Source: Oscillospiraceae bacterium
GTDB lineage: Bacteria; Bacillota; Clostridia; Oscillospirales; Ruminococcaceae
DNA length: 49,087 nt
Assembly: GCA_017436575.1 (NCBI GenBank)
Contig: JAFSCU010000053.1
Span: forward strand, 1 to 49,087
Direction of reading: 5' to 3'
Positions 1-49,087 of this stretch are shown here, in pieces. Each line of letters begins with the position of its first letter. Position 1 is the first letter of the stretch. A program made the translations under genes and the position numbers. Below the pieces are notes generated by a model. That model saw nothing but the letters and a program-made list of their open reading frames with translations, was not told the DNA's origin and did not search any database.

Positions 1-438
1 AGCAAAGAAGACCAGTTTGAGTATTTAATGAACAAAAACGACCACGGAAAGGTTTGGTTTTTGGACCCGACAGGTATGCCAACAGCGGGTTGGGGATTAT
101 CTCTTTCAGCTTATGAAATGGCACAGATTGGATTCATGGTGCTTAATAACGGAATATATAACACTGCCCGTATTGTAAGTGAAAATTGGATTGAAATGAT
201 GACACAATCCTACATATCTACCGATGAGAAATTTGGAAACCAGGATTATGGTTTTTTGTGGTTGCTTCCCCACAGAACAACAGATATAATTGCTGCTATT
301 GGTGACGGCGGTAATATCATATATGTTGATAGAAAAAATCAGATTGTAGTAGCCATAACTGCACATTTTAAACCTATGGTTTTTGACAGAGTAGAATATA
401 TTGAAAAAAATATTATAGACGCATTAACAGAGAGATAA
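1..438 (+). CDS. Beta-lactamase-family serine hydrolase, C-terminal part
   Basis: The reading frame is open from the first base of the window, so only the last 145 or so residues are present and the catalytic SxxK motif lies upstream, outside the window. What remains matches the C-terminal half of the class C beta-lactamase/penicillin-binding (peptidase S12) fold: a GWGLSLSAYEMAQIG stretch typical of the helix after the active site, then YGFLWLL, then AIGDGG followed by a strand ending VVAITA, which corresponds to the usual 'GxGGQ...lVvv.t' end. In most anaerobes such proteins are esterases or D-Ala-D-Ala peptidases rather than drug-resistance enzymes, so the substrate is unknown. It is followed by a hairpin at 493-521. 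The ATG at 28 is internal to the gene, not its start. Confidence 0.75.
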   Translation, partial: SKEDQFEYLMNKNDHGKVWFLDPTGMPTAGWGLSLSAYEMAQIGFMVLNNGIYNTARIVSENWIEMMTQSYISTDEKFGNQDYGFLWLLPHRTTDIIAAIGDGGNIIYVDRKNQIVVAITAHFKPMVFDRVEYIEKNIIDALTER

Positions 439-492
439 ATTCCGATTTTTCCAATTGATTATACATTATCTCAATAACCCACTATATGCAAC

Positions 493-521
493 AACAGGCA
501 CAGCGGTATGCTGTGCCTGTT
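493..521. terminator. Stem-loop between convergent genes
   Basis: A perfect 12-bp inverted repeat, AACAGGCACAGC with loop GGTAT, sits between the convergent hydrolase and deoC genes. T-runs on either side are short, so it may be a weak bidirectional terminator. Confidence 0.55.
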
Positions 522-561
522 AACTGTTTAATGTATTGTGCCCTTTATCAAAGGCTGTTTT

Positions 562-1230
562 TTAATAAGAATTACCTGCATCTGCACCATTAAGGATTTT
601 GATAGCAGAAGATGTGCCCAGTCTGTCTGCGCCAAGTTCAATGAATTTTACCATATCTTCACGGCTGCGGATACCGCCGGCTGCTTTGATTTTGCATTTG
701 CCTTCACAATGTTTTGCAAACAGTTCTATATCGTGGAAAGTAGCACCCGCTGTGGAGAAACCAGTGCTGGTTTTGATATAGTCTGCGCCTGCATCAGTTA
801 CACATTTGCACAGAGCGATTTTTTCTTCGTCAGTCAGAAGGCATGTTTCGATAATAACTTTCAGAATTTTGTCGCCAACAGCCTGTTTGATCTGTCTGAT
901 TTCTTCTGTAATGTATTCCCAGTCACCGTCTTTTGCACGGGAGATATTGATAACCATATCCACTTCCTGTGCACCTTTTTCGATGGCGTCTTTTGCTTCA
1001 AACACTTTTGCAGCTGTTGTCATAGCACCCAAAGGAAAACCGATAACAGTACATACAGGGATTTTGTCTCCCATAATACCAACAGCATATTCGATAAAAC
1101 CAGGGTTTATACAGATGGATGCTGTATTGTTTGCCATAGCTTCTTCGCATATTTTTTTGATGTCAGCTTTCTTTGCATCAGCTTTCAACAGTGTATGGTC
1201 AACTCTTGCAAGGATTTCCCGATTTGTCAT
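562..1230 (-). CDS. deoC: Deoxyribose-phosphate aldolase
   Basis: DeoC splits 2-deoxyribose 5-phosphate into acetaldehyde and glyceraldehyde 3-phosphate, feeding deoxynucleoside carbon into glycolysis. At 222 residues it has normal bacterial DeoC length. Recognisable pieces are DHTLLK near the N-terminus, VCTVIGFPLG, the EVDMVIN strand with its catalytic Asp, KVIIETCLL, and DYIKTSTGF containing the Schiff-base Lys, followed by KAAGGIR. An in-frame start exists at 1251, but ATG at 1230 is preferred because GGAGG lies five bases upstream of it. No other deo genes are adjacent. The gene is probably transcribed alone from a promoter at 1271-1299. Confidence 0.95.
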   Translation of the reverse strand: MTNREILARVDHTLLKADAKKADIKKICEEAMANNTASICINPGFIEYAVGIMGDKIPVCTVIGFPLGAMTTAAKVFEAKDAIEKGAQEVDMVINISRAKDGDWEYITEEIRQIKQAVGDKILKVIIETCLLTDEEKIALCKCVTDAGADYIKTSTGFSTAGATFHDIELFAKHCEGKCKIKAAGGIRSREDMVKFIELGADRLGTSSAIKILNGADAGNSY

Positions 1231-1270
1231 AATTACCTCCATAATAGCCATTTAAGGTTGTTTTAAGTTA

Positions 1271-1299
1271 ATTTTATCACAAAAACAGCATTATGTAAA
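1271..1299 (-). promoter_or_regulatory. deoC promoter
   Basis: Read on the minus strand, TTTACA (1294-1299) is separated by exactly 17 bases from TAAAAT (1271-1276). This places the transcription start about 30 bases upstream of the deoC start codon. Confidence 0.65.
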
Positions 1300-1347
1300 T
1301 GATAACATATTTTTTATGAGATTCTTCGTCCGCTACTGTAAATGACA

Positions 1348-2478
1348 TCAGTAATTAATATTGTTTATCAGTCTTGCAATATTTTCCACTGTAAAACGCA
1401 GATTATCTTTTGCATTTACCGCCGCTATTTCAAAAGGTACAGGCTGTGTATTGGTGGTAAAAACTGCTGTAACCCCCTGTGAATAAACAGAAGTAATATC
1501 ATCTGCTACACTGCCAACAACAGCAATAACAGGCACACTGTGCTGCTGTGCTATGCGTGAAATACCTATAACCGCTTTACCGGAAAGAGACTGGCTGTCC
1601 AGCCTGCCCTCCCCTGTTATTATCAGGTCTGTATCTGACAGCTGTTTTTCAAAGTCAATGGTATCAAGGATAAGATTTACACCCGGTTTCAGACTGCCGC
1701 CAAGAAAGGCGCAAACACCAAAGCCCATTCCACCGGCTGCACCGGCACCATTTATATCATAATAATTGTTGCCTGTCCGTTTTTCCGTAAGATTGGCAAT
1801 ATATTTCAGCTTGTCATCCAGCTGTGCTACCATGGCTGAATCTGCACCTTTTTGCGGCGCAAATATATATGCAGCGCCATTTTTACCATAAAGAGGATTG
1901 TCTATATCGCACATTGCCACTATTTCTACATTTTCCAACAGCTTTTCTGATTTTTCAGTGCTATAGCGAGAAATCTTGTCAAGGGTTGCGCCTGTCGGTA
2001 TAAACCTGTTTCCATTTTCATCAAAGAACTCTACACCAAGAGCTGCTGCCATACCTGTGCCGGCATCGTTGGTACAGCTGCCACCCAAACCCAGAATTAT
2101 TTTTTCTGCCCCATTTTTTATAGCATGGGAAATGAGCTGACCTACACCATAAGTTGTGGTAGTGGCCGGATTTTCCCTGCCTTTTGCACTTGGAAGAGAG
2201 GCGCACATAGCCATTTCCATAACCGCAGTATTCCCTTTTACAGCATAATAACCTGTGATATCTTCCATAAAGGCATTTTTTACTGTTGCAGTTACTTTTG
2301 TATATCCAGCCATAGTCAAAAAGCAATTTGTGGTTCCTTCTCCACCATCAGCAAGTGGCAGTGATACTATTTCGGTATGCGGAAAATAGTTTTGCAGAAT
2401 ATCTGAAGAAATACGGCAGAACTCTTCCGCAGTTACTGTTCCTTTGAAAGAGTCTGGTATAAGGATTATTTTTTTCAT
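1348..2478 (-). CDS. Glycerate kinase (GlxK/GarK family)
   Basis: This enzyme phosphorylates D-glycerate with ATP to a phosphoglycerate that enters lower glycolysis. The 376 residues match the usual length of type I glycerate kinases. Visible family signatures are IPDSFKGTV at the N-terminus, ADGGEGT, LGLGGSCTNDAGTGMA around residue 130, and ITGEGRLDSQSLSGKA near residue 290. Its Shine-Dalgarno sequence is weak (GTGACG before ATG 2478), unlike neighbouring genes. It follows the pyruvate-kinase-like gene on the same strand but is separated from it by a strong terminator, so it probably has its own promoter with a dyad at 2520-2541. Whether it makes 2- or 3-phosphoglycerate cannot be decided here. 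Confidence 0.92.
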   Translation of the reverse strand: MKKIILIPDSFKGTVTAEEFCRISSDILQNYFPHTEIVSLPLADGGEGTTNCFLTMAGYTKVTATVKNAFMEDITGYYAVKGNTAVMEMAMCASLPSAKGRENPATTTTYGVGQLISHAIKNGAEKIILGLGGSCTNDAGTGMAAALGVEFFDENGNRFIPTGATLDKISRYSTEKSEKLLENVEIVAMCDIDNPLYGKNGAAYIFAPQKGADSAMVAQLDDKLKYIANLTEKRTGNNYYDINGAGAAGGMGFGVCAFLGGSLKPGVNLILDTIDFEKQLSDTDLIITGEGRLDSQSLSGKAVIGISRIAQQHSVPVIAVVGSVADDITSVYSQGVTAVFTTNTQPVPFEIAAVNAKDNLRFTVENIARLINNINY

Positions 2479-2509
2479 ATCGTCACACTTTTCATAATTT
2501 ATTGATTCT

Positions 2510-2541
2510 ATGGTACTACATTTGATGTGGTGACGTCAAAT
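2510..2541 (-). promoter_or_regulatory. Glycerate kinase promoter with dyad operator
   Basis: On the minus strand TTGACG (2534-2539) and TACCAT (2510-2515) are 18 bases apart. The -35 lies inside an imperfect inverted repeat at 2520-2541, ATTTGACG-6 bp-CATCAAAT (one mismatch). A repressor bound there would block the promoter. The regulator is unknown. Confidence 0.4.
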
Positions 2542-2543
2542 AA

Positions 2544-2565
2544 AAACACCCCAAAAGGGGTGTTT
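2544..2565 (-). terminator. Intrinsic terminator
   Basis: A 9-bp stem AAACACCCC/GGGGTGTTT with a four-base loop is followed on the minus strand by a T-run. It ends transcription of the upstream gene (stop at 2573) just before the glycerate kinase promoter. Confidence 0.85.
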
Positions 2566-2572
2566 GAGAAAA

Positions 2573-3145
2573 TTATGAAATTCTTGGTTTGCAGATAATA
2601 TCGATAACCTTTGTTTCAAACAGGTTGTTGGAATGGCCTGGGATAAGTGTAAGTGCATAGTCTGCACCGTGACCGCAACCGCCAACTGCGATGATTTCTT
2701 CACCGTATGGAATAGCACCGTTATCCATAGCCATAAGTGAGATTTCTACGCCAACTTTCATACCCTGGCCCAGGAATTTAAGAGTATCAGCCATAAGGAT
2801 AGCTGGTGTAACGCCGCCGTATCTGTTGGCAATGCCTCTTTCAGCGCCTGAAAGTGCATGTGTTGCTGTAATAACTGTAACGCCTTTGTCTGTAAGTTCT
2901 TTACGTTTTTCCAGGCTCATTTCGCACTGACCAGGACCCATATCGCCATAGCAATGTGTTACAGAAACAAATTTTACATTAACACCTGCTTTTGCAAATG
3001 TTTCCAAAAAAATATCAATTGTATAGCCTGTTTTTGATGCCAGAACAACATATTTAAGACCGTGTTCTTTGGCATATTCTGCTGCCAATTCAGCTGTTTT
3101 ATATGTATTTTCCCAGCCCTTGTTTTCAAAAAGATAAACGCCCAT
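2573..3145 (-). CDS. Stand-alone pyruvate kinase C-terminal-like domain protein
   Basis: This 190-residue protein resembles the alpha/beta domain at the C-terminus of pyruvate kinase but has no catalytic barrel, matching the conserved uncharacterised family COG1751. Visible features are KTAELAAEYAKEHGLKYVV near the N-terminus, a THCYGDMGPG segment, ATHALSGAERG, and a Gly/Cys-rich end VGGCGHGADYALTLIPGHS. In pyruvate kinase this fold holds the allosteric or sugar-phosphate site, so binding a phosphorylated ligand is a reasonable inference; no activity is known to me. The start is supported by AAAGGA seven bases upstream. It is monocistronic, with a dyad over its probable promoter at 3186-3200. 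Confidence 0.75.
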   Translation of the reverse strand: MGVYLFENKGWENTYKTAELAAEYAKEHGLKYVVLASKTGYTIDIFLETFAKAGVNVKFVSVTHCYGDMGPGQCEMSLEKRKELTDKGVTVITATHALSGAERGIANRYGGVTPAILMADTLKFLGQGMKVGVEISLMAMDNGAIPYGEEIIAVGGCGHGADYALTLIPGHSNNLFETKVIDIICKPRIS

Positions 3146-3185
3146 AATATTTTCCTTTCGTTTTAAACGTGTATTGATTTAATAT

Positions 3186-3200
3186 CAGTATACCATACTG
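3186..3200. promoter_or_regulatory. Palindromic operator candidate
   Basis: CAGTAT-ACC-ATACTG is a perfect 6+3+6 inverted repeat about 40 bases upstream of the start at 3145. On the minus strand it contains TATACT, a plausible -10 hexamer, so a bound regulator would occlude the promoter. The -35 is poor (TTTAAT). Confidence 0.4.
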
Positions 3201-3254
3201 GTTGATATAATTAAACCTGAATTTGTAAAAAATGTAAAAGATTTGTTAAAACTA

Positions 3255-3283
3255 TTGCATTCGGAAAAATATAGGTCTATAAT
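3255..3283 (+). promoter_or_regulatory. htpG promoter
   Basis: TTGCAT (3255-3260) and TATAAT (3278-3283) are separated by exactly 17 bases. This is a vegetative sigma-A type promoter lying immediately upstream of a CIRCE-like operator and 48 bases before the htpG start. Confidence 0.8.
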
Positions 3284-3285
3284 AA

Positions 3286-3312
3286 TTAGCAGTCGATATA
3301 ATAGATTGCTAA
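3286..3312. promoter_or_regulatory. CIRCE element (HrcA operator)
   Basis: TTAGCAGTC, nine bases, then GATTGCTAA. The CIRCE consensus is TTAGCACTC-N9-GAGTGCTAA, so each arm carries one mismatch and the N9 spacing is exact. The dyad also extends outwards (ATAATTAGCA/TGCTAATTAT). It covers the expected transcription start, the usual place for HrcA repression. HrcA itself is not in the window. Confidence 0.85.
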
Positions 3313-3330
3313 TTATTGGAGGCGTAATTT

Positions 3331-5208
3331 ATGGCAAAGAAACAATTTAAAGCCGAAAGCAAAAAACTGATGGATATGATGATTAATTCCATCTACACAC
3401 ACAAAGAAATCTTTTTAAGAGAACTCATTTCCAATGCCAGCGACGCACTGGATAAAATGTATTTCAAATCACTGACTGATGACAGTATTACACTGTCCAG
3501 AAGTGACTATCAGATTAAAATCAATGTTGACAGGGATATGCGCACACTGACAATCGAAGACAACGGTATCGGTATGAGCGAAAAAGAACTGGAAAACAAT
3601 CTGGGTACAATCGCAAAAAGCGGCAGTCTGGATTTTAAAACAGAGAACAAAGCTGATGATATGAGCATTATCGGCCAGTTTGGTGTAGGTTTTTACTCTG
3701 CATTTATGGTAAGTGACAGTGTAACTGTACGCAGCCTTGCCCACGGAGAAGACCAAGCATACTGCTGGACATCCAAAGGTGTGGATGGCTATACCATTGA
3801 ACCATGTATCAAAGATACAGTGGGTACAAAAATCACACTGCACATCAAAGATGATACAGAAGATGAACATTATTCCGATTTTCTGGAACAGTACACAATT
3901 ATGGGACTGGTAAAGAAATATTCAGACTTTATCCGCTACCCTATCAGAATGATGTGGGAAACAAATCGTCTGAAAGAGGGCAGTGAAAACGAGTATGAAA
4001 AAGTGCTGGAAGAAAGAACACTTAACAGCATGATTCCATTGTGGAAAAAGAATAAAAGTGAAATTACAAAAGAAGAATTCAATTCATTCTACAAAGACCA
4101 GTTTGGCGACTGGCAGGAACCTGCAAAAGTTATTCACACAAAAGTGGAAGGCAATGCCACATACACTGCCTTGCTGTATGTTCCAAAACAGCCACCATTT
4201 GATTATTATTCAAAGAATTTTGAAAAAGGTTTGCAGCTGTATTCTTCCGGTGTGATGATTATGGAAAAATGTGCTGACCTGCTGCCCGACTATTTCAGCT
4301 TTGTAAAAGGTCTGGTAGACAGCGAAGATCTGTCGCTGAATATCAGCCGTGAAATGCTGCAGCACGACAGACAGCTGAAACTGATTGCCACAAACATTGA
4401 AAGAAAAGTAAGAAACGAACTGCTGGCAATGCTGAAAAATGACAGAGAAACCTATGAAGAATTTTTCAAAGCTTTTGGCACACAGCTGAAATTTGGCATG
4501 TACGAAGACTTTGGTGCCAATAAAGACAAACTGGCAGACTTGGTGCTGTTTACATCTTCTTACGAAAAGAAACCTGTTACACTGGCCGAATATGTGGACA
4601 GATGCAAGGAAGGACAGAATACAATTTACTATGCCTGCGGTGAAAGCGCAGACAAAATTGATATGCTGCCACAGGCTGAACTGATTAAAGACAACGGCTA
4701 TGAAATCCTGTACCTGACAGACAATGTGGACGAATTTGCACTGCAGATTCTGGCAAGTTATAAAGATAAAACCTTTACAAATATCAGCACAGAAAATCTG
4801 AACCTGGATACAGAAGAAGAAAAACAGCAACTGGAAGCTATCAATGAAGAAAGCAAATCAATGCTGGAAACAATGAAAGAAACACTGGCTGGTGCAGTAA
4901 CTGCTGTAAGATTTACAAACAGATTGAAAAGCCACCCTGTGTGCCTGGTAAGTGAAGGCGTACTGTCTTTGGAAATGGAAAAAGTACTCAGCCAGATGCC
5001 TAACGGCACTGATGCAAAAGCTGAAGTTGTGATGGAAATCAACAAAGACCATCCTATCAGCGAAAAGCTGAAACAGCTGGCAGAAACAGACGCAGATAAA
5101 CTGGAAAAATACACAAAAATCCTGTATGCACAGGCAAGACTGATTGAAGGTCTGACTGTTGATAACCCAACAGAACTGAGCAATATGATTTGTGATTTGA
5201 TGTTATAA
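3331..5208 (+). CDS. htpG: Molecular chaperone HtpG (Hsp90)
   Basis: HtpG is the bacterial cytosolic Hsp90, an ATP-driven chaperone dimer. The 625 residues span the N-terminal GHKL ATPase domain (ELISNASDALDKM with the catalytic Glu and the Mg-coordinating Asn, then DNGIGM, then GQFGVGFYSAFMV), the middle domain including the SREMLQ segment (DLSLNISREMLQHDR), and the C-terminal dimerisation domain. GGAGG lies eight bases before the ATG. A promoter and a CIRCE operator directly upstream suggest heat-shock control by HrcA; in Bacillus subtilis htpG is not an HrcA target, so the wiring here differs from that model. It is a single-gene unit closed by the terminator at 5212-5243. Confidence 0.97.
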   Translation: MAKKQFKAESKKLMDMMINSIYTHKEIFLRELISNASDALDKMYFKSLTDDSITLSRSDYQIKINVDRDMRTLTIEDNGIGMSEKELENNLGTIAKSGSLDFKTENKADDMSIIGQFGVGFYSAFMVSDSVTVRSLAHGEDQAYCWTSKGVDGYTIEPCIKDTVGTKITLHIKDDTEDEHYSDFLEQYTIMGLVKKYSDFIRYPIRMMWETNRLKEGSENEYEKVLEERTLNSMIPLWKKNKSEITKEEFNSFYKDQFGDWQEPAKVIHTKVEGNATYTALLYVPKQPPFDYYSKNFEKGLQLYSSGVMIMEKCADLLPDYFSFVKGLVDSEDLSLNISREMLQHDRQLKLIATNIERKVRNELLAMLKNDRETYEEFFKAFGTQLKFGMYEDFGANKDKLADLVLFTSSYEKKPVTLAEYVDRCKEGQNTIYYACGESADKIDMLPQAELIKDNGYEILYLTDNVDEFALQILASYKDKTFTNISTENLNLDTEEEKQQLEAINEESKSMLETMKETLAGAVTAVRFTNRLKSHPVCLVSEGVLSLEMEKVLSQMPNGTDAKAEVVMEINKDHPISEKLKQLAETDADKLEKYTKILYAQARLIEGLTVDNPTELSNMICDLML

Positions 5209-5211
5209 TAC

Positions 5212-5243
5212 AAAAAGTGCATTGGTTATCCAATGCACTTTTT
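5212..5243. terminator. Bidirectional intrinsic terminator
   Basis: A 14-bp perfect stem AAAAAGTGCATTGG with loop TTAT lies between the convergent htpG and histidine kinase genes. The A-run and T-run at its edges let it work in both directions. Confidence 0.9.
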
Positions 5244-5244
5244 A

Positions 5245-6717
5245 TTATTCTATCGGGATTTCAAACCAGAAACAAGCACCCTTATCCTTTGTGTTATAAA
5301 CACCATAATTACCGTTGTGAGCCCTGATAACCGACTGTACTATAGACAGTCCTATACCCGTACCGGTTACACTGCGTTTATGGTTTTTATCGCTTTTGTA
5401 GTACCTTTGCCATACATATTGCATTTCGTTTTCTTCTACACCACTGCCTGTATCAGTTACTGAGACTTTTGCTTTACCTTCCCCGGAAGAAAGATTTACA
5501 AATATCTGTTTGTCTTCTCCTGTGTGGTTTACAGCATTAATAAGTATATTGTAAAAACACTGGGAAATACGCACCTGGTCTGCCACAACCATAACATTGC
5601 CTGTGGTTTCAAAATGTATTGTGTAACCATCCTGTTTTAGCAGCTGTTGCAGATTTGTTACTGTTTTTTCAAAACTTTCTGTCAGATTATACTGATGTTT
5701 TTCCATAGGTACTGCCCCGGACTGTATACGCGACATATCCAGCAAATCTGTAACAAGGGATGAAAGACGTTTTGTTTCGTCAATTATATACTGTGCATTT
5801 TCTGCATTGTTTTCCCCCGGAATATCACGCATAAGTTCTGCATAGCCACCAATAAGTGTAAGGGGTGTACGCAGGTCGTGGGATACATTTGCTATGAATT
5901 CCCTGCGCAATGTTTCCACTTTTCCCAGTTCTGCGGCTGTATGATTCAAAGCCCGGGTAAGCTGATTTATTTCCCCATAGCCACTGGCATCAAAAACAGT
6001 TTCATAATCTCCTGTTGCAAGACTGCCAACCTGACCAGACAGCTGTTCAATAGGCTGTGCCACCTTTCTGGAAATTATATTTGCAACAATAATTGCAAAT
6101 AGCAGCATAACAACTGTGATAAATTTCAGACAGGATTCTATTGCCGTTACTGTGGCGGTAACAGGGCTGAGCCTGATATTCAGAATAATATACCCCAATT
6201 GTTTACCATTATCTGTAATCTGTTTGCAATAAACCATCGACTGCGGTACATTTTTCTGCCATTTATAGTCTGGGTCAGTAATCAGCATATCCGGATGGAA
6301 TGGATTTGTCCGTGAATAAATCGCTTGCAACTGGCCACCATTTTCTTTTGTTGCAACGGTAATATTGACTATATCAAAATATGACAATTTATGCAGAACA
6401 CAGTCTTTAAGTGTTTCAACTGAATACACTGTTCTGCCGTTTGTCGAAACAGCAATTACACAGGCTTCTGTTTCCCCTGCAATATCATCAATTCTGCTGT
6501 TATTCTGAGCTGTAACAATAATATTTTCTATTTTATCTGTTGCCTGTGTCATCTGGCGTATGCGGGTATTTATATAAATTCTGTCCAGAAATACCACCTG
6601 AAGCAGCCACAGTAGTATCAGCAGACTAAAACAAAACGTAGAAAGATATATAAATACCTTCCATTTGATTGGAATTGTGTCAAATTTATTTTTTAAGTTT
6701 TTCATTTTATCCTTCAA
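5245..6717 (-). CDS. Membrane sensor histidine kinase
   Basis: This is the sensor of a two-component system with the response regulator encoded just upstream, which it overlaps by 11 bases. Domain order in 490 residues: transmembrane segment about 19-44, an extracellular sensor region of about 150 residues, a second transmembrane segment about 195-216, HAMP linker, HisKA with the phosphorylated His280 in ANVSHDLRTPL, then the ATPase domain with N box NILINAVNHT (about 390), G1 TDTGSGV (about 421) and G2 GTGIGLSIV (about 452). The sensor domain shows no motif I recognise, so the signal is unknown. The classic OmpR-class arrangement of regulator first and kinase second is kept. Confidence 0.95.
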   Translation of the reverse strand: MKDKMKNLKNKFDTIPIKWKVFIYLSTFCFSLLILLWLLQVVFLDRIYINTRIRQMTQATDKIENIIVTAQNNSRIDDIAGETEACVIAVSTNGRTVYSVETLKDCVLHKLSYFDIVNITVATKENGGQLQAIYSRTNPFHPDMLITDPDYKWQKNVPQSMVYCKQITDNGKQLGYIILNIRLSPVTATVTAIESCLKFITVVMLLFAIIVANIISRKVAQPIEQLSGQVGSLATGDYETVFDASGYGEINQLTRALNHTAAELGKVETLRREFIANVSHDLRTPLTLIGGYAELMRDIPGENNAENAQYIIDETKRLSSLVTDLLDMSRIQSGAVPMEKHQYNLTESFEKTVTNLQQLLKQDGYTIHFETTGNVMVVADQVRISQCFYNILINAVNHTGEDKQIFVNLSSGEGKAKVSVTDTGSGVEENEMQYVWQRYYKSDKNHKRSVTGTGIGLSIVQSVIRAHNGNYGVYNTKDKGACFWFEIPIE

Positions 6718-7375
6718 ATCTGTAACCTGTACCGCGAAGCGTTACAATAAGATAACTGTAATCTCCCAGATGACGTCGGAGAAGTTTTATATGAGTATCA
6801 AGAGTACGATCATCACCATAAAAATCATACCCCCAAACATTTGTCAAAAGCTTTTCACGGGACAGCGCCACACCTCTGTTTTTTGCCATATAAAACAGCA
6901 GTTCATATTCTTTTGGTGACAGGTCAACAATTTTGCCATCGATTGTCACCTTTCTGGCGGTAAAATCAATTTCAAGATTATCCACTGTGAGAATATCATG
7001 AAGTGACCTGGTACCAGTGAGACGGCGCATAATTACATCTACACGCATCATAAGTTCCTTGGGAGAAAATGGTTTAACCACATAATCATCAGCACCCGTT
7101 TCAAACCCATGAAGTCTGTCGTATTCTTCACCGCGGGCAGACAACATTATAACAGGAACATCAGAAAACTTTCTGATCTCCTTTACTGCAGAAAAGCCAT
7201 CCAGCACCGGCATCATTATATCCATAATTATAATATCCACATCGGTTTTACGGCATATATCCACCGCTGCCATACCATTTTCTGCTTCCAGCACAGTATG
7301 TCCTTCAAAAACAGCATATTTGCTGATAAGGGTTCTTATACCTTTTTCATCGTCGCATACAAGAATTTTATACAT
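6707..7375 (-). CDS. OmpR/PhoB-family response regulator
   Basis: The 222 residues comprise an N-terminal receiver domain with acidic residues D8/D9, phospho-acceptor Asp52 in IIIMDIMMPVLDG and the conserved Lys in VVKPFSP, followed by a C-terminal winged helix with LSPKEYELL and the recognition/wing segment RTLDTHIKLLRRHLG ending GTGYRF. It regulates transcription when phosphorylated by the kinase encoded directly downstream. Start at 7375 is supported by AGAGGTG five bases upstream. No target operon is evident in the window. OmpR-type sites are usually direct repeats, and none is obvious upstream of the pair. Confidence 0.95.
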   Translation of the reverse strand: MYKILVCDDEKGIRTLISKYAVFEGHTVLEAENGMAAVDICRKTDVDIIIMDIMMPVLDGFSAVKEIRKFSDVPVIMLSARGEEYDRLHGFETGADDYVVKPFSPKELMMRVDVIMRRLTGTRSLHDILTVDNLEIDFTARKVTIDGKIVDLSPKEYELLFYMAKNRGVALSREKLLTNVWGYDFYGDDRTLDTHIKLLRRHLGDYSYLIVTLRGTGYRFEG

Positions 7376-7480
7376 TATGGCACCTCTTGTTTAAATTTGC
7401 ATTGCAGTTACAGCTATACAATTATATTATACAACCGGTTTATGTTGTAAATTTGTAAGCAATATGAACATCAGGTGAAC

Positions 7481-7508
7481 AAAAAAGGCGATTTTTCAAT
7501 CGCCTCTT
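7481..7508 (-). terminator. Intrinsic terminator of the acetamidase operon
   Basis: GGCGAT-TTTTCA-ATCGCC with A-rich and T-rich flanks lies just past the acetamidase stop codon at 7514. On the minus strand it is followed by six Ts. Confidence 0.8.
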
Positions 7509-7513
7509 TAACC

Positions 7514-8392
7514 TTACAGCACTTTGTCACATACTGTTTTTGGTATTGCCATACGGACTGTTCTTTCAGGGTCTACTACCTGACAGAACTGAAGATTGCC
7601 ACAGGCTGACATAAGCATACCGGCTTCGTTAAGAGTGTAGCCAAGATGTTTCTGCAAAATACCGCACATGTCCTTTGTTGCTGTATAGATTGCTTTTTCA
7701 ATATCTTCGCTGGAAGCAATTGTATAGATATTTTCTGCATCTTCCAGTCGCGGATTGTCTATGGAAACACCTTTGATAACTGTCAGACGAACTTTTACCA
7801 CTGCGCCGATTTCAACGCCGGAAACCATGATTTCGCCGTCACCCATACAGGCGTGAACATCGCCACAACCAAAATATGCACCATCGTGAAAAACAGGCAG
7901 ATAGAGTGTGGAGCCTTTTGCAATTTTTGTATTGTCCATATTGCCACCGTGTCTGCCAGGTGTACCACAAGGTACAGGAGTACCCTCTGGGGCAACACCT
8001 ATAACACCAATCATAGGGTTAAGTGGCAATTCAAACTGATTGAAAATTGCTTTGCCATCTTTTATAGGAACTTTTTTCACCTGGTTTTCTGTAATATCAC
8101 CGCCAAGAACGCCATTTTCAGGCAGGCAGCACATTGTGCCCATATCATCCAGAACAATATCCAGAATTTCTACTTTCAGAACATCGCCTTTTTCTGCACC
8201 TTCAACATACACAGGACCTGTAGCCGGGTTGATATGGTCCCAGTCCAGCACATCCATTACATAGTCTTCACTGGTAATCTGATTATTGAAACAGTCATTT
8301 GTATGAAATTCAATAATTTCACCCTGTGAAACTCTGACCGCTGCCTCCTTGTTTTCACCAAGAGCAAACACACACATATCTCTGATAATCAT
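7514..8392 (-). CDS. Acetamidase/formamidase family protein
   Basis: A member of the FmdA/AmdA family (PF03069), metal-dependent enzymes that hydrolyse short amides such as formamide or acetamide to ammonia and the acid. Its 292 residues match the compact bacterial members. Family-type stretches are GPVYVEGAEKGDVLKVEI, MIGVIGVAPEGTPVPCG, GRHGGNMDN, and DVHACMGDGE with its His and acidic metal-site residues. It is the second gene of an operon, starting 12 bases after a radical SAM/SPASM gene, with GGAGA upstream. Real substrates of these small family members are mostly untested. The pairing with a radical SAM gene is unusual and might mean a modified substrate or protein. Confidence 0.85.
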   Translation of the reverse strand: MIIRDMCVFALGENKEAAVRVSQGEIIEFHTNDCFNNQITSEDYVMDVLDWDHINPATGPVYVEGAEKGDVLKVEILDIVLDDMGTMCCLPENGVLGGDITENQVKKVPIKDGKAIFNQFELPLNPMIGVIGVAPEGTPVPCGTPGRHGGNMDNTKIAKGSTLYLPVFHDGAYFGCGDVHACMGDGEIMVSGVEIGAVVKVRLTVIKGVSIDNPRLEDAENIYTIASSEDIEKAIYTATKDMCGILQKHLGYTLNEAGMLMSACGNLQFCQVVDPERTVRMAIPKTVCDKVL

Positions 8393-8404
8393 AAGTCTTC
8401 TCCT

Positions 8405-9313
8405 TTATTTCTTTTTATCGTACATTTTCATATAACCACAGGTCTGGCAGAGGGGTTCCACTGCCTTTCTGTGGGTAAAACCTGTATAAATCGCCTGGGC
8501 TCTTTCGCTTTCAAATATTTCCTGTAAAGAATTACTGTGAATGTTTCCAAGAATAATAATTCCTTCACTGTCAAGGCAACAAGGCACCACATCGCCGCTA
8601 GCAAGAACAGCTATCTGATTGCGCAGCCCGTAACAGAAGCCATCGCAATATCTTTCTGCTTTGGTTATATCTGGCCAGTCAAAGTGCTGTGCCATACCCA
8701 GAAAAATTCTGTCTTTCAGTCGAAAATTAAATTTACGGTTGTGGCTGGTTTCCATTTCGTCAAATTTTTCAGCCATAGCCTGTCTTAAATCAAAATCCAG
8801 CGAAAATTTTTCTTCCAGATAATCAACTATCTGGCCATTAAGCTGATTTTTGTCATATATGCTTTCCCTGTCAAAATTCCACAGGCGCAGTTCCACCGTA
8901 ATGCCACTGCCAATGGATTTTTTGCAGAAATCCATAATCTTATCCAGATAGGCAATCATGTCTTTATTAAGGGAATTTGCCTCAAAGCTGTGCATTGAAA
9001 CAGAAACGCTTCTTGGGGTATGTTCAATAATAGCATCCCCCACCCTGTCCAGCAAAGTGCCGTTGGTTGTGATGTTTACTTTCACATTGTTATCCCTTGC
9101 GATTTTTAAAAATTCTGCAAAGTGAGGATGTGCAGTTGGCTCACCCATTACATGAAAATAAAAATTTTCACCCTGATTTTTGGTTGCATTTATGATATGT
9201 GTAAATTCTTCCACTGTCATAAAATGAGCTTTTCTTTTTGTCTTCGGACAGAAAGAACAGGAAAGATTACATTGATTTGTAATTTCGATATATATTTTTC
9301 TGAATTTTTTCAA
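8405..9313 (-). CDS. Radical SAM/SPASM domain protein, TTG start
   Basis: A 302-residue radical SAM enzyme. The N-terminus carries the 4Fe-4S/SAM motif CxxxCxxC at Cys15, Cys19 and Cys22, followed by the glycine-containing HVMGEP strand. The C-terminus is a SPASM-type region with several Cys (CDGFCYG, DVVPCCLDS, then CQTCGY at about 289-293) that probably holds one or two auxiliary clusters. Such enzymes often modify peptides or proteins, but some act on small molecules, and no precursor peptide gene is visible nearby. The start codon is TTG at 9313, chosen because AGAGGA lies five bases upstream. It is first in an operon with an acetamidase. The leader carries a palindromic repeat at 9340-9369. 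Confidence 0.88.
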   Translation of the reverse strand: MKKFRKIYIEITNQCNLSCSFCPKTKRKAHFMTVEEFTHIINATKNQGENFYFHVMGEPTAHPHFAEFLKIARDNNVKVNITTNGTLLDRVGDAIIEHTPRSVSVSMHSFEANSLNKDMIAYLDKIMDFCKKSIGSGITVELRLWNFDRESIYDKNQLNGQIVDYLEEKFSLDFDLRQAMAEKFDEMETSHNRKFNFRLKDRIFLGMAQHFDWPDITKAERYCDGFCYGLRNQIAVLASGDVVPCCLDSEGIIILGNIHSNSLQEIFESERAQAIYTGFTHRKAVEPLCQTCGYMKMYDKKK

Positions 9314-9339
9314 GGCAGTCCTCTGTTTTTATTGATATT

Positions 9340-9369
9340 GCGGGACGTCGAGAACGCCGTCCCCTACGC
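9340..9369. repeat. REP-like palindromic element
   Basis: GGGACG-ten bases-CGTCCC followed by CCTACG. GC-rich palindromes of this kind are dispersed in the intergenic DNA of many gut Clostridia. This copy is embedded in AT-rich sequence inside the probable 5' leader of the radical SAM gene. Only one copy occurs in the window, so its repetitive nature is inferred. Confidence 0.5.
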
Positions 9370-9373
9370 TATA

Positions 9374-9402
9374 AATATACTTTTATTTTATGCTATAAAC
9401 AA
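9374..9402 (-). promoter_or_regulatory. Promoter of the radical SAM/acetamidase operon
   Basis: Minus-strand TTGTTT (9397-9402), 17 bases, TATATT (9374-9379). It begins just downstream of the terminator that closes the malic enzyme gene, which makes an independent promoter necessary. Confidence 0.6.
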
Positions 9403-9406
9403 AAGA

Positions 9407-9435
9407 AAAGCAAGGCTGATTTACAGCCTTGCTTT
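9407..9435 (-). terminator. Intrinsic terminator after malic enzyme
   Basis: A perfect 12-bp stem AAAGCAAGGCTG with loop ATTTA, followed on the minus strand by a T-rich stretch, lies 14 bases after the malic enzyme stop. Confidence 0.85.
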
Positions 9436-9448
9436 ATATAATGATATA

Positions 9449-10624
9449 CTATTTGATTCTTGCGATACCGAGACGGATAGCTTCGTCAGAAACTGCTTTT
9501 GCAACAACGTCTGCTACGCGTGGGTCAAATACGTCTGGGATGATGTATTCTGGGTTCAGTTCTTCGTCAGAAACTACGGAAGCGATAGCTTTTGCAGCTG
9601 CAACTTTCATAGATTCTGTGATAGCTGTTGCACGAACAGCAAGAGCACCTTTGAAGATACCTGGGAATACCAGAACGTTGTTAATCTGGTTAGGGAAGTC
9701 TGAACGGCCTGTACCTACGATGTAAGCACCTGCTTCGAGAGCAACATCAGGCATAATTTCTGGTGTTGGGTTAGCCATAGCAAGGATAACTGGGTTTTCG
9801 TTCATTGACTGTACCATTTCTGCGTTAACCAGATTACCTCTTGATACGCCGATAAATACGTCAGCACCTTTCATTGCATCTGCCAGTGTACCAGCCAGTT
9901 TTTCTTTGTTTGTAATTTTGGCCATTTCTCTCTGTGCGTCTGTGTTTGCAGGGCCGCCTTCATAGATTGTGCCGAAGATGTCACAAAGTGTCATATTTGT
10001 AAAGCCGATGTCGATAAGCAGCTTGGCAATGGAGATACCTGCAGCACCTGCGCCGTTGAGAACAACTTTCAGTTCGTGTGGCTGTTTGCCTTTAATTTTT
10101 GCTGCATTCAGCAGAGCTGCTGATACAACAATAGCTGTACCGTGCTGGTCATCGTGGAAAACAGGGATATCGCACATTTCTTTCAGTCTGCGTTCAACTT
10201 CAAAACATGTTGGAGCGCCGATGTCTTCCAGGTTGATACCGCCAAAGGATTTGGAAATTTTATAGATAACATTAACCAGTTCATCAGGGTCTTTGGAATC
10301 TACGCAGATTGGGAATGCATCAACACCTGCAAATTCTTTGAACAGTGCGCATTTGCCTTCCATAACAGGCATACCTGCTGCTGGGCCGATGTCACCAAGA
10401 CCGAGAACAGCTGTGCCGTTTGTGATAACAGCAACAAGGTTACCTTTTCTTGTGTATTCATAAGCAAGGCTTTCGTCTTTCTGGATTTCAACACAAGGTT
10501 CAGCAACACCTGGTGTGTAAGCAACAGCCAGTTCTTCTCTGTTTGTTACTTTTGCTCTGGAAACAACTTCGATTTTACCTTTCCAGTCTCTGTGAGCCTG
10601 GAGAGCGAATTCTCTTTTATCCAT
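9449..10624 (-). CDS. Malic enzyme (malate to pyruvate, NAD(P)-dependent)
   Basis: This enzyme oxidatively decarboxylates malate to pyruvate, giving NAD(P)H and CO2. At 391 residues it is of the short bacterial type without a phosphotransacetylase tail. Signatures are [10 protein letters not shown] near residue 33, [15 protein letters not shown] (about 75) with its catalytic Lys, DDQHGTAIV (about 155), the nucleotide-binding GAGAAG (about 190) and [14 protein letters not shown] lies ten bases before the ATG. It starts 26 bases after aspA on the same strand and almost certainly shares its transcript. Together they would turn aspartate, via fumarate and malate, into pyruvate, needing a fumarase encoded elsewhere. 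Cofactor choice cannot be assigned by eye. Confidence 0.93.
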
Positions 10625-10650
10625 TATAGTCTACCTTCTTTTAATAAAAA

Positions 10651-12042
10651 TTATTTCTTTTCAAACTGACGTGCCAGTTTATCTGGGTTCAGCATTTCAT
10701 CCAGCTGTTCCTGTGTAAGGCCGGCTGCAAGAGCGCCTTCAACGATTGGTGTGCCGTTTTTCAGGAAGTCTTTTGCGATTTCTGCAGATTTTTTGTAACC
10801 GAGAACTGGACACAGGGCTGTAACGAAACCTGTGGAGTTGTACAGCAGGTCGTGACATTTGTCTTCGTTTGCTACGATGCCTTTTACACAGTTGATGATA
10901 AATGTATCTACGCCATTGATAAGCATATTCATAGAATCGTAAATTCTGTCGAATACAACTGGTTCAAATGCGTTCAGTTCCAGCTGACCGGCTTCGCAAG
11001 CCATAGTAACTGTCATATCATTACCGATAACGCCAAAGCAGCACTGGTTGAGAACTTCTGGGATAACTGGGTTGATTTTACCTGGCATGATAGAAGAACC
11101 ATTCTGTTTTGCAGGGATTGTGATTTCGCCAAGACCAGCTTTTGGACCACCGTTCATAAGACGGATATCGTTTGCCATTTTGGACAGTGCAATTGCCATT
11201 GTTTTCAGAGCGCCGGAAACAACAGAGAATGAATCGATATTCTGTGTGCCGTCAACCATATCGTCAGCCTGTTTAAGGTCGATGCCTGTAACTTCTGACA
11301 GGTCTTCTACAACATGGTGGAAGAAGTATTCACTTGTGTTAATACCTGTACCGATAGCTGTAGCAGCCATATTTACAGTTTTCATTTCTTCAAGAGCAGC
11401 AGCGATGATGCGTTTGCCGCGTTTTACTGCTGAAGCATAAGCTTTGAATTCCTGGCCAAGTGTGATTGGCACTGCGTCCATCAGCTGTGTACGGCCGATT
11501 TTCAGGATGTCTTTGAATTCGTCTGCTTTTTCCATCAGAGCAACATCCAGTTCATCCAGTTTAGCCAGCAGTTTCAGACCTGTTTTGTAGATAGCAAGTT
11601 TCAGTGCTGTTGGGTAAACGTCGTTTGTGGACTGTGCGTTGTTTACGTGGTCGTTTGGATGGCAGAACTGATAGTCGCCTTTTTCTTTGCCCAGTTTTTC
11701 CAGAGCAATATTTGCAACTACTTCATTTGCGTTCATGTTTGTGGATGTACCAGCACCACCCTGGATAGGGTCAGTGATAAACTGATCATGGAATTTACCA
11801 GTCAGGATATCATCACATGCAGCAATGATAGCATCAGCAATTTCTGCTGGAACATCATTTGCTTTTTTGTTTGTGATAGCACATGCTTTTTTGATTTCTG
11901 CCAGAGATTCAACAATAACTGCAGGCTGTTTTCTGCCTGTGATATTGAAGTTTTCAAATGCGCGGAGAGTCTGCACGCCATAATATGCGTCGATAGGTAC
12001 CTGTTTTTCGCCTACTGAGTCGCTTTCTAAACGATAGTTCAT
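10651..12042 (-). CDS. aspA: Aspartate ammonia-lyase (aspartase)
   Basis: Aspartase deaminates L-aspartate to fumarate and ammonia. The 463-residue protein belongs to the fumarase II/aspartase superfamily, with the signature loop GSSIMPGKINPV near residue 320 that carries the catalytic Ser. The sequence after the loop, PEVLNQCCFGVIGND and EAGQLELNAFEP, is closer to aspartases than to class II fumarases, as is GAGTSTNMNANEV (about 95). I therefore prefer aspA over fumC, though a fumarase call cannot be excluded without alignment. GGAGG lies eight bases before the start. It leads an aspA/malic-enzyme operon from the promoter at 12105-12133, with a small dyad in its leader. Confidence 0.9.
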   Translation of the reverse strand: MNYRLESDSVGEKQVPIDAYYGVQTLRAFENFNITGRKQPAVIVESLAEIKKACAITNKKANDVPAEIADAIIAACDDILTGKFHDQFITDPIQGGAGTSTNMNANEVVANIALEKLGKEKGDYQFCHPNDHVNNAQSTNDVYPTALKLAIYKTGLKLLAKLDELDVALMEKADEFKDILKIGRTQLMDAVPITLGQEFKAYASAVKRGKRIIAAALEEMKTVNMAATAIGTGINTSEYFFHHVVEDLSEVTGIDLKQADDMVDGTQNIDSFSVVSGALKTMAIALSKMANDIRLMNGGPKAGLGEITIPAKQNGSSIMPGKINPVIPEVLNQCCFGVIGNDMTVTMACEAGQLELNAFEPVVFDRIYDSMNMLINGVDTFIINCVKGIVANEDKCHDLLYNSTGFVTALCPVLGYKKSAEIAKDFLKNGTPIVEGALAAGLTQEQLDEMLNPDKLARQFEKK

Positions 12043-12075
12043 AATTAATCCTCCATAAATTCATATAAAAAACTG

Positions 12076-12133
12076 CTCTTATCAAGAGACTATCTGTTAT
12101 TTTTATTCTATCAAAGTATTGTCAAACTGTAAA
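12076..12133 (-). promoter_or_regulatory. aspA promoter with leader dyad
   Basis: Minus-strand TTTACA (12128-12133), 17 bases, TAGAAT (12105-12110). Downstream, between start point and ribosome binding site, lies CTCTT-ATC-AAGAG (12076-12088), a perfect small inverted repeat that could be an operator or a leader hairpin. Confidence 0.6.
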
Positions 12134-12261
12134 TACATTTTTGCAAATTAAGAAAAAAATAATAAAATTAACTTTCACGGATAATAAAATTACATTTTTA
12201 AAACATTATATTTATTTAATTAAAGAGCAGTCTTTAAACGCTTAATTTATTTAATATCATT

Positions 12262-12307
12262 TTGCACAAATATATAGATGTTTTTATAGTTAAGTTGCAC
12301 AAATATA
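12262..12307. repeat. Two 13-bp direct repeats, 33 bp apart
   Basis: TTGCACAAATATA occurs at 12262-12274 and again at 12295-12307. The 33-bp period is about three helical turns, so both copies face the same side of the DNA. They lie roughly 130-180 bases upstream of the aspA promoter in the otherwise featureless AT-rich interval 12134-12352. A transcription factor site is possible. Confidence 0.4.
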
Positions 12308-12352
12308 ATTAACATTATAGTAGATTATTATAAAATTTGTTAAATAAAAATC

Positions 12353-12391
12353 AAAGTGTCTGTAATTGATTTAACTCATCACAGACACTTT
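12353..12391 (-). terminator. Intrinsic terminator after the iron-sulfur protein gene
   Basis: An 11-bp stem AAAGTGTCTGT/ACAGACACTTT with a 17-base loop, followed on the minus strand by a T-rich tail, lies 17 bases after the stop codon at 12408. Confidence 0.75.
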
Positions 12392-12407
12392 TACAATATT
12401 GTAAATA

Positions 12408-13595
12408 TCAGAATTTTATAGCTTCTGATTTTTTCTTTGTTTTCACAAATACATCCCTGTTATCTTCAATCATTTCGCGCACATCAAATTTACACTGATA
12501 TACGCACTGACCACAACCTATGCATTTGTCATATTCAAACACAAGTTTTTTGGCATTCTTATCGTAGAAAGTTGCACCTGTAGGGCAAACTTTATCACAT
12601 CTGCCGCAGCCTACACAACGGCTTTCATCTATCATCTTAGGGCTCGCATAAGCACGGGTAAAAATTTTGCTCATACCGCCTTCGTGATAACCTTTAAACA
12701 ACAGACAACAGTCAGCACAGCAGTTACATATAAGCATTTCTTCCCTGTCAACGCTGTTTCCATAATGATATACACAATGAACTGCACCGCCATCATCATA
12801 CATTTTCATTATGTCGCATGCTTCTTCAAAAGTGATTGCTCTGGCAACACCGGTAGAAACCATCTGCTCTGCAGTTGGTCCCAAAAGCATACAGCCTTCT
12901 TCAACAGGAAGATTAAGACGGCAACTGCCACCATGCTGAGTTTTATGTAAACGACAGAAACAGTGCATTATTGCCAGTTCATCTTTATAGCGTTCAAGAA
13001 CAGAGTAAACACTGCCTGCCGGAAGAACTGCCTGCTGTGAAGTAAGCGGCTGGTTGAGCTGAATCTCTCTTACACCGTCAGCATGCTTTTCCCTGCTTTG
13101 AGTAATCATAGTGCGGAATCTTGGTGGCATACCTTTTTCCAGACGCTTCATATATTTCATTGTGTCCAGATAACGCATAGGGCCAACATTTATATCTTTG
13201 AGAGTATCCCAATACTCTACAAATTTATCAAGAATCTGTGATGAAACAGGTTCGTCGAGACCGGCAACTGACATTTCTATCCAGCCAGGAAACATGGAAA
13301 CCATAGTATAATTGCTGCGATTATCTTTGCTTTCAGGCTGATAAAAACCACGGATAAGTGTGTTATTCCAATGATTTATCCAATCCTGTTCATTGCCGCC
13401 ATACATTTCATGATATATTTTCTGCATTTCAGTTTTGGCAACCGGACCGGGACCAACAGCCAGCAGCCAGTCCAGCATTTTTTCATCCATTACCATATCC
13501 ATAATTTCCAGGACAGGTTTCATTGCAGGCATTTTTGTTGACGAACGGCTGTTCATCATTTCAAGAACCTGTTTCAATTTATCTTTAGAAAGCAT
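12408..13595 (-). CDS. Two-cluster 4Fe-4S ferredoxin-type protein
   Basis: The 395-residue protein ends in a bacterial ferredoxin domain with two CxxCxxC motifs: CVGCGRCDKVCP and CIGCGQCVYQC (about residues 330-370). The preceding region holds more conserved cysteines, HCFCR, GSCRL and the dense cluster ICNCCADCC near residue 295, suggesting a further metal centre. The N-terminal 200 residues are helical and show no domain I can name. It probably serves in electron transfer or as a reductase component. Start 13595 is preferred to the upstream in-frame codon at 13622 because GGAGG lies upstream of it. It is a single-gene unit next to aspA and the repeats around tRNA-Ser; no redox partner gene adjoins it. 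Confidence 0.8.
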   Translation of the reverse strand: MLSKDKLKQVLEMMNSRSSTKMPAMKPVLEIMDMVMDEKMLDWLLAVGPGPVAKTEMQKIYHEMYGGNEQDWINHWNNTLIRGFYQPESKDNRSNYTMVSMFPGWIEMSVAGLDEPVSSQILDKFVEYWDTLKDINVGPMRYLDTMKYMKRLEKGMPPRFRTMITQSREKHADGVREIQLNQPLTSQQAVLPAGSVYSVLERYKDELAIMHCFCRLHKTQHGGSCRLNLPVEEGCMLLGPTAEQMVSTGVARAITFEEACDIMKMYDDGGAVHCVYHYGNSVDREEMLICNCCADCCLLFKGYHEGGMSKIFTRAYASPKMIDESRCVGCGRCDKVCPTGATFYDKNAKKLVFEYDKCIGCGQCVYQCKFDVREMIEDNRDVFVKTKKKSEAIKF

Positions 13596-13689
13596 ACATA
13601 CCTCCAATATCAAAAGCCACATTATATAATAATAAAAACCACATATATTATATCACATAAGAATAATAAAAACAATATAAAATAAAAAA

Positions 13690-13812
13690 CGTCACCTTAC
13701 GATGACAGGTCTTTTGGCGGAGAAAGGGAAAACAACAAGCAAACGAGACAGGCTTTTGACTGTCGATGTGTGCGCCGATTGTTTTTCAGGGCTGGGATTT
13801 GTTCAAATCCCC
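13690..13812 (-). pseudogene. tRNA-Ser-derived unit B with its own terminator
   Basis: Read on the minus strand, the unit begins with GGGGATTTGAAC (a tRNA T-arm in inverted orientation, 13801-13812), continues through about 70 bases, and ends with a degraded tRNA-Ser 3' end, CCCTTTCTCCGCCA (13715-13728). A terminator-like hairpin follows, GTCATC-GTAA-GGTGAC and a T-run (13690-13709). It lies 141 bp from the matching end of unit A. No complete tRNA cloverleaf can be built. Confidence 0.6.
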
Positions 13813-13830
13813 ATAAAACAAAAAAGAACC

Positions 13831-13992
13831 CGTCATCTTACGATGACAGGTCTTCTGGCGGAGAGAGGGGGATTAACGTCTTTGCCTTCGGCAAATACTA
13901 ACTGGCTTTCGCTGCCGCTCAAGTTCTTTTTCCTGAAAACAGTCCACCGGACTGTTTTCTTTACGGAAAAACCCTCTCGGGTTCAAATCCCC
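13831..13992 (-). pseudogene. tRNA-Ser-derived unit A with its own terminator
   Basis: The minus-strand unit starts with an inverted T-arm (GGGGATTTGAACCC, 13979-13992) and ends with 19 bases identical to the 3' end of the intact tRNA-Ser including CCA (13856-13874). It then runs into a terminator hairpin GTCATC-GTAA-GATGAC with a T-run (13831-13850). The interior contains at least two perfect hairpins, AAACAGTCC-ggt-GGACTGTTT and TTTGCC-gaa-GGCAAA. Its outer arms (GGGGATT and AATCCCC) are themselves complementary, so the whole unit can fold back. Confidence 0.6.
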
Positions 13993-14009
13993 TTCAATTA
14001 TACAAAAAA

Positions 14010-14036
14010 ATGATTACTACAAAATGTAGTAATCAT
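14010..14036 (-). terminator. tRNA-Ser terminator
   Basis: A 12-bp perfect stem ATGATTACTACA with a three-base loop is followed on the minus strand by seven Ts. It starts six bases after the encoded CCA of tRNA-Ser. Confidence 0.9.
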
Positions 14037-14041
14037 TTCTC

Positions 14042-14132
14042 TGGCGGAGAGAGGGGGATTTGAACCCCCGGTGCGGAATTACCGCACACCCGCGTTCCAG
14101 GCGAGCACCTTAAACCACTCAGACATCTCTCC
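14042..14132 (-). tRNA. tRNA-Ser (GGA anticodon)
   Basis: Minus-strand cloverleaf with acceptor GGAGAGA/TCTCTCC, discriminator G and encoded CCA. The anticodon loop CTGGAAC gives GGA, the long variable arm typical of serine tRNAs is GTGCGG-taatt-CCGCAC, and the T-arm is GGGGG-TTCAAAT-CCCCC. It reads UCC/UCU codons. It has a strong promoter (14152-14180) and terminator (14010-14036) of its own. Two partial copies of its 3' end lie downstream. Confidence 0.95.
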
Positions 14133-14151
14133 GTGTGTTTAACGCTCAATT

Positions 14152-14180
14152 AGTATACTACAGAAAAACAGTTTTGTCAA
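14152..14180 (-). promoter_or_regulatory. tRNA-Ser promoter
   Basis: Minus-strand TTGACA (14175-14180), exactly 17 bases, TATACT (14152-14157), ending 20 bases before the mature tRNA 5' end. Confidence 0.85.
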
Positions 14181-14206
14181 CAACTTTTTTAAACTTTTCA
14201 AAAAAA

Positions 14207-14232
14207 ATTCCCCCGGATATTTCCAGGGGAAT
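14207..14232 (-). terminator. Terminator of the first DegV gene
   Basis: ATTCCCC with matching GGGGAAT and a 12-base loop, then a run of seven Ts on the minus strand, lies directly after the stop codon at 14238 and abuts the tRNA-Ser promoter. Confidence 0.75.
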
Positions 14233-14237
14233 ACAGA

Positions 14238-15086
14238 CTATTTATCAATATCAATCATTGACTGGATAGCGACACAGCGTGGTCCGCCCTGTGTTGTAAA
14301 TGCAGGTGTAAGATCAACAACTTCCACACGGCAGGCTGGGAATTCTTTTGCCAGCATATCCTTTGCCTGATTTGCTTCTGTCAGGTTCATTGCATGGCTG
14401 ATCATAATCATATGTTTTTCGCCAACACCAATTTTATGGAATGTTTCGATACATTTTTCCACTGCTTTACCAAAGCTGCGGCACAGACCTGCTTTTTCCA
14501 GCTGTCTGTCATCTGCTGTCTGTGTCATAAGAGGAACCAGACGCAACAGACTGCCAACCTTTGCAGCTGCCGGTGTAAGACGGCCGCCACGGCGCAGGTA
14601 GTCAAAGTCCTGTGGAATAAGGAAAGATTTGTCGTTATCTTTCAGGAATGTAAGCTGTGCCAGAATTTCATCAACTGTTGCACCAGCTTTTGCCATCTTA
14701 ACAGCTTTTCTTACCATCATCCACTGTGGACCACAAAGTGAACCTGAATTGAAAACTGTTATGTATTCTTTGTTGTCCATCATTTCACGAACACCACAAG
14801 CAGACTGATAAGCACCTGAAAGGCCATCAGTAATTGTGATATGAATAACAGGGTTTTCTGCTGTTGCTGTTTCGTAAACTGCCATAAGGTCAGCTGGAGA
14901 AGGCTGTGATGATGTAGGCAGATGACCCTGGTTTATAATGTCAATAAATTCAGGGGTTTCGATTTCTTCCCTTTCACGGTATGTTTTACCTGCAATAGTA
15001 ACCGTGAGTGGTGCAACAACAAAACCTTTTTCTTTACCCTGTGCAGGTGTGAACAATGATGATGTGTCTGTAAAAATTTTAACCAT
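14238..15086 (-). CDS. DegV family fatty-acid-binding protein
   Basis: DegV/FakB proteins bind a fatty acid and present it to the kinase FakA for phosphorylation, feeding exogenous fatty acids into phospholipid synthesis. This 282-residue copy has the usual length and signatures: FTDTSS at the N-terminus, LTVTIAGKTYREREEI, PTSSQPSPADL, a TDGLSGAYQSA stretch, and RRGGRLTPAA. It is the downstream member of a tandem pair; the neighbour upstream is a close paralogue, but a terminator at 15191-15220 separates them, so each is probably transcribed alone. FakA is not in the window. AAAGGAAG precedes the start. Which fatty acid each paralogue prefers cannot be told. Confidence 0.9.
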   Translation of the reverse strand: MVKIFTDTSSLFTPAQGKEKGFVVAPLTVTIAGKTYREREEIETPEFIDIINQGHLPTSSQPSPADLMAVYETATAENPVIHITITDGLSGAYQSACGVREMMDNKEYITVFNSGSLCGPQWMMVRKAVKMAKAGATVDEILAQLTFLKDNDKSFLIPQDFDYLRRGGRLTPAAAKVGSLLRLVPLMTQTADDRQLEKAGLCRSFGKAVEKCIETFHKIGVGEKHMIMISHAMNLTEANQAKDMLAKEFPACRVEVVDLTPAFTTQGGPRCVAIQSMIDIDK

Positions 15087-15190
15087 ACTTTTTCTTCCTT
15101 TTTTAATACAATTTCAAATATCTTTTAATGCTATTTTCAATATAACATAAAAAGATAATTTTCGCAATTATATTAACAAATTTTTACAAA

Positions 15191-15220
15191 AAACGGCTCC
15201 GAATTGTCGCGGAGCCGTTT
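15191..15220 (-). terminator. Terminator of the second DegV gene
   Basis: An 11-bp perfect GC-rich stem, AAACGGCTCCG/CGGAGCCGTTT, with an eight-base loop lies between the two DegV genes. Ts follow on the minus strand. Confidence 0.85.
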
Positions 15221-15247
15221 AATTCAATATAATTTATGTATTTAAGT

Positions 15248-16102
15248 TTACAGAACAGGGCTTGGGCACATCTGAACAGTGATACATTTTGGACCGCCCT
15301 GAACAGTGAATGCAGGTGTCAGTTCAAACAGATGATATTCTCTGCAGTTTGGATACATAGCTTTTGCTGTTTCCAGCATAAGCTGACCCTGTTCCGGATT
15401 GCCGGAATGAGCACAGATAATGATGCTGTCTTCATTGATACCATATTTAGGGAAAACACCAAGACCCATTTCACAGGCTTTTTTAACACCGCGTGCCAGA
15501 CCTACTTTTGTCAGCTGTGTACCGTCGTCATCACGCTGTGACATTACAGGCACCATTTTCAGCAGACTTCCAACTGCTGCAGCTGTTGGTGAAAGACGAC
15601 CACCACGGCGCAGGTAACCAAAGTCCATAGGAATAAGAATTGATTTATGACCCAGACGGATAACATCCAGGACTTTAATGATTTCTTCAACTGTTGCACC
15701 TTCATTAGCCATTTTCAGCGCAGATTTTACCATAATCCACTGTGGGCCACAAAGTGACTGTGAATTGTAAACATAGATATGTTCTTTGTTTTCCATTGTT
15801 TCACGAACACCGCAGGCTGATTTGTAAGCACCGGACAGGCCATCAGCAATAGTGATATGCAGAACAGGGTTTTCTGCTGTGGCTTTTTCGTATACTTCAA
15901 TCAGGTCCGCAGGAGCAGGCTGTGATGATGTAGGAATATTGCCCTCATTAATCAGGTCGATAAATTCCTTTGTTTCAATTTCTTCTCTTTCACGATATGT
16001 TTTGCCAGCGATTGTAACAGTCAGCGGTGCCACATCAAAGCCCATCTGTCTGCCATCTTCAGGTGTGAACATTGAAGAAGTGTCTGTAAAAATTCTTACC
16101 AT
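15248..16102 (-). CDS. DegV family fatty-acid-binding protein (paralogue)
   Basis: A 284-residue DegV/FakB-type protein clearly duplicated from its neighbour. It shares FTDTSSMFTPEDG, LTVTIAGKTYREREEI, PTSSQPAPADL, LSGAYKSACGVRE and the C-terminal FTVQGGPKC, by eye more than half identical throughout. Divergence is concentrated in the middle (the FGYLRRGGRL region onwards) and at the C-terminus, where the pocket is partly formed, which would fit different acyl-chain preferences as in other FakB pairs. GAGGAAAA precedes the start. Its AT-rich upstream region (16103-16315) shows nothing else I can support. Confidence 0.9.
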   Translation of the reverse strand: MVRIFTDTSSMFTPEDGRQMGFDVAPLTVTIAGKTYREREEIETKEFIDLINEGNIPTSSQPAPADLIEVYEKATAENPVLHITIADGLSGAYKSACGVRETMENKEHIYVYNSQSLCGPQWIMVKSALKMANEGATVEEIIKVLDVIRLGHKSILIPMDFGYLRRGGRLSPTAAAVGSLLKMVPVMSQRDDDGTQLTKVGLARGVKKACEMGLGVFPKYGINEDSIIICAHSGNPEQGQLMLETAKAMYPNCREYHLFELTPAFTVQGGPKCITVQMCPSPVL

Positions 16103-16315
16103 ATTGTTTTCCTCATTTCAATTTATTTTGATTAATATAATTCATTTTTACTGTGATAATAAACAGCTATCTATCAGTAATAATTTCAAACAGTTAACAT
16201 TTTATTTTTCTTGTTATCTTGTAGTTTTGAAAACCAAATGTTAAGTTTTATAATATCATATAATGAATTTTTAATCAATAGATAAATTGTTAATTTTCAA
16301 AAATCCGAAAATAAA

Positions 16316-16341
16316 AATGCGGTGAGAAATCTCACCGCATT
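16316..16341 (-). terminator. ackA terminator
   Basis: AATGCGGTGAG-AAAT-CTCACCGCATT, an 11-bp perfect stem followed on the minus strand by TTTTTATTTT, 28 bases after the ackA stop. Confidence 0.92.
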
Positions 16342-16368
16342 AATTATGTATTCTGTTTATACTGTTGA

Positions 16369-17571
16369 TTATTTAGCGTTAACAACATTCATTGTGTCAC
16401 GAGCAATCATCAGTTCTTCGTTTGTAGCAACAACCAGAACTTTAACTTTAGAGTTAGGACCTGTGATATCGTTGATAGCCATACCACGTTTTTTGTTCTG
16501 TTCTTTGTCGATTTCTACGCCAAAGTAGCCCAGACCTTCACATACGCCTTCACGAACGTTTGCAGAGTTTTCGCCGATACCTGCTGTAAATACCATTACA
16601 TCAAGACCGTTCATAGCTGCTGTGTAGCTGCCAACGAATTTCTGCAGCTGGTAGAAGTACATATCCAGAACCAGTTTAGCTTTTTCGTCGCCCTGTTCTG
16701 CTGCAACTTCGATGTCACGGCAGTCGCTGGAGATACCGGAAACACCCAGGAAGCCAGCTTTCTTTGTCAGGTAGTCTGTCAGGTCGTTGCCTTTGATACC
16801 TGTCAGTTCAGAGATGTAACCTACAACTGATGGGTCAAGGTCACCTGAACGTGAACCCATCATAAAGCCGCCAAGTGGTGTGAGACCCATAGATGTGTCT
16901 ACAACTTTACCACCGTCAACAGCTGCCAGGGAAGCACCGTTACCAAGGTGAAGTGTGATCATTTTCAGTTCTTCTGGTTTTTTGCCCAGATATTCAGCAG
17001 CAGCTCTTGATACGAATTTGTGAGATGTGCCGTGGAAACCGTAACGACGGATAGCATGTTTTTCATAGAATTCGTATGGAACAGCGTACATGTATGCTTT
17101 AGGTGGCATTGTTGCATGGAAAGCTGTGTCGAATACTACAACGTTTGGTACTTCAGCACCAAATACTTCTTTAGCTGAACGCAGACCGATAGCATGTGCT
17201 TTGTTATGAGCTGGAGCCAGAACAGACAGGTCGTCGATTGTCTGGATAACTTCGTCTGTAACGAGACATGGTTCGCTGAATTTTTCAGCACCCTGCACGA
17301 TGCGGTGGCCGATAGCGTCGATTTCGGATTTGCTTTCGATAACTTTGCCTTCGCCAACTGTCATCATTTCAACAACTTTGTTGAATGCTTCTTTATGTGT
17401 TGGGAAGTCAACTTCTACTTTCCATTCGCCGCCGTTTGCTTTATGTGTGATGAATGAACCGTCGATGCCAATTCTTTCACAGTTACCTTTACAGATAACG
17501 CTTTCGTCTGTCATATCAATCAGCTGATATTTCAGTGAACTGGAACCGCAGTTAATAACTAAGATTTTCAT
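16369..17571 (-). CDS. ackA: Acetate kinase
   Basis: AckA converts acetyl phosphate and ADP to acetate and ATP, the energy-yielding end of acetate fermentation. The 400-residue protein has the family start MKILVINCGSSSLKYQL with Asn7, the VFDTAFHATMPP and YGFHGTSHK segments, the nucleotide-binding HLGNGAS loop, and FTAGIGEN near the C-terminus. Start 17571 is chosen over the in-frame codon at 17586 because GGAGG is eight bases upstream and the family N-terminus fits exactly. Phosphotransacetylase, often adjacent, is absent here. It is divergent from tmcAL, and their promoters overlap. Confidence 0.97.
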   Translation of the reverse strand: MKILVINCGSSSLKYQLIDMTDESVICKGNCERIGIDGSFITHKANGGEWKVEVDFPTHKEAFNKVVEMMTVGEGKVIESKSEIDAIGHRIVQGAEKFSEPCLVTDEVIQTIDDLSVLAPAHNKAHAIGLRSAKEVFGAEVPNVVVFDTAFHATMPPKAYMYAVPYEFYEKHAIRRYGFHGTSHKFVSRAAAEYLGKKPEELKMITLHLGNGASLAAVDGGKVVDTSMGLTPLGGFMMGSRSGDLDPSVVGYISELTGIKGNDLTDYLTKKAGFLGVSGISSDCRDIEVAAEQGDEKAKLVLDMYFYQLQKFVGSYTAAMNGLDVMVFTAGIGENSANVREGVCEGLGYFGVEIDKEQNKKRGMAINDITGPNSKVKVLVVATNEELMIARDTMNVVNAK

Positions 17572-17596
17572 TGGTGTGTCCTCCAAATATTTTTTA

Positions 17597-17625
17597 TTGT
17601 TTATTCAACATTTTTATTATATAAT
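17597..17625 (+). promoter_or_regulatory. tmcAL promoter
   Basis: TTGTTT (17597-17602), 17 bases, TATAAT (17620-17625). Its -10 overlaps the -10 of the opposing ackA promoter by two bases, so the two cannot easily be used at once. Confidence 0.65.
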
Positions 17626-17644
17626 ACCCTTGAGAATTTTTCAA
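17616..17644 (-). promoter_or_regulatory. ackA promoter
   Basis: Minus-strand TTGAAA (17639-17644), exactly 17 bases, TATAAT (17616-17621). The shared ATTATATAAT palindrome provides the -10 hexamers for both divergent genes. Confidence 0.75.
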
Positions 17645-17661
17645 GATTAAAGGAGAATTTT

Positions 17662-18852
17662 ATGTCTAAATCTGTGGGAATTGTGTCAGAATATAACCCG
17701 TTTCATTCCGGACACAGGTATCAGATTGACTTTCTGAAAGAAAACGGATATGAAGAAATAATAGTTGCCATGAGTGGCAGCCGGGTTCAGCGCGGCAGTC
17801 TGGCCCTGCTGAACAAACACACAAGAGCGAAGATGGCACTGGAAAACGGTGTCAGCCTGGTGGCAGAAATTCCATATCCTTTTTCATCAATGAGTGCTGA
17901 AGGCTATGCTATGGCAGGTATGCAGACACTGAAAGCACTGGGAGTGGATGCAATATGTTTTGGCAGTGAAAGCGGTAATGGTGAAATGCTGAAACAGATT
18001 GCCGCATTTCTGCTGACAGAAGAATATGAAAATTCCCTGAAAAAATATCTTGAGCAGAATTTACCATTCCCTGCCGCCAGAGAAAAAGCTATTTTTGAAA
18101 AGTTTGGATTTAACAGAAATATGGCGACCGCATCAAATGATATTCTGGCTGTTGAGTATATAAAAGCCTGTATAAAACTGAACTGGCAGCCTGAAATAAT
18201 TGCATTGAAACGCAAAGGTGCAGCATACAACCGGACAAAAGAAAAAGATGGTTTTGCATCTGCCAGCGGAATCAGAAAAATGATAAATGAATACCGTTTT
18301 GACAGTGCTTTGACCTTTATACCACAGGAAAGCATAAAAACATTTGAACAGGCTATTGACCGCGGCAGCTATTTTTCAGCTGATGTGCGGTGGGAAAAGG
18401 CTGTGCTGTTTAAACTGAGACAGTTTTCCAGAGAAAAATTTGAAACAATACCGGATTGCAACAGTGAACTGGCTGGCAGTTTTGAAAAAGCAGCAGCCAT
18501 AAGCAACAGTTTTGAAATGCTGTTTGACAATCTGCCTACCAAAAGATATACAAGGGCAAGACTGAACAGGATTATACTGGCAGCTTTTCTGGATATAAAA
18601 GATGACATGCCAAAGGACATACAGTATATCCGTCTGCTTGGTTTTGACCACAAGGGAGAACAGTACCTGAAGGAAATTTCAAAGACCTGTCCCCTGCCTG
18701 TATCTCACTCGGTAAAAATATTAAGCGAAAAAAGTGAAGAATGCAGAAAAATAGCCGCTGCTGAAAGCCGTGCCTGCGATGCACAGGCAACATTCTGTAA
18801 GTTCAGCGGCGAGCCAAGACAGGATTTTATAAACAGATTGGTGAAATTATAA
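17662..18852 (+). CDS. tmcAL: tRNA(Met) cytidine acetate ligase TmcAL
   Basis: TmcAL (YlbM family) makes N4-acetylcytidine at the wobble position of elongator tRNA-Met using acetate and ATP. The 396-residue protein has the nucleotidyltransferase-like N-terminus GIVSEYNPFHSGH with the HxGH motif at residues 15-18, SGSRVQRG (about 40), DAICFGSESG (about 93) and the KRKGAAYN/SASGIRK region (about 190-215), matching the family length. AAAGGAG lies seven bases upstream of ATG 17662. It is divergent from acetate kinase, which is notable because both enzymes handle acetate. Its stop codon overlaps the start of the next gene. Confidence 0.93.
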   Translation: MSKSVGIVSEYNPFHSGHRYQIDFLKENGYEEIIVAMSGSRVQRGSLALLNKHTRAKMALENGVSLVAEIPYPFSSMSAEGYAMAGMQTLKALGVDAICFGSESGNGEMLKQIAAFLLTEEYENSLKKYLEQNLPFPAAREKAIFEKFGFNRNMATASNDILAVEYIKACIKLNWQPEIIALKRKGAAYNRTKEKDGFASASGIRKMINEYRFDSALTFIPQESIKTFEQAIDRGSYFSADVRWEKAVLFKLRQFSREKFETIPDCNSELAGSFEKAAAISNSFEMLFDNLPTKRYTRARLNRIILAAFLDIKDDMPKDIQYIRLLGFDHKGEQYLKEISKTCPLPVSHSVKILSEKSEECRKIAAAESRACDAQATFCKFSGEPRQDFINRLVKL

Positions 18853-19415
18853 TGAGCAGATTTATTTATATCACATCCGATTATCCACTTCTCCCCTGCC
18901 CTAACCCACATGAAAAAATGATGTCAGTCAATGAAGCAATTTCTGTTGGAGCAACCAATATTCCCGATATTCTGTTAAGTGATGACTTTGATAAAGACAA
19001 ACCCAGTGTTATTATGGTCAGTGACAGAACTGTAAATATCAACATTGATACAGGAGTTATCGAAGATGGTGATTTTGATGATGATTTCAATATCTGGATA
19101 CCTGATAACAGTCTTCCGCTGAAAAGCAACAAAAAATATTTTGCTGTGTTGGAATGGCACAGGCTAACCGAAGGACGTGCAGAAAACATTATAAAATATA
19201 TTTCACAATCACTGGAAAACACTGATGAGATTGAATTGTGGCATATGTGGCTGGGAGCCGAGGACCAATATCACCATATAAAAAGCAAAGTATTTACAAT
19301 AGATGAGTTTACACCAAAAGACATTATCGAGTTGGATAAAGCCAATTTATGGGGCGAAATTATAGCTGACGATGTTGAAACAGTGTACGATTACCGATAT
19401 ATTATTAAAAAGTAA
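18852..19415 (+). CDS. Uncharacterised protein coupled to tmcAL
   Basis: I do not recognise this 187-residue protein. Its ATG shares a base with the tmcAL stop (TAATG), so translation is probably coupled. It is acidic, with no signal peptide or membrane segment. Visible features are an N-terminal FIYITSDYPLLPCPNPHEKM stretch, an Asp-rich patch GDFDDDFNIWIPD near residue 80, a predicted amphipathic region RAENIIKYISQSLE, and a Trp-rich ELWHMWLGAEDQYHHIKS around residue 130. It resembles small cytoplasmic proteins of unknown function in Firmicutes. The coupling hints at a role near tRNA modification, but that is weak. A terminator follows at 19429. Confidence 0.75.
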   Translation: MSRFIYITSDYPLLPCPNPHEKMMSVNEAISVGATNIPDILLSDDFDKDKPSVIMVSDRTVNINIDTGVIEDGDFDDDFNIWIPDNSLPLKSNKKYFAVLEWHRLTEGRAENIIKYISQSLENTDEIELWHMWLGAEDQYHHIKSKVFTIDEFTPKDIIELDKANLWGEIIADDVETVYDYRYIIKK

Positions 19416-19428
19416 ATATTGTAAAATA

Positions 19429-19451
19429 AAAAGCACCCAATGGGTGCTTTT
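19429..19451. terminator. Bidirectional intrinsic terminator
   Basis: AAAAGCACCC-AAT-GGGTGCTTTT, a 10-bp perfect stem with A and T flanks, lies between convergent genes ending at 19415 and 19464. Confidence 0.9.
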
Positions 19452-19463
19452 ACTTTTTATTAA

Positions 19464-19889
19464 TCAATCTTTTTTCTTTCTGAAAACCAGCAATTTTGAA
19501 AGTATGTAGTTACCCACAGTAACCAACACCTGTGAAACCAGTGTGGCGATAACATCCCAGATGCCCATTTTTGTAACCATAAGCCACATTACAAACATAT
19601 CCAGAAACAGTGTAGCAACACGGGATGATGTAAACTGTACAAATTCTTTCAAAATATCTTTTCTTTTGCTTTTGAAAACAAATATTTTATTTGTTACATA
19701 GGCAAACAACACTCCGGAAACCCATTTAATTATGTTTGCTATCTGCAGTTCAAATGGATTGTTTGGGTCCAGAAATGTGCGTGTGCTGGCAAAATAAAAA
19801 ATCAGACTGAAAATTGTGGTGCACACACCAACAATAAGATAATTGATAATTTCTTCGTGCTTTTTATAGATTGCCCATAATTTTTTCAT
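19464..19889 (-). CDS. GtrA family membrane protein
   Basis: A 141-residue integral membrane protein with four hydrophobic helices (about 14-32, 45-66, 82-103, 112-131) and the family-type start YLIVGVCTTIFSLIFYF, then NIIKWVSGVLFAYVTNKIFVF. GtrA proteins are small four-helix proteins linked to moving or anchoring polyprenyl-linked sugars during cell-wall or surface polysaccharide decoration. The end KLLVFRKKKD is typical. No glycosyltransferase partner is adjacent, so its pathway is unknown. It is a single-gene unit. Confidence 0.88.
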   Translation of the reverse strand: MKKLWAIYKKHEEIINYLIVGVCTTIFSLIFYFASTRTFLDPNNPFELQIANIIKWVSGVLFAYVTNKIFVFKSKRKDILKEFVQFTSSRVATLFLDMFVMWLMVTKMGIWDVIATLVSQVLVTVGNYILSKLLVFRKKKD

Positions 19890-19976
19890 TTATATAAACC
19901 TCGTGATTATTTGTATTTAACATTATAATTTTACATTTTATCACAGTAATAGTCAACTTTAAAAATTATCAAGCAA

Positions 19977-20002
19977 AAAACACGGGCAAATACCCGTGTT
20001 TT
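19977..20002 (-). terminator. Terminator of the DUF1508 gene
   Basis: AAAACACGGG-CAAATA-CCCGTGTTTT, a 10-bp perfect stem followed on the minus strand by a T-run, 13 bases after the stop at 20015. Confidence 0.88.
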
Positions 20003-20014
20003 CAGTAAGTGGAA

Positions 20015-20389
20015 CTATTCAACTTCTTCGATAATCTGTGCATCAACCACATTTTTCATTACGCTGAAAATGCCGTTTTTGCAGTTTGCTTTTGTAGTAT
20101 AGGCTTCTGATACTGCAATAACTTCGCCATTTCTTGCTTTCAGACGGAAACGGAACTGCTGTGATTTATCTTTATACAGTTCAAATTTAGGATGTTTCTG
20201 TTCTTCAAAGCCTTCTACTGTCTGGTCTTCCAGATTTGCAACTGCACCATTGTTTATAACAGACTGTACACCATTTCTGCAACCTTCCAATTCTTTATAA
20301 ACTTCACTGACAGCAATTGTTGCGCCATTGGCAGCTTTCACATGGAAATTAAAGCCTGTGTTGGTCTTTTTGATAACGATTTTGCCCAT
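20015..20389 (-). CDS. DUF1508 (YegP-like) tandem-domain protein
   Basis: A 124-residue protein made of two copies of the short DUF1508 unit: KTNTGFNFHVKAANGATIAVSE at the start, and KSQQFRFRLKARNGEVIAVSE in the second half. Each is followed by a Lys/Cys-containing KELEGCRNGVQSV or TTKANCKNGIFSV helix. The family forms a small beta-alpha fold; its biochemical role is unknown. It is cytoplasmic by sequence. It sits alone with its own promoter (20463-20491), a palindrome in the leader (20432-20445) and a terminator. GGAGA lies about seven bases upstream of the ATG. Confidence 0.88.
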   Translation of the reverse strand: MGKIVIKKTNTGFNFHVKAANGATIAVSEVYKELEGCRNGVQSVINNGAVANLEDQTVEGFEEQKHPKFELYKDKSQQFRFRLKARNGEVIAVSEAYTTKANCKNGIFSVMKNVVDAQIIEEVE

Positions 20390-20431
20390 TGATATATCTC
20401 CTTTTTTCCTTTTTGTACGATTCTCGCGACA

Positions 20432-20491
20432 GTGTATAAATACACGCCAGCTTATTATTTTTATAATAACCTATTTATCGTTATTTGTAAA
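20432..20491 (-). promoter_or_regulatory. DUF1508 gene promoter with leader palindrome
   Basis: Minus-strand TTTACA (20486-20491), exactly 17 bases, TATTAT (20463-20468). Just downstream of the predicted start point lies GTGTAT-AA-ATACAC (20432-20445), a perfect 14-bp palindrome well placed to act as a roadblock operator. Confidence 0.6.
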
Positions 20492-20537
20492 GAAAAAATA
20501 GCAAAATGATATAAAAAGTTGAAAAAAGACAGTTCTA

Positions 20538-20566
20538 TTGACTATTAGAAAGCAAAGTAGTAAAAT
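20538..20566 (+). promoter_or_regulatory. Promoter of the tRNA-Pro transcript
   Basis: TTGACT (20538-20543), exactly 17 bases, TAAAAT (20561-20566). The start point would fall at about 20573, upstream of both tRNA-like units, so they and the intact tRNA-Pro are likely carried on one precursor. Confidence 0.75.
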
Positions 20567-20582
20567 ATGTAGGATCAGATAT

Positions 20583-20727
20583 CGGGATGTGGCTCAATTT
20601 GGTACGGCCATCGCAATGGTTGTGCAAAACGCTACCCGAGCAATGCGAGGTCTGATGCGTTTTGCAGAGCACGCAGTGCTGTAAACAAAGGAATTGTGTT
20701 TTTCAAAATTTAAGCAAATGATATTAA
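20583..20727 (+). repeat. tRNA-Pro-derived 145-bp unit, copy 1
   Basis: The unit opens with the tRNA-Pro 5' end and D-arm (CGGGATGTGGCTCA...GGTA, one change from the intact gene). It then departs into about 60 bases containing a perfect 10-bp inverted repeat, TGCAAAACGC/GCGTTTTGCA, returns briefly to tRNA-like GAGCA and CGCAG, and ends in AT-rich sequence (…AATGATATTAA). The T-arm and 3' acceptor are missing. It differs from copy 2 at only five of 145 positions. Confidence 0.85.
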
Positions 20728-20872
20728 CGGGATGTGGCTCAGTTTGGTACGGCCATCGCAATGGTTGTGCAAAACGCTACCCGAGCAATACGAGGTCTGA
20801 TGCGTTTTGCAGAGCACGCAGTGCTGTGAATAAAGGAATTATGTTTTTCAAAATTTAAGCAAATGATATTAA
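20728..20872 (+). repeat. tRNA-Pro-derived 145-bp unit, copy 2
   Basis: The second tandem copy has exactly the same period as copy 1 and runs straight into the intact tRNA-Pro, whose first 22 bases act as the start of a third repeat. The hairpin arms TGCAAAACGC/GCGTTTTGCA and the following AGCAC-GCA-GTGCT hairpin are unchanged between copies, while four of the five differences lie outside these stems. Confidence 0.85.
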
Positions 20873-20949
20873 CGGGATGTGGCTCAGTTTGGTAGAGCAC
20901 TGCGTTCGGGACGCAGGGGTCGCGTGTTCGAATCACGTCATCCCGACCA
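20873..20949 (+). tRNA. tRNA-Pro (CGG anticodon)
   Basis: A complete 77-base cloverleaf: acceptor CGGGATG/CATCCCG, D-stem GCTC/GAGC, anticodon stem CTGCG/CGCAG with loop TTCGGGA giving anticodon CGG, T-stem GCGTG/CACGT around TTCGAAT (one G-T pair), discriminator A and encoded CCA. It decodes CCG. It is the last element of a transcript that starts with two broken tRNA-like copies. Confidence 0.95.
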
Positions 20950-20976
20950 ACACAGCCAGAAATGGCTGTGTTCTAT
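20949..20976 (+). terminator. tRNA-Pro terminator
   Basis: AACACAGCCA-GAAA-TGGCTGTGTT followed by TCTATTTTG starts at the last base of the encoded CCA. Confidence 0.88.
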
Positions 20977-20997
20977 TTTGTAATCAATCGACAGATA

Positions 20998-21026
20998 TTG
21001 AAATAAAACTTTTAATATGATAAAAT
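20998..21026 (+). promoter_or_regulatory. Promoter of the MntR/DtxR-type regulator
   Basis: TTGAAA (20998-21003), exactly 17 bases, TAAAAT (21021-21026), 26 bases before the start codon. No clear metalloregulator palindrome overlaps it. Confidence 0.65.
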
Positions 21027-21052
21027 ATAAGGAATGATTTGGAGGTGTTAAC

Positions 21053-21424
21053 ATGAAAATTCAGGAATCAGGTGAAATGTATCTGGAAGCTATTTTAATG
21101 CTGAAAAAAGCAAATGCCCAGGTGCGTTCCATTGATATTGCCAATTATACAGGTTATTCCAAACCAAGTGTAAGCCGTGCTATGGGAATCCTTAAAAAAG
21201 GGGATTTTATTACTGTTGATGAAAATGGATATATCGATTTTACTGAAACAGGTCTTGCACATGCAACTATAATCAAAGAAAGACACGATGTTCTGACAAA
21301 AGTGTTTATGCTGCTGGGTGTAAGCGAAGAAAACGCTGCAGAGGATGCCTGTAAAATAGAGCACGTTATAAGCGATGAATCATTTGAAGCTATAAAAAAA
21401 CATATCCGGCTTTACGAATTATAA
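21053..21424 (+). CDS. DtxR/MntR-family metal-dependent repressor
   Basis: A 123-residue regulator with an N-terminal winged helix (ESGEMYLEAILML, then VRSIDIANYTGYSKPSVSRAMGILKK, the helix-turn-helix, then FITVDENGYIDFTETGLAHA, the wing) and a short metal-binding dimerisation helix pair (HDVLTKVFMLLGVSEENAAEDACKIEHVIS). The Glu and His residues in the last segment match the Mn/Fe-sensing positions of MntR-type proteins. The C-terminal SH3-like domain of true DtxR is absent, as in MntR. It would repress metal-uptake genes when metal is plentiful. No transporter gene lies nearby. GGAGG is seven bases upstream. Confidence 0.88.
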   Translation: MKIQESGEMYLEAILMLKKANAQVRSIDIANYTGYSKPSVSRAMGILKKGDFITVDENGYIDFTETGLAHATIIKERHDVLTKVFMLLGVSEENAAEDACKIEHVISDESFEAIKKHIRLYEL

Positions 21425-21427
21425 TAT

Positions 21428-21459
21428 AACCGCCTGGTTGACTGATACCAGGCGGTTTA
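21428..21459. terminator. Bidirectional intrinsic terminator
   Basis: AACCGCCTGGT/ACCAGGCGGTT, an 11-bp stem with an eight-base loop and a T-run on the plus strand, separates the convergent regulator and Nudix genes and closes the long minus-strand operon. Confidence 0.88.
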
Positions 21460-21464
21460 TTTTT

Positions 21465-21887
21465 TTATTTTACAGGGTTATTCATATAATGTTCAATGGC
21501 ACCCATCAAAACCTTTTTGTCGTTGTCAAAGCTGACATAGTCCACAGCTGAACTTACATCGACCCATTTAATCCGGCTGATTTCGCTTTCCTGACGGACA
21601 GCGGAACTGTCTGCCGGTGCGTGTGCGACAAAATATACCACATCTTTAACAACATCCTTTTTAGGACTGTAACTTACAATCTGGCGGTAACGGTTGTCGA
21701 TAGCAACAGCCACACCTGTTTCCTCCAGAATTTCACGCAGGGCAGTCTGTTCTTCTGTCTCGCCTTTTTCCACGTGGCCCTTAGGAAAAGCCCAGTGACC
21801 GCCGTTTACATGGCGGATAAGCAATATTTCTGTCTTGTTTTCTTTTGTGCGGAATACTACTGCGCCGCAGGATTTTTCTGTTCTCAT
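21465..21887 (-). CDS. Nudix hydrolase
   Basis: A 140-residue Nudix enzyme that would hydrolyse a nucleoside diphosphate linked to another moiety. The Nudix box reads GHVEKGETEEQTALREILEETG at residues 37-58, with the REILEE core intact. The short length and HWAFPKGHVEKGE context resemble diadenosine polyphosphate hydrolases, but substrate cannot be assigned. ATG 21887 is preferred; an in-frame GTG at 21896 is only two bases from the AGGA and so is less likely. It lies 31 bases after the aminotransferase gene and is probably the last gene of the operon that starts at 28822, where it fits with the nucleotide-related adenine deaminase and HAD phosphatase. Confidence 0.87.
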   Translation of the reverse strand: MRTEKSCGAVVFRTKENKTEILLIRHVNGGHWAFPKGHVEKGETEEQTALREILEETGVAVAIDNRYRQIVSYSPKKDVVKDVVYFVAHAPADSSAVRQESEISRIKWVDVSSAVDYVSFDNDKKVLMGAIEHYMNNPVK

Positions 21888-21918
21888 CGGTGACACCGTC
21901 CTTTTGCTGTATTCTATA

Positions 21919-23073
21919 TTAAAATGTCATTTTTTCCATTCTGTCAAAGGCTTCTTTCAATTTATCAATGCCCAGGGTACAGGAAATGCGGATATGATAT
22001 TCGCCGCTTTCACCAAAAGCACGGCCAGGAATTACACGGACATGACATTCGTTAAAAAGTTTCTGTGAAAACTGTGCACTGGTAAGACCTGTTTTTTTGA
22101 TGGATGGAAAGATATAGAAACTGCCGCTTACAGGCAGAACATCTACCCAAGGAATTTCTGACAAACGTTTATGGGCATACTCTACCCTTTCGCGGAATAC
22201 ATTTACCACATCATCTTCAAATTCATCAAAATGATGCAGACCGTGAAGCGCCGCACGCTGTGAAATGGATGGCGCTGTATAAACCACATTTTCATTTATA
22301 GTCTGGATTACACGGATAATGTAATCAGGCGCAATGATGTTACCTACACGGAAACCTGTCATAATAAAGTTCTTTGAAAAACTGTTTATGGTTATTGTTC
22401 TTTCTTTCATGCCCGGAAAAGATGCAATAGGCATAAACTTTTCTTCTGTATATGTAAACGATGTGTAGATATCGTCAGCAGCCACTACAAGGTCGTGTTT
22501 AATTGCAAACTCTGCCAGTTTGCCCAGGGTTTCGTATGTATAACATATACCTGTAGGATTGTTAGGTGTATTGATGATGATACATTTGGTTTTATCTGTA
22601 ACCGCTGCTTCCAGTGCATCAAAATCTATCTGGAAATTGTTTTCCATAGATGTTTTTACAAACACCGGAACACCACCTGCCATTTTTACCTGATCAGGAT
22701 AAGGGAAAAAGTATGGCTCTATGATGATAACTTCATCACCTTCGTCAAGAATAGCCTGCATTGTGATGTACATAGCTACACTGCCTGCAGTGGAAACAAA
22801 CACTTCTTCATCTTTTACATCCATATTATATCTGGATTTATAAAAATCGCAGATGGCAGCACGCAGTTCAGGATAGCCGCGGGAAGCTGTATATTTGGTG
22901 TGCCCATTACAGGCATCTTTGAAAGCCCGGTCTATAATAAGCTGCGGAGTATTAATGTCCGGGTCACCAATAGACAGGTTGATAAGGTCGTCATATTCCA
23001 CAGGCACATCACCGCTGGTGGCCTGGTCAATAACACTGTTTCTGTATTTTGATGAAAGGAAGTTCAAATTCAT
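21919..23073 (-). CDS. Class I/II aminotransferase (PLP-dependent)
   Basis: A 384-residue fold-type I aminotransferase of the aspartate/aromatic type. Motifs include LSIGDPDINTP near residue 33, the Tyr/Asn positions in NTPNNPTG (about 168-175), AADDIYTSF with the PLP-pyridine Asp200, and INSFSKNF with the Schiff-base Lys234, followed by GFRVG containing the substrate-carboxylate Arg region. The exact amino donor is unknown; sequences of this kind are often annotated as aspartate aminotransferase or PatA. It starts 24 bases after the ABC-F gene in a long operon. AGGAAAAGG precedes the start. Confidence 0.9.
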   Translation of the reverse strand: MNLNFLSSKYRNSVIDQATSGDVPVEYDDLINLSIGDPDINTPQLIIDRAFKDACNGHTKYTASRGYPELRAAICDFYKSRYNMDVKDEEVFVSTAGSVAMYITMQAILDEGDEVIIIEPYFFPYPDQVKMAGGVPVFVKTSMENNFQIDFDALEAAVTDKTKCIIINTPNNPTGICYTYETLGKLAEFAIKHDLVVAADDIYTSFTYTEEKFMPIASFPGMKERTITINSFSKNFIMTGFRVGNIIAPDYIIRVIQTINENVVYTAPSISQRAALHGLHHFDEFEDDVVNVFRERVEYAHKRLSEIPWVDVLPVSGSFYIFPSIKKTGLTSAQFSQKLFNECHVRVIPGRAFGESGEYHIRISCTLGIDKLKEAFDRMEKMTF

Positions 23074-23097
23074 ACCTTTTCCTCTTTTCGTATCGTT

Positions 23098-24990
23098 TTA
23101 GTTTTCCAGTTTTTCACCCAGTATTGCCCATTCTTCATAAAGAGCATCAAGCTGTGTGTTGGCTGATTCCAGTTTCTGCCACAAATCTGCCATTTTGGCC
23201 GGGTCTGTGGTAATCTGTGGGTTTTGCATATCTGCATTGTATCCGTCGATTTCTTCCTGCAGACGCTCAATATCCCTTTCACATTCTCTCATGCGCAGGC
23301 GGTCAGCCGCTGCCTGACGGCGTGCTTCTTTCTGATTGGCAGAATAATTGTTTGGCTTGTCCTGTTTTTCAGTTTTTGACTGTGACTGTTTTGTGTTGAA
23401 ACCTTCAGATTTATGCTTTGCCATAAATTCATCAAAGTTTTCGTAGAAAACACCTTTGCCGCCCTCTATATTCATAATGGGGCAGTCCAGCTGCTGCATA
23501 AGAAAACGGTCGTGGGTAACAACCAGAATAGTACCTTCGTATTTTGCCAGAGCTTCTGTAACTGCCCGGCGCATATAGATATCCAGATGGTTTGTAGGTT
23601 CGTCCAGGAACATAATGTTGGCACGGTCCAGGCTCATTTCGCAGAAACGCAGTCTTGCCCTTTCGCCGCCGGACAGAGTGTGACATTCTTTGAACACATC
23701 TTCACCGCGATAGCCAAAACGTGCCAGATAGGAACGGACTTCCAGCTGTGTCCATTTAGGACGTAAGGCCCAGATGGTTTCAATAACCGATGATGACCCA
23801 ACAGTAATATGCTGGTCGAAAGTGGCCGGTACTGCCCCCTGCCCCAGCTTGATTCTGCCTGCTTTTGGACGGATTTTGCCTGTTATGGTGTTAATAAGTG
23901 TAGTTTTACCGCTGCCGTTGGCACCAGCAATTATAAGGCGCTGACTGCGGCGCACCACAACGTTCAAATCCTGTATAAGTGTGCGGTTGCCGGCAGCAAC
24001 TGTAAGGTTTTCTATTGTAAGGATTTCATCATAAGGCTTTGTATCAAAGTCAAATGTAAATTTCAATGGCACGCGCAATGGTTTTGGCTTTTCTGTCATT
24101 TCCATTTTTTCCAGCTGTTTGCGGCGGCTCTGTGCCATTTTTGTGGTAGAAGCACGGACAAGGTTACGGTCTACATAGTCCTGCAGTTTGGCAGCTTTTT
24201 CCAGGTCTGCCTCATACTGTCTTTGCTGTACTTTCAGTTTTTCCTGTTTCTGAACATCAAAAGCAGAATAATTGCCTTTGTATTCAGTCAGCAATGTGTC
24301 TTCCACTTCCCAGATTTTCTTCACAACTTTGTCCAAGAAAAATCTGTCGTGGCTGACAGCGATTATTGCACCTTTATAGCTGATAAGATAATCTTCCAGC
24401 CATACAAGTGTGTCAAAATCAAGGTGGTTGGTAGGTTCGTCAAGAATAAGAATGTCAGGGTTTTCCAGAAGAAGTTTTGCAAGATTCAATCTGGTTCTTT
24501 CACCGCCGGAAAGAACTTTTACAACTTTTGTGTATTCTTCTTCCTTGAAACCCATGCCTCCCAGCATTTTTTTTATAAGAAAATCGGTGTTGTAGCCGTC
24601 TTTTGAGTATATTAAATTCTGTAAACTGTGGTGACGTTCTATAAGAGCGGAATCGTCAGGGGTGACAGTCAGTTGTTTTTCAATCTCTGCACATTCATTT
24701 ATAGCGTCATAAACAGGCTGATATACGGTCTGCATTTCCTGATAAATGGTGTTTTCCAGGTTGAGACCGTCCATCTGGCGCAGATAGCCCACTGTAGCAT
24801 TGTCATCAAAGATGATTTCGCCTTCATCATTTTCCAGCACACCCATCAGAAGATTCAACAGTGTGGTTTTGCCTGCACCATTTTCGCCGATGATGCCTAT
24901 GCGGTCGCCCTCATTTACAACTGCATTGATTTTTTGCAGTATTACATCTATACCCCAGCTTTTTCCCACATTTTCCAGTGTTATAAGCAT
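23098..24990 (-). CDS. ABC-F family ribosome-associated ATPase
   Basis: ABC-F proteins bind the ribosomal E site and act in translation or antibiotic protection rather than transport; none has membrane domains. This 630-residue protein has two ATPase domains. The first shows GENGAGKTT (35-43), LSGGERTRLNLAKLL and ILDEPTNHLDF. The second shows GANGSGKTT, LSGGERARLRF and FLDEPTNHLD. A charged linker of about 70 residues with many Lys/Arg lies between, and a C-terminal coiled coil follows (RRQAAADRLRMRECERDIERLQEEI). It overlaps ybaK by ten bases. Its placement in a housekeeping operon argues for a translation-factor role; drug protection cannot be excluded. Confidence 0.93.
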   Translation of the reverse strand: MLITLENVGKSWGIDVILQKINAVVNEGDRIGIIGENGAGKTTLLNLLMGVLENDEGEIIFDDNATVGYLRQMDGLNLENTIYQEMQTVYQPVYDAINECAEIEKQLTVTPDDSALIERHHSLQNLIYSKDGYNTDFLIKKMLGGMGFKEEEYTKVVKVLSGGERTRLNLAKLLLENPDILILDEPTNHLDFDTLVWLEDYLISYKGAIIAVSHDRFFLDKVVKKIWEVEDTLLTEYKGNYSAFDVQKQEKLKVQQRQYEADLEKAAKLQDYVDRNLVRASTTKMAQSRRKQLEKMEMTEKPKPLRVPLKFTFDFDTKPYDEILTIENLTVAAGNRTLIQDLNVVVRRSQRLIIAGANGSGKTTLINTITGKIRPKAGRIKLGQGAVPATFDQHITVGSSSVIETIWALRPKWTQLEVRSYLARFGYRGEDVFKECHTLSGGERARLRFCEMSLDRANIMFLDEPTNHLDIYMRRAVTEALAKYEGTILVVTHDRFLMQQLDCPIMNIEGGKGVFYENFDEFMAKHKSEGFNTKQSQSKTEKQDKPNNYSANQKEARRQAAADRLRMRECERDIERLQEEIDGYNADMQNPQITTDPAKMADLWQKLESANTQLDALYEEWAILGEKLEN

Positions 24991-25466
24991 GGTTCCTCCT
25001 TGCAGATAAATTCCAGTTTTGCACGTGTAAGTTTTACCACGTCATCCAGACTGACCTGCACCTGTTTGCCGATTTTGCCGGCAGAAAATATGATTGAATC
25101 AAAATTTTCCCGGGATTTGTCGATAAATGTAGGGAAAAGTTTTTTCATACCGATAGGGCTGCAGCCACCTTTGATATAGCCTGTAGTGGCCAGCAAATCT
25201 TTCTGATGCAGCATTTCCACATATTTCTGACCGCTGACCTTGGCAGCCTTTTTCAAATCCAGTTCCTGTGCAACAGGTACAACAAACACACAGACGCCTT
25301 TGCTGCCGGTGGTAACCAGGGTTTTGAATACCTGTTCCACCGGTTTGTCTATGTAACCTGCAACTGTTACACCATCAGCAAATTCATCTGACGGATAGCT
25401 GTAACTCTGATGAGATATTTTTTTCTGGTCAAGGAATTTTTCTACTATTGTTTTCTGTACTTTCAT
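24981..25466 (-). CDS. ybaK: YbaK-type Cys-tRNA(Pro) deacylase
   Basis: YbaK hydrolyses Cys-tRNA(Pro) formed by mistake by prolyl-tRNA synthetase. The 161-residue protein matches the family throughout: VEKFLDQKKISHQSYSYP, GVTVAGYIDKPVEQVFKTLV, a KGVCVFVVPVAQELDLKKAA stretch with the conserved Lys, KGGCSPIGMKK and SAGKIGKQVQVS. It overlaps the downstream ABC-F gene by ten bases and starts one base after the adenine deaminase stop, so the three are one transcript with coupled translation. By coincidence or not, a tRNA-Pro gene with odd tandem copies lies 4 kb away. Confidence 0.93.
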   Translation of the reverse strand: MKVQKTIVEKFLDQKKISHQSYSYPSDEFADGVTVAGYIDKPVEQVFKTLVTTGSKGVCVFVVPVAQELDLKKAAKVSGQKYVEMLHQKDLLATTGYIKGGCSPIGMKKLFPTFIDKSRENFDSIIFSAGKIGKQVQVSLDDVVKLTRAKLEFICKEEPCL

Positions 25467-25467
25467 A

Positions 25468-27186
25468 TTAGTTATTAAAAATTGGAATTATTTTACCGTT
25501 GATTACATCAACCAGGCCTTTGTCTGTAATTTTTACATCCATTGAAACAGGCAGACAGGTTGTGGCAAGGCTCATTACAGGATTGTAATGAACATATCCG
25601 ATACTTCTCATGGCTGCTTCCACATCTTCAATGGATTTTGCCACTTCGTAAGGGTCGCGTTCGCTCATAAGACCGCAAACTTCCAGCTGTGCCTGAGCGA
25701 TAACTTTACCATTCTGCACAACAGCCAGACCGCCACAGTTGTCAATAACTGTGTTGGCGGCCAGTGCCATATCTTCGTCACTGCCCCCCAGCACCAACAG
25801 ATTATGATGGTCGTGGGCATAGCTGGTGGCTACTGCGCCGTTTACAACACAGGCGCCTGTGGCAATAGTGCCGAACACATTGCCGTTTTTGCCGTGACGT
25901 TCCAGAACGATGATTTTGCCTGTTTTATCATCCAGCAACAGTTTGCCGTCTTTGGCTGTAAGAGTTTTTGTCACCTTTGGTGTGCGTGTAAAATCCGGCA
26001 GGACTTCCAGACCGTTTACACTGATTTCGCCATTTGCCACAGGAGTCTTGATTTCAAACACATCAGGTGTGACGTGTGGCAGTTTCATTGTTTTGTAAAA
26101 ACTGTCCGGAAAGGCCTTTTCTGTTTCAAAGTTATTGCCCACTGATTTGTCAAATACCAGTATACCGTTTTTATAGGTCTGAACAGGTTTGATTTCATCC
26201 AGAGTATCCAGAATTGCAAAGTCAGCCAGAAGGCCCGGCATAATCTGGCCACGGTCATACAGTCTCATTCTGCGTGCAGGTGTGGCTGATGCACAGTAAA
26301 CAGCCTTTTCAAAATCAAGACCGCACTTTACCATTTCCATTACAACTGCATTCAGATGACCGTGATTGATAAGGTTTGACGGTGTGGTGTCGTCTGTAAC
26401 AAGAGCCACGTTTTCATACAATTCGTGTTCTTTGATAGCCTGTGCGATTTCAGGTTTGGCCATTTTGTCCTGAACCTGGAACAGCATACCGTTGAACACA
26501 CGCTGCATAAAAGCATCAACATCGTGTTCTGTATGGTCCGAACCAATACCTGTATACACATACTGGTTCAGGTCACTGCCTACAATTCGAGGACAATGAC
26601 CTTCCAGTGGCATATCAGGGCGGTTTTCTTTAAGATATTTTACAAACTGATTCTGTTTGTCATCAGGGTCAGTAAGTATTTTGTATGTATTCATAACTTC
26701 ACCAAGACACACTACTTCCTTGTGCTTGATTAGTTCAATAAGCTGTGGCATATCAACCACATCACCCGTGGTTTCAAACTCAGCACTGGTTGACGGTACA
26801 CTGCTTGGAACAGCGTAAAAAATATCCATAACTGCACCTTTGGCAGCATCTATCATAGCCAGAACACCGTCCATGCCTGTAACGTTGGCAATTTCGTGCG
26901 GTTCGCTGACTACAGTTGTGATACCGTTTTCAACCATCAGTTTTGCAAATGGACGTGGTGCCAGCATACTGCTTTCCACGTGCATATGACTGTCTATAAG
27001 ACCAGGAATAACCCATTTGCCTTGCAGGTCAACAGCATTGCTGTATTCTATATCACTGCGAATATCACCGATACCTACGTGAAGTATCTTTTCGCCCTTT
27101 ACTGAAAAGTAACCTTTGAAAAACTTTTTGAAAGGAGTATTGTAAATATATCCATTGTAAAAAATAGTATCTGCTTTCATAGCCAT
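25468..27186 (-). CDS. ade: Adenine deaminase
   Basis: Deaminates adenine to hypoxanthine for purine salvage, in the amidohydrolase superfamily. The 572-residue length is standard. Metal-site motifs are present in order: DSHMHVESS with His67 and His69, an SEPHEI segment (about 95), LEGHCPR (about 195), GSDHTEHD (about 215) and VTDDTTPSNLINHGH (about 265). The C-terminal domain includes AYAHDHHN-type residues (SYAHDHHNLLVLG). GGAGG lies eight bases before ATG 27186. It is the third gene of the operon, closely spaced with the alpha/beta hydrolase before it and ybaK after it. Confidence 0.95.
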   Translation of the reverse strand: MAMKADTIFYNGYIYNTPFKKFFKGYFSVKGEKILHVGIGDIRSDIEYSNAVDLQGKWVIPGLIDSHMHVESSMLAPRPFAKLMVENGITTVVSEPHEIANVTGMDGVLAMIDAAKGAVMDIFYAVPSSVPSTSAEFETTGDVVDMPQLIELIKHKEVVCLGEVMNTYKILTDPDDKQNQFVKYLKENRPDMPLEGHCPRIVGSDLNQYVYTGIGSDHTEHDVDAFMQRVFNGMLFQVQDKMAKPEIAQAIKEHELYENVALVTDDTTPSNLINHGHLNAVVMEMVKCGLDFEKAVYCASATPARRMRLYDRGQIMPGLLADFAILDTLDEIKPVQTYKNGILVFDKSVGNNFETEKAFPDSFYKTMKLPHVTPDVFEIKTPVANGEISVNGLEVLPDFTRTPKVTKTLTAKDGKLLLDDKTGKIIVLERHGKNGNVFGTIATGACVVNGAVATSYAHDHHNLLVLGGSDEDMALAANTVIDNCGGLAVVQNGKVIAQAQLEVCGLMSERDPYEVAKSIEDVEAAMRSIGYVHYNPVMSLATTCLPVSMDVKITDKGLVDVINGKIIPIFNN

Positions 27187-27189
27187 AGA

Positions 27190-28128
27190 TTAATCCTCCA
27201 CCTTTGAAACCAGCCAGTTCAGAACATCTGTGTAAACTTCATCCCTGTTGATTTCGTTCAGCATTTCGTGTCTGCCGCCGTCATAAATTTTTACCTGAAC
27301 ATCTGTGCAGCCTGCATCTTTGTAACAGTCAACCACCTGCATAACGCCAATGCCATAATTTCCCACAGGGTCCATAGAACCGGAAAAGATAAATACAGGC
27401 AGGTCTTTTGGTGTGTTTACAAAAGTTTCATCACTGCCGGAAAGTGCGATGATTTCCATCAGCGCCTCAAATCCATTGAGAGTAAAAACAAACTGACAAT
27501 ATTTGTCGTTAACATACTGCTGTACAATTTCTTTGTCTCTTGTAATCCAGTCACTTGGTGTATCAGGATTTTCGATTTTTTCCAGGTATTTGCCAAAAGC
27601 AATATTCTGCATATAATGGGAACGATGTTTATCTCCTTTAAACAGTTTCATCGCTTTTATAAGTTTGATTGCACCACCTGCTGCTTTGTTAGGTCCGCCT
27701 GTGCCTGAAATAAGCAGGCCGTCAATCAGTTCGCCGTGGGCTGCCGCAAAAGCACGGGCAAAGAAAGAACCCATACTGTGACCAAGAAGAAAAACCTTTA
27801 AATCCGGATTTTCTTCTTTTGCCATATTTACTACTGTAAGCAAGTCGCCAAGTGCGTGAATATAGCCATTTTCTGCAGCAAAGTAACCCAGCTGGTCATC
27901 GCTGTCTACACTGTGTTTATGACCGATGTGGTCGTGCATATATACTTTGAAACCATGACCTGCCAGGTATTCCATAAAATCAATATACCTGTCATAATGT
28001 TCCACCATGCCGTGAGAAATAACCATTACGGCTTTGTGCTGACAGTCTTCATCATAAACTTTTATGCCTCTGACTGTATTGATATTGTTGGAAGAGCGGA
28101 AAGAAAACTCATTTTTTAAGATTTTCAT
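27190..28128 (-). CDS. Alpha/beta hydrolase (monoacylglycerol lipase-like)
   Basis: A 312-residue serine hydrolase of the Hydrolase_4/lysophospholipase group. It has ISHGMVEHYDRY (oxyanion strand, residue 37 on), the nucleophile elbow GHSMGS with Ser118, the acidic residue region VFIFSGSMDPVG, and a His near the end in YDGGRHEMLNE. This resembles monoacylglycerol lipases and PldB-type enzymes; the substrate is unproven. It has no signal peptide. Start 28128 is chosen because AGGTGA precedes it; the in-frame GTG at 28137 has no ribosome site. It overlaps the HAD gene by 20 bases. Confidence 0.9.
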   Translation of the reverse strand: MKILKNEFSFRSSNNINTVRGIKVYDEDCQHKAVMVISHGMVEHYDRYIDFMEYLAGHGFKVYMHDHIGHKHSVDSDDQLGYFAAENGYIHALGDLLTVVNMAKEENPDLKVFLLGHSMGSFFARAFAAAHGELIDGLLISGTGGPNKAAGGAIKLIKAMKLFKGDKHRSHYMQNIAFGKYLEKIENPDTPSDWITRDKEIVQQYVNDKYCQFVFTLNGFEALMEIIALSGSDETFVNTPKDLPVFIFSGSMDPVGNYGIGVMQVVDCYKDAGCTDVQVKIYDGGRHEMLNEINRDEVYTDVLNWLVSKVED

Positions 28129-28822
28129 AATTTTCACCTAATATAATCATTTTTAACTGTGTAAAGTCCAGAGCTGTATATGTAGGCTGGATATTGGTGG
28201 TGTTTTCCGCATTGTTAAAGTTTACCCAGCATGTATCAAGACCGGCATTGATACCGCCCTTGATATCTGAATTAAGATTATCCCCTACTACCAGAACTTT
28301 CTTGTTGTTTTCCACACCCAGTGTTTTAAGGGCTCCGAAGAAAATTCTTTTGTCAGGCTTATTATAGCCCACTTTTTCACTGGTAAATACGCCATCTGCA
28401 AAATCAATTACTCTGCTGAGCTTAAGACGGTTCTGCTGTACAGCCTCAATACCGTTTGTAACAATGGCAATAGTACAATAGTCTTCAATATCTTCCAGAA
28501 ATTCCATTGCACCGTCTATAAGCATTGCACTGTTTTTAAGATAGTTGAGATAATCTCGGTTCATGGCATCACCGCTGACACCTGTAAGACCAAATTTGCT
28601 GATAACTTTTTGAAATCTGGTTTTTTCTATATCTTTTTTCTTGATTTTTCCCTTTTCAAAATCTCTCCACAGTTTTTCATTTTCTCTGTGATAATAATCC
28701 AGATTTTCTTCAGTAACCGGGATATTGTATTTGTTGTATACTTTTGTAAGTGATATTCTTTCACTTTGTTCAAAAGAAACAAGTGTATCATCGAAATCCA
28801 AAAGCAGGCAGTTATAAGACAT
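28109..28822 (-). CDS. HAD-family nucleotidase (YjjG-like)
   Basis: A 237-residue HAD phosphatase of the YjjG group, house-cleaning nucleotidases that remove non-canonical pyrimidine monophosphates. Motif I is LLLDFDDTL with nucleophile Asp9 and acid Asp11, motif II IVTNGIEAVQ, motif III GYNKPDKRIF with the conserved Lys, and motif IV VVGDNLNSDIKGG. The cap domain is the small helical type inserted after motif I. It heads the seven-gene minus-strand operon with promoter at 28862-28890. Its nucleotide theme matches the adenine deaminase and Nudix genes. AGAGGTG precedes the ATG. Confidence 0.9.
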   Translation of the reverse strand: MSYNCLLLDFDDTLVSFEQSERISLTKVYNKYNIPVTEENLDYYHRENEKLWRDFEKGKIKKKDIEKTRFQKVISKFGLTGVSGDAMNRDYLNYLKNSAMLIDGAMEFLEDIEDYCTIAIVTNGIEAVQQNRLKLSRVIDFADGVFTSEKVGYNKPDKRIFFGALKTLGVENNKKVLVVGDNLNSDIKGGINAGLDTCWVNFNNAENTTNIQPTYTALDFTQLKMIILGENYENLKK

Positions 28823-28861
28823 AAAGCACCTCTCGCATAGTTATCCTATTTTAATATATTT

Positions 28862-28890
28862 ATTATATACTAATCTGAAGAATAAATAAA
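28862..28890 (-). promoter_or_regulatory. Promoter of the HAD/adenine deaminase operon
   Basis: Minus-strand TTTATT (28885-28890), exactly 17 bases, TATAAT (28862-28867), about 40 bases before the first gene of the operon. The -35 is weak. Confidence 0.5.
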
Positions 28891-28987
28891 GGTATTTATT
28901 TTACAAAAAACTACACCGTATATGTATGGATTATTCAATATTATTATTTTTTACCATTTAATAAAATTCAACAACAATTATTTACTA

Positions 28988-29016
28988 TTGTTAAAACAGA
29001 TTGTCAGAGTTATAAT
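28988..29016 (+). promoter_or_regulatory. Promoter of the 29-kb small RNA candidate
   Basis: TTGTTA (28988-28993), exactly 17 bases, TATAAT (29011-29016). The predicted start, about 29023, is followed by no open reading frame before the terminator. Confidence 0.65.
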
Positions 29017-29022
29017 TAAGCC

Positions 29023-29099
29023 ATAGCAGAAAGACGCTAATCTATTAACCATAAACAAAGCCCCGGTATGTGCACTGTCCGGGGCTTGTTTATTTTTTT
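29023..29099 (+). ncRNA. Candidate small RNA or attenuated leader, about 77 nt
   Basis: Between a good promoter and a strong terminator lie about 30 untranslated bases starting CCATAGCAGAAAGACGCTAA (a short TAGC/GCTA hairpin is possible). The stem AAACAA-A-GCCCCGG/CCGGGGC-TTGTTT follows, with a 12-base loop containing GTGCAC and then TATTTTTTT. Either this is a free-standing small RNA or an attenuating leader for the deoxyribosyltransferase-like gene 33 bases further on. It matches no RNA family I can name. Confidence 0.5.
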
Positions 29100-29131
29100 G
29101 ATTTGGGTTATTATTGATACAGGTGATTTAT

Positions 29132-29434
29132 ATGAAAACTTACACAATCTGCGGCAGTATGCGTTTTGAAAAAGAAATGCAGAAAATTGCTCTGGAGCTG
29201 GAAACAAAGCACAATATCAATATTATACAATGTATATACAATACAGATAAATGTTTATTGTCAGATAACGATATAGCCGCTCTGACAGAATTACACTATA
29301 AAAAGATAGATATTTCTGATGGTATTTATGTGGTAGATATCGGCGGATATATAGGCGAAAGTGTTAAAAAGGAAATTGAATACGCCACACAGAACAACAA
29401 AGAAATAATTTATAACAGTAAATTTTTATTTTAA
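29132..29434 (+). CDS. Nucleoside 2-deoxyribosyltransferase-like small protein
   Basis: A 100-residue protein with the fold signatures of the nucleoside deoxyribosyltransferase/MazG-neighbour group: YTICGSMRFEKEM at the N-terminus and VVDIGGYIGESVKKEIEYA near residue 75, where the Glu of GES is the usual nucleophile position. Related proteins bind nucleotides or remodel nucleosides, but many short versions are of unknown activity. ATG 29132 is chosen because AGGTGA lies five bases upstream; an in-frame TTG at 29114 lacks one. It is followed after ten bases by rlmA, so the two form an operon, probably controlled by the terminator-bearing leader upstream. Confidence 0.8.
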   Translation: MKTYTICGSMRFEKEMQKIALELETKHNINIIQCIYNTDKCLLSDNDIAALTELHYKKIDISDGIYVVDIGGYIGESVKKEIEYATQNNKEIIYNSKFLF

Positions 29435-29444
29435 AGGATTAATT

Positions 29445-30266
29445 ATGTCACGATTTTTATGCCCTGTATGCAAACAACCGTTAAGCAAACACGAAAAAGT
29501 ATATGTATGTAAAAACAGACACAATTTTGATATTTCATCCAAAGGCTATGTAAATCTGCTGCCTGCAAACCAGAAGCGCTCTGCTTCACCCGGTGATGAC
29601 AAAGGTATGGTAATTGCCAGAAACAACTTTTTGTCATTGGGCTATTACAGCCATCTGAAGGAAGCACTGGAAAAACTGTGCATAAAATACAGCGGAAAAG
29701 ATGTAAATGTATTGGACTGTGGTTGCGGTGAAGGATACTACACTCAAGGCATTTACCAGCGGTTGACATGCAATGGTAAAAATGTGTCTGTCCAGGGAAT
29801 AGATATTTCCAAAGATGCGGTTGCATTGGCAGCCAGAAGAGTGGCTGAAGGACAATTTGCCGTGGCATCATCTTTTCATCTGCCTGTACCAGACAAAAGT
29901 ATTGACATATTGATAAACTGTTTTTCACCTCTTGCGATAAAGGAATTTGCCAGAGTAATGAAAAAAAAGGGTGTTTTCCTTTATGTGGTGCCCGGTCCAA
30001 AACATCTGTGGCAATTAAAAGAAGCTTTGTACGAAACTCCTTACGAAAACCCACTGAAAGAAGAACAGTATGAAGGATTTGAACTGATTGATACTGTAAA
30101 AACCGAAAAGGAAATATTTATAGATAGTAATGAAGATATAAACAACCTTTTTAAAATGACACCTTATGTGTACCGTAGCCCAAAAGAGGCACAGGAAATA
30201 CTGCTGAAAGCTGAAAAGCTGACAGTAAATGCACATTTTATAATTTATCTTTACAGGAAGAAATAA
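29445..30266 (+). CDS. rlmA: 23S rRNA (guanine-N1) methyltransferase RlmA
   Basis: RlmA methylates N1 of a guanine in helix 35 of 23S rRNA (G745 in Gram-negatives, G748 in Gram-positives, where it also affects tylosin-type macrolide binding). The 273-residue protein has the characteristic N-terminal zinc site Cys6, Cys9, Cys22, His26 (CPVCK, YVCKNRH), then RSASPGDDKGMV, and a class I SAM domain with VLDCGCGEGYYTQ (about residue 87) and IDISKDA. The C-terminus is the usual helical extension. It lies 10 bases after the preceding gene and ends at a terminator. Confidence 0.93.
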   Translation: MSRFLCPVCKQPLSKHEKVYVCKNRHNFDISSKGYVNLLPANQKRSASPGDDKGMVIARNNFLSLGYYSHLKEALEKLCIKYSGKDVNVLDCGCGEGYYTQGIYQRLTCNGKNVSVQGIDISKDAVALAARRVAEGQFAVASSFHLPVPDKSIDILINCFSPLAIKEFARVMKKKGVFLYVVPGPKHLWQLKEALYETPYENPLKEEQYEGFELIDTVKTEKEIFIDSNEDINNLFKMTPYVYRSPKEAQEILLKAEKLTVNAHFIIYLYRKK

Positions 30267-30294
30267 AAATGCAGGTCGACTGACCTGCATTTTT
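30265..30294. terminator. Bidirectional terminator, copy 1 of a repeated hairpin
   Basis: AAAAATGCAGGTC-GACT-GACCTGCATTTTT, a 13-bp stem overlapping the rlmA stop codon, followed by Ts. It also serves the convergent lipoprotein gene ending at 30298. A 31-bp identical copy lies at 32704-32734. Confidence 0.9.
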
Positions 30295-30297
30295 TCA

Positions 30298-32595
30298 TCA
30301 CATTACAAGACTGCCAAAAAGCCAGGCAGGTCCTGTTTCATCATAATTCTTATTCATATTATAATATGCTGTGCACTTTTCTCCATTATTTTCAGTATGA
30401 TACTGCACACTGATAATCGCATTTTCCTCTGTAATACTTTCCAAAGTAATTGTAGATACATCAAAAATCTTTTTATCGGGCTTTTCACATTGGTTGATGT
30501 CCAGCCATATTTTACCATTGTATTCGATAATATAAGGAAATTTTACTGACTCCGTTGTTAAATCTCGGTACAGATAGTACTCAGCCGGGTATTCAGCATA
30601 GTATTTATGAGTTTCATTTTTTAATAGTTCTGATGTTATGTACTCATCTTTCATTTGAAAATACTGTGTCTTTCCCGGATAAGGATTATCAGTTTCTGAA
30701 AGTTTTATATCGGTATTTACAATATCTCCATTTTTGAAACTGTGTGTAAACATATGTGCATCAATAATTATATCTGATGCAGATTTTATTATTTCAGTCT
30801 CGTATTTTTCTGCCAGAAGGTTTGTTATTTTACCTGTGGATATATCAACGGTAAAATCATCATAGACACCACTTTTGACCATAGTTGTCATATGCATCAG
30901 ATTATCCCGCTGAAGATACATGTCCATATTCATATAACCAAACGGGGTGATTTTTACATCTATATCTGTATTAATATGTTTATAAAGTCTGCCATTAGCA
31001 TCAAGAAGACCAACTTTATATGTATAATTATTATTGGAGTTAAAACTTATATCTATATCTGGATACCTTGCACCGGCATAATAAGGAACATCTGCAAATA
31101 CTACAGTATATCCGAATGTTTGAGGGTCACGGCGTACTGCAAACAAATAACGGTAATCAATATTCTGTTCGTCCACTCTGCCAAGTGAAAAATTATCGCT
31201 CATTGTAAAAATTGGGTCTTTTACATTCAAGTCAGATGAAAAAACTGTAAATTCAGCTCTGCTGAAAATATAAATATCCCCATTTTTTAAAAATCCGAAA
31301 TCATTGCCGCCACCATACATTCCACCGGGACATCCAAGATATTTCAACTGTCCTGTTGCATTGTCTTTTGCAACAAGTGCAGATACCCAGTAATCACCTC
31401 CGCCTGCAGAAGCACCGCCATGTAGTGTAATGCGGCCATCAGGTGATGTTTCGTATTCATAGGTCAATCTATCTTCAGTTATATTATATTTATCTGTCAG
31501 TGTTTTTCTGTCAAAATCTACAGTAAGGGTAAGCTGTGTAATGTCACAGTTTATCGTCATTATACGGCCATCAGAAGATAATTTATATTCTGATGGTTTA
31601 TAATTACTATCTTCACTGGCAAATGCTTCATGAATATTTTTATTGTTACTGAAAAATAAATCAGTAACTTTATCCTGACTGTAAAGAACCGCAAAATGAT
31701 TTTCTAAATCAGCGCTTCCGCCGGATTTTGTATAAAGTTCAAATTTTGTGTCACCATCATTATACTGACATTGCTTTTTATAGCAACCTGACAGCGATTT
31801 CGATAGACTGAAAATGTCCTCTTTACCAACAAAAATCAAATCATCTGAAAATATTCTGATTTTCTCTTTTCCTAAACTGTAAGGGGAATTGAAATTTAAA
31901 TCAGAGTTATTCTGATATCCGTAGGAAGTGTTGTAACCGCTGTATTTTATTTGTTGCACTATATTACCATTGTTATCCAGAATAGCAAGACCCTTGTCTG
32001 TCTCGCTTTTAAAATACTGTGCAGCATATCCATCTTTGTATACAGTAGCACTTAACAGACGCAAATCTGGTATATCTGTAAATTTTATTGAATTTATAAG
32101 CTCTAACGTATCAGTGTTGTAATGCTCCAGTACAGAATAGTTTTTATCAAAATCATATCTGGCAACAACAATACCGCTATCTGATATATCTATATTTCCC
32201 CACTGGACATTTTCGTCAGCTATGGGAGTATAATATCCATCAGTGCGATAGATATATTCTGCCTTTACAGGTAATATCAGATTGGATACTCCATTATTTA
32301 TCTTAATAGTAAAGCCTGCATAATATTCATCAATAATCTGTCTTTCTATTATTTCCACGGTAAGACCAGCTGAACTAAAGTCTTTATCATATCCATAATA
32401 AAAAAACTCAACTAAGTTTAAGTTATCCAGTGATGTTTTCAACAGTTCTTTTAGCGAAACTTCTTCACTAGAAGAAGTTTGTATTGATAATGACTCATAC
32501 TGTTTTGAATCAGGTTGCATAACCGACTGATTAGCACTGCATGATGAAAACAAAAATACAATAATTAAAATGAAACCATATAAATATTTTTTCAT
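30298..32595 (-). CDS. Large lipoprotein of unknown function
   Basis: A 765-residue lipoprotein: signal peptide MKKYLYGFILIIVFLFSSC with the lipid-attached Cys at residue 19, then a Ser/Gln/Asn-rich stretch and an extracellular body of about 740 residues. The body is beta-rich with many short hydrophobic strands separated by Asp/Gly/Asn turns (for example GLAILDNNGNIVQQI), suggesting a beta-propeller or stacked-strand fold, but I recognise no domain. Start 32595 follows AGGTGA. It has its own promoter (32641-32669), and the same 31-bp hairpin lies just before and just after it. Its signal peptide differs from the cluster of five lipoproteins upstream (Cys at 19, not 20). Confidence 0.8.
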   Translation of the reverse strand: MKKYLYGFILIIVFLFSSCSANQSVMQPDSKQYESLSIQTSSSEEVSLKELLKTSLDNLNLVEFFYYGYDKDFSSAGLTVEIIERQIIDEYYAGFTIKINNGVSNLILPVKAEYIYRTDGYYTPIADENVQWGNIDISDSGIVVARYDFDKNYSVLEHYNTDTLELINSIKFTDIPDLRLLSATVYKDGYAAQYFKSETDKGLAILDNNGNIVQQIKYSGYNTSYGYQNNSDLNFNSPYSLGKEKIRIFSDDLIFVGKEDIFSLSKSLSGCYKKQCQYNDGDTKFELYTKSGGSADLENHFAVLYSQDKVTDLFFSNNKNIHEAFASEDSNYKPSEYKLSSDGRIMTINCDITQLTLTVDFDRKTLTDKYNITEDRLTYEYETSPDGRITLHGGASAGGGDYWVSALVAKDNATGQLKYLGCPGGMYGGGNDFGFLKNGDIYIFSRAEFTVFSSDLNVKDPIFTMSDNFSLGRVDEQNIDYRYLFAVRRDPQTFGYTVVFADVPYYAGARYPDIDISFNSNNNYTYKVGLLDANGRLYKHINTDIDVKITPFGYMNMDMYLQRDNLMHMTTMVKSGVYDDFTVDISTGKITNLLAEKYETEIIKSASDIIIDAHMFTHSFKNGDIVNTDIKLSETDNPYPGKTQYFQMKDEYITSELLKNETHKYYAEYPAEYYLYRDLTTESVKFPYIIEYNGKIWLDINQCEKPDKKIFDVSTITLESITEENAIISVQYHTENNGEKCTAYYNMNKNYDETGPAWLFGSLVM

Positions 32596-32640
32596 CATAT
32601 CACCTCTAAGGCATAGGGATTTACAATATTATGTATCTTT

Positions 32641-32669
32641 AATATAACAATAGTTATATTCTTTGTCTA
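32641..32669 (-). promoter_or_regulatory. Promoter of the 765-residue lipoprotein
   Basis: Minus-strand TAGACA (32664-32669), exactly 17 bases, TATATT (32641-32646), downstream of the terminator at 32706-32734. Confidence 0.55.
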
Positions 32670-32705
32670 TTGAAATACTCTTATTTTCACAAATCTTTTA
32701 CAGAT

Positions 32706-32734
32706 AAAAATGCAGGTCGACTGACCTGCATTTT
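32706..32734 (-). terminator. Terminator, copy 2 of a repeated hairpin
   Basis: The same AAAATGCAGGTC-GACT-GACCTGCATTTT hairpin as at 30265, here just after the coiled-coil gene ending at 32743, with TTTTTATCTG beyond it on the minus strand. Confidence 0.85.
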
Positions 32735-32742
32735 CCTTTTTA

Positions 32743-33153
32743 TTATTCAACTGTTTCTTCCACAACTGTATCTTCAGCTGCTTTTTCTTCAGCTTCCGCA
32801 GCTTTTGCTGCTTCTTTTTCTGCTTTAGCAGCTTCTCTTGCAGCTGCTCTTTCAGCCTTTGCTGCTTCTTTTTCAGCTGCAATTTCTGCATTAAGTTTTT
32901 CAATATCAGCTTTTGCCTGTGCAATTGCATCCTGATGTGCCTTTGCAGACTGCAGAACAGGAAGAATATTTGGTTCTACTGTGCCACCATTTATAAAGAA
33001 TTCATAATAGAATTCACCAATTCTTCTGATATCCATTGTGAAACCATTTTCACCGGCTGTAATTGCTGCATTGTAGTTTGACATCTCAATAGCATCTGCT
33101 GTCTTATCCTCAATAGTTTTAGCCATTTTGTTAAGTTTGTCTAAAAATGCCAT
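32743..33153 (-). CDS. Coiled-coil protein, zinc-ribbon-less paralogue
   Basis: A 136-residue cytoplasmic protein whose first 115 residues are, by eye, about three quarters identical to the N-terminal part of the protein at 46217-46798 (MAxLDKLNKxAKxIEDKT, IGEFYYxFFINGG, VEPNILPVLQSAKAH). A long Ala/Glu/Lys helix follows, a probable coiled coil. The paralogue continues into a zinc ribbon; this copy stops after a Glu-rich tail, so the ribbon has been lost or was never acquired. Proteins of this kind, usually with a zinc ribbon, are common in Firmicutes and of unknown function. Start 33153 is set by GGAGG eight bases upstream. It is monocistronic. Confidence 0.8.
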   Translation of the reverse strand: MAFLDKLNKMAKTIEDKTADAIEMSNYNAAITAGENGFTMDIRRIGEFYYEFFINGGTVEPNILPVLQSAKAHQDAIAQAKADIEKLNAEIAAEKEAAKAERAAAREAAKAEKEAAKAAEAEEKAAEDTVVEETVE

Positions 33154-33405
33154 AATGTAATCCTCCATTCATAATTTACGAACACATATTCTAATATAAA
33201 TATATACTATAACACCTGAATATATCAATAGCTATTAATAATTTCTAATGAAAAATTTACATATTTAATCAAAATATCATTAATACTTGAATTATCTTAT
33301 AATAATACAAAAGAAATAATGATACTGCCCTTTTACGCTAAAATTTCACATTTTCATATATTCCGCCTTTCAAGTTGGTAAAATGATATGTGTAATAACC
33401 TGAGT

Positions 33406-33552
33406 AAAATAAAAAGCCGGACATCAAGAATCAAGGGGTTATTACTCCCTTAATTCCCAATGTCCGGCTATTTGGTAACTCGTTGGGTGCATCAGCACCA
33501 CGGATCCGTTGCTCGGTACAAAGTGTACACATATTCAATTTTAACAACTATC
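33406..33552 (-). ncRNA. Candidate small RNA, about 147 nt
   Basis: On the minus strand, a perfect consensus promoter starts a transcript at about 33552. It begins with a 5' hairpin (ACAACT-GAT-AGTTGT), continues through GTACCGAGCAACGGATCC and a GGTGC-TGAT-GCACC hairpin, and ends in a long stem GCCGGACAT/ATGTCCGGC (33416-33468) whose interior also pairs (GAATTAAGGG with CCCTTGATTC), followed by TTTTTATTTT. No coding frame is apparent. I do not recognise the family; it is not 6S, SRP, tmRNA or RNase P by length and motifs. Confidence 0.7.
33416..33468 (-). terminator. Long terminator hairpin of the 33-kb small RNA
   Basis: A nine-bp outer stem, a small internal loop and a ten-bp inner stem form a nearly continuous 53-base hairpin, followed on the minus strand by a T-run at 33406-33415. 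Confidence 0.8.
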
Positions 33553-33558
33553 AGTTGT

Positions 33559-33587
33559 ATTATACAAACAAAATCACAGTTTGTCAA
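33559..33587 (-). promoter_or_regulatory. Perfect consensus promoter of the 33-kb small RNA
   Basis: Minus-strand TTGACA (33582-33587), exactly 17 bases, TATAAT (33559-33564): both hexamers and the spacing match consensus. It starts 11 bases past the stop codon of the 33598 gene. An ACAACT-GAT-AGTTGT palindrome overlaps the start point. Confidence 0.85.
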
Positions 33588-33597
33588 GCGATTTTGA

Positions 33598-36261
33598 TTA
33601 ATGCCCAGGTAATACACCCTGAATATTCTCTTCAAAGGTAAAACCACCAACGGTGATTTTGCCTTTGGACTGCGTTCTGACAACATTTGTAATCTTGCCG
33701 CTTAACGGGTCTTTGTACTGTGACTTGGTTGTGGTAGTTTCGGCTGTACTGCCCAGCAGGCCGCCACCACCGGAAACAGATGTGGTGCGGTAAGTAGAGC
33801 GGTCTATAAGATTGCCGTCTCTGTCATAAACTTCGATAGAGCCTGTAGTCTGGCGTGCATCAATGCTTGGCAGGCCGGCAACAATCTGTCCCTTTGCCAT
33901 ATCCACAACATTGTCCAGTGTAACAAGGGCGCCTTCAATCTCCCTTAAGTTTTCAATTGTGTCATACAAGTCTTTCAGGCCGGCAACAGTTTTGTCCAGC
34001 TGACCAAGGCCGGGCAGACCGGCAAGGGTAGTGGATGCAACATTTTTGGATGTATTGCCTGTTTTAAAATCGTGTTCATAGATAACATCGTGGCCGAACG
34101 CACCGTAGCCGTAGCTAATGTTGCCGTCCTCTGTATAGCCGATATAAACCTGGATAGGACTGAATGGCGGGAAGCCCAGCTGATAGGAAGATGAACGCTG
34201 CTGCCGTTCTGCCTTTGCTTTTTCAAGGCGGGCACGCTCTACATTGGCCTGTGCCTGTTGGTTGGCAGATTCTATTTTTTTCTCTTCTGCCATTTCCAGT
34301 TTTCTGCGGCATCCGTTTATAGTGCCAGCATATTTGTTTACTTCCACAAGTTCCACACCTGATAAACTGAGAGGTGTTGTAATACCTTCGGTATTTATTG
34401 TCCACAGCACTCGTTTTTCAAAGTTTTTGCGTGCGGTGTCATTAGTCATATAACCAAGGATAGCGTTCATGCGCTGCCAGTATTCTTCAAGAATAGGTCG
34501 GGTAATCTGTTCATAACCACGCATTTTGGCTTCTTCCATCTTTTTCAGGTCGGTATGCCATATATTCTGCACCTCTGTGTAGGCGTTCAAAGTGATTTTG
34601 GTCATCTCTATCTGATATGGTTCCCAGTGTTCCATTGCCCATTTGCCTTCAGCCTGTGCCAATGCAACAACCTGGTCAGGGTCTTCTGTAAAAGGTGCCC
34701 CCATTGTACCCAGCACAAAACTGTAAGCAGCAATATAAAGTTCTTCCCACAGTGCAGCAATCTGTTCTTCTGCCGGTTCTATTATAGAGTTGGCCTTTTC
34801 ATAAAACTGTGCTTCCAGTCTGTCATATTCTTCGCTAAACATTGCCATACTTGCACTGTTATTTTCAATCAGCCATTCATAATAAAAAATATGGAAGCGT
34901 GCTATAAAATGGTGTCGGTCATCATTACCGTTGGCATAGCCTTCGTAATGGCGGGCATCGTAATAAAGAGCCTTTATCTGCTGGTACAAAGCTTCCGCCT
35001 GGTCGGAATAGCTTTTTTCTGCTGTAAGGCAGGCAGAGGTCACAGGTGCCGGGAAAGGCAGTGAAATCTGTTCGGACAGTTTGTCGCGGCCGTCTGATGT
35101 GGTACCGTAGCTTACCGCCTCCATAAGAATATCAAGATGTTCTTTTGTAATAGGCATTTTATCATAGCGGTCAACATAGTCTGTCACATAATTAAATGCC
35201 AATCTGAAAAGTTTGGTATGCATGTCTGTCCAGCTGGCACGGGCAGATTTGAACAGTGATGTGATAAACTGGTCAAAAGTACCGCCGCCCTGTGCATAGA
35301 TATAAGCCTTGATAAGATGAGGTATACCATAGTCTTCCTGACAGGCAATAGCCATATCGCAGTAAACCAGTGCCATACTGAAATCGCCCAGTTCGTAGCA
35401 ACATTCTGCCATATTGGTAAGGATAAACACATTATGTGGATTTGCCCGGTCTGCCTGATAAAGCCAGGTAAGAGCTTCTTTGAACTGCCCGCGTTCCATA
35501 AGCAATGAGGCATAGTTGTTGATAAGGTATGTATTGGGGTAAATCATACAGGCTGCCGCCATGGCATTGACAAGATTGCCATCCACCTGACCGGATGCCA
35601 GCAGATTTGCGGCATAGTCTCCCATACTGATAAGGTAATCTGCCTTTTCTTCGCTGGTCAGCGGTGCCAGTTCATTGGCAAGATACAGCATATAGTATTC
35701 CACGCTGTTGGATGTAACCCTGTCGTCTTCCACCGGCAGTATATTAATCAGCGCTGTGGCGGTTTTATCACCCCGCACAGCATTAACAACACATTGGCCT
35801 GCCTCTCTGGCTGTAAAAGAAAAGTTCTTTTTGTTTTTCACCTTATAGTCAATCAGGCTTTCGTCAGAAACTGTAAATGTGGTTTCTTTGCCACTGATAA
35901 AAGGTGTCCAACTGTCTTCTTCATTTACTTCGAGAACAAAAAAGTAGTCATAGTCTTCTTCTTTAAGTTCATACTGTATTGCCGGTGCATCGTTTTTCAG
36001 TGTAGCCACCAGTTCTTTATTTGCACCTATGGATTTTTCATTCAGTTCGGCGAAAACAGTCTGCTGACTTTCATAAAAATCATCGGTGTCGGGGATAATA
36101 TCCCCATTTTCCTGCTGTTTTACAGGCATATCATTTTCGCCAAGTACAGTATTTGGGATGGAATTGGTCTGAGGCGTATCGGAATTTTCTCCACTGCCGC
36201 CACAGGCGGTCAGCTGAAAAAGCATAACAAAGGAAAGCAACACTGATATAAGTTTTTTCAT
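33598..36261 (-). CDS. Lipoprotein with Ig-like, TPR and YD-like C-terminal regions
   Basis: An 887-residue lipoprotein. The signal peptide ends LTAC with the lipid-attached Cys at residue 20. After a Ser/Thr/Asn linker come an Ig-like region (about 105-175, with TTFTVSDES and GQCVVNAVRGDKTATALINI), TPR-type helices (about 230-320, with ALTWLYQADRANPHNVFIL and CCYELGDFSMALVYCDMAI), a long helical middle ending in a charged coiled coil (AQANVERARLEKAKAERQQR), and a C-terminal module starting PPFSPIQVYIGY with a YD-repeat-like EVYDRDGNLIDRSTYR. The protein at 42660-45134 has the same order and many shared motifs, so the two are paralogues. GGAGG lies seven bases before 36261. It is probably the last gene of the lipoprotein operon. 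Confidence 0.8.
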   Translation of the reverse strand: MKKLISVLLSFVMLFQLTACGGSGENSDTPQTNSIPNTVLGENDMPVKQQENGDIIPDTDDFYESQQTVFAELNEKSIGANKELVATLKNDAPAIQYELKEEDYDYFFVLEVNEEDSWTPFISGKETTFTVSDESLIDYKVKNKKNFSFTAREAGQCVVNAVRGDKTATALINILPVEDDRVTSNSVEYYMLYLANELAPLTSEEKADYLISMGDYAANLLASGQVDGNLVNAMAAACMIYPNTYLINNYASLLMERGQFKEALTWLYQADRANPHNVFILTNMAECCYELGDFSMALVYCDMAIACQEDYGIPHLIKAYIYAQGGGTFDQFITSLFKSARASWTDMHTKLFRLAFNYVTDYVDRYDKMPITKEHLDILMEAVSYGTTSDGRDKLSEQISLPFPAPVTSACLTAEKSYSDQAEALYQQIKALYYDARHYEGYANGNDDRHHFIARFHIFYYEWLIENNSASMAMFSEEYDRLEAQFYEKANSIIEPAEEQIAALWEELYIAAYSFVLGTMGAPFTEDPDQVVALAQAEGKWAMEHWEPYQIEMTKITLNAYTEVQNIWHTDLKKMEEAKMRGYEQITRPILEEYWQRMNAILGYMTNDTARKNFEKRVLWTINTEGITTPLSLSGVELVEVNKYAGTINGCRRKLEMAEEKKIESANQQAQANVERARLEKAKAERQQRSSSYQLGFPPFSPIQVYIGYTEDGNISYGYGAFGHDVIYEHDFKTGNTSKNVASTTLAGLPGLGQLDKTVAGLKDLYDTIENLREIEGALVTLDNVVDMAKGQIVAGLPSIDARQTTGSIEVYDRDGNLIDRSTYRTTSVSGGGGLLGSTAETTTTKSQYKDPLSGKITNVVRTQSKGKITVGGFTFEENIQGVLPGH

Positions 36262-36297
36262 CTGCATTCCTCCTTTTAATTATAAATTATGATATTG

Positions 36298-36324
36298 CAG
36301 TGGGCGAATACAGTTCGCCCACTG
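36298..36324. other. Intercistronic hairpin
   Basis: CAGTGGGCGAA-TACAG-TTCGCCCACTG, an 11-bp perfect stem between two lipoprotein genes. The minus-strand flank has no T-run, so it is more likely an mRNA-stabilising or partially attenuating hairpin than a full terminator. Confidence 0.55.
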
Positions 36325-36351
36325 TATATTTCTGTGATACTTAAAGTCTGT

Positions 36352-37800
36352 TTACCAGAACAGTGATTCTTCATCAGGTGAAATAATCAGCTGCATACAG
36401 TTTTCATCGCCGTCAAAGTTGTGGTAACAGCCAATCCAGTATTTATCGTTGTACTTGAAGTATGCCACATAGGAATCATCTTCTTCGCTGTAAACATATT
36501 CGTTCCATTCTTCACTTGGCAGGCCACGGAGATAGTCGATGTAATAGTCGTATGTTGCTCTGTCTACGCCCATATAATTAAAGTCATAGTGTATATAGGC
36601 AGCTTCATCAATAAAGCATCCGTTTTCAAAATCGTATTCAAAATCATATATTTCATTGAATTCTTCGTCATAGGCGTAAATCAGATAGTCATTTCCTTCG
36701 CCTTCAAACAGGCCCCATGTAGGCAGTTCGATACCTTCAAAGAACAGTGGGTAGTTGCTTTCCAGCACTGTCATATTACAATAGATAAAACAGTCGTATC
36801 CGTCACGGTCGCTTTCATCGATTGTGTAGTACAGATAGATTTCACCATCTGTTGTTTCCACATAAGTGCCCTGATATTTGTCTTCTGTCTTTTCGCCCAG
36901 GAAGCCGTTGTCAGCCAGTGCCTTTTCAAACTGTGCCAGCTGGTCATCTGTTGCGTCAAATTCCAGAATCCACTGTTCATATTCCCAGTCTTCAAAGTAC
37001 ATATTGCCAACTCTGGCGCCCATCCATCTGTCTTCACAGCCAAAGCCGAAATAGCGTGTCTGGTCCACTCTTACGCCAGGGATTTCCCGTGGGAAGTTTG
37101 CAGGCAGCACTTCGCTATCCCAGACTTTGTCAATATAACCGTGGCAGTCCTGCCATGTCCAGCCTTCAGGGCCCTGACCTTCCTGCGGAACCCAGTCGCT
37201 GATGTCGATTTCATAGTTAAGGGTTGCATATGTAAATGTCATAGACACTGCTGTGCCATCCTGCATATAACTGAACTGCACATTTTTGCCATTGTAGTCA
37301 TACAGCCACATCACAGAGTAGAAATCGCCATAGCCTTCGTTTTCATTGGTATAGAAATCTGCAAAGTCTGTGTACTGTGTGCCTTTGGATATTGCAAAGG
37401 TATCCCAGTCGATTTCCTGTGCCCATACACCGCTGAGTTTAACAGCCTGATTGAAATATTTTTCTATTTCGGCCTGGCCGTCTGTGCCGGCTGGAATGGT
37501 AAACACAAGGTCTACATTGTTTACACCATTAGGGCTTTTTGCAGTTGTAACTGTCCAGCCGTCATCAATTATATCCAGGCCGAAATACTGTTTTACAATA
37601 TCTTTGTAGTTGTCAGCAGAAATTGATGACAGTGATACGGCAGGGGCCTGACCGCCCTGCTGTGTGCCTGTCTGTGTACCGCCCTGCTGTGTCTGCCGGT
37701 TGCCCTGATTATCTGTGTTTGTGCCGCCTTCGCTGCCGCCACAGGCAACCAATGAAAACATCATAGAAACAGCAAGGAATAAAGCCAATATTTTTTTCAT
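36352..37800 (-). CDS. Acidic, aromatic-rich lipoprotein
   Basis: A 482-residue lipoprotein with signal MKKILALFLAVSMMFSLVAC (Cys20). A Gln/Gly/Thr linker follows (NRQTQQGGTQTGTQQGG), nearly identical to the linker of the 39254 lipoprotein. The body is strikingly rich in Tyr, Trp, Phe, Asp and Glu (for example YDFEYDFENGCF and DYYIDYLRGLPSEEW), giving a very low predicted isoelectric point. It may contain two similar globular halves (about 55-185 and 195-330), each ending in an ATLNYEIDI or DDQLAQFEKALADNGF type segment. I recognise no named family. Surface ligand or polymer binding is a guess from composition. Start 37800 follows AAAGGAG; the TTG at 37818 is rejected. Confidence 0.78.
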   Translation of the reverse strand: MKKILALFLAVSMMFSLVACGGSEGGTNTDNQGNRQTQQGGTQTGTQQGGQAPAVSLSSISADNYKDIVKQYFGLDIIDDGWTVTTAKSPNGVNNVDLVFTIPAGTDGQAEIEKYFNQAVKLSGVWAQEIDWDTFAISKGTQYTDFADFYTNENEGYGDFYSVMWLYDYNGKNVQFSYMQDGTAVSMTFTYATLNYEIDISDWVPQEGQGPEGWTWQDCHGYIDKVWDSEVLPANFPREIPGVRVDQTRYFGFGCEDRWMGARVGNMYFEDWEYEQWILEFDATDDQLAQFEKALADNGFLGEKTEDKYQGTYVETTDGEIYLYYTIDESDRDGYDCFIYCNMTVLESNYPLFFEGIELPTWGLFEGEGNDYLIYAYDEEFNEIYDFEYDFENGCFIDEAAYIHYDFNYMGVDRATYDYYIDYLRGLPSEEWNEYVYSEEDDSYVAYFKYNDKYWIGCYHNFDGDENCMQLIISPDEESLFW

Positions 37801-37831
37801 AATAAAATCTCCTTTCAAACTGTTTTATGTT

Positions 37832-38611
37832 TTATTCTGAAGCACTGTCAGAAGAACTGTTTGCTTCCAGACTGCCCAGTGCACCTATAAGCGCCTCGAA
37901 ATCTATAGAGCCTTCTTCGCCGGTGAACTGTTCCAGAATACCATTGATTTGTTCCGTATCGATACCTTCAAGGTTAAGTTCGCCTTCGCCGCCAAGAATA
38001 CCTGTAACGCTGTCAATAAGACCTGCCATATCTGCCAGTTCTTCCGGAAGCATACCTTTGTCTTCAAGAAAGTCCATAACAATTTCTGTGCTGATGCCGT
38101 TTTCCTTGATGGCCTGAACATCAATGCCTGCTTTTTCGATAGCCATATTCACCGCTGTTTTTACAGCAAATGTAACAGCAAAGGATATAGCCAGCATTAC
38201 CACTACTGTGAGAACAGTTGCACGGGCATGATTGCGTTTGGATTTATTTTTGTTGATAAGTGCATTGAACAGACAGATTAGCCAGCCGATAACCGGTATG
38301 GCATAAAGGAAGGACATCCAGAAATAGAAACTGGTTTTAACTGTTTCAGACATATTGTCATCAGTTTTTTTATCAAAAAGCTTTCTTTTGGGCTGTTCTT
38401 CTTCTTTCTGTGCATAAACAGGCGGCTGTGGTGCAGGTTGCTGTATAGGCTGTACAGGCTGTGGCCGTGGTTCCGGCTGTGCATATACAGGTTTCTGCGG
38501 GGCCGGACGTGAAATTTCTTCCACCTGCTGTACTACTTTTGCACCGCATTCACCACAGAAAGTGGCATTTTCCTTTAATTCACTGCCGCATTGTCCGCAA
38601 AATTTTGCCAT
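37832..38611 (-). CDS. Zinc-ribbon membrane protein
   Basis: A 259-residue protein starting with a zinc ribbon (Cys5, Cys8, Cys19, Cys22 in FCGQCG and FCGECG), then a Pro/Gln-rich flexible linker (about 35-75, PxPQPVQPIQQPAPQPP), two hydrophobic segments (about 98-120 and 137-158, SFYFWMSFLYAIPVIGWLI and ATVLTVVVMLAISFAVTFAV), and an acidic, Gly/Leu-rich C-terminal domain. The zinc ribbon is expected in the cytoplasm, so the acidic tail probably is too if there are two membrane passes. Ribbon-plus-membrane proteins of this layout are common in Firmicutes but uncharacterised. Start 38611 is set by GGAG; the upstream ATG overlaps that site. It lies 15 bases after the 38627 gene. Confidence 0.82.
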   Translation of the reverse strand: MAKFCGQCGSELKENATFCGECGAKVVQQVEEISRPAPQKPVYAQPEPRPQPVQPIQQPAPQPPVYAQKEEEQPKRKLFDKKTDDNMSETVKTSFYFWMSFLYAIPVIGWLICLFNALINKNKSKRNHARATVLTVVVMLAISFAVTFAVKTAVNMAIEKAGIDVQAIKENGISTEIVMDFLEDKGMLPEELADMAGLIDSVTGILGGEGELNLEGIDTEQINGILEQFTGEEGSIDFEALIGALGSLEANSSSDSASE

Positions 38612-38626
38612 AATTTTCATCTCCTT

Positions 38627-39244
38627 TTATCCGTTTATATTGTCGAGATATGTCTGATAGGCTATATCTCTGGTGTAGCCGGAAAACATATACTGCATCC
38701 ATTCACCATTTATACCAATCTGTATTTTACCGTCACGTTCTTTGCCGGAGTAATCAATGGTCACTGTTTCAGTTTCTCCGTCAAAATCCACTTCGGCTAC
38801 AATGGTCTGCTCACCATCGTTATACATATAGGTCACAATACCTTCTTTATAAAATTCTGTATCCCACATTCCGTATGCAAAAACGGCTGTGTGACTGTCT
38901 GCCATATCTGTCAGGGCAAAACGGCCTTCGGCAGCGTTCCACCAGCATACAATTTCTGCCCACTGTTCATACATTGCGAAATCTGTTTCTTTGATTTCCG
39001 GTGTAGGCTGTGGTGTGGTTTGTGGTGTTGGCTGTGGTGTTGCAGACGGCTGTGATTCATCCTGTTTGTCTGTATCAGAATTTGTCTGTGGCAGTGAGGA
39101 GTTTTCCTCACTGCTGTTTGTTGGCTGTGTATTTTCCACAGGCTGTGATGAAGAATCGCCCTGTGGGGTAACATTGATTGTAATGCAGGCTGTCATAGAC
39201 AAAGCCAGCACAACTGTAAATGCAAATAAAATTAATCGTTTCAT
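38627..39244 (-). CDS. Small lipoprotein
   Basis: A 205-residue lipoprotein with signal MKRLILFAFTVVLALSMTAC (Cys20). A long Ser/Thr/Pro/Gln linker (about 25-85, including PQPTPQTTPQPTPE) serves as a stalk across the cell wall. The globular part of about 120 residues has MYEQWAEIVCWWNAAEGRF near residue 95 and an alternation of short strands after it (VTIDYSGKERDGKIQIGIN). I recognise no family. It starts nine bases after the 39254 gene and ends 15 bases before the zinc-ribbon membrane protein, so it is embedded in the operon. Proline-rich stalks suit proteins exposed at the surface. Confidence 0.77.
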   Translation of the reverse strand: MKRLILFAFTVVLALSMTACITINVTPQGDSSSQPVENTQPTNSSEENSSLPQTNSDTDKQDESQPSATPQPTPQTTPQPTPEIKETDFAMYEQWAEIVCWWNAAEGRFALTDMADSHTAVFAYGMWDTEFYKEGIVTYMYNDGEQTIVAEVDFDGETETVTIDYSGKERDGKIQIGINGEWMQYMFSGYTRDIAYQTYLDNING

Positions 39245-39253
39245 ATATCCACC

Positions 39254-41146
39254 TTAATTACCGCTCATGTCCAGCACTGTATAGCCGGACGGAATATTGA
39301 ACAGACTGTCGTCAACATCTGCGGAATAATCCAGTATTTTTATAACAGCTTCCCCTGTACCCGGGTCAGAAATAATATAGGCCAGTTTATTGCCGTCAAA
39401 GCACATTGTAACTTTGTCGCCGTCCATTACCCAGCTTTCTGTATCATATTTTTTGCCGTCAATTTCACGGCTGCCCTTTTCAAGCTGTGTCATATCCACA
39501 TCATTTTCGGTGATAACCTTGCTGGCAACTGTCATAAGGTCGTTCTGCAGAGCCATTTTGATAATAAGTTTGCTGGAATGTTCGATAACATACATATCCT
39601 TGCCGTCTATAACTGAACAGCCTGTGGCCTCTCCGTTCAGATAGTTTTCCATATAAGCTTTGTCACCCTTTGTAGCTGTAACCATACGTGTAAGCTGTCC
39701 GTCAATTACAAGCTCATAATCCATTTTGATTGCGCCGGATGTGAAAACAGAATAGAATCTGCCTGTTTTTGTACCCACAAAGTCAGAAACAGAAACCTGC
39801 GGGGTATTATCTTTTTCATCAGCCGGCTTTGCTGTTGGTGAAGGCTGTGGTTTGTCTGCTTTTGGTGTAGCTTCAGGTGTCCGGGCAGGTGTTAGCTGTG
39901 GGTTTATACTGGCTGTACCGTCATTAAGCTGCACACGTTCATCCCATGTAAGACTGCTCAGTTCACCTTTTTCAAATATCTGGAATGTCATAACTGCTGC
40001 TATTTTACCATTTGCTGTAAAAAGCATATCATAGTATCCAGGCTGTAAGTTATCGTCTGTATAATCTGCACCCCAGTAGCTATCTGGATCTTTTGGATTG
40101 TGCAGTTCCAAGAAAAAATCACAATCTGAATCTGCCCATTCAGCATCGCGTTTGCTGTAATCCAGTGTTTCATCGTGGTACAGGTAATATACATTAAATG
40201 AGTCTGCATCACTAACTGGATAAAACCACAAAAATTCTCCACACTCAAAAATACTGCAAATGCCTGTTGTGGCCCGCTGGCGGTCATTCAGACTGCCACC
40301 ATTATCGCTTTCAATTCTCAGGGCGGTAATTGCTGATTTGTCAAATATCTGCAGTGTACCCAGCTGTACATTCTGTGGCTGTGGTTTGTCTGTTTCAGGA
40401 GACTGTGCTGGCACCTGTGCATCTGAAACATCCACCCACATTGCAGGGCGGATAGCGTAAGCACCAGAGTAGCCATAGCTGCCGTTGTAGTCAATTTCAC
40501 CGCTGCTGTCCTGTATAATCATTGCAAAGTAGCTTTCTTCTCCGCCTGCTGTACGCAGATACTGGCCAACAGGGCTGCCCTGTGCATCATAAACTACGCG
40601 GTCCTGTGGATTTTCAAAGTATTTTTCCACTTCTTCTGTGCTGAGCAGGAACAGCCTGTCTGTTGTATCATTGCCTGAAGAAACGCCTGTTTTTGGGTTT
40701 GCAGGGTTTGATACAGCTGTTTTGAGAATAAATTCCTGTTCCCGTGGTGTAAACATAACATCCAAATTCGGCTGAAAATTAAGATATTCTCTTACCTGAC
40801 TGTTTTCCCATGTATGCACTTCATCGTCTGCAAACATATACATAGTGTCAATATAGCCGTCCATAATCAGCAGCGCTTTGCTGTTTTCTGTGTCAACATC
40901 AAGCACCAGCCATTTGTATGGATTTTCCCGTTTGTCTCTGCCAAAGCCTGACAGATTGATAACCTGTGAAACCAGTTTTTCTTTTTCTGACTGTGTCAGC
41001 TGTCCGGTCTGCTGTGTGCCGCCCTGCTGTGTCTGCCGGCTGTCAGGTGCAGAGTTGTCGCCCTGTGAAGTTTCACCCGACGTACTGCAGGCTACCATAG
41101 ACAGCACCATAGCAAAAGTGAGCAATAAAGCCAATAATTTTTTCAT
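39254..41146 (-). CDS. DUF6273-type lipoprotein
   Basis: A 630-residue lipoprotein, signal MKKLLALLLTFAMVLSMVAC (Cys20), followed by a linker (DSRQTQQGGTQQTGQ) shared with the 36352 lipoprotein. Residues about 45-235 (YKWLVLDVDTENSKALLIM, VHTWENSQVREYLN, LFLLSTEEVEKYF, AYAIRPAMWVD) match the DUF6273 domain widespread in secreted clostridial proteins. A middle region and a Pro/Thr stalk (about 405-435) follow. The last 190 residues (YELVIDGQLTRMVTATKGD, CSVIDGKDMYVIEH) look like a lipoprotein-type beta half-barrel, possibly LolA/LppX-like, which is a guess. Start 41146 follows AGGAG. It is mid-operon. Confidence 0.8.
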   Translation of the reverse strand: MKKLLALLLTFAMVLSMVACSTSGETSQGDNSAPDSRQTQQGGTQQTGQLTQSEKEKLVSQVINLSGFGRDKRENPYKWLVLDVDTENSKALLIMDGYIDTMYMFADDEVHTWENSQVREYLNFQPNLDVMFTPREQEFILKTAVSNPANPKTGVSSGNDTTDRLFLLSTEEVEKYFENPQDRVVYDAQGSPVGQYLRTAGGEESYFAMIIQDSSGEIDYNGSYGYSGAYAIRPAMWVDVSDAQVPAQSPETDKPQPQNVQLGTLQIFDKSAITALRIESDNGGSLNDRQRATTGICSIFECGEFLWFYPVSDADSFNVYYLYHDETLDYSKRDAEWADSDCDFFLELHNPKDPDSYWGADYTDDNLQPGYYDMLFTANGKIAAVMTFQIFEKGELSSLTWDERVQLNDGTASINPQLTPARTPEATPKADKPQPSPTAKPADEKDNTPQVSVSDFVGTKTGRFYSVFTSGAIKMDYELVIDGQLTRMVTATKGDKAYMENYLNGEATGCSVIDGKDMYVIEHSSKLIIKMALQNDLMTVASKVITENDVDMTQLEKGSREIDGKKYDTESWVMDGDKVTMCFDGNKLAYIISDPGTGEAVIKILDYSADVDDSLFNIPSGYTVLDMSGN

Positions 41147-41179
41147 ATAATTCAACTCCTTTTGTAAAGAAATAATTTA

Positions 41180-42643
41180 CTATATAAGTGTCAGTCTTCC
41201 GTCTATTTCACGATCAAGATGCTGATGAGTGGTAAGATATTCTTCTATTACATCTTTTTCGGATGTGGAAACCACTGTGATTTTCCTGTTTGCCTCCACC
41301 TCTGCCAGAGGTATGCCAAGAAATTCTTCAAAATTTACAAAATGATATTTTTCCAGACCGATTTTAAACAGCCGGCTGTCTGTTATCGGTATGCCATTGA
41401 AAGAAAATTCCAGCAGCTGTTTTTTCTGCCTGTCATAAACCACTTTCAGACCTTTTGAAAGCTGATAGAATTCTGTATGAGCACCCTGCCATACTTCGTC
41501 ACGCAGCACATACAGCATCATCTTTTTCAGCTGACTGCCTGTGACTGTAAGCATATATACCGGGTCATCATAAGGCAGGCACCGGGTAAAATCTGCAAAT
41601 GTAACCAGCGGACCCATTTCTTTCAGTCGTATGCCGCCGCTGCCCATCAGCATAATATCCAGCCCCAGGCTTTCCTGCAGTATGTCTGACAGCAGACCAC
41701 CCAGCTCTGTCTCCCTGTATCTGTCCGGGTGGGTAAGCCGTCTGTTGAAACGGGTAATAACCCTGCCGTATTTTTTGTCAGTTTCAGATTTATACCTGTT
41801 CAGAACCTTTTCAATTTCCGGGTCGGGCACGCAGTTGTGTTCATTTATTTCAACAGACTGCCAGTTATAGCTATCAATACAGTTTTCCTGTGTGTCAACC
41901 ACTATATCAAAACGACCTATACAGTCTGTGCCTGTACCTGCCTGTACTATTGGAATACCATTTACAATTTCCGGTTTTTCAAGGAAGGTGTGGGAATGTC
42001 CGCCGATAATAATATCCACACCCCAGTTACTGTCCAGTATTGCAGCCAGCTGTTTGTCTTCTTCAAAGCCGATATGGGTAAGCAGCACCGTAAAGTCAAT
42101 ATCAGTGGAATTATAGGCATTGCATATTCTGCCTATTTCTGCCGCTGCCTCATGTATATCCACAAAGGAACCAATCAGCTCATCTTTTTTCGCCTGTGCA
42201 ATTACTTCCTCGGTGATAATACCGATAAACAGTATTTTCATACCGTCAATTTCAATTATTTTGTAAGGGTTAAACAGACGGGTAAAATTTGACTTTATGT
42301 ACAGATTTGCGTTTATAATCGGAAACTTTGCACATTTTTCAAGAAACAGCAGATGTGAAAGGCCATAGTCGATTTCGTGGTTGCCCAGAGTAACCACATC
42401 AGGCGAAATGGCGTTCATAATCTCAATGGTACTGATGCCCTTGTAGTCAGAATCTATTACTGACCCGCGGAACATATCCCCTGCTATGCAGTAAACTGTA
42501 TTTTTTTCTTCTTTTCTCACTCTGCTGATATAGCCTGACAACAGACTGACGCCACCTGTCAGCTTTTCGTCGACTGTTTCTGCAGTAAAATCCCCGTGCA
42601 TATCATTGGAATGCAATAGGGTTATTTTTTTATATCTCTCCAT
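41180..42643 (-). CDS. 5'-nucleotidase/UshA-family metallophosphoesterase without signal
   Basis: A 487-residue two-domain protein of the UshA/YunD family. The N-terminal metallophosphoesterase domain has LLHSNDMHGDF (metal ligands Asp and His, about residue 10), IAGDMFRG (about 55), LGNHEIDYGL (about 87) and IIGGHSHTF (about 214). The C-terminal 5'-nucleotidase domain covers the last 220 residues, with GGLLSDILQ and GGIRLKEMG. Family members hydrolyse nucleotides, cyclic nucleotides or NAD-type compounds. There is no signal peptide or membrane segment, so it is expected in the cytoplasm (as for YunD) although its neighbours are exported lipoproteins. GGAGAG precedes the ATG. It lies 16 bases after the 42660 gene. 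Confidence 0.88.
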   Translation of the reverse strand: MERYKKITLLHSNDMHGDFTAETVDEKLTGGVSLLSGYISRVRKEEKNTVYCIAGDMFRGSVIDSDYKGISTIEIMNAISPDVVTLGNHEIDYGLSHLLFLEKCAKFPIINANLYIKSNFTRLFNPYKIIEIDGMKILFIGIITEEVIAQAKKDELIGSFVDIHEAAAEIGRICNAYNSTDIDFTVLLTHIGFEEDKQLAAILDSNWGVDIIIGGHSHTFLEKPEIVNGIPIVQAGTGTDCIGRFDIVVDTQENCIDSYNWQSVEINEHNCVPDPEIEKVLNRYKSETDKKYGRVITRFNRRLTHPDRYRETELGGLLSDILQESLGLDIMLMGSGGIRLKEMGPLVTFADFTRCLPYDDPVYMLTVTGSQLKKMMLYVLRDEVWQGAHTEFYQLSKGLKVVYDRQKKQLLEFSFNGIPITDSRLFKIGLEKYHFVNFEEFLGIPLAEVEANRKITVVSTSEKDVIEEYLTTHQHLDREIDGRLTLI

Positions 42644-42659
42644 ACTCTCTCCTGTATAA

Positions 42660-45134
42660 TCAGTAAGACATTGACACTAAGCCAAAGCTTAAATCTGTTT
42701 TTGTTTCACTGCTCCACTGGCTGCCAAGATATCCTTCGTGGATACCGCTTCCCTTTGTATAAGTGGTAGTCTGTCCGCCTGTAATACCGCCCAAAGAGCC
42801 GCTTATGCTTTCTTCCCTTATGGTAGTAACATCTTTCAGCCTGCCAAATTCATCATAGGTGTAGGTTTTGCCTTCACCCTTTGTTCTGTCAAAGGATGGT
42901 ATAGCACCAACCGGATTCAGCTTGCCGTCAATAAAATCCTTTATGCTGGTGGCATCTGCCACATCTTTTAAATCACCGATAAAACCGCTGAGTTCTCCCA
43001 GACCTGCAGGCAGTACAGATGAACGTGTAATAATTGTTTCGCTGAACATACCTGTATACATATCACGTTCTTTGATAATTTCTGTACCGAATGCACCGTA
43101 TGCAAAGAAGTATTTATCTCCATTATTGCCGAATTTTACATAAATTGGGCTGAATGGCGGAATTGTAATATTGATGTCTGCAGGGCGCCAGTCGCTTTCT
43201 TTATCAGGCTTATAATCTGACAGTTGTCCGTTTTCGGTTTTATTTGCCATAATTCTGGCATCGTTGCGCTTTGCCTTGTTCAGTTCATCCTTGTAGTATT
43301 CCATACCAAGACTTTTTCTGTGCATATTGGCAACTTCCAGGCATTCATCACCTGTACTGATATATGCACCGGCATGATACAGAGGGTTTACGTAGGCTTC
43401 ACGGTTTATTACCGCCAGCAGTTTTGTACCATACATCTCCCTTACATGTTCATTGGACACATAGCCCAGCATGGCATTCATTTTCAGCCAGTATTCCTCC
43501 AGCAGCGGACGCATATTTTCTTCATACAGTTCCATTCTGCGTGTGGAATATGCAATATGTGCCCGGTCTGCAGGACCAACCAGTTTGTATTCGCACTCCA
43601 TTTTTGCACGGATTTCATCTTTCAAAGATTTTGCATTGTCTATGGCGTCATACATAACCTGATGGTGCTGTTCACTGATGTTCCAGTAGTTCACCAGAAT
43701 TTTCTGCAGCCGGTCATCAGCATCCCACTGCAGATTTGACAGTGTATATTCTTCAAAGTCTTTGTCATAACCGCTTTCGCCTGTTTCTTCAAAAGTAACA
43801 CCCCTGTACATAACGTCATACAGCTGATAGATTTTGTATTCGTAATAGGTGTGCAGGAAAGCAAGACACCACGCCTGACGTTCTTCCATATCTGCGCCGC
43901 CTACTGTATAGCCTTTTGTAGCTTTCAGCATTTCTTCCACTTCTTTGTCTACAGCAGATGCCGCTGAATCCCACATATCATCACCCAGCACAGCATCGGC
44001 AGGGTTTGCAGGATATGGCAGGGAAATCCGATTGGCCGGTATATCCTGCCCGTTGGATATAACCCCTGCGGCAGCTGCTTCGAACAGCAGTTCAATGTGG
44101 TAATCCGTCAGCACCATTTCCCCCAATTCAAAACTGATGTAGGTGTCCATACCTTTTACCATTTTTTCATAGCTGGTTGAATCTGTAAGGCCGGCTTTTG
44201 TTCTTACCTGTCGGTATAAATTCCTCAATAAATCAGAAGTGGTTTCTGTATAAGTGGAACGCATTGACTTGAACAATGTTTCTATTGCCAGCATATCATC
44301 GCCGTTCTGCAGATGAACACAGGTCATAACAAGGTGTGCCAGCCCGTAACCGGGGTCTGCTGCCACAGCTTTGCCAGCCCATTCCATAGCACCGGTGTAA
44401 TCCCCCAGTTCATAATAGCAAATAGCCAGATTTGTGTATAAAACAGCATTTGGCTCGTTTGCTTTTACACCTATCTCCAGCCAGTTGGCAGCATAGCGGT
44501 ATTCCAGTGCACCCATAAGAACTGCCGCAAGATTGTTTATCATATATGTAGTAGGGTATATCATAGCCGCTGCCTGTCCCATATTTATCATATTCCAGTC
44601 AAACTCACCTGACACAAGGGACAGAGCCATATAGTCAGCTATTGAATTGAAATATTCTATCTGGTCAGCCTCACTCCAGCCGGCCAGTTCAGTTTCAAAA
44701 TAGTTCAGCCAACCCAGGACTTTGCCGTCTGTGGAGGCTGTTTCAATATATTGGTCTCTGACAGTTATAGTCACTGTCATCTCTTTTCCGTTACATTTTG
44801 CAGCAGCTGCAGTCTGCCCCGCTTTAAGTGCAGTAAATGTGGCGGTGTTCTCTTCTGATTTAACAGAAACTATATCTTCATCTGAAACAGAAAATTCCGT
44901 GTTTTCATCAAAAGGTGACCATATTCTGCTTCCACCAACAAACATAATCATTTCGTCTGTCTGCACAAGGGAAATAACCCCAGGTGTTAGCTGTGGCTGT
45001 TTTACCGGCTGTGATGTAGTTTCTGTTTTTGTACTGTTGCCCTGAGAAGATGCATCTGTATCTCCATTTACGCCACAGGCAACAAGAGAAAAAAGCATTG
45101 ACAAAGAAAGTACAATACATATTATCTTTTTCAT
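42660..45134 (-). CDS. Lipoprotein with Ig-like, TPR and YD-like regions (paralogue)
   Basis: An 824-residue lipoprotein, signal MKKIICIVLSLSMLFSLVAC (Cys20), paralogous to the 33598 protein. It has the same order: Ig-like region (about 60-130, with TEFSVSDEDIVSVKSEEN and a GQTAAAAKCNGKEMTVTI strand), TPR helices (about 190-270, with NEPNAVLYTNLAICYYELGD and AMEWAGKAVAADPGYGLAH), a helical middle ending in a charged region, and the C-terminal PPFSPIYVKFG...GAFGTEII module with YTYDEFGRLKDVTTIREES. Start 45134 is set by GGGAGG seven bases upstream; the longer frame to 45197 is rejected. An intercistronic hairpin lies upstream at 45173-45206. It follows the zinc-ribbon gene and leads the lipoprotein part of the operon. 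Confidence 0.82.
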   Translation of the reverse strand: MKKIICIVLSLSMLFSLVACGVNGDTDASSQGNSTKTETTSQPVKQPQLTPGVISLVQTDEMIMFVGGSRIWSPFDENTEFSVSDEDIVSVKSEENTATFTALKAGQTAAAAKCNGKEMTVTITVRDQYIETASTDGKVLGWLNYFETELAGWSEADQIEYFNSIADYMALSLVSGEFDWNMINMGQAAAMIYPTTYMINNLAAVLMGALEYRYAANWLEIGVKANEPNAVLYTNLAICYYELGDYTGAMEWAGKAVAADPGYGLAHLVMTCVHLQNGDDMLAIETLFKSMRSTYTETTSDLLRNLYRQVRTKAGLTDSTSYEKMVKGMDTYISFELGEMVLTDYHIELLFEAAAAGVISNGQDIPANRISLPYPANPADAVLGDDMWDSAASAVDKEVEEMLKATKGYTVGGADMEERQAWCLAFLHTYYEYKIYQLYDVMYRGVTFEETGESGYDKDFEEYTLSNLQWDADDRLQKILVNYWNISEQHHQVMYDAIDNAKSLKDEIRAKMECEYKLVGPADRAHIAYSTRRMELYEENMRPLLEEYWLKMNAMLGYVSNEHVREMYGTKLLAVINREAYVNPLYHAGAYISTGDECLEVANMHRKSLGMEYYKDELNKAKRNDARIMANKTENGQLSDYKPDKESDWRPADINITIPPFSPIYVKFGNNGDKYFFAYGAFGTEIIKERDMYTGMFSETIITRSSVLPAGLGELSGFIGDLKDVADATSIKDFIDGKLNPVGAIPSFDRTKGEGKTYTYDEFGRLKDVTTIREESISGSLGGITGGQTTTYTKGSGIHEGYLGSQWSSETKTDLSFGLVSMSY

Positions 45135-45172
45135 TAATGCCTCCCCCTTAATAAACATTTTCCGTAAACACA

Positions 45173-45206
45173 CAGGGTCGGTCGGCTGTAACGCCAACCG
45201 ACCCTG
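45173..45206. other. Intercistronic hairpin
   Basis: CAGGGTCGGT/ACCGACCCTG, a 10-bp stem with an inner GGC/GCC pairing, in the 114-base gap between the zinc-ribbon and lipoprotein genes. The minus-strand 3' flank (TGTGTGTTTACGG) is a poor T-run, so termination would be partial. Confidence 0.55.
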
Positions 45207-45248
45207 CAGGTTAGTGTAAGTCGTTATACTTGTCTGATATTTATAAAA

Positions 45249-46214
45249 CTATTTACCGAAAAGACTTTTGAAATTTTTAAAGCCTTCTTTCAGCTCTTCC
45301 AGTTCTTTTTTCTTTTCATCGCCCTTTTTATAGTAGAATCCGCCTGTTGGTTCCTGTTCGTTGAAATACAGGCTTACAGTATCGCTGTCTCCGTCAAAAG
45401 CGTGTTCAAGATCTACATGGTAACATACACCGTCAACCATTTTGTACAGCTGGCCTTCGTTCGGATACTGACCGGCAGTTACAAATCCGTCTTCTTTAAG
45501 TGCCAGCGTATACTGCTTAACTGCATTTACTGCCGCAAAAGATGTATGGAAAGTAGCCATAAATCTTATGTACTCTCCTTCATTTTCAAGGTAGAAATCC
45601 TTACCGCCCTGTGTCCATTTTGTGTAATGTGGCATATATTCATCCCACAGTGCCATTGCAGAGTCCTGTTTGGACTGTGCTGCCTGGTCTTCTGCTACTG
45701 CTGATGGCAGTTTTGTGCCACAATCAGAACAGAATTTTGTGCCAATATCATTCTGCTTACCGCAGTTTGGACATTTTGCTCCTTCTGCCAATGTCTGCTC
45801 CGGCATTTTTGTGCCGCAGTTTGGACAGAATTTTTTATCTGCATCCACTGGCTCACCACAGCCTGGGCAAACTTTATACTTTTCGCTCATTTCAGTTGCA
45901 TAGTCCTGTGCCATTCCTGCAAGACTGGCAAACGCAGATTTCAGCTGGTTCATATCAACATTCTGTGACCGGGCTGCTGCTTCTGCCACAGCTTCACCTG
46001 TTTCGGCTGCAGCCTGTTTTGCATTTGCCCTTGCCAGTTCAGTCTGTTTTTCAACTTCTTCCATTTTCTTTTCCGCAAAGTCTTCCATTTTCATTGCTGC
46101 CTTATTGGCAAGATTTGTAGCTGCAGGTTCCACTGCTTCTTTTACAGCTTTGCTTACCGCATCATTTATTCCTTTACTGATACTGTTTTTTAATGCTCTT
46201 TTAAGAAAACTCAT
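45249..46214 (-). CDS. Coiled-coil double zinc-ribbon protein
   Basis: A 321-residue cytoplasmic protein. Residues about 1-105 are helical and Ala/Glu-rich (a likely coiled coil with LARANAKQAAAETGEAV). Two zinc ribbons follow, Cys116/119/130/133 and Cys148/151/162/165. A C-terminal domain of about 130 residues rich in aromatics comes next (YMPHYTKWTQGG, FHTSFAAVNAVKQYTLALKEDG, SLYFNEQEPTGGFYYKKG), then a charged helical tail. Its composition recalls the 36352 lipoprotein, but homology is unproven. I recognise no named family for the C-terminal domain. It starts two bases after the 46217 gene, so translation is coupled. GGAGG precedes ATG 46214. Confidence 0.8.
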   Translation of the reverse strand: MSFLKRALKNSISKGINDAVSKAVKEAVEPAATNLANKAAMKMEDFAEKKMEEVEKQTELARANAKQAAAETGEAVAEAAARSQNVDMNQLKSAFASLAGMAQDYATEMSEKYKVCPGCGEPVDADKKFCPNCGTKMPEQTLAEGAKCPNCGKQNDIGTKFCSDCGTKLPSAVAEDQAAQSKQDSAMALWDEYMPHYTKWTQGGKDFYLENEGEYIRFMATFHTSFAAVNAVKQYTLALKEDGFVTAGQYPNEGQLYKMVDGVCYHVDLEHAFDGDSDTVSLYFNEQEPTGGFYYKKGDEKKKELEELKEGFKNFKSLFGK

Positions 46215-46216
46215 AA

Positions 46217-46798
46217 TCAAACCTCCATTTTGTATCCGCAGTCACCGCAGAATTTTGTACCCGGGTCAACAGCTGCACCACAGGACGGACAGATATTTGC
46301 CTCTGCCACCACAGCTGTGTTTTCAGCATCTGCTTCCGGTTCACCTTCTGCATATTCAGGTGTTCCGGTTTCAGCCAGCGGCACCGGTGTTTCTGCAGCA
46401 GGCTCTTCATCAACAACAGCTTCCTCTGCATTTTCTGTTTCAGCAAGGCGGGCAGCTTCCTTTTCTGCTTTTGCAGCTTCTCTTGCAGCTGCTCTTTCAG
46501 CTTTTGCAGCCTCTCTTTCAGCAGCATTTTCTGCATTGATTCTTTCAATTTCAGATTTTGCTTCAGCTATAGCTTCCTTATGTGCTTTTGCAGACTGCAG
46601 GACAGGCAGGATGTTTGGCTCTACCTGACCTCCATTGATAAAGAAATCATAATAGAATTCACCTATCTTTTTGATATCGCTGTTGAAACCATGTTCTGAA
46701 GATGTGATAGTTGCGCTGTGTTTTGAAAGTTCAATAGCGTCACCTGTCTTGTCTTCAATATTTTTTGCCAGTTTGTTCAGTTTGTCCAGTAATGCCAT
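46217..46798 (-). CDS. Coiled-coil zinc-ribbon protein
   Basis: A 193-residue cytoplasmic protein: N-terminal MALLDKLNKLAKNIEDKT, a globular stretch IGEFYYDFFINGG and VEPNILPVLQSAKAH, a long Ala/Glu/Lys coiled coil (about 75-115, EREAAKAERAAAREAAKAEK), a Pro/Glu/Ala-rich linker, and a C-terminal zinc ribbon with Cys170/173/184/187. The 32743 protein is a paralogue of its first 115 residues. This domain layout is common and uncharacterised in Firmicutes. It starts 14 bases after the LuxR-type gene and two bases before the double-ribbon gene, at the head of the operon. Confidence 0.82.
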   Translation of the reverse strand: MALLDKLNKLAKNIEDKTGDAIELSKHSATITSSEHGFNSDIKKIGEFYYDFFINGGQVEPNILPVLQSAKAHKEAIAEAKSEIERINAENAAEREAAKAERAAAREAAKAEKEAARLAETENAEEAVVDEEPAAETPVPLAETGTPEYAEGEPEADAENTAVVAEANICPSCGAAVDPGTKFCGDCGYKMEV

Positions 46799-46812
46799 AG
46801 TTTACCCTCCTT

Positions 46813-47088
46813 TTAGTCAGCCAGCTTACGGTATTTTATTAAAAACTGTCGTCTGCTGGATACATTAAGTTTTTTATAAATATTTTTACAGTGAAAGTGA
46901 ACAGCAGATTCGGATATAAACAAATCTTCAGCAATATGGTTCAGCGTTTTATCTGATAAAAGCTGTTCAAATATTTCCAGTTCTCTTGTGGAAAGATTTA
47001 TCAATTCCGGATACTGCTGTGTCAGCAAATCAAACCGTTCCCTTGCCAGCTTCATATATCCGAAATAGCTTAATTTACTGCTATCCAT
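46813..47088 (-). CDS. Minimal LuxR-type DNA-binding protein
   Basis: A 91-residue protein consisting almost only of a LuxR/GerE helix-turn-helix: LSTRELEIFEQLLSDKTLNHIAEDL, then FISESAVHFHCKNIYKKLNVSSRRQFL (recognition helix). No receiver or ligand domain is present, so it either dimerises through its short N-terminus or partners another protein. It heads the minus-strand operon and is divergent from a membrane protein bearing the same type of domain, so the two are probably the dedicated regulators of the cluster. GGAGG precedes ATG 47088. A TATAAT lies in the leader, but no good -35 is evident. Confidence 0.85.
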   Translation of the reverse strand: MDSSKLSYFGYMKLARERFDLLTQQYPELINLSTRELEIFEQLLSDKTLNHIAEDLFISESAVHFHCKNIYKKLNVSSRRQFLIKYRKLAD

Positions 47089-47404
47089 ATCTGCTCCTCC
47101 TTTACAGTTGTTTATGTATAATTATAAATTCAATTCTTTTTTTCAACCACTGACTGTATTGACTGTTTTTCTGTCTTTATAGATAGTTTTACTATGCTTA
47201 AACACAGTTTTATTATTTACATAATTATTTTTATAGATTATAATTTGTTCATCAAAGCTAATTTGTGAAAATTAATTTCAATACAATTGTATAATTACCA
47301 GGCCGGATTTGGTATCCCTTATTCAAGGGGTTTTAATAAAACCTGCCCTTGTTTACAGAATTATTACACTGTGCAACAGCAAAACTGTCTGAAAGGAGAA
47401 TAAT
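47089..47404. other. Divergent regulatory region
   Basis: The 316 bases between the two LuxR-type genes are AT-rich. They contain GACTGT repeats (47153-47165), an ATAGT-TTT-ACTAT dyad near 47185, a TATAAT at 47290-47295 that is the likely -10 for the rightward gene, and the alternative hairpins described at 47316-47351. I see no gene in it. Confidence 0.5.
47316..47351 (+). promoter_or_regulatory. Leader with mutually exclusive hairpins
   Basis: CCCTT-ATTC-AAGGG (47316-47329) competes with CAAGGG...CCCTTG (47324-47329 with 47346-47351), which encloses the perfect GGTTTT-AAT-AAAACC hairpin. The arrangement sits in the 5' leader of the membrane LuxR gene, about 55 bases before its ATG, and could switch between two structures. 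Confidence 0.4.
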
Positions 47405-48859
47405 ATGCATCACTATATTTTGTCTTTAAACCGGTCAAAACGACAAACAGTACCAATATTTATAATTGTATGCTTTTCTATGTTTAATGCCTGGCAGATG
47501 GGTTTTATCTATTTTATGAATCCGTCACTGTCAGTTACAGGCCATTCACCTTTGCCTATATCAATGGATAATGTTACAATTCTTATGGCACTGGGTTACA
47601 TACTTGCAATAGGGTATATGATTATTCTTCCACATTTTGTTGTATGGGCCGAAAGAGTCAGCACTGTTGCTTCTTTGATTACAATATTGATTATGTTCTT
47701 TCCTCTGACAGACAGTGCAATGCTTCTAATAATATATATACATATATTCTTCTGCTGTTTTATGATAGGTTTTGAATCATTTATAATGATGAATTTCTTT
47801 TCTGAAAAAAGTGCAATAATCTATCTCACTCTTGGTTACGGCATTGCAACCTTAATAATTTCCCTTGTCCAGAACGAAATTATCCCCGTCAGCTTTTCAG
47901 GGTTCAGGCTGGCTGTGGTATTTATGTTGACAATGCTTCTCGTCTTTACGTTTTATATGTCAACCGATAAAAATGCATGCCCTGTATATGTAAAGAAAAC
48001 CGACAATCTGATAATGCCAAAGCATCTTTTTACCGGTATTTTTGCCATTGCTTTTGTAAGCTGTCTGATGATGCTGTGCGGTCCGGCAGCAGCAGGCACA
48101 ATTCCTCATGGTATTTCTCTGGCGTATCTTGCTGATGCTGCAGGCAGCATCATTTTGTACCTGGGATATAAAAACAATAATTTTCATCCTTTACGTATAG
48201 TGTCACTTATGATGACTGTATCAGCAATAGGATTTCTGGCACTGTATATCTCTATTTTTGCCCCTGCATTCAGATATCCTGCATGTATCCTTATAGGTTT
48301 CGGGTTTGCTCCTTGTCAGTTTCTTCCTCTGTATGGTCTGACGCTTATGAAATCCTACCCTTCCAGATATATATGTCCAAGCATTATACTGATTGCCGTT
48401 ATTACTGTAGTGCTACAGAGTGGGATTACAGAAGTTTTTGGCGCTGATTCCAACACCTTGCATCTTGTATATATGGCAATGATGGTAGTGCTTACATTGA
48501 TTTATAACCAGTGGGAGCCATATCTGATGCATACCCTTGTCCGCAAAGTTCCGGCTGTGAAACAGACTGTAGCTACAGAAAAATCACAGGAAGCAAACGA
48601 AGTTATTATTGAAAACAATAATACTTCAAACTTACTGTCCGCACTGACCAAAAGAGAAAAAGAAGTTCTTGACTTAATCGGCTGTGGATATTCAAATACT
48701 GATATCGCTAAAATACTCGTTATATCACCTCATACCGTAAATGATTACACTAAAAAGATTTACCGCAAATTAAACGTCAATAACCGACATGCCGCAGCAA
48801 GAATTGTAAATCAATATGAAAGTATAGAAAAATCAGGTGTTAATGAAGAACAACCGTAA
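47405..48859 (+). CDS. Multi-pass membrane protein fused to a LuxR DNA-binding domain
   Basis: A 484-residue protein. Residues about 15-385 hold some twelve hydrophobic segments in an MFS-like pattern (for example IFIIVCFSMFNAWQMGFIYF, LLIIYIHIFFCCFMIGFESFI and YICPSIILIAVITVVL). The last 75 residues are a LuxR/GerE helix-turn-helix: LTKREKEVLDLIGCGYSNTDIAKILVI then SPHTVNDYTKKIYRKLNVNNRHAAARI. Membrane-anchored one-component regulators of this kind occur in gut Firmicutes and Coriobacteria; they probably sense an extracellular or membrane signal and act at nearby promoters. AAAGGAG is seven bases upstream. It is divergent from the minimal LuxR gene and its operon, which is the likely target. 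Confidence 0.9.
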   Translation: MHHYILSLNRSKRQTVPIFIIVCFSMFNAWQMGFIYFMNPSLSVTGHSPLPISMDNVTILMALGYILAIGYMIILPHFVVWAERVSTVASLITILIMFFPLTDSAMLLIIYIHIFFCCFMIGFESFIMMNFFSEKSAIIYLTLGYGIATLIISLVQNEIIPVSFSGFRLAVVFMLTMLLVFTFYMSTDKNACPVYVKKTDNLIMPKHLFTGIFAIAFVSCLMMLCGPAAAGTIPHGISLAYLADAAGSIILYLGYKNNNFHPLRIVSLMMTVSAIGFLALYISIFAPAFRYPACILIGFGFAPCQFLPLYGLTLMKSYPSRYICPSIILIAVITVVLQSGITEVFGADSNTLHLVYMAMMVVLTLIYNQWEPYLMHTLVRKVPAVKQTVATEKSQEANEVIIENNNTSNLLSALTKREKEVLDLIGCGYSNTDIAKILVISPHTVNDYTKKIYRKLNVNNRHAAARIVNQYESIEKSGVNEEQP

Positions 48860-48885
48860 AGTTAATGTATAAATAAATGTAATAA

Positions 48886-48918
48886 AAGCCCTGACAGGAA
48901 TAAAACCTATCAGGGCTT
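48886..48918. terminator. Terminator of the membrane LuxR gene
   Basis: AAGCCCTGA/TCAGGGCTT with an inner AGG/CCT pairing, 26 bases after the stop codon. Confidence 0.75.
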
Positions 48919-48946
48919 AAGTTATTGTAATATATAAAAAACAAAA

Positions 48947-48978
48947 CCGAATCTATCACCAATTGGTGTAAGATTCGG
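48947..48978 (-). terminator. tRNA-Asn terminator
   Basis: CCGAATCT/AGATTCGG around an inner CACCAATTGGTG hairpin, followed on the minus strand by TTTTGTTTTTT, 12 bases after the tRNA-Asn 3' end. Confidence 0.85.
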
Positions 48979-48990
48979 ATTAGTTTGTTT

Positions 48991-49066
48991 TGGCTCCCCA
49001 AGTTGGACTCGAACCAACGACATCGTGATTAACAGTCACGCGCTCTACCGACTGAGCTATTGGGGA
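48991..49066 (-). tRNA. tRNA-Asn (GTT anticodon)
   Basis: A complete 76-base cloverleaf on the minus strand: acceptor TCCCCAA/TTGGGGA, D-arm GCTCAGTCGGTAGAGC, anticodon stem CGTGA/TCACG with loop CTGTTAA giving GTT, T-arm GTTGG-TTCGAGT-CCAAC, discriminator G and encoded CCA. It probably follows other tRNA genes beyond the window edge. Confidence 0.95.
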
Positions 49067-49087
49067 ATATACAAAAGCCAGCACCTC

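Follow-up and report, generated by a model that had tools for sequence, protein, structure and literature searches.

Gene content of the locus

Ten genes, g1 to g10, occupy the minus strand between positions 33598 and 47088 of the window, the whole stretch of 49,087 nucleotides that was analyzed. All ten have the ends given in an earlier note on this DNA, and the short gaps it described were confirmed: from g1 to g10 they are 14, 2, 114, 16, 33, 9, 15, 31, and 90 bases, computed with ATG starts that have an upstream Shine-Dalgarno sequence. The genes encode five lipoproteins, three zinc-ribbon proteins, one LuxR-type protein, and an UshA-like enzyme that has no leader. None of the secretion, pilus, sortase, or phage families matched convincingly, which agrees with the earlier view that no known transport, pilus, sortase, or phage module explains the set. 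The literature drawn on comprises PMC8581546, PMC11237479, PMC10454023, and PMC10743442, the last for DUF6273; among the results listed for literature searches with parts of the set or with general terms, none described the gene set.

Pfam supported the zinc ribbons that had been proposed for g2, g3, and g8, and it supported a GerE domain in g1, proposed earlier as a LuxR-type regulator. The g2 protein (46217..46798, minus strand) is coiled-coil-like, with a C-terminal zinc ribbon (Zn_Ribbon_1, above cut-off) and an amphipathic N terminus. The g3 protein (45249..46214, minus strand) has an amphipathic N terminus, two zinc ribbons (DZR, 2.1e-17), and a conserved C-terminal part; its orthologues were found in genomes G008, G009, G005, and G137. 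The hydrophobic moment (muH) of the g2 and g3 N termini, 0.55, is barely over the 90% mark (0.52) of 42 ORFs of the window that include g2 and g3 themselves. The g8 protein (37832..38611, minus strand) combines an N-terminal zinc ribbon (Zn_Ribbon_1, 6.8e-7) with two hydrophobic, transmembrane segments. The enzyme g5 (41180..42643, minus strand) is a metallophosphoesterase of the 5'-nucleotidase family with Metallophos and 5_nucleotid_C domains (3.3e-11 and 6.7e-15). It begins with MERYKKITLLHSNDMHGDF and has neither a secretion signal nor a hydrophobic segment, as the earlier description of a leaderless enzyme held; against the NCBIfam UshA equivalog it scored 153.6 bits, far below the cut-off of 600.

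The five lipoproteins are g4 (42660..45134, 824 amino acids), g6 (39254..41146), the small g7 (38627..39244), g9 (36352..37800), and g10 (33598..36261, 887 amino acids), all on the minus strand. The g4 and g10 proteins, which are 31% identical to each other, are probably TPR lipoproteins, with TPR_19 just above the cut-off in g10 (25.6 versus 25 bits) and TPR matches only below Pfam cut-offs in g4. The Ig-like parts once suggested for the lipoproteins were not borne out by Pfam, as no Ig family matched the N-terminal part of g4 or g10 up to an E value of 1. The g6 protein carries a DUF6273 domain (9.9e-15), which is C-type-lectin-like, and a lectin-like fold is given for DUF6273 in the model published in PMC10743442, as far as the excerpt goes. 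Neither g7 nor g9 matched a Pfam family, and the body of g9 was found only in this genus.

By pattern, the lipobox cysteine stands at residue 20 in all five lipoproteins, as had been noted, provided that an internal ATG start is taken for g4, g6, g9, and g10. In a regular-expression scan of the loci collected, Cys20 was found in 18 of 19 module lipoproteins, compared with 3 of 8 further lipoproteins from this genome and 1 of 8 from elsewhere in the genus; the sample is biased, since it was matches to signal-peptide DNA that led to two of the loci. The g4 copy of G005 is the sole module lipoprotein without Cys20, which depends on the start chosen.

No full-length relatives of g4, g9, or g10 were found outside the genus in the searches run. 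A phylum-wide profile search with g4/g10, scoring at most two candidates per genome, gave a match in 36 of 398 genomes, the window's own genome (G000) included; the matches listed outside G000 were confined to the signal peptide or the TPR part. Class-wide, the g9 profile matched in 54 of 391 genomes, again counting G000, and the matches outside G000 begin at profile residue 1 to 3 and extend no further than residue 147 of 485. Eight proteins of 607 to 763 amino acids, with TPR, a coil, and a glycine-rich end, were considered as relatives of g4 and g10. Profile comparison supported just 135 columns with TPR (98%), and the glycine-rich end matched no better than at an E value of 0.006; we regard the resemblance as suggestive and do not claim kinship.

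Regulators and noncoding elements

The earlier note placed LuxR regulators within one operon. This holds for g1 (46813..47088, minus strand), a stand-alone LuxR protein of 91 amino acids that is a helix-turn-helix (HTH) with almost nothing else (GerE, 9.5e-17) and has orthologues in G008, G009, and G177. The second regulator, luxR2_mem (47405..48859, plus strand), is divergent from the operon and lies outside both it and the interval then described. It joins a multi-transmembrane part, with nine hydrophobic segments by the Kyte-Doolittle scale, to a C-terminal GerE HTH (6.2e-17), its only Pfam domain, and its orthologues were found in G008, G009, G137, and G177.

Between the divergent genes lies M1, a 22-bp element (TATCCCTTATTCAAGGGGTTTT, 47313..47334, plus strand), which may be an operator of luxR2_mem or a leader hairpin. 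M1 is identical upstream of luxR2_mem in all five orthologous regions, from three genera, at 26 to 82 nucleotides before the start. Outside M1, the shared words are at most 12 nucleotides long in the four luxR2_mem upstream regions compared. The luxR2_mem proteins of two other genera are only 41 to 51% identical, yet M1 is the same letter for letter, which makes it a strong candidate operator. The inverted repeat M2 (ATAGTAAAACTAT, 47183..47195, minus strand), upstream of g1, is a candidate second operator with weaker evidence than M1; it has a 13-nucleotide match upstream of g1 in G009, a length reached in none of 300 shuffles.

A 15-bp, terminator- or attenuator-like hairpin stands 3' of g3 (45172..45207, minus strand; z score, -4.9). 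Its counterparts in G009 and G005 have z scores of -6.4 and -6.7, and its U-run is present in these two genomes and weak in the window. Another hairpin lies between g9 and g10 (36296..36326, minus strand; z score, -5.9). Its sequence is similar in G009, in which it is not significantly stable (z score, -0.7), and in G005, and G008 has a different sequence there. The hairpin after g3, being conserved, speaks against a uniform expression of the operon, and conserved intercistronic hairpins suggest that the genes may be unequally expressed.

Conservation and transfer

The module is an accessory, co-inherited block of about ten genes in some ruminant gut bacteria; its three named carriers are metagenome-assembled genomes (MAGs) from ruminant hindgut. 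All ten genes are present in G008, in which a block (33408..49002) is shared at 95% and is flanked by different sequence on both sides. Nine of the ten are present in a second species, G009, in the order Bx-g1-g2-g3-g9-g10-g5-g6-g7-g8, and both genomes have the divergent luxR2_mem. The g1, g7, and g8 genes of G009 lie under longer antisense ORFs and were located by tblastn; loci checked by ORF calling and BLAST alone may hide further genes. G005 has fragments on two contigs, g3-g4-g9-g10(start) and g10-g5-g6, and in G004 only g5-g6-g7-g8 was found, on a 4.7-kb contig. Of 16 genomes of the genus, 4 have g4/g10, and the same 4 have g3; the exception is G004 with g5 to g8 only. In two relatives, the flanking genes are present without the module. 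The core extends to two further genera, with luxR2_mem divergent from Bx-g2-g3 in G137, in which the 0.4 kb of contig left beyond g3 holds no lipoprotein gene, and from g1-g2 in G177. Conservation of the neighbors, on which the earlier note had let its proposal stand or fall, was found: the set stays together, with its blocks reordered, in a distinct species. This, together with dN/dS values below 0.35 in 18 of 20 gene comparisons (maximum, 0.61), argues for a module beyond chance.

The genes do not share one history. Synonymous divergence between G000 and G009 is 0.82 to 0.91 for g6, g9, and g10 and 1.76 to 2.99 for g2, g3, g5, g7, and g8; the lower values of the three lipoprotein genes suggest a history not common with the core. 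Between the same two genomes, g9 (76%) and g10 (83%) are the best conserved parts. Two orthologues of g10 are 98% and 83% identical to it. Among G009, G005, and G004, module genes are 94.7 to 98.4% identical and four other genes 72 to 88%. Recent transfer of the module between these genomes looks likely from such values; wrong binning is possible, since the module genes of G005 and G004 sit on contigs of 4.7 to 5.1 kb. The tRNA may conceivably have served as an attachment site, since the shared block terminates inside the 3' end of a tRNA-Asn, but the word at this end also occurs in scattered repeats, and no shared 11-mer turned up at the other block end.

Comparison with known systems

The pspA-ydjGHI operon of Bacillus subtilis offers an envelope-stress precedent. 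Like the module, it encodes zinc-ribbon proteins with membrane proteins, and an envelope role is presumed for both. Unlike that operon, the module has no PspA, SPFH, or TPM and has instead five lipoproteins, a nucleotidase, and LuxR regulators. Pfam found neither SPFH nor TPM among the ten module proteins. PspA_IM30 had no match in G000, G005, G008, or G009; it is present in 2 of 16 genus genomes, G001 and G004, the latter with a module fragment.

Locus B of the same genome (at C28) resembles pspA-ydjGHI: its SPFH with a zinc ribbon, its TFIIB-type ribbon, and its TPM are counterparts of that operon's proteins, and it also has XpaC, with TelA in relatives. Copies of locus B, several of them cut by contig ends, were found in 7 of the 16 genomes of the genus. 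The locus comprises 7TM-GerE, MscS, one to three 5'-nucleotidases, SPFH with a zinc ribbon, DUF4428, DUF6935, a TFIIB-type ribbon, TPM, and XpaC. It too has a divergent membrane LuxR, and the g5 enzyme family is common to both loci; the g5 copies of the module form one group beside the locus B copies, grouping with its "b" copies. Shared 10-mers made no operator common to the two loci evident.

The g5 protein shares its two domains with the UshA/YunD family and differs in lacking a signal peptide. YunD is an uncharacterized, cytosolic protein of 462 amino acids. Both regulators resemble LuxR-type one-component regulators in their C-terminal GerE HTH, from which luxR2_mem departs by its multi-transmembrane part and g1 by being nearly an HTH alone. 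The g6 protein shares DUF6273 with proteins of Clostridia and their phages and differs from them as a lipoprotein that has about 390 additional residues.

Proposed function and alternatives

These likenesses make an envelope-stress or surface-maintenance role the most likely one. We propose, with about even confidence, that the genes form a single envelope module that is accessory, inherited together, and probably controlled by a one-component regulator in the membrane, with protection or remodeling of the envelope as its most likely task. The multi-transmembrane part of luxR2_mem would sense the state of the membrane or wall, and its GerE domain would bind M1, within the promoter region of luxR2_mem itself, and set how strongly the divergent operon is expressed; g1 would be a putative amplifier or coregulator at M2. 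The first products, g2 and g3, may be cytosolic and dock by their amphipathic N termini on the inner membrane face, together with g8. Read-through past the g3 hairpin would give lower amounts of g5, predicted to be a cytosolic phosphoesterase of nucleotides or nucleotide sugars, and of the five lipoproteins at the surface, which include two of TPR type and a lectin-like one. Such protection or remodeling would run in parallel with locus B, the SPFH-TPM-XpaC locus.

The earlier proposal of one machine spanning the envelope is supported in part: the set is co-conserved, and a single machine would be a further step, weakened by the differing history of g6, g9, and g10 relative to the cytosolic genes and by the hairpins. 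The divergence of these three genes fits regulon cargo at least as well as machine subunits, and the lipoproteins are probably exchangeable parts of one conserved envelope module, itself probably operated by LuxR. More tentatively, and with less confidence than in the module itself, the locus might represent an undescribed class of membrane-LuxR-operated modules in the Oscillospiraceae, with a core (luxR2_mem, the M1 operator, g1, g2, and g3) forming an inner-membrane platform without PspA, and with a cargo of lipoproteins from new families that can be exchanged and passes from one species to another. If the platform idea is true, a large gut-bacterial family would have a PspA-independent envelope response. 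The module offers a testable regulatory unit, one membrane LuxR and one 22-bp site, for lipoproteins without known full-length relatives, and it links small zinc-ribbon proteins that have no known function to a cluster of genes that is conserved.

Other readings of the locus are less probable. The lipoproteins could bind host or food glycans or mucus, with the regulators and zinc-ribbon proteins merely controlling or chaperoning them; the lectin-like g6, the TPR of g4 and g10, the uneven, mosaic history of the lipoprotein genes, and the hindgut origin of the carriers all suit such a cassette. We consider it rather doubtful, as the strong conservation of g9 and g10 is unlike that of typical variable adhesins, and the nucleotidase with its link to locus B is left unexplained. 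A nucleotide-signaling module, in which g5 breaks down a nucleotide or UDP-sugar that serves as an intracellular signal, the LuxR proteins respond to the state, and the lipoproteins are downstream targets, would account for a leaderless enzyme that keeps both domains in both loci, up to three copies in locus B included. It is distinctly unlikely, however, given that no g5 was observed next to the core of G137 or G177, where the contigs end early. The accessory, patchy, and perhaps recently exchanged nature of the module might recall antiphage or competition systems, but PADLOC models gave weak, partial matches only (best E value, 0.0022), Pfam found no nuclease or toxin domain in the ten proteins, and neither viral-contig relatives of g9 or g10 nor plasmid relatives of g10 were found; a defense or phage origin is unsupported by these searches and very improbable. 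Chance neighbors with independent functions are hardly credible and already largely refuted: block order varies between species and hairpins separate the blocks, but the genes co-occur and adjoin in distinct species, and the core recurs in other genera.

For M1, the competing possibility is an attenuator in the leader RNA of luxR2_mem instead of a protein-binding operator. Read towards luxR2_mem, M1 forms a 5-bp hairpin followed by T-rich sequence, and it has a single orientation at its short distance from the start. This is nonetheless somewhat unlikely, because all bases are invariant across three genera, the loop included, with zero compensatory changes, and because both its symmetry and the conserved HTH are as expected for a GerE site. 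M1 stays a strong candidate for an operator bound by the GerE domain of luxR2_mem. A near-identical HTH accompanies M1 in the orthologues; at L148, a distant membrane LuxR (18 to 23% identical) that adjoins a g2-type gene has a different HTH and no M1. The exact 16-bp core of M1 occurs once each in G000, G008, and G009, and with one mismatch allowed, 10 more sites were found in 7 genus genomes, compared with 1 for the reversed control. In G177, a word similar to M2 lies beside M1.

Gene content and layout

The 2.1-Mb genome containing the window (G000; 54 contigs, of which the window is contig C53) carries ten minus-strand genes at 33598-47088, numbered here g1 to g10 in transcription order. 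They encode a 91-aa LuxR helix-turn-helix (HTH) protein (g1), a coiled-coil-like protein with a zinc ribbon (g2), a protein with two zinc ribbons (g3), a TPR lipoprotein (g4), a leaderless UshA-like enzyme (g5), a DUF6273 lipoprotein (g6), a lipoprotein (g7), a zinc ribbon protein with two hydrophobic segments (g8), a further lipoprotein (g9), and a second TPR lipoprotein (g10). With ATG starts, the intergenic gaps are 2 to 114 bases. An earlier note had proposed these ten genes as an operon, and they stand; its coordinates omitted luxR2_mem (47405-48859, plus strand), a divergent gene whose product carries a GerE domain after nine hydrophobic segments. The next genes downstream, g11 and g12, lie beyond a 429-base spacer and are not counted in the module because that spacer contains a perfect promoter consensus and a likely small RNA.

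The candidate small RNA (33409-33590, minus strand, about 145 nt), downstream of g10, has a perfect TTGACA-17-TATAAT promoter and a strong terminator (z -7.0), and matched no Rfam family at gathering score. Long copies occur on contig C4 of the same genome (84%) and in two genomes of the genus, G008 (95%) and G011 (81%); the C4 copy is near a putative serine recombinase gene, as judged by eye (L025). The g11 gene (32743-33168) is a paralogue of g2 (46217-46798) without the ribbon. It has 74% identity to the initial portion of g2 and is found near rlmA also in relatives without the module, G011 and G012. The g12 gene encodes a lipoprotein without a Pfam family, is bracketed by two near-identical terminator-like hairpins (30265-30294 and 32707-32734), and is missing between rlmA and g11 in G012.

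A candidate operator upstream of luxR2_mem

The strongest result of the analysis is a 22-bp element, M1 (TATCCCTTATTCAAGGGGTTTT, 47313-47334), that is identical upstream of luxR2_mem in G000, in G008 and G009 of the same genus, and in G137 and G177 of other genera. It occurs in a single orientation, 26 to 82 nt from the luxR2_mem start. Outside M1, the longest word shared among four of these regions (G008 being left out as a near-copy) is 12 nt, and in a shuffle control the G000 and G009 regions shared at most 14 nt in 300 trials. The five luxR2_mem HTHs are near-identical in their recognition part, and the regulator at locus L148, from another genus, has a different HTH and no M1. The invariance of M1 and this pairing with the HTH point to M1 as a candidate operator, probably that of luxR2_mem. 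A role as leader RNA is possible, because M1 is able to form a 5-bp hairpin ahead of a T-rich stretch. Without mismatches, the 16-bp core of M1 has a single site in each of G000, G008, and G009 and no site in the remaining 13 genus genomes. Allowing one mismatch gave 10 further sites in 7 genomes, versus 1 for the reversed pattern; these could be further regulon sites or chance. They include G000:C15:177835-177850, and four of the ten are in G005. A second, weaker element, the inverted repeat M2 (ATAGTAAAACTAT), lies upstream of g1, and a similar word adjoins M1 in G177.

Conservation and accessory status

The gene set of the earlier note is real and conserved, its members being kept together in G008 and G009, with blocks reordered in G009, and the module is apparently undescribed. 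G008 has the full set in unchanged order (95% DNA identity to the window). G009 has luxR2_mem divergent from Bx-g1-g2-g3-g9-g10-g5-g6-g7-g8; relative to the window, it lacks g4, has an additional gene for a small Cys-rich protein (Bx), and carries the g9-g10 block at another position. In G005, one contig runs from the last part of g3 through g4 and g9 into the beginning of g10, and a second holds the remainder of g10 with g5-g6. G004 carries g5-g6-g7-g8 on a 4.7-kb contig, and g3, g4, and g10 were not found in that genome. Overall, searches recovered g4/g10 from 4 of 16 genus genomes and g3 from the identical four. Among 297 family genomes drawn, g4 had matches in six: G000, G009, and four that matched the signal peptide only (≤58 residues). 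The dN/dS ratio was below 0.35 in 18 of 20 gene comparisons, with the G000-G009 value for g1 saturated; the higher values, for g8 (0.61) and g2 (0.48) in the G000-G008 comparison, are based on few changes.

The module is accessory. G011 and G012 (listed completeness, 100% and 80%) share the window's flank, with 82 to 83% protein identity for rlmA and 79 to 98% for neighbouring genes; the module is not adjacent to that flank, and searches of both genomes found no g3 and no g4/g10. The segment common to the window and G008 spans 33408-49002, and the sequence differs on both sides, over short available G008 flanks of 0.7 and 1.3 kb. The end of this block falls at GGCTCCCCAAG, a word of the tRNA-Asn 3' end that is repeated in intergenic repeats (window 48990-49087; L118 8120-8320; L025 5106). 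In G009, an integrase-like piece lies directly past the module (L022 13574-14017; 19.5 bits against a Pfam cut-off of 27.1).

The core of the module extends beyond the genus. A g2 profile had matches in 25 of the 197 family genomes, confined in 13 to the acidic/zinc-ribbon part; we looked at the 11 matches to the N-terminal part of g2 that lie in other genera (10 genomes). In G137, luxR2_mem (41%) is divergent from Bx, g2 (51% over 87), and g3 (about 45%), the contig stopping 0.4 kb past g3. In G177, luxR2_mem (51%) is divergent from g1 (59%) and g2 (46%), within which the contig stops. In the mutually similar G148, G023, and G154, consecutive genes encode a different membrane LuxR, a lipoprotein, a g2-type protein, and a membrane protein with TPR; Pfam recognized GerE in the L148 regulator only. 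No membrane LuxR was seen near the g2-type gene in the other five genomes, where several contigs are short and ORF calling is imperfect. One genome, G189, has pieces resembling g8, g3, a small LuxR, and g7 near its g2-type gene.

Internal hairpins and proposed lipoprotein exchange

A strong hairpin lies 3' of g3 in all three contexts folded (before g4 in G000 and G005, before g9 in G009), so products of the regulator and zinc-ribbon genes would perhaps be made in excess over the lipoproteins. A U-run follows it in G009 and G005, and hardly in G000. The stability of the g9/g10 intergenic hairpin is significant in G000 (z -5.9) and not in G009 (z -0.7).

Synonymous divergence between G000 and G009 (Nei-Gojobori, unreliable near saturation) is 0.82 to 0.91 in g6, g9, and g10, versus 1.76 to 3.02 or saturated in g1, g2, g3, g5, g7, g8, and luxR2_mem. 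Background genes gave 2.43 (rlmA), 1.25 and saturation (enzymes of locus B, a second G000 cluster), and 2.23 (locus B regulator). Within g6, the DUF6273 part has a pS of 0.34 to 0.35 and the later part 0.62 to 0.67. Codon bias did not clearly separate the low- and high-divergence groups. We read the low values as suggesting that lipoprotein genes, or parts of them, were later exchanged between lineages. The description of an accessory, probably LuxR-operated regulon, in which a zinc-ribbon core is conserved and the lipoproteins are exchangeable, suits the module better than that of an established machine. A family of TPR proteins of 607 to 763 aa from other families of the phylum (L088-L096) resembles g4/g10 in architecture, combining a coil with a glycine-rich terminus.

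Locus B and the shared enzyme

In locus B (L023; G000:C28:6000-24000), a 7TM-GerE regulator, accompanied by MscS and a Cys-rich repeat protein, is encoded divergently from Bx and further genes. These encode two leaderless g5-like enzymes (71% and 67% identical to g5), SPFH with a double zinc ribbon, DUF4428, a DUF6935 lipoprotein, a TFIIB-type ribbon, TPM, and XpaC (PF10112). Locus B occurs in 7 of 16 genus genomes (G000, G002, G004, G005 with two, G006, G009, and G012), several copies being cut by contig ends. Relatives add a TelA gene (Pfam-confirmed in G002), which was not seen in the G000 copy.

Compared with Bacillus subtilis pspA-ydjGHI, as described in excerpts from PMC8581546 and PMC11237479, locus B has similar parts except PspA and is a ydj-like cluster without it. 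PspA_IM30 was not found in G000 and is present in G004, a carrier of a module fragment. Because locus B shares the g5 enzyme family and resembles pspA-ydjGHI, the main if indirect ground, envelope protection against stress would be the most likely function of the module, a reading to which we give roughly an even chance.

A tree built from 18 enzymes, with one very distant outgroup, places the five module copies in a single group (84/85), which joins the locus B 'b' copies (94/97); an origin of the module enzyme from within locus B depends on the root, which is unreliable. Two locus B 5'-nucleotidase copies appear damaged (L060, G006:C89; L062, G005:C14), one by an in-frame stop and one by a frame split.
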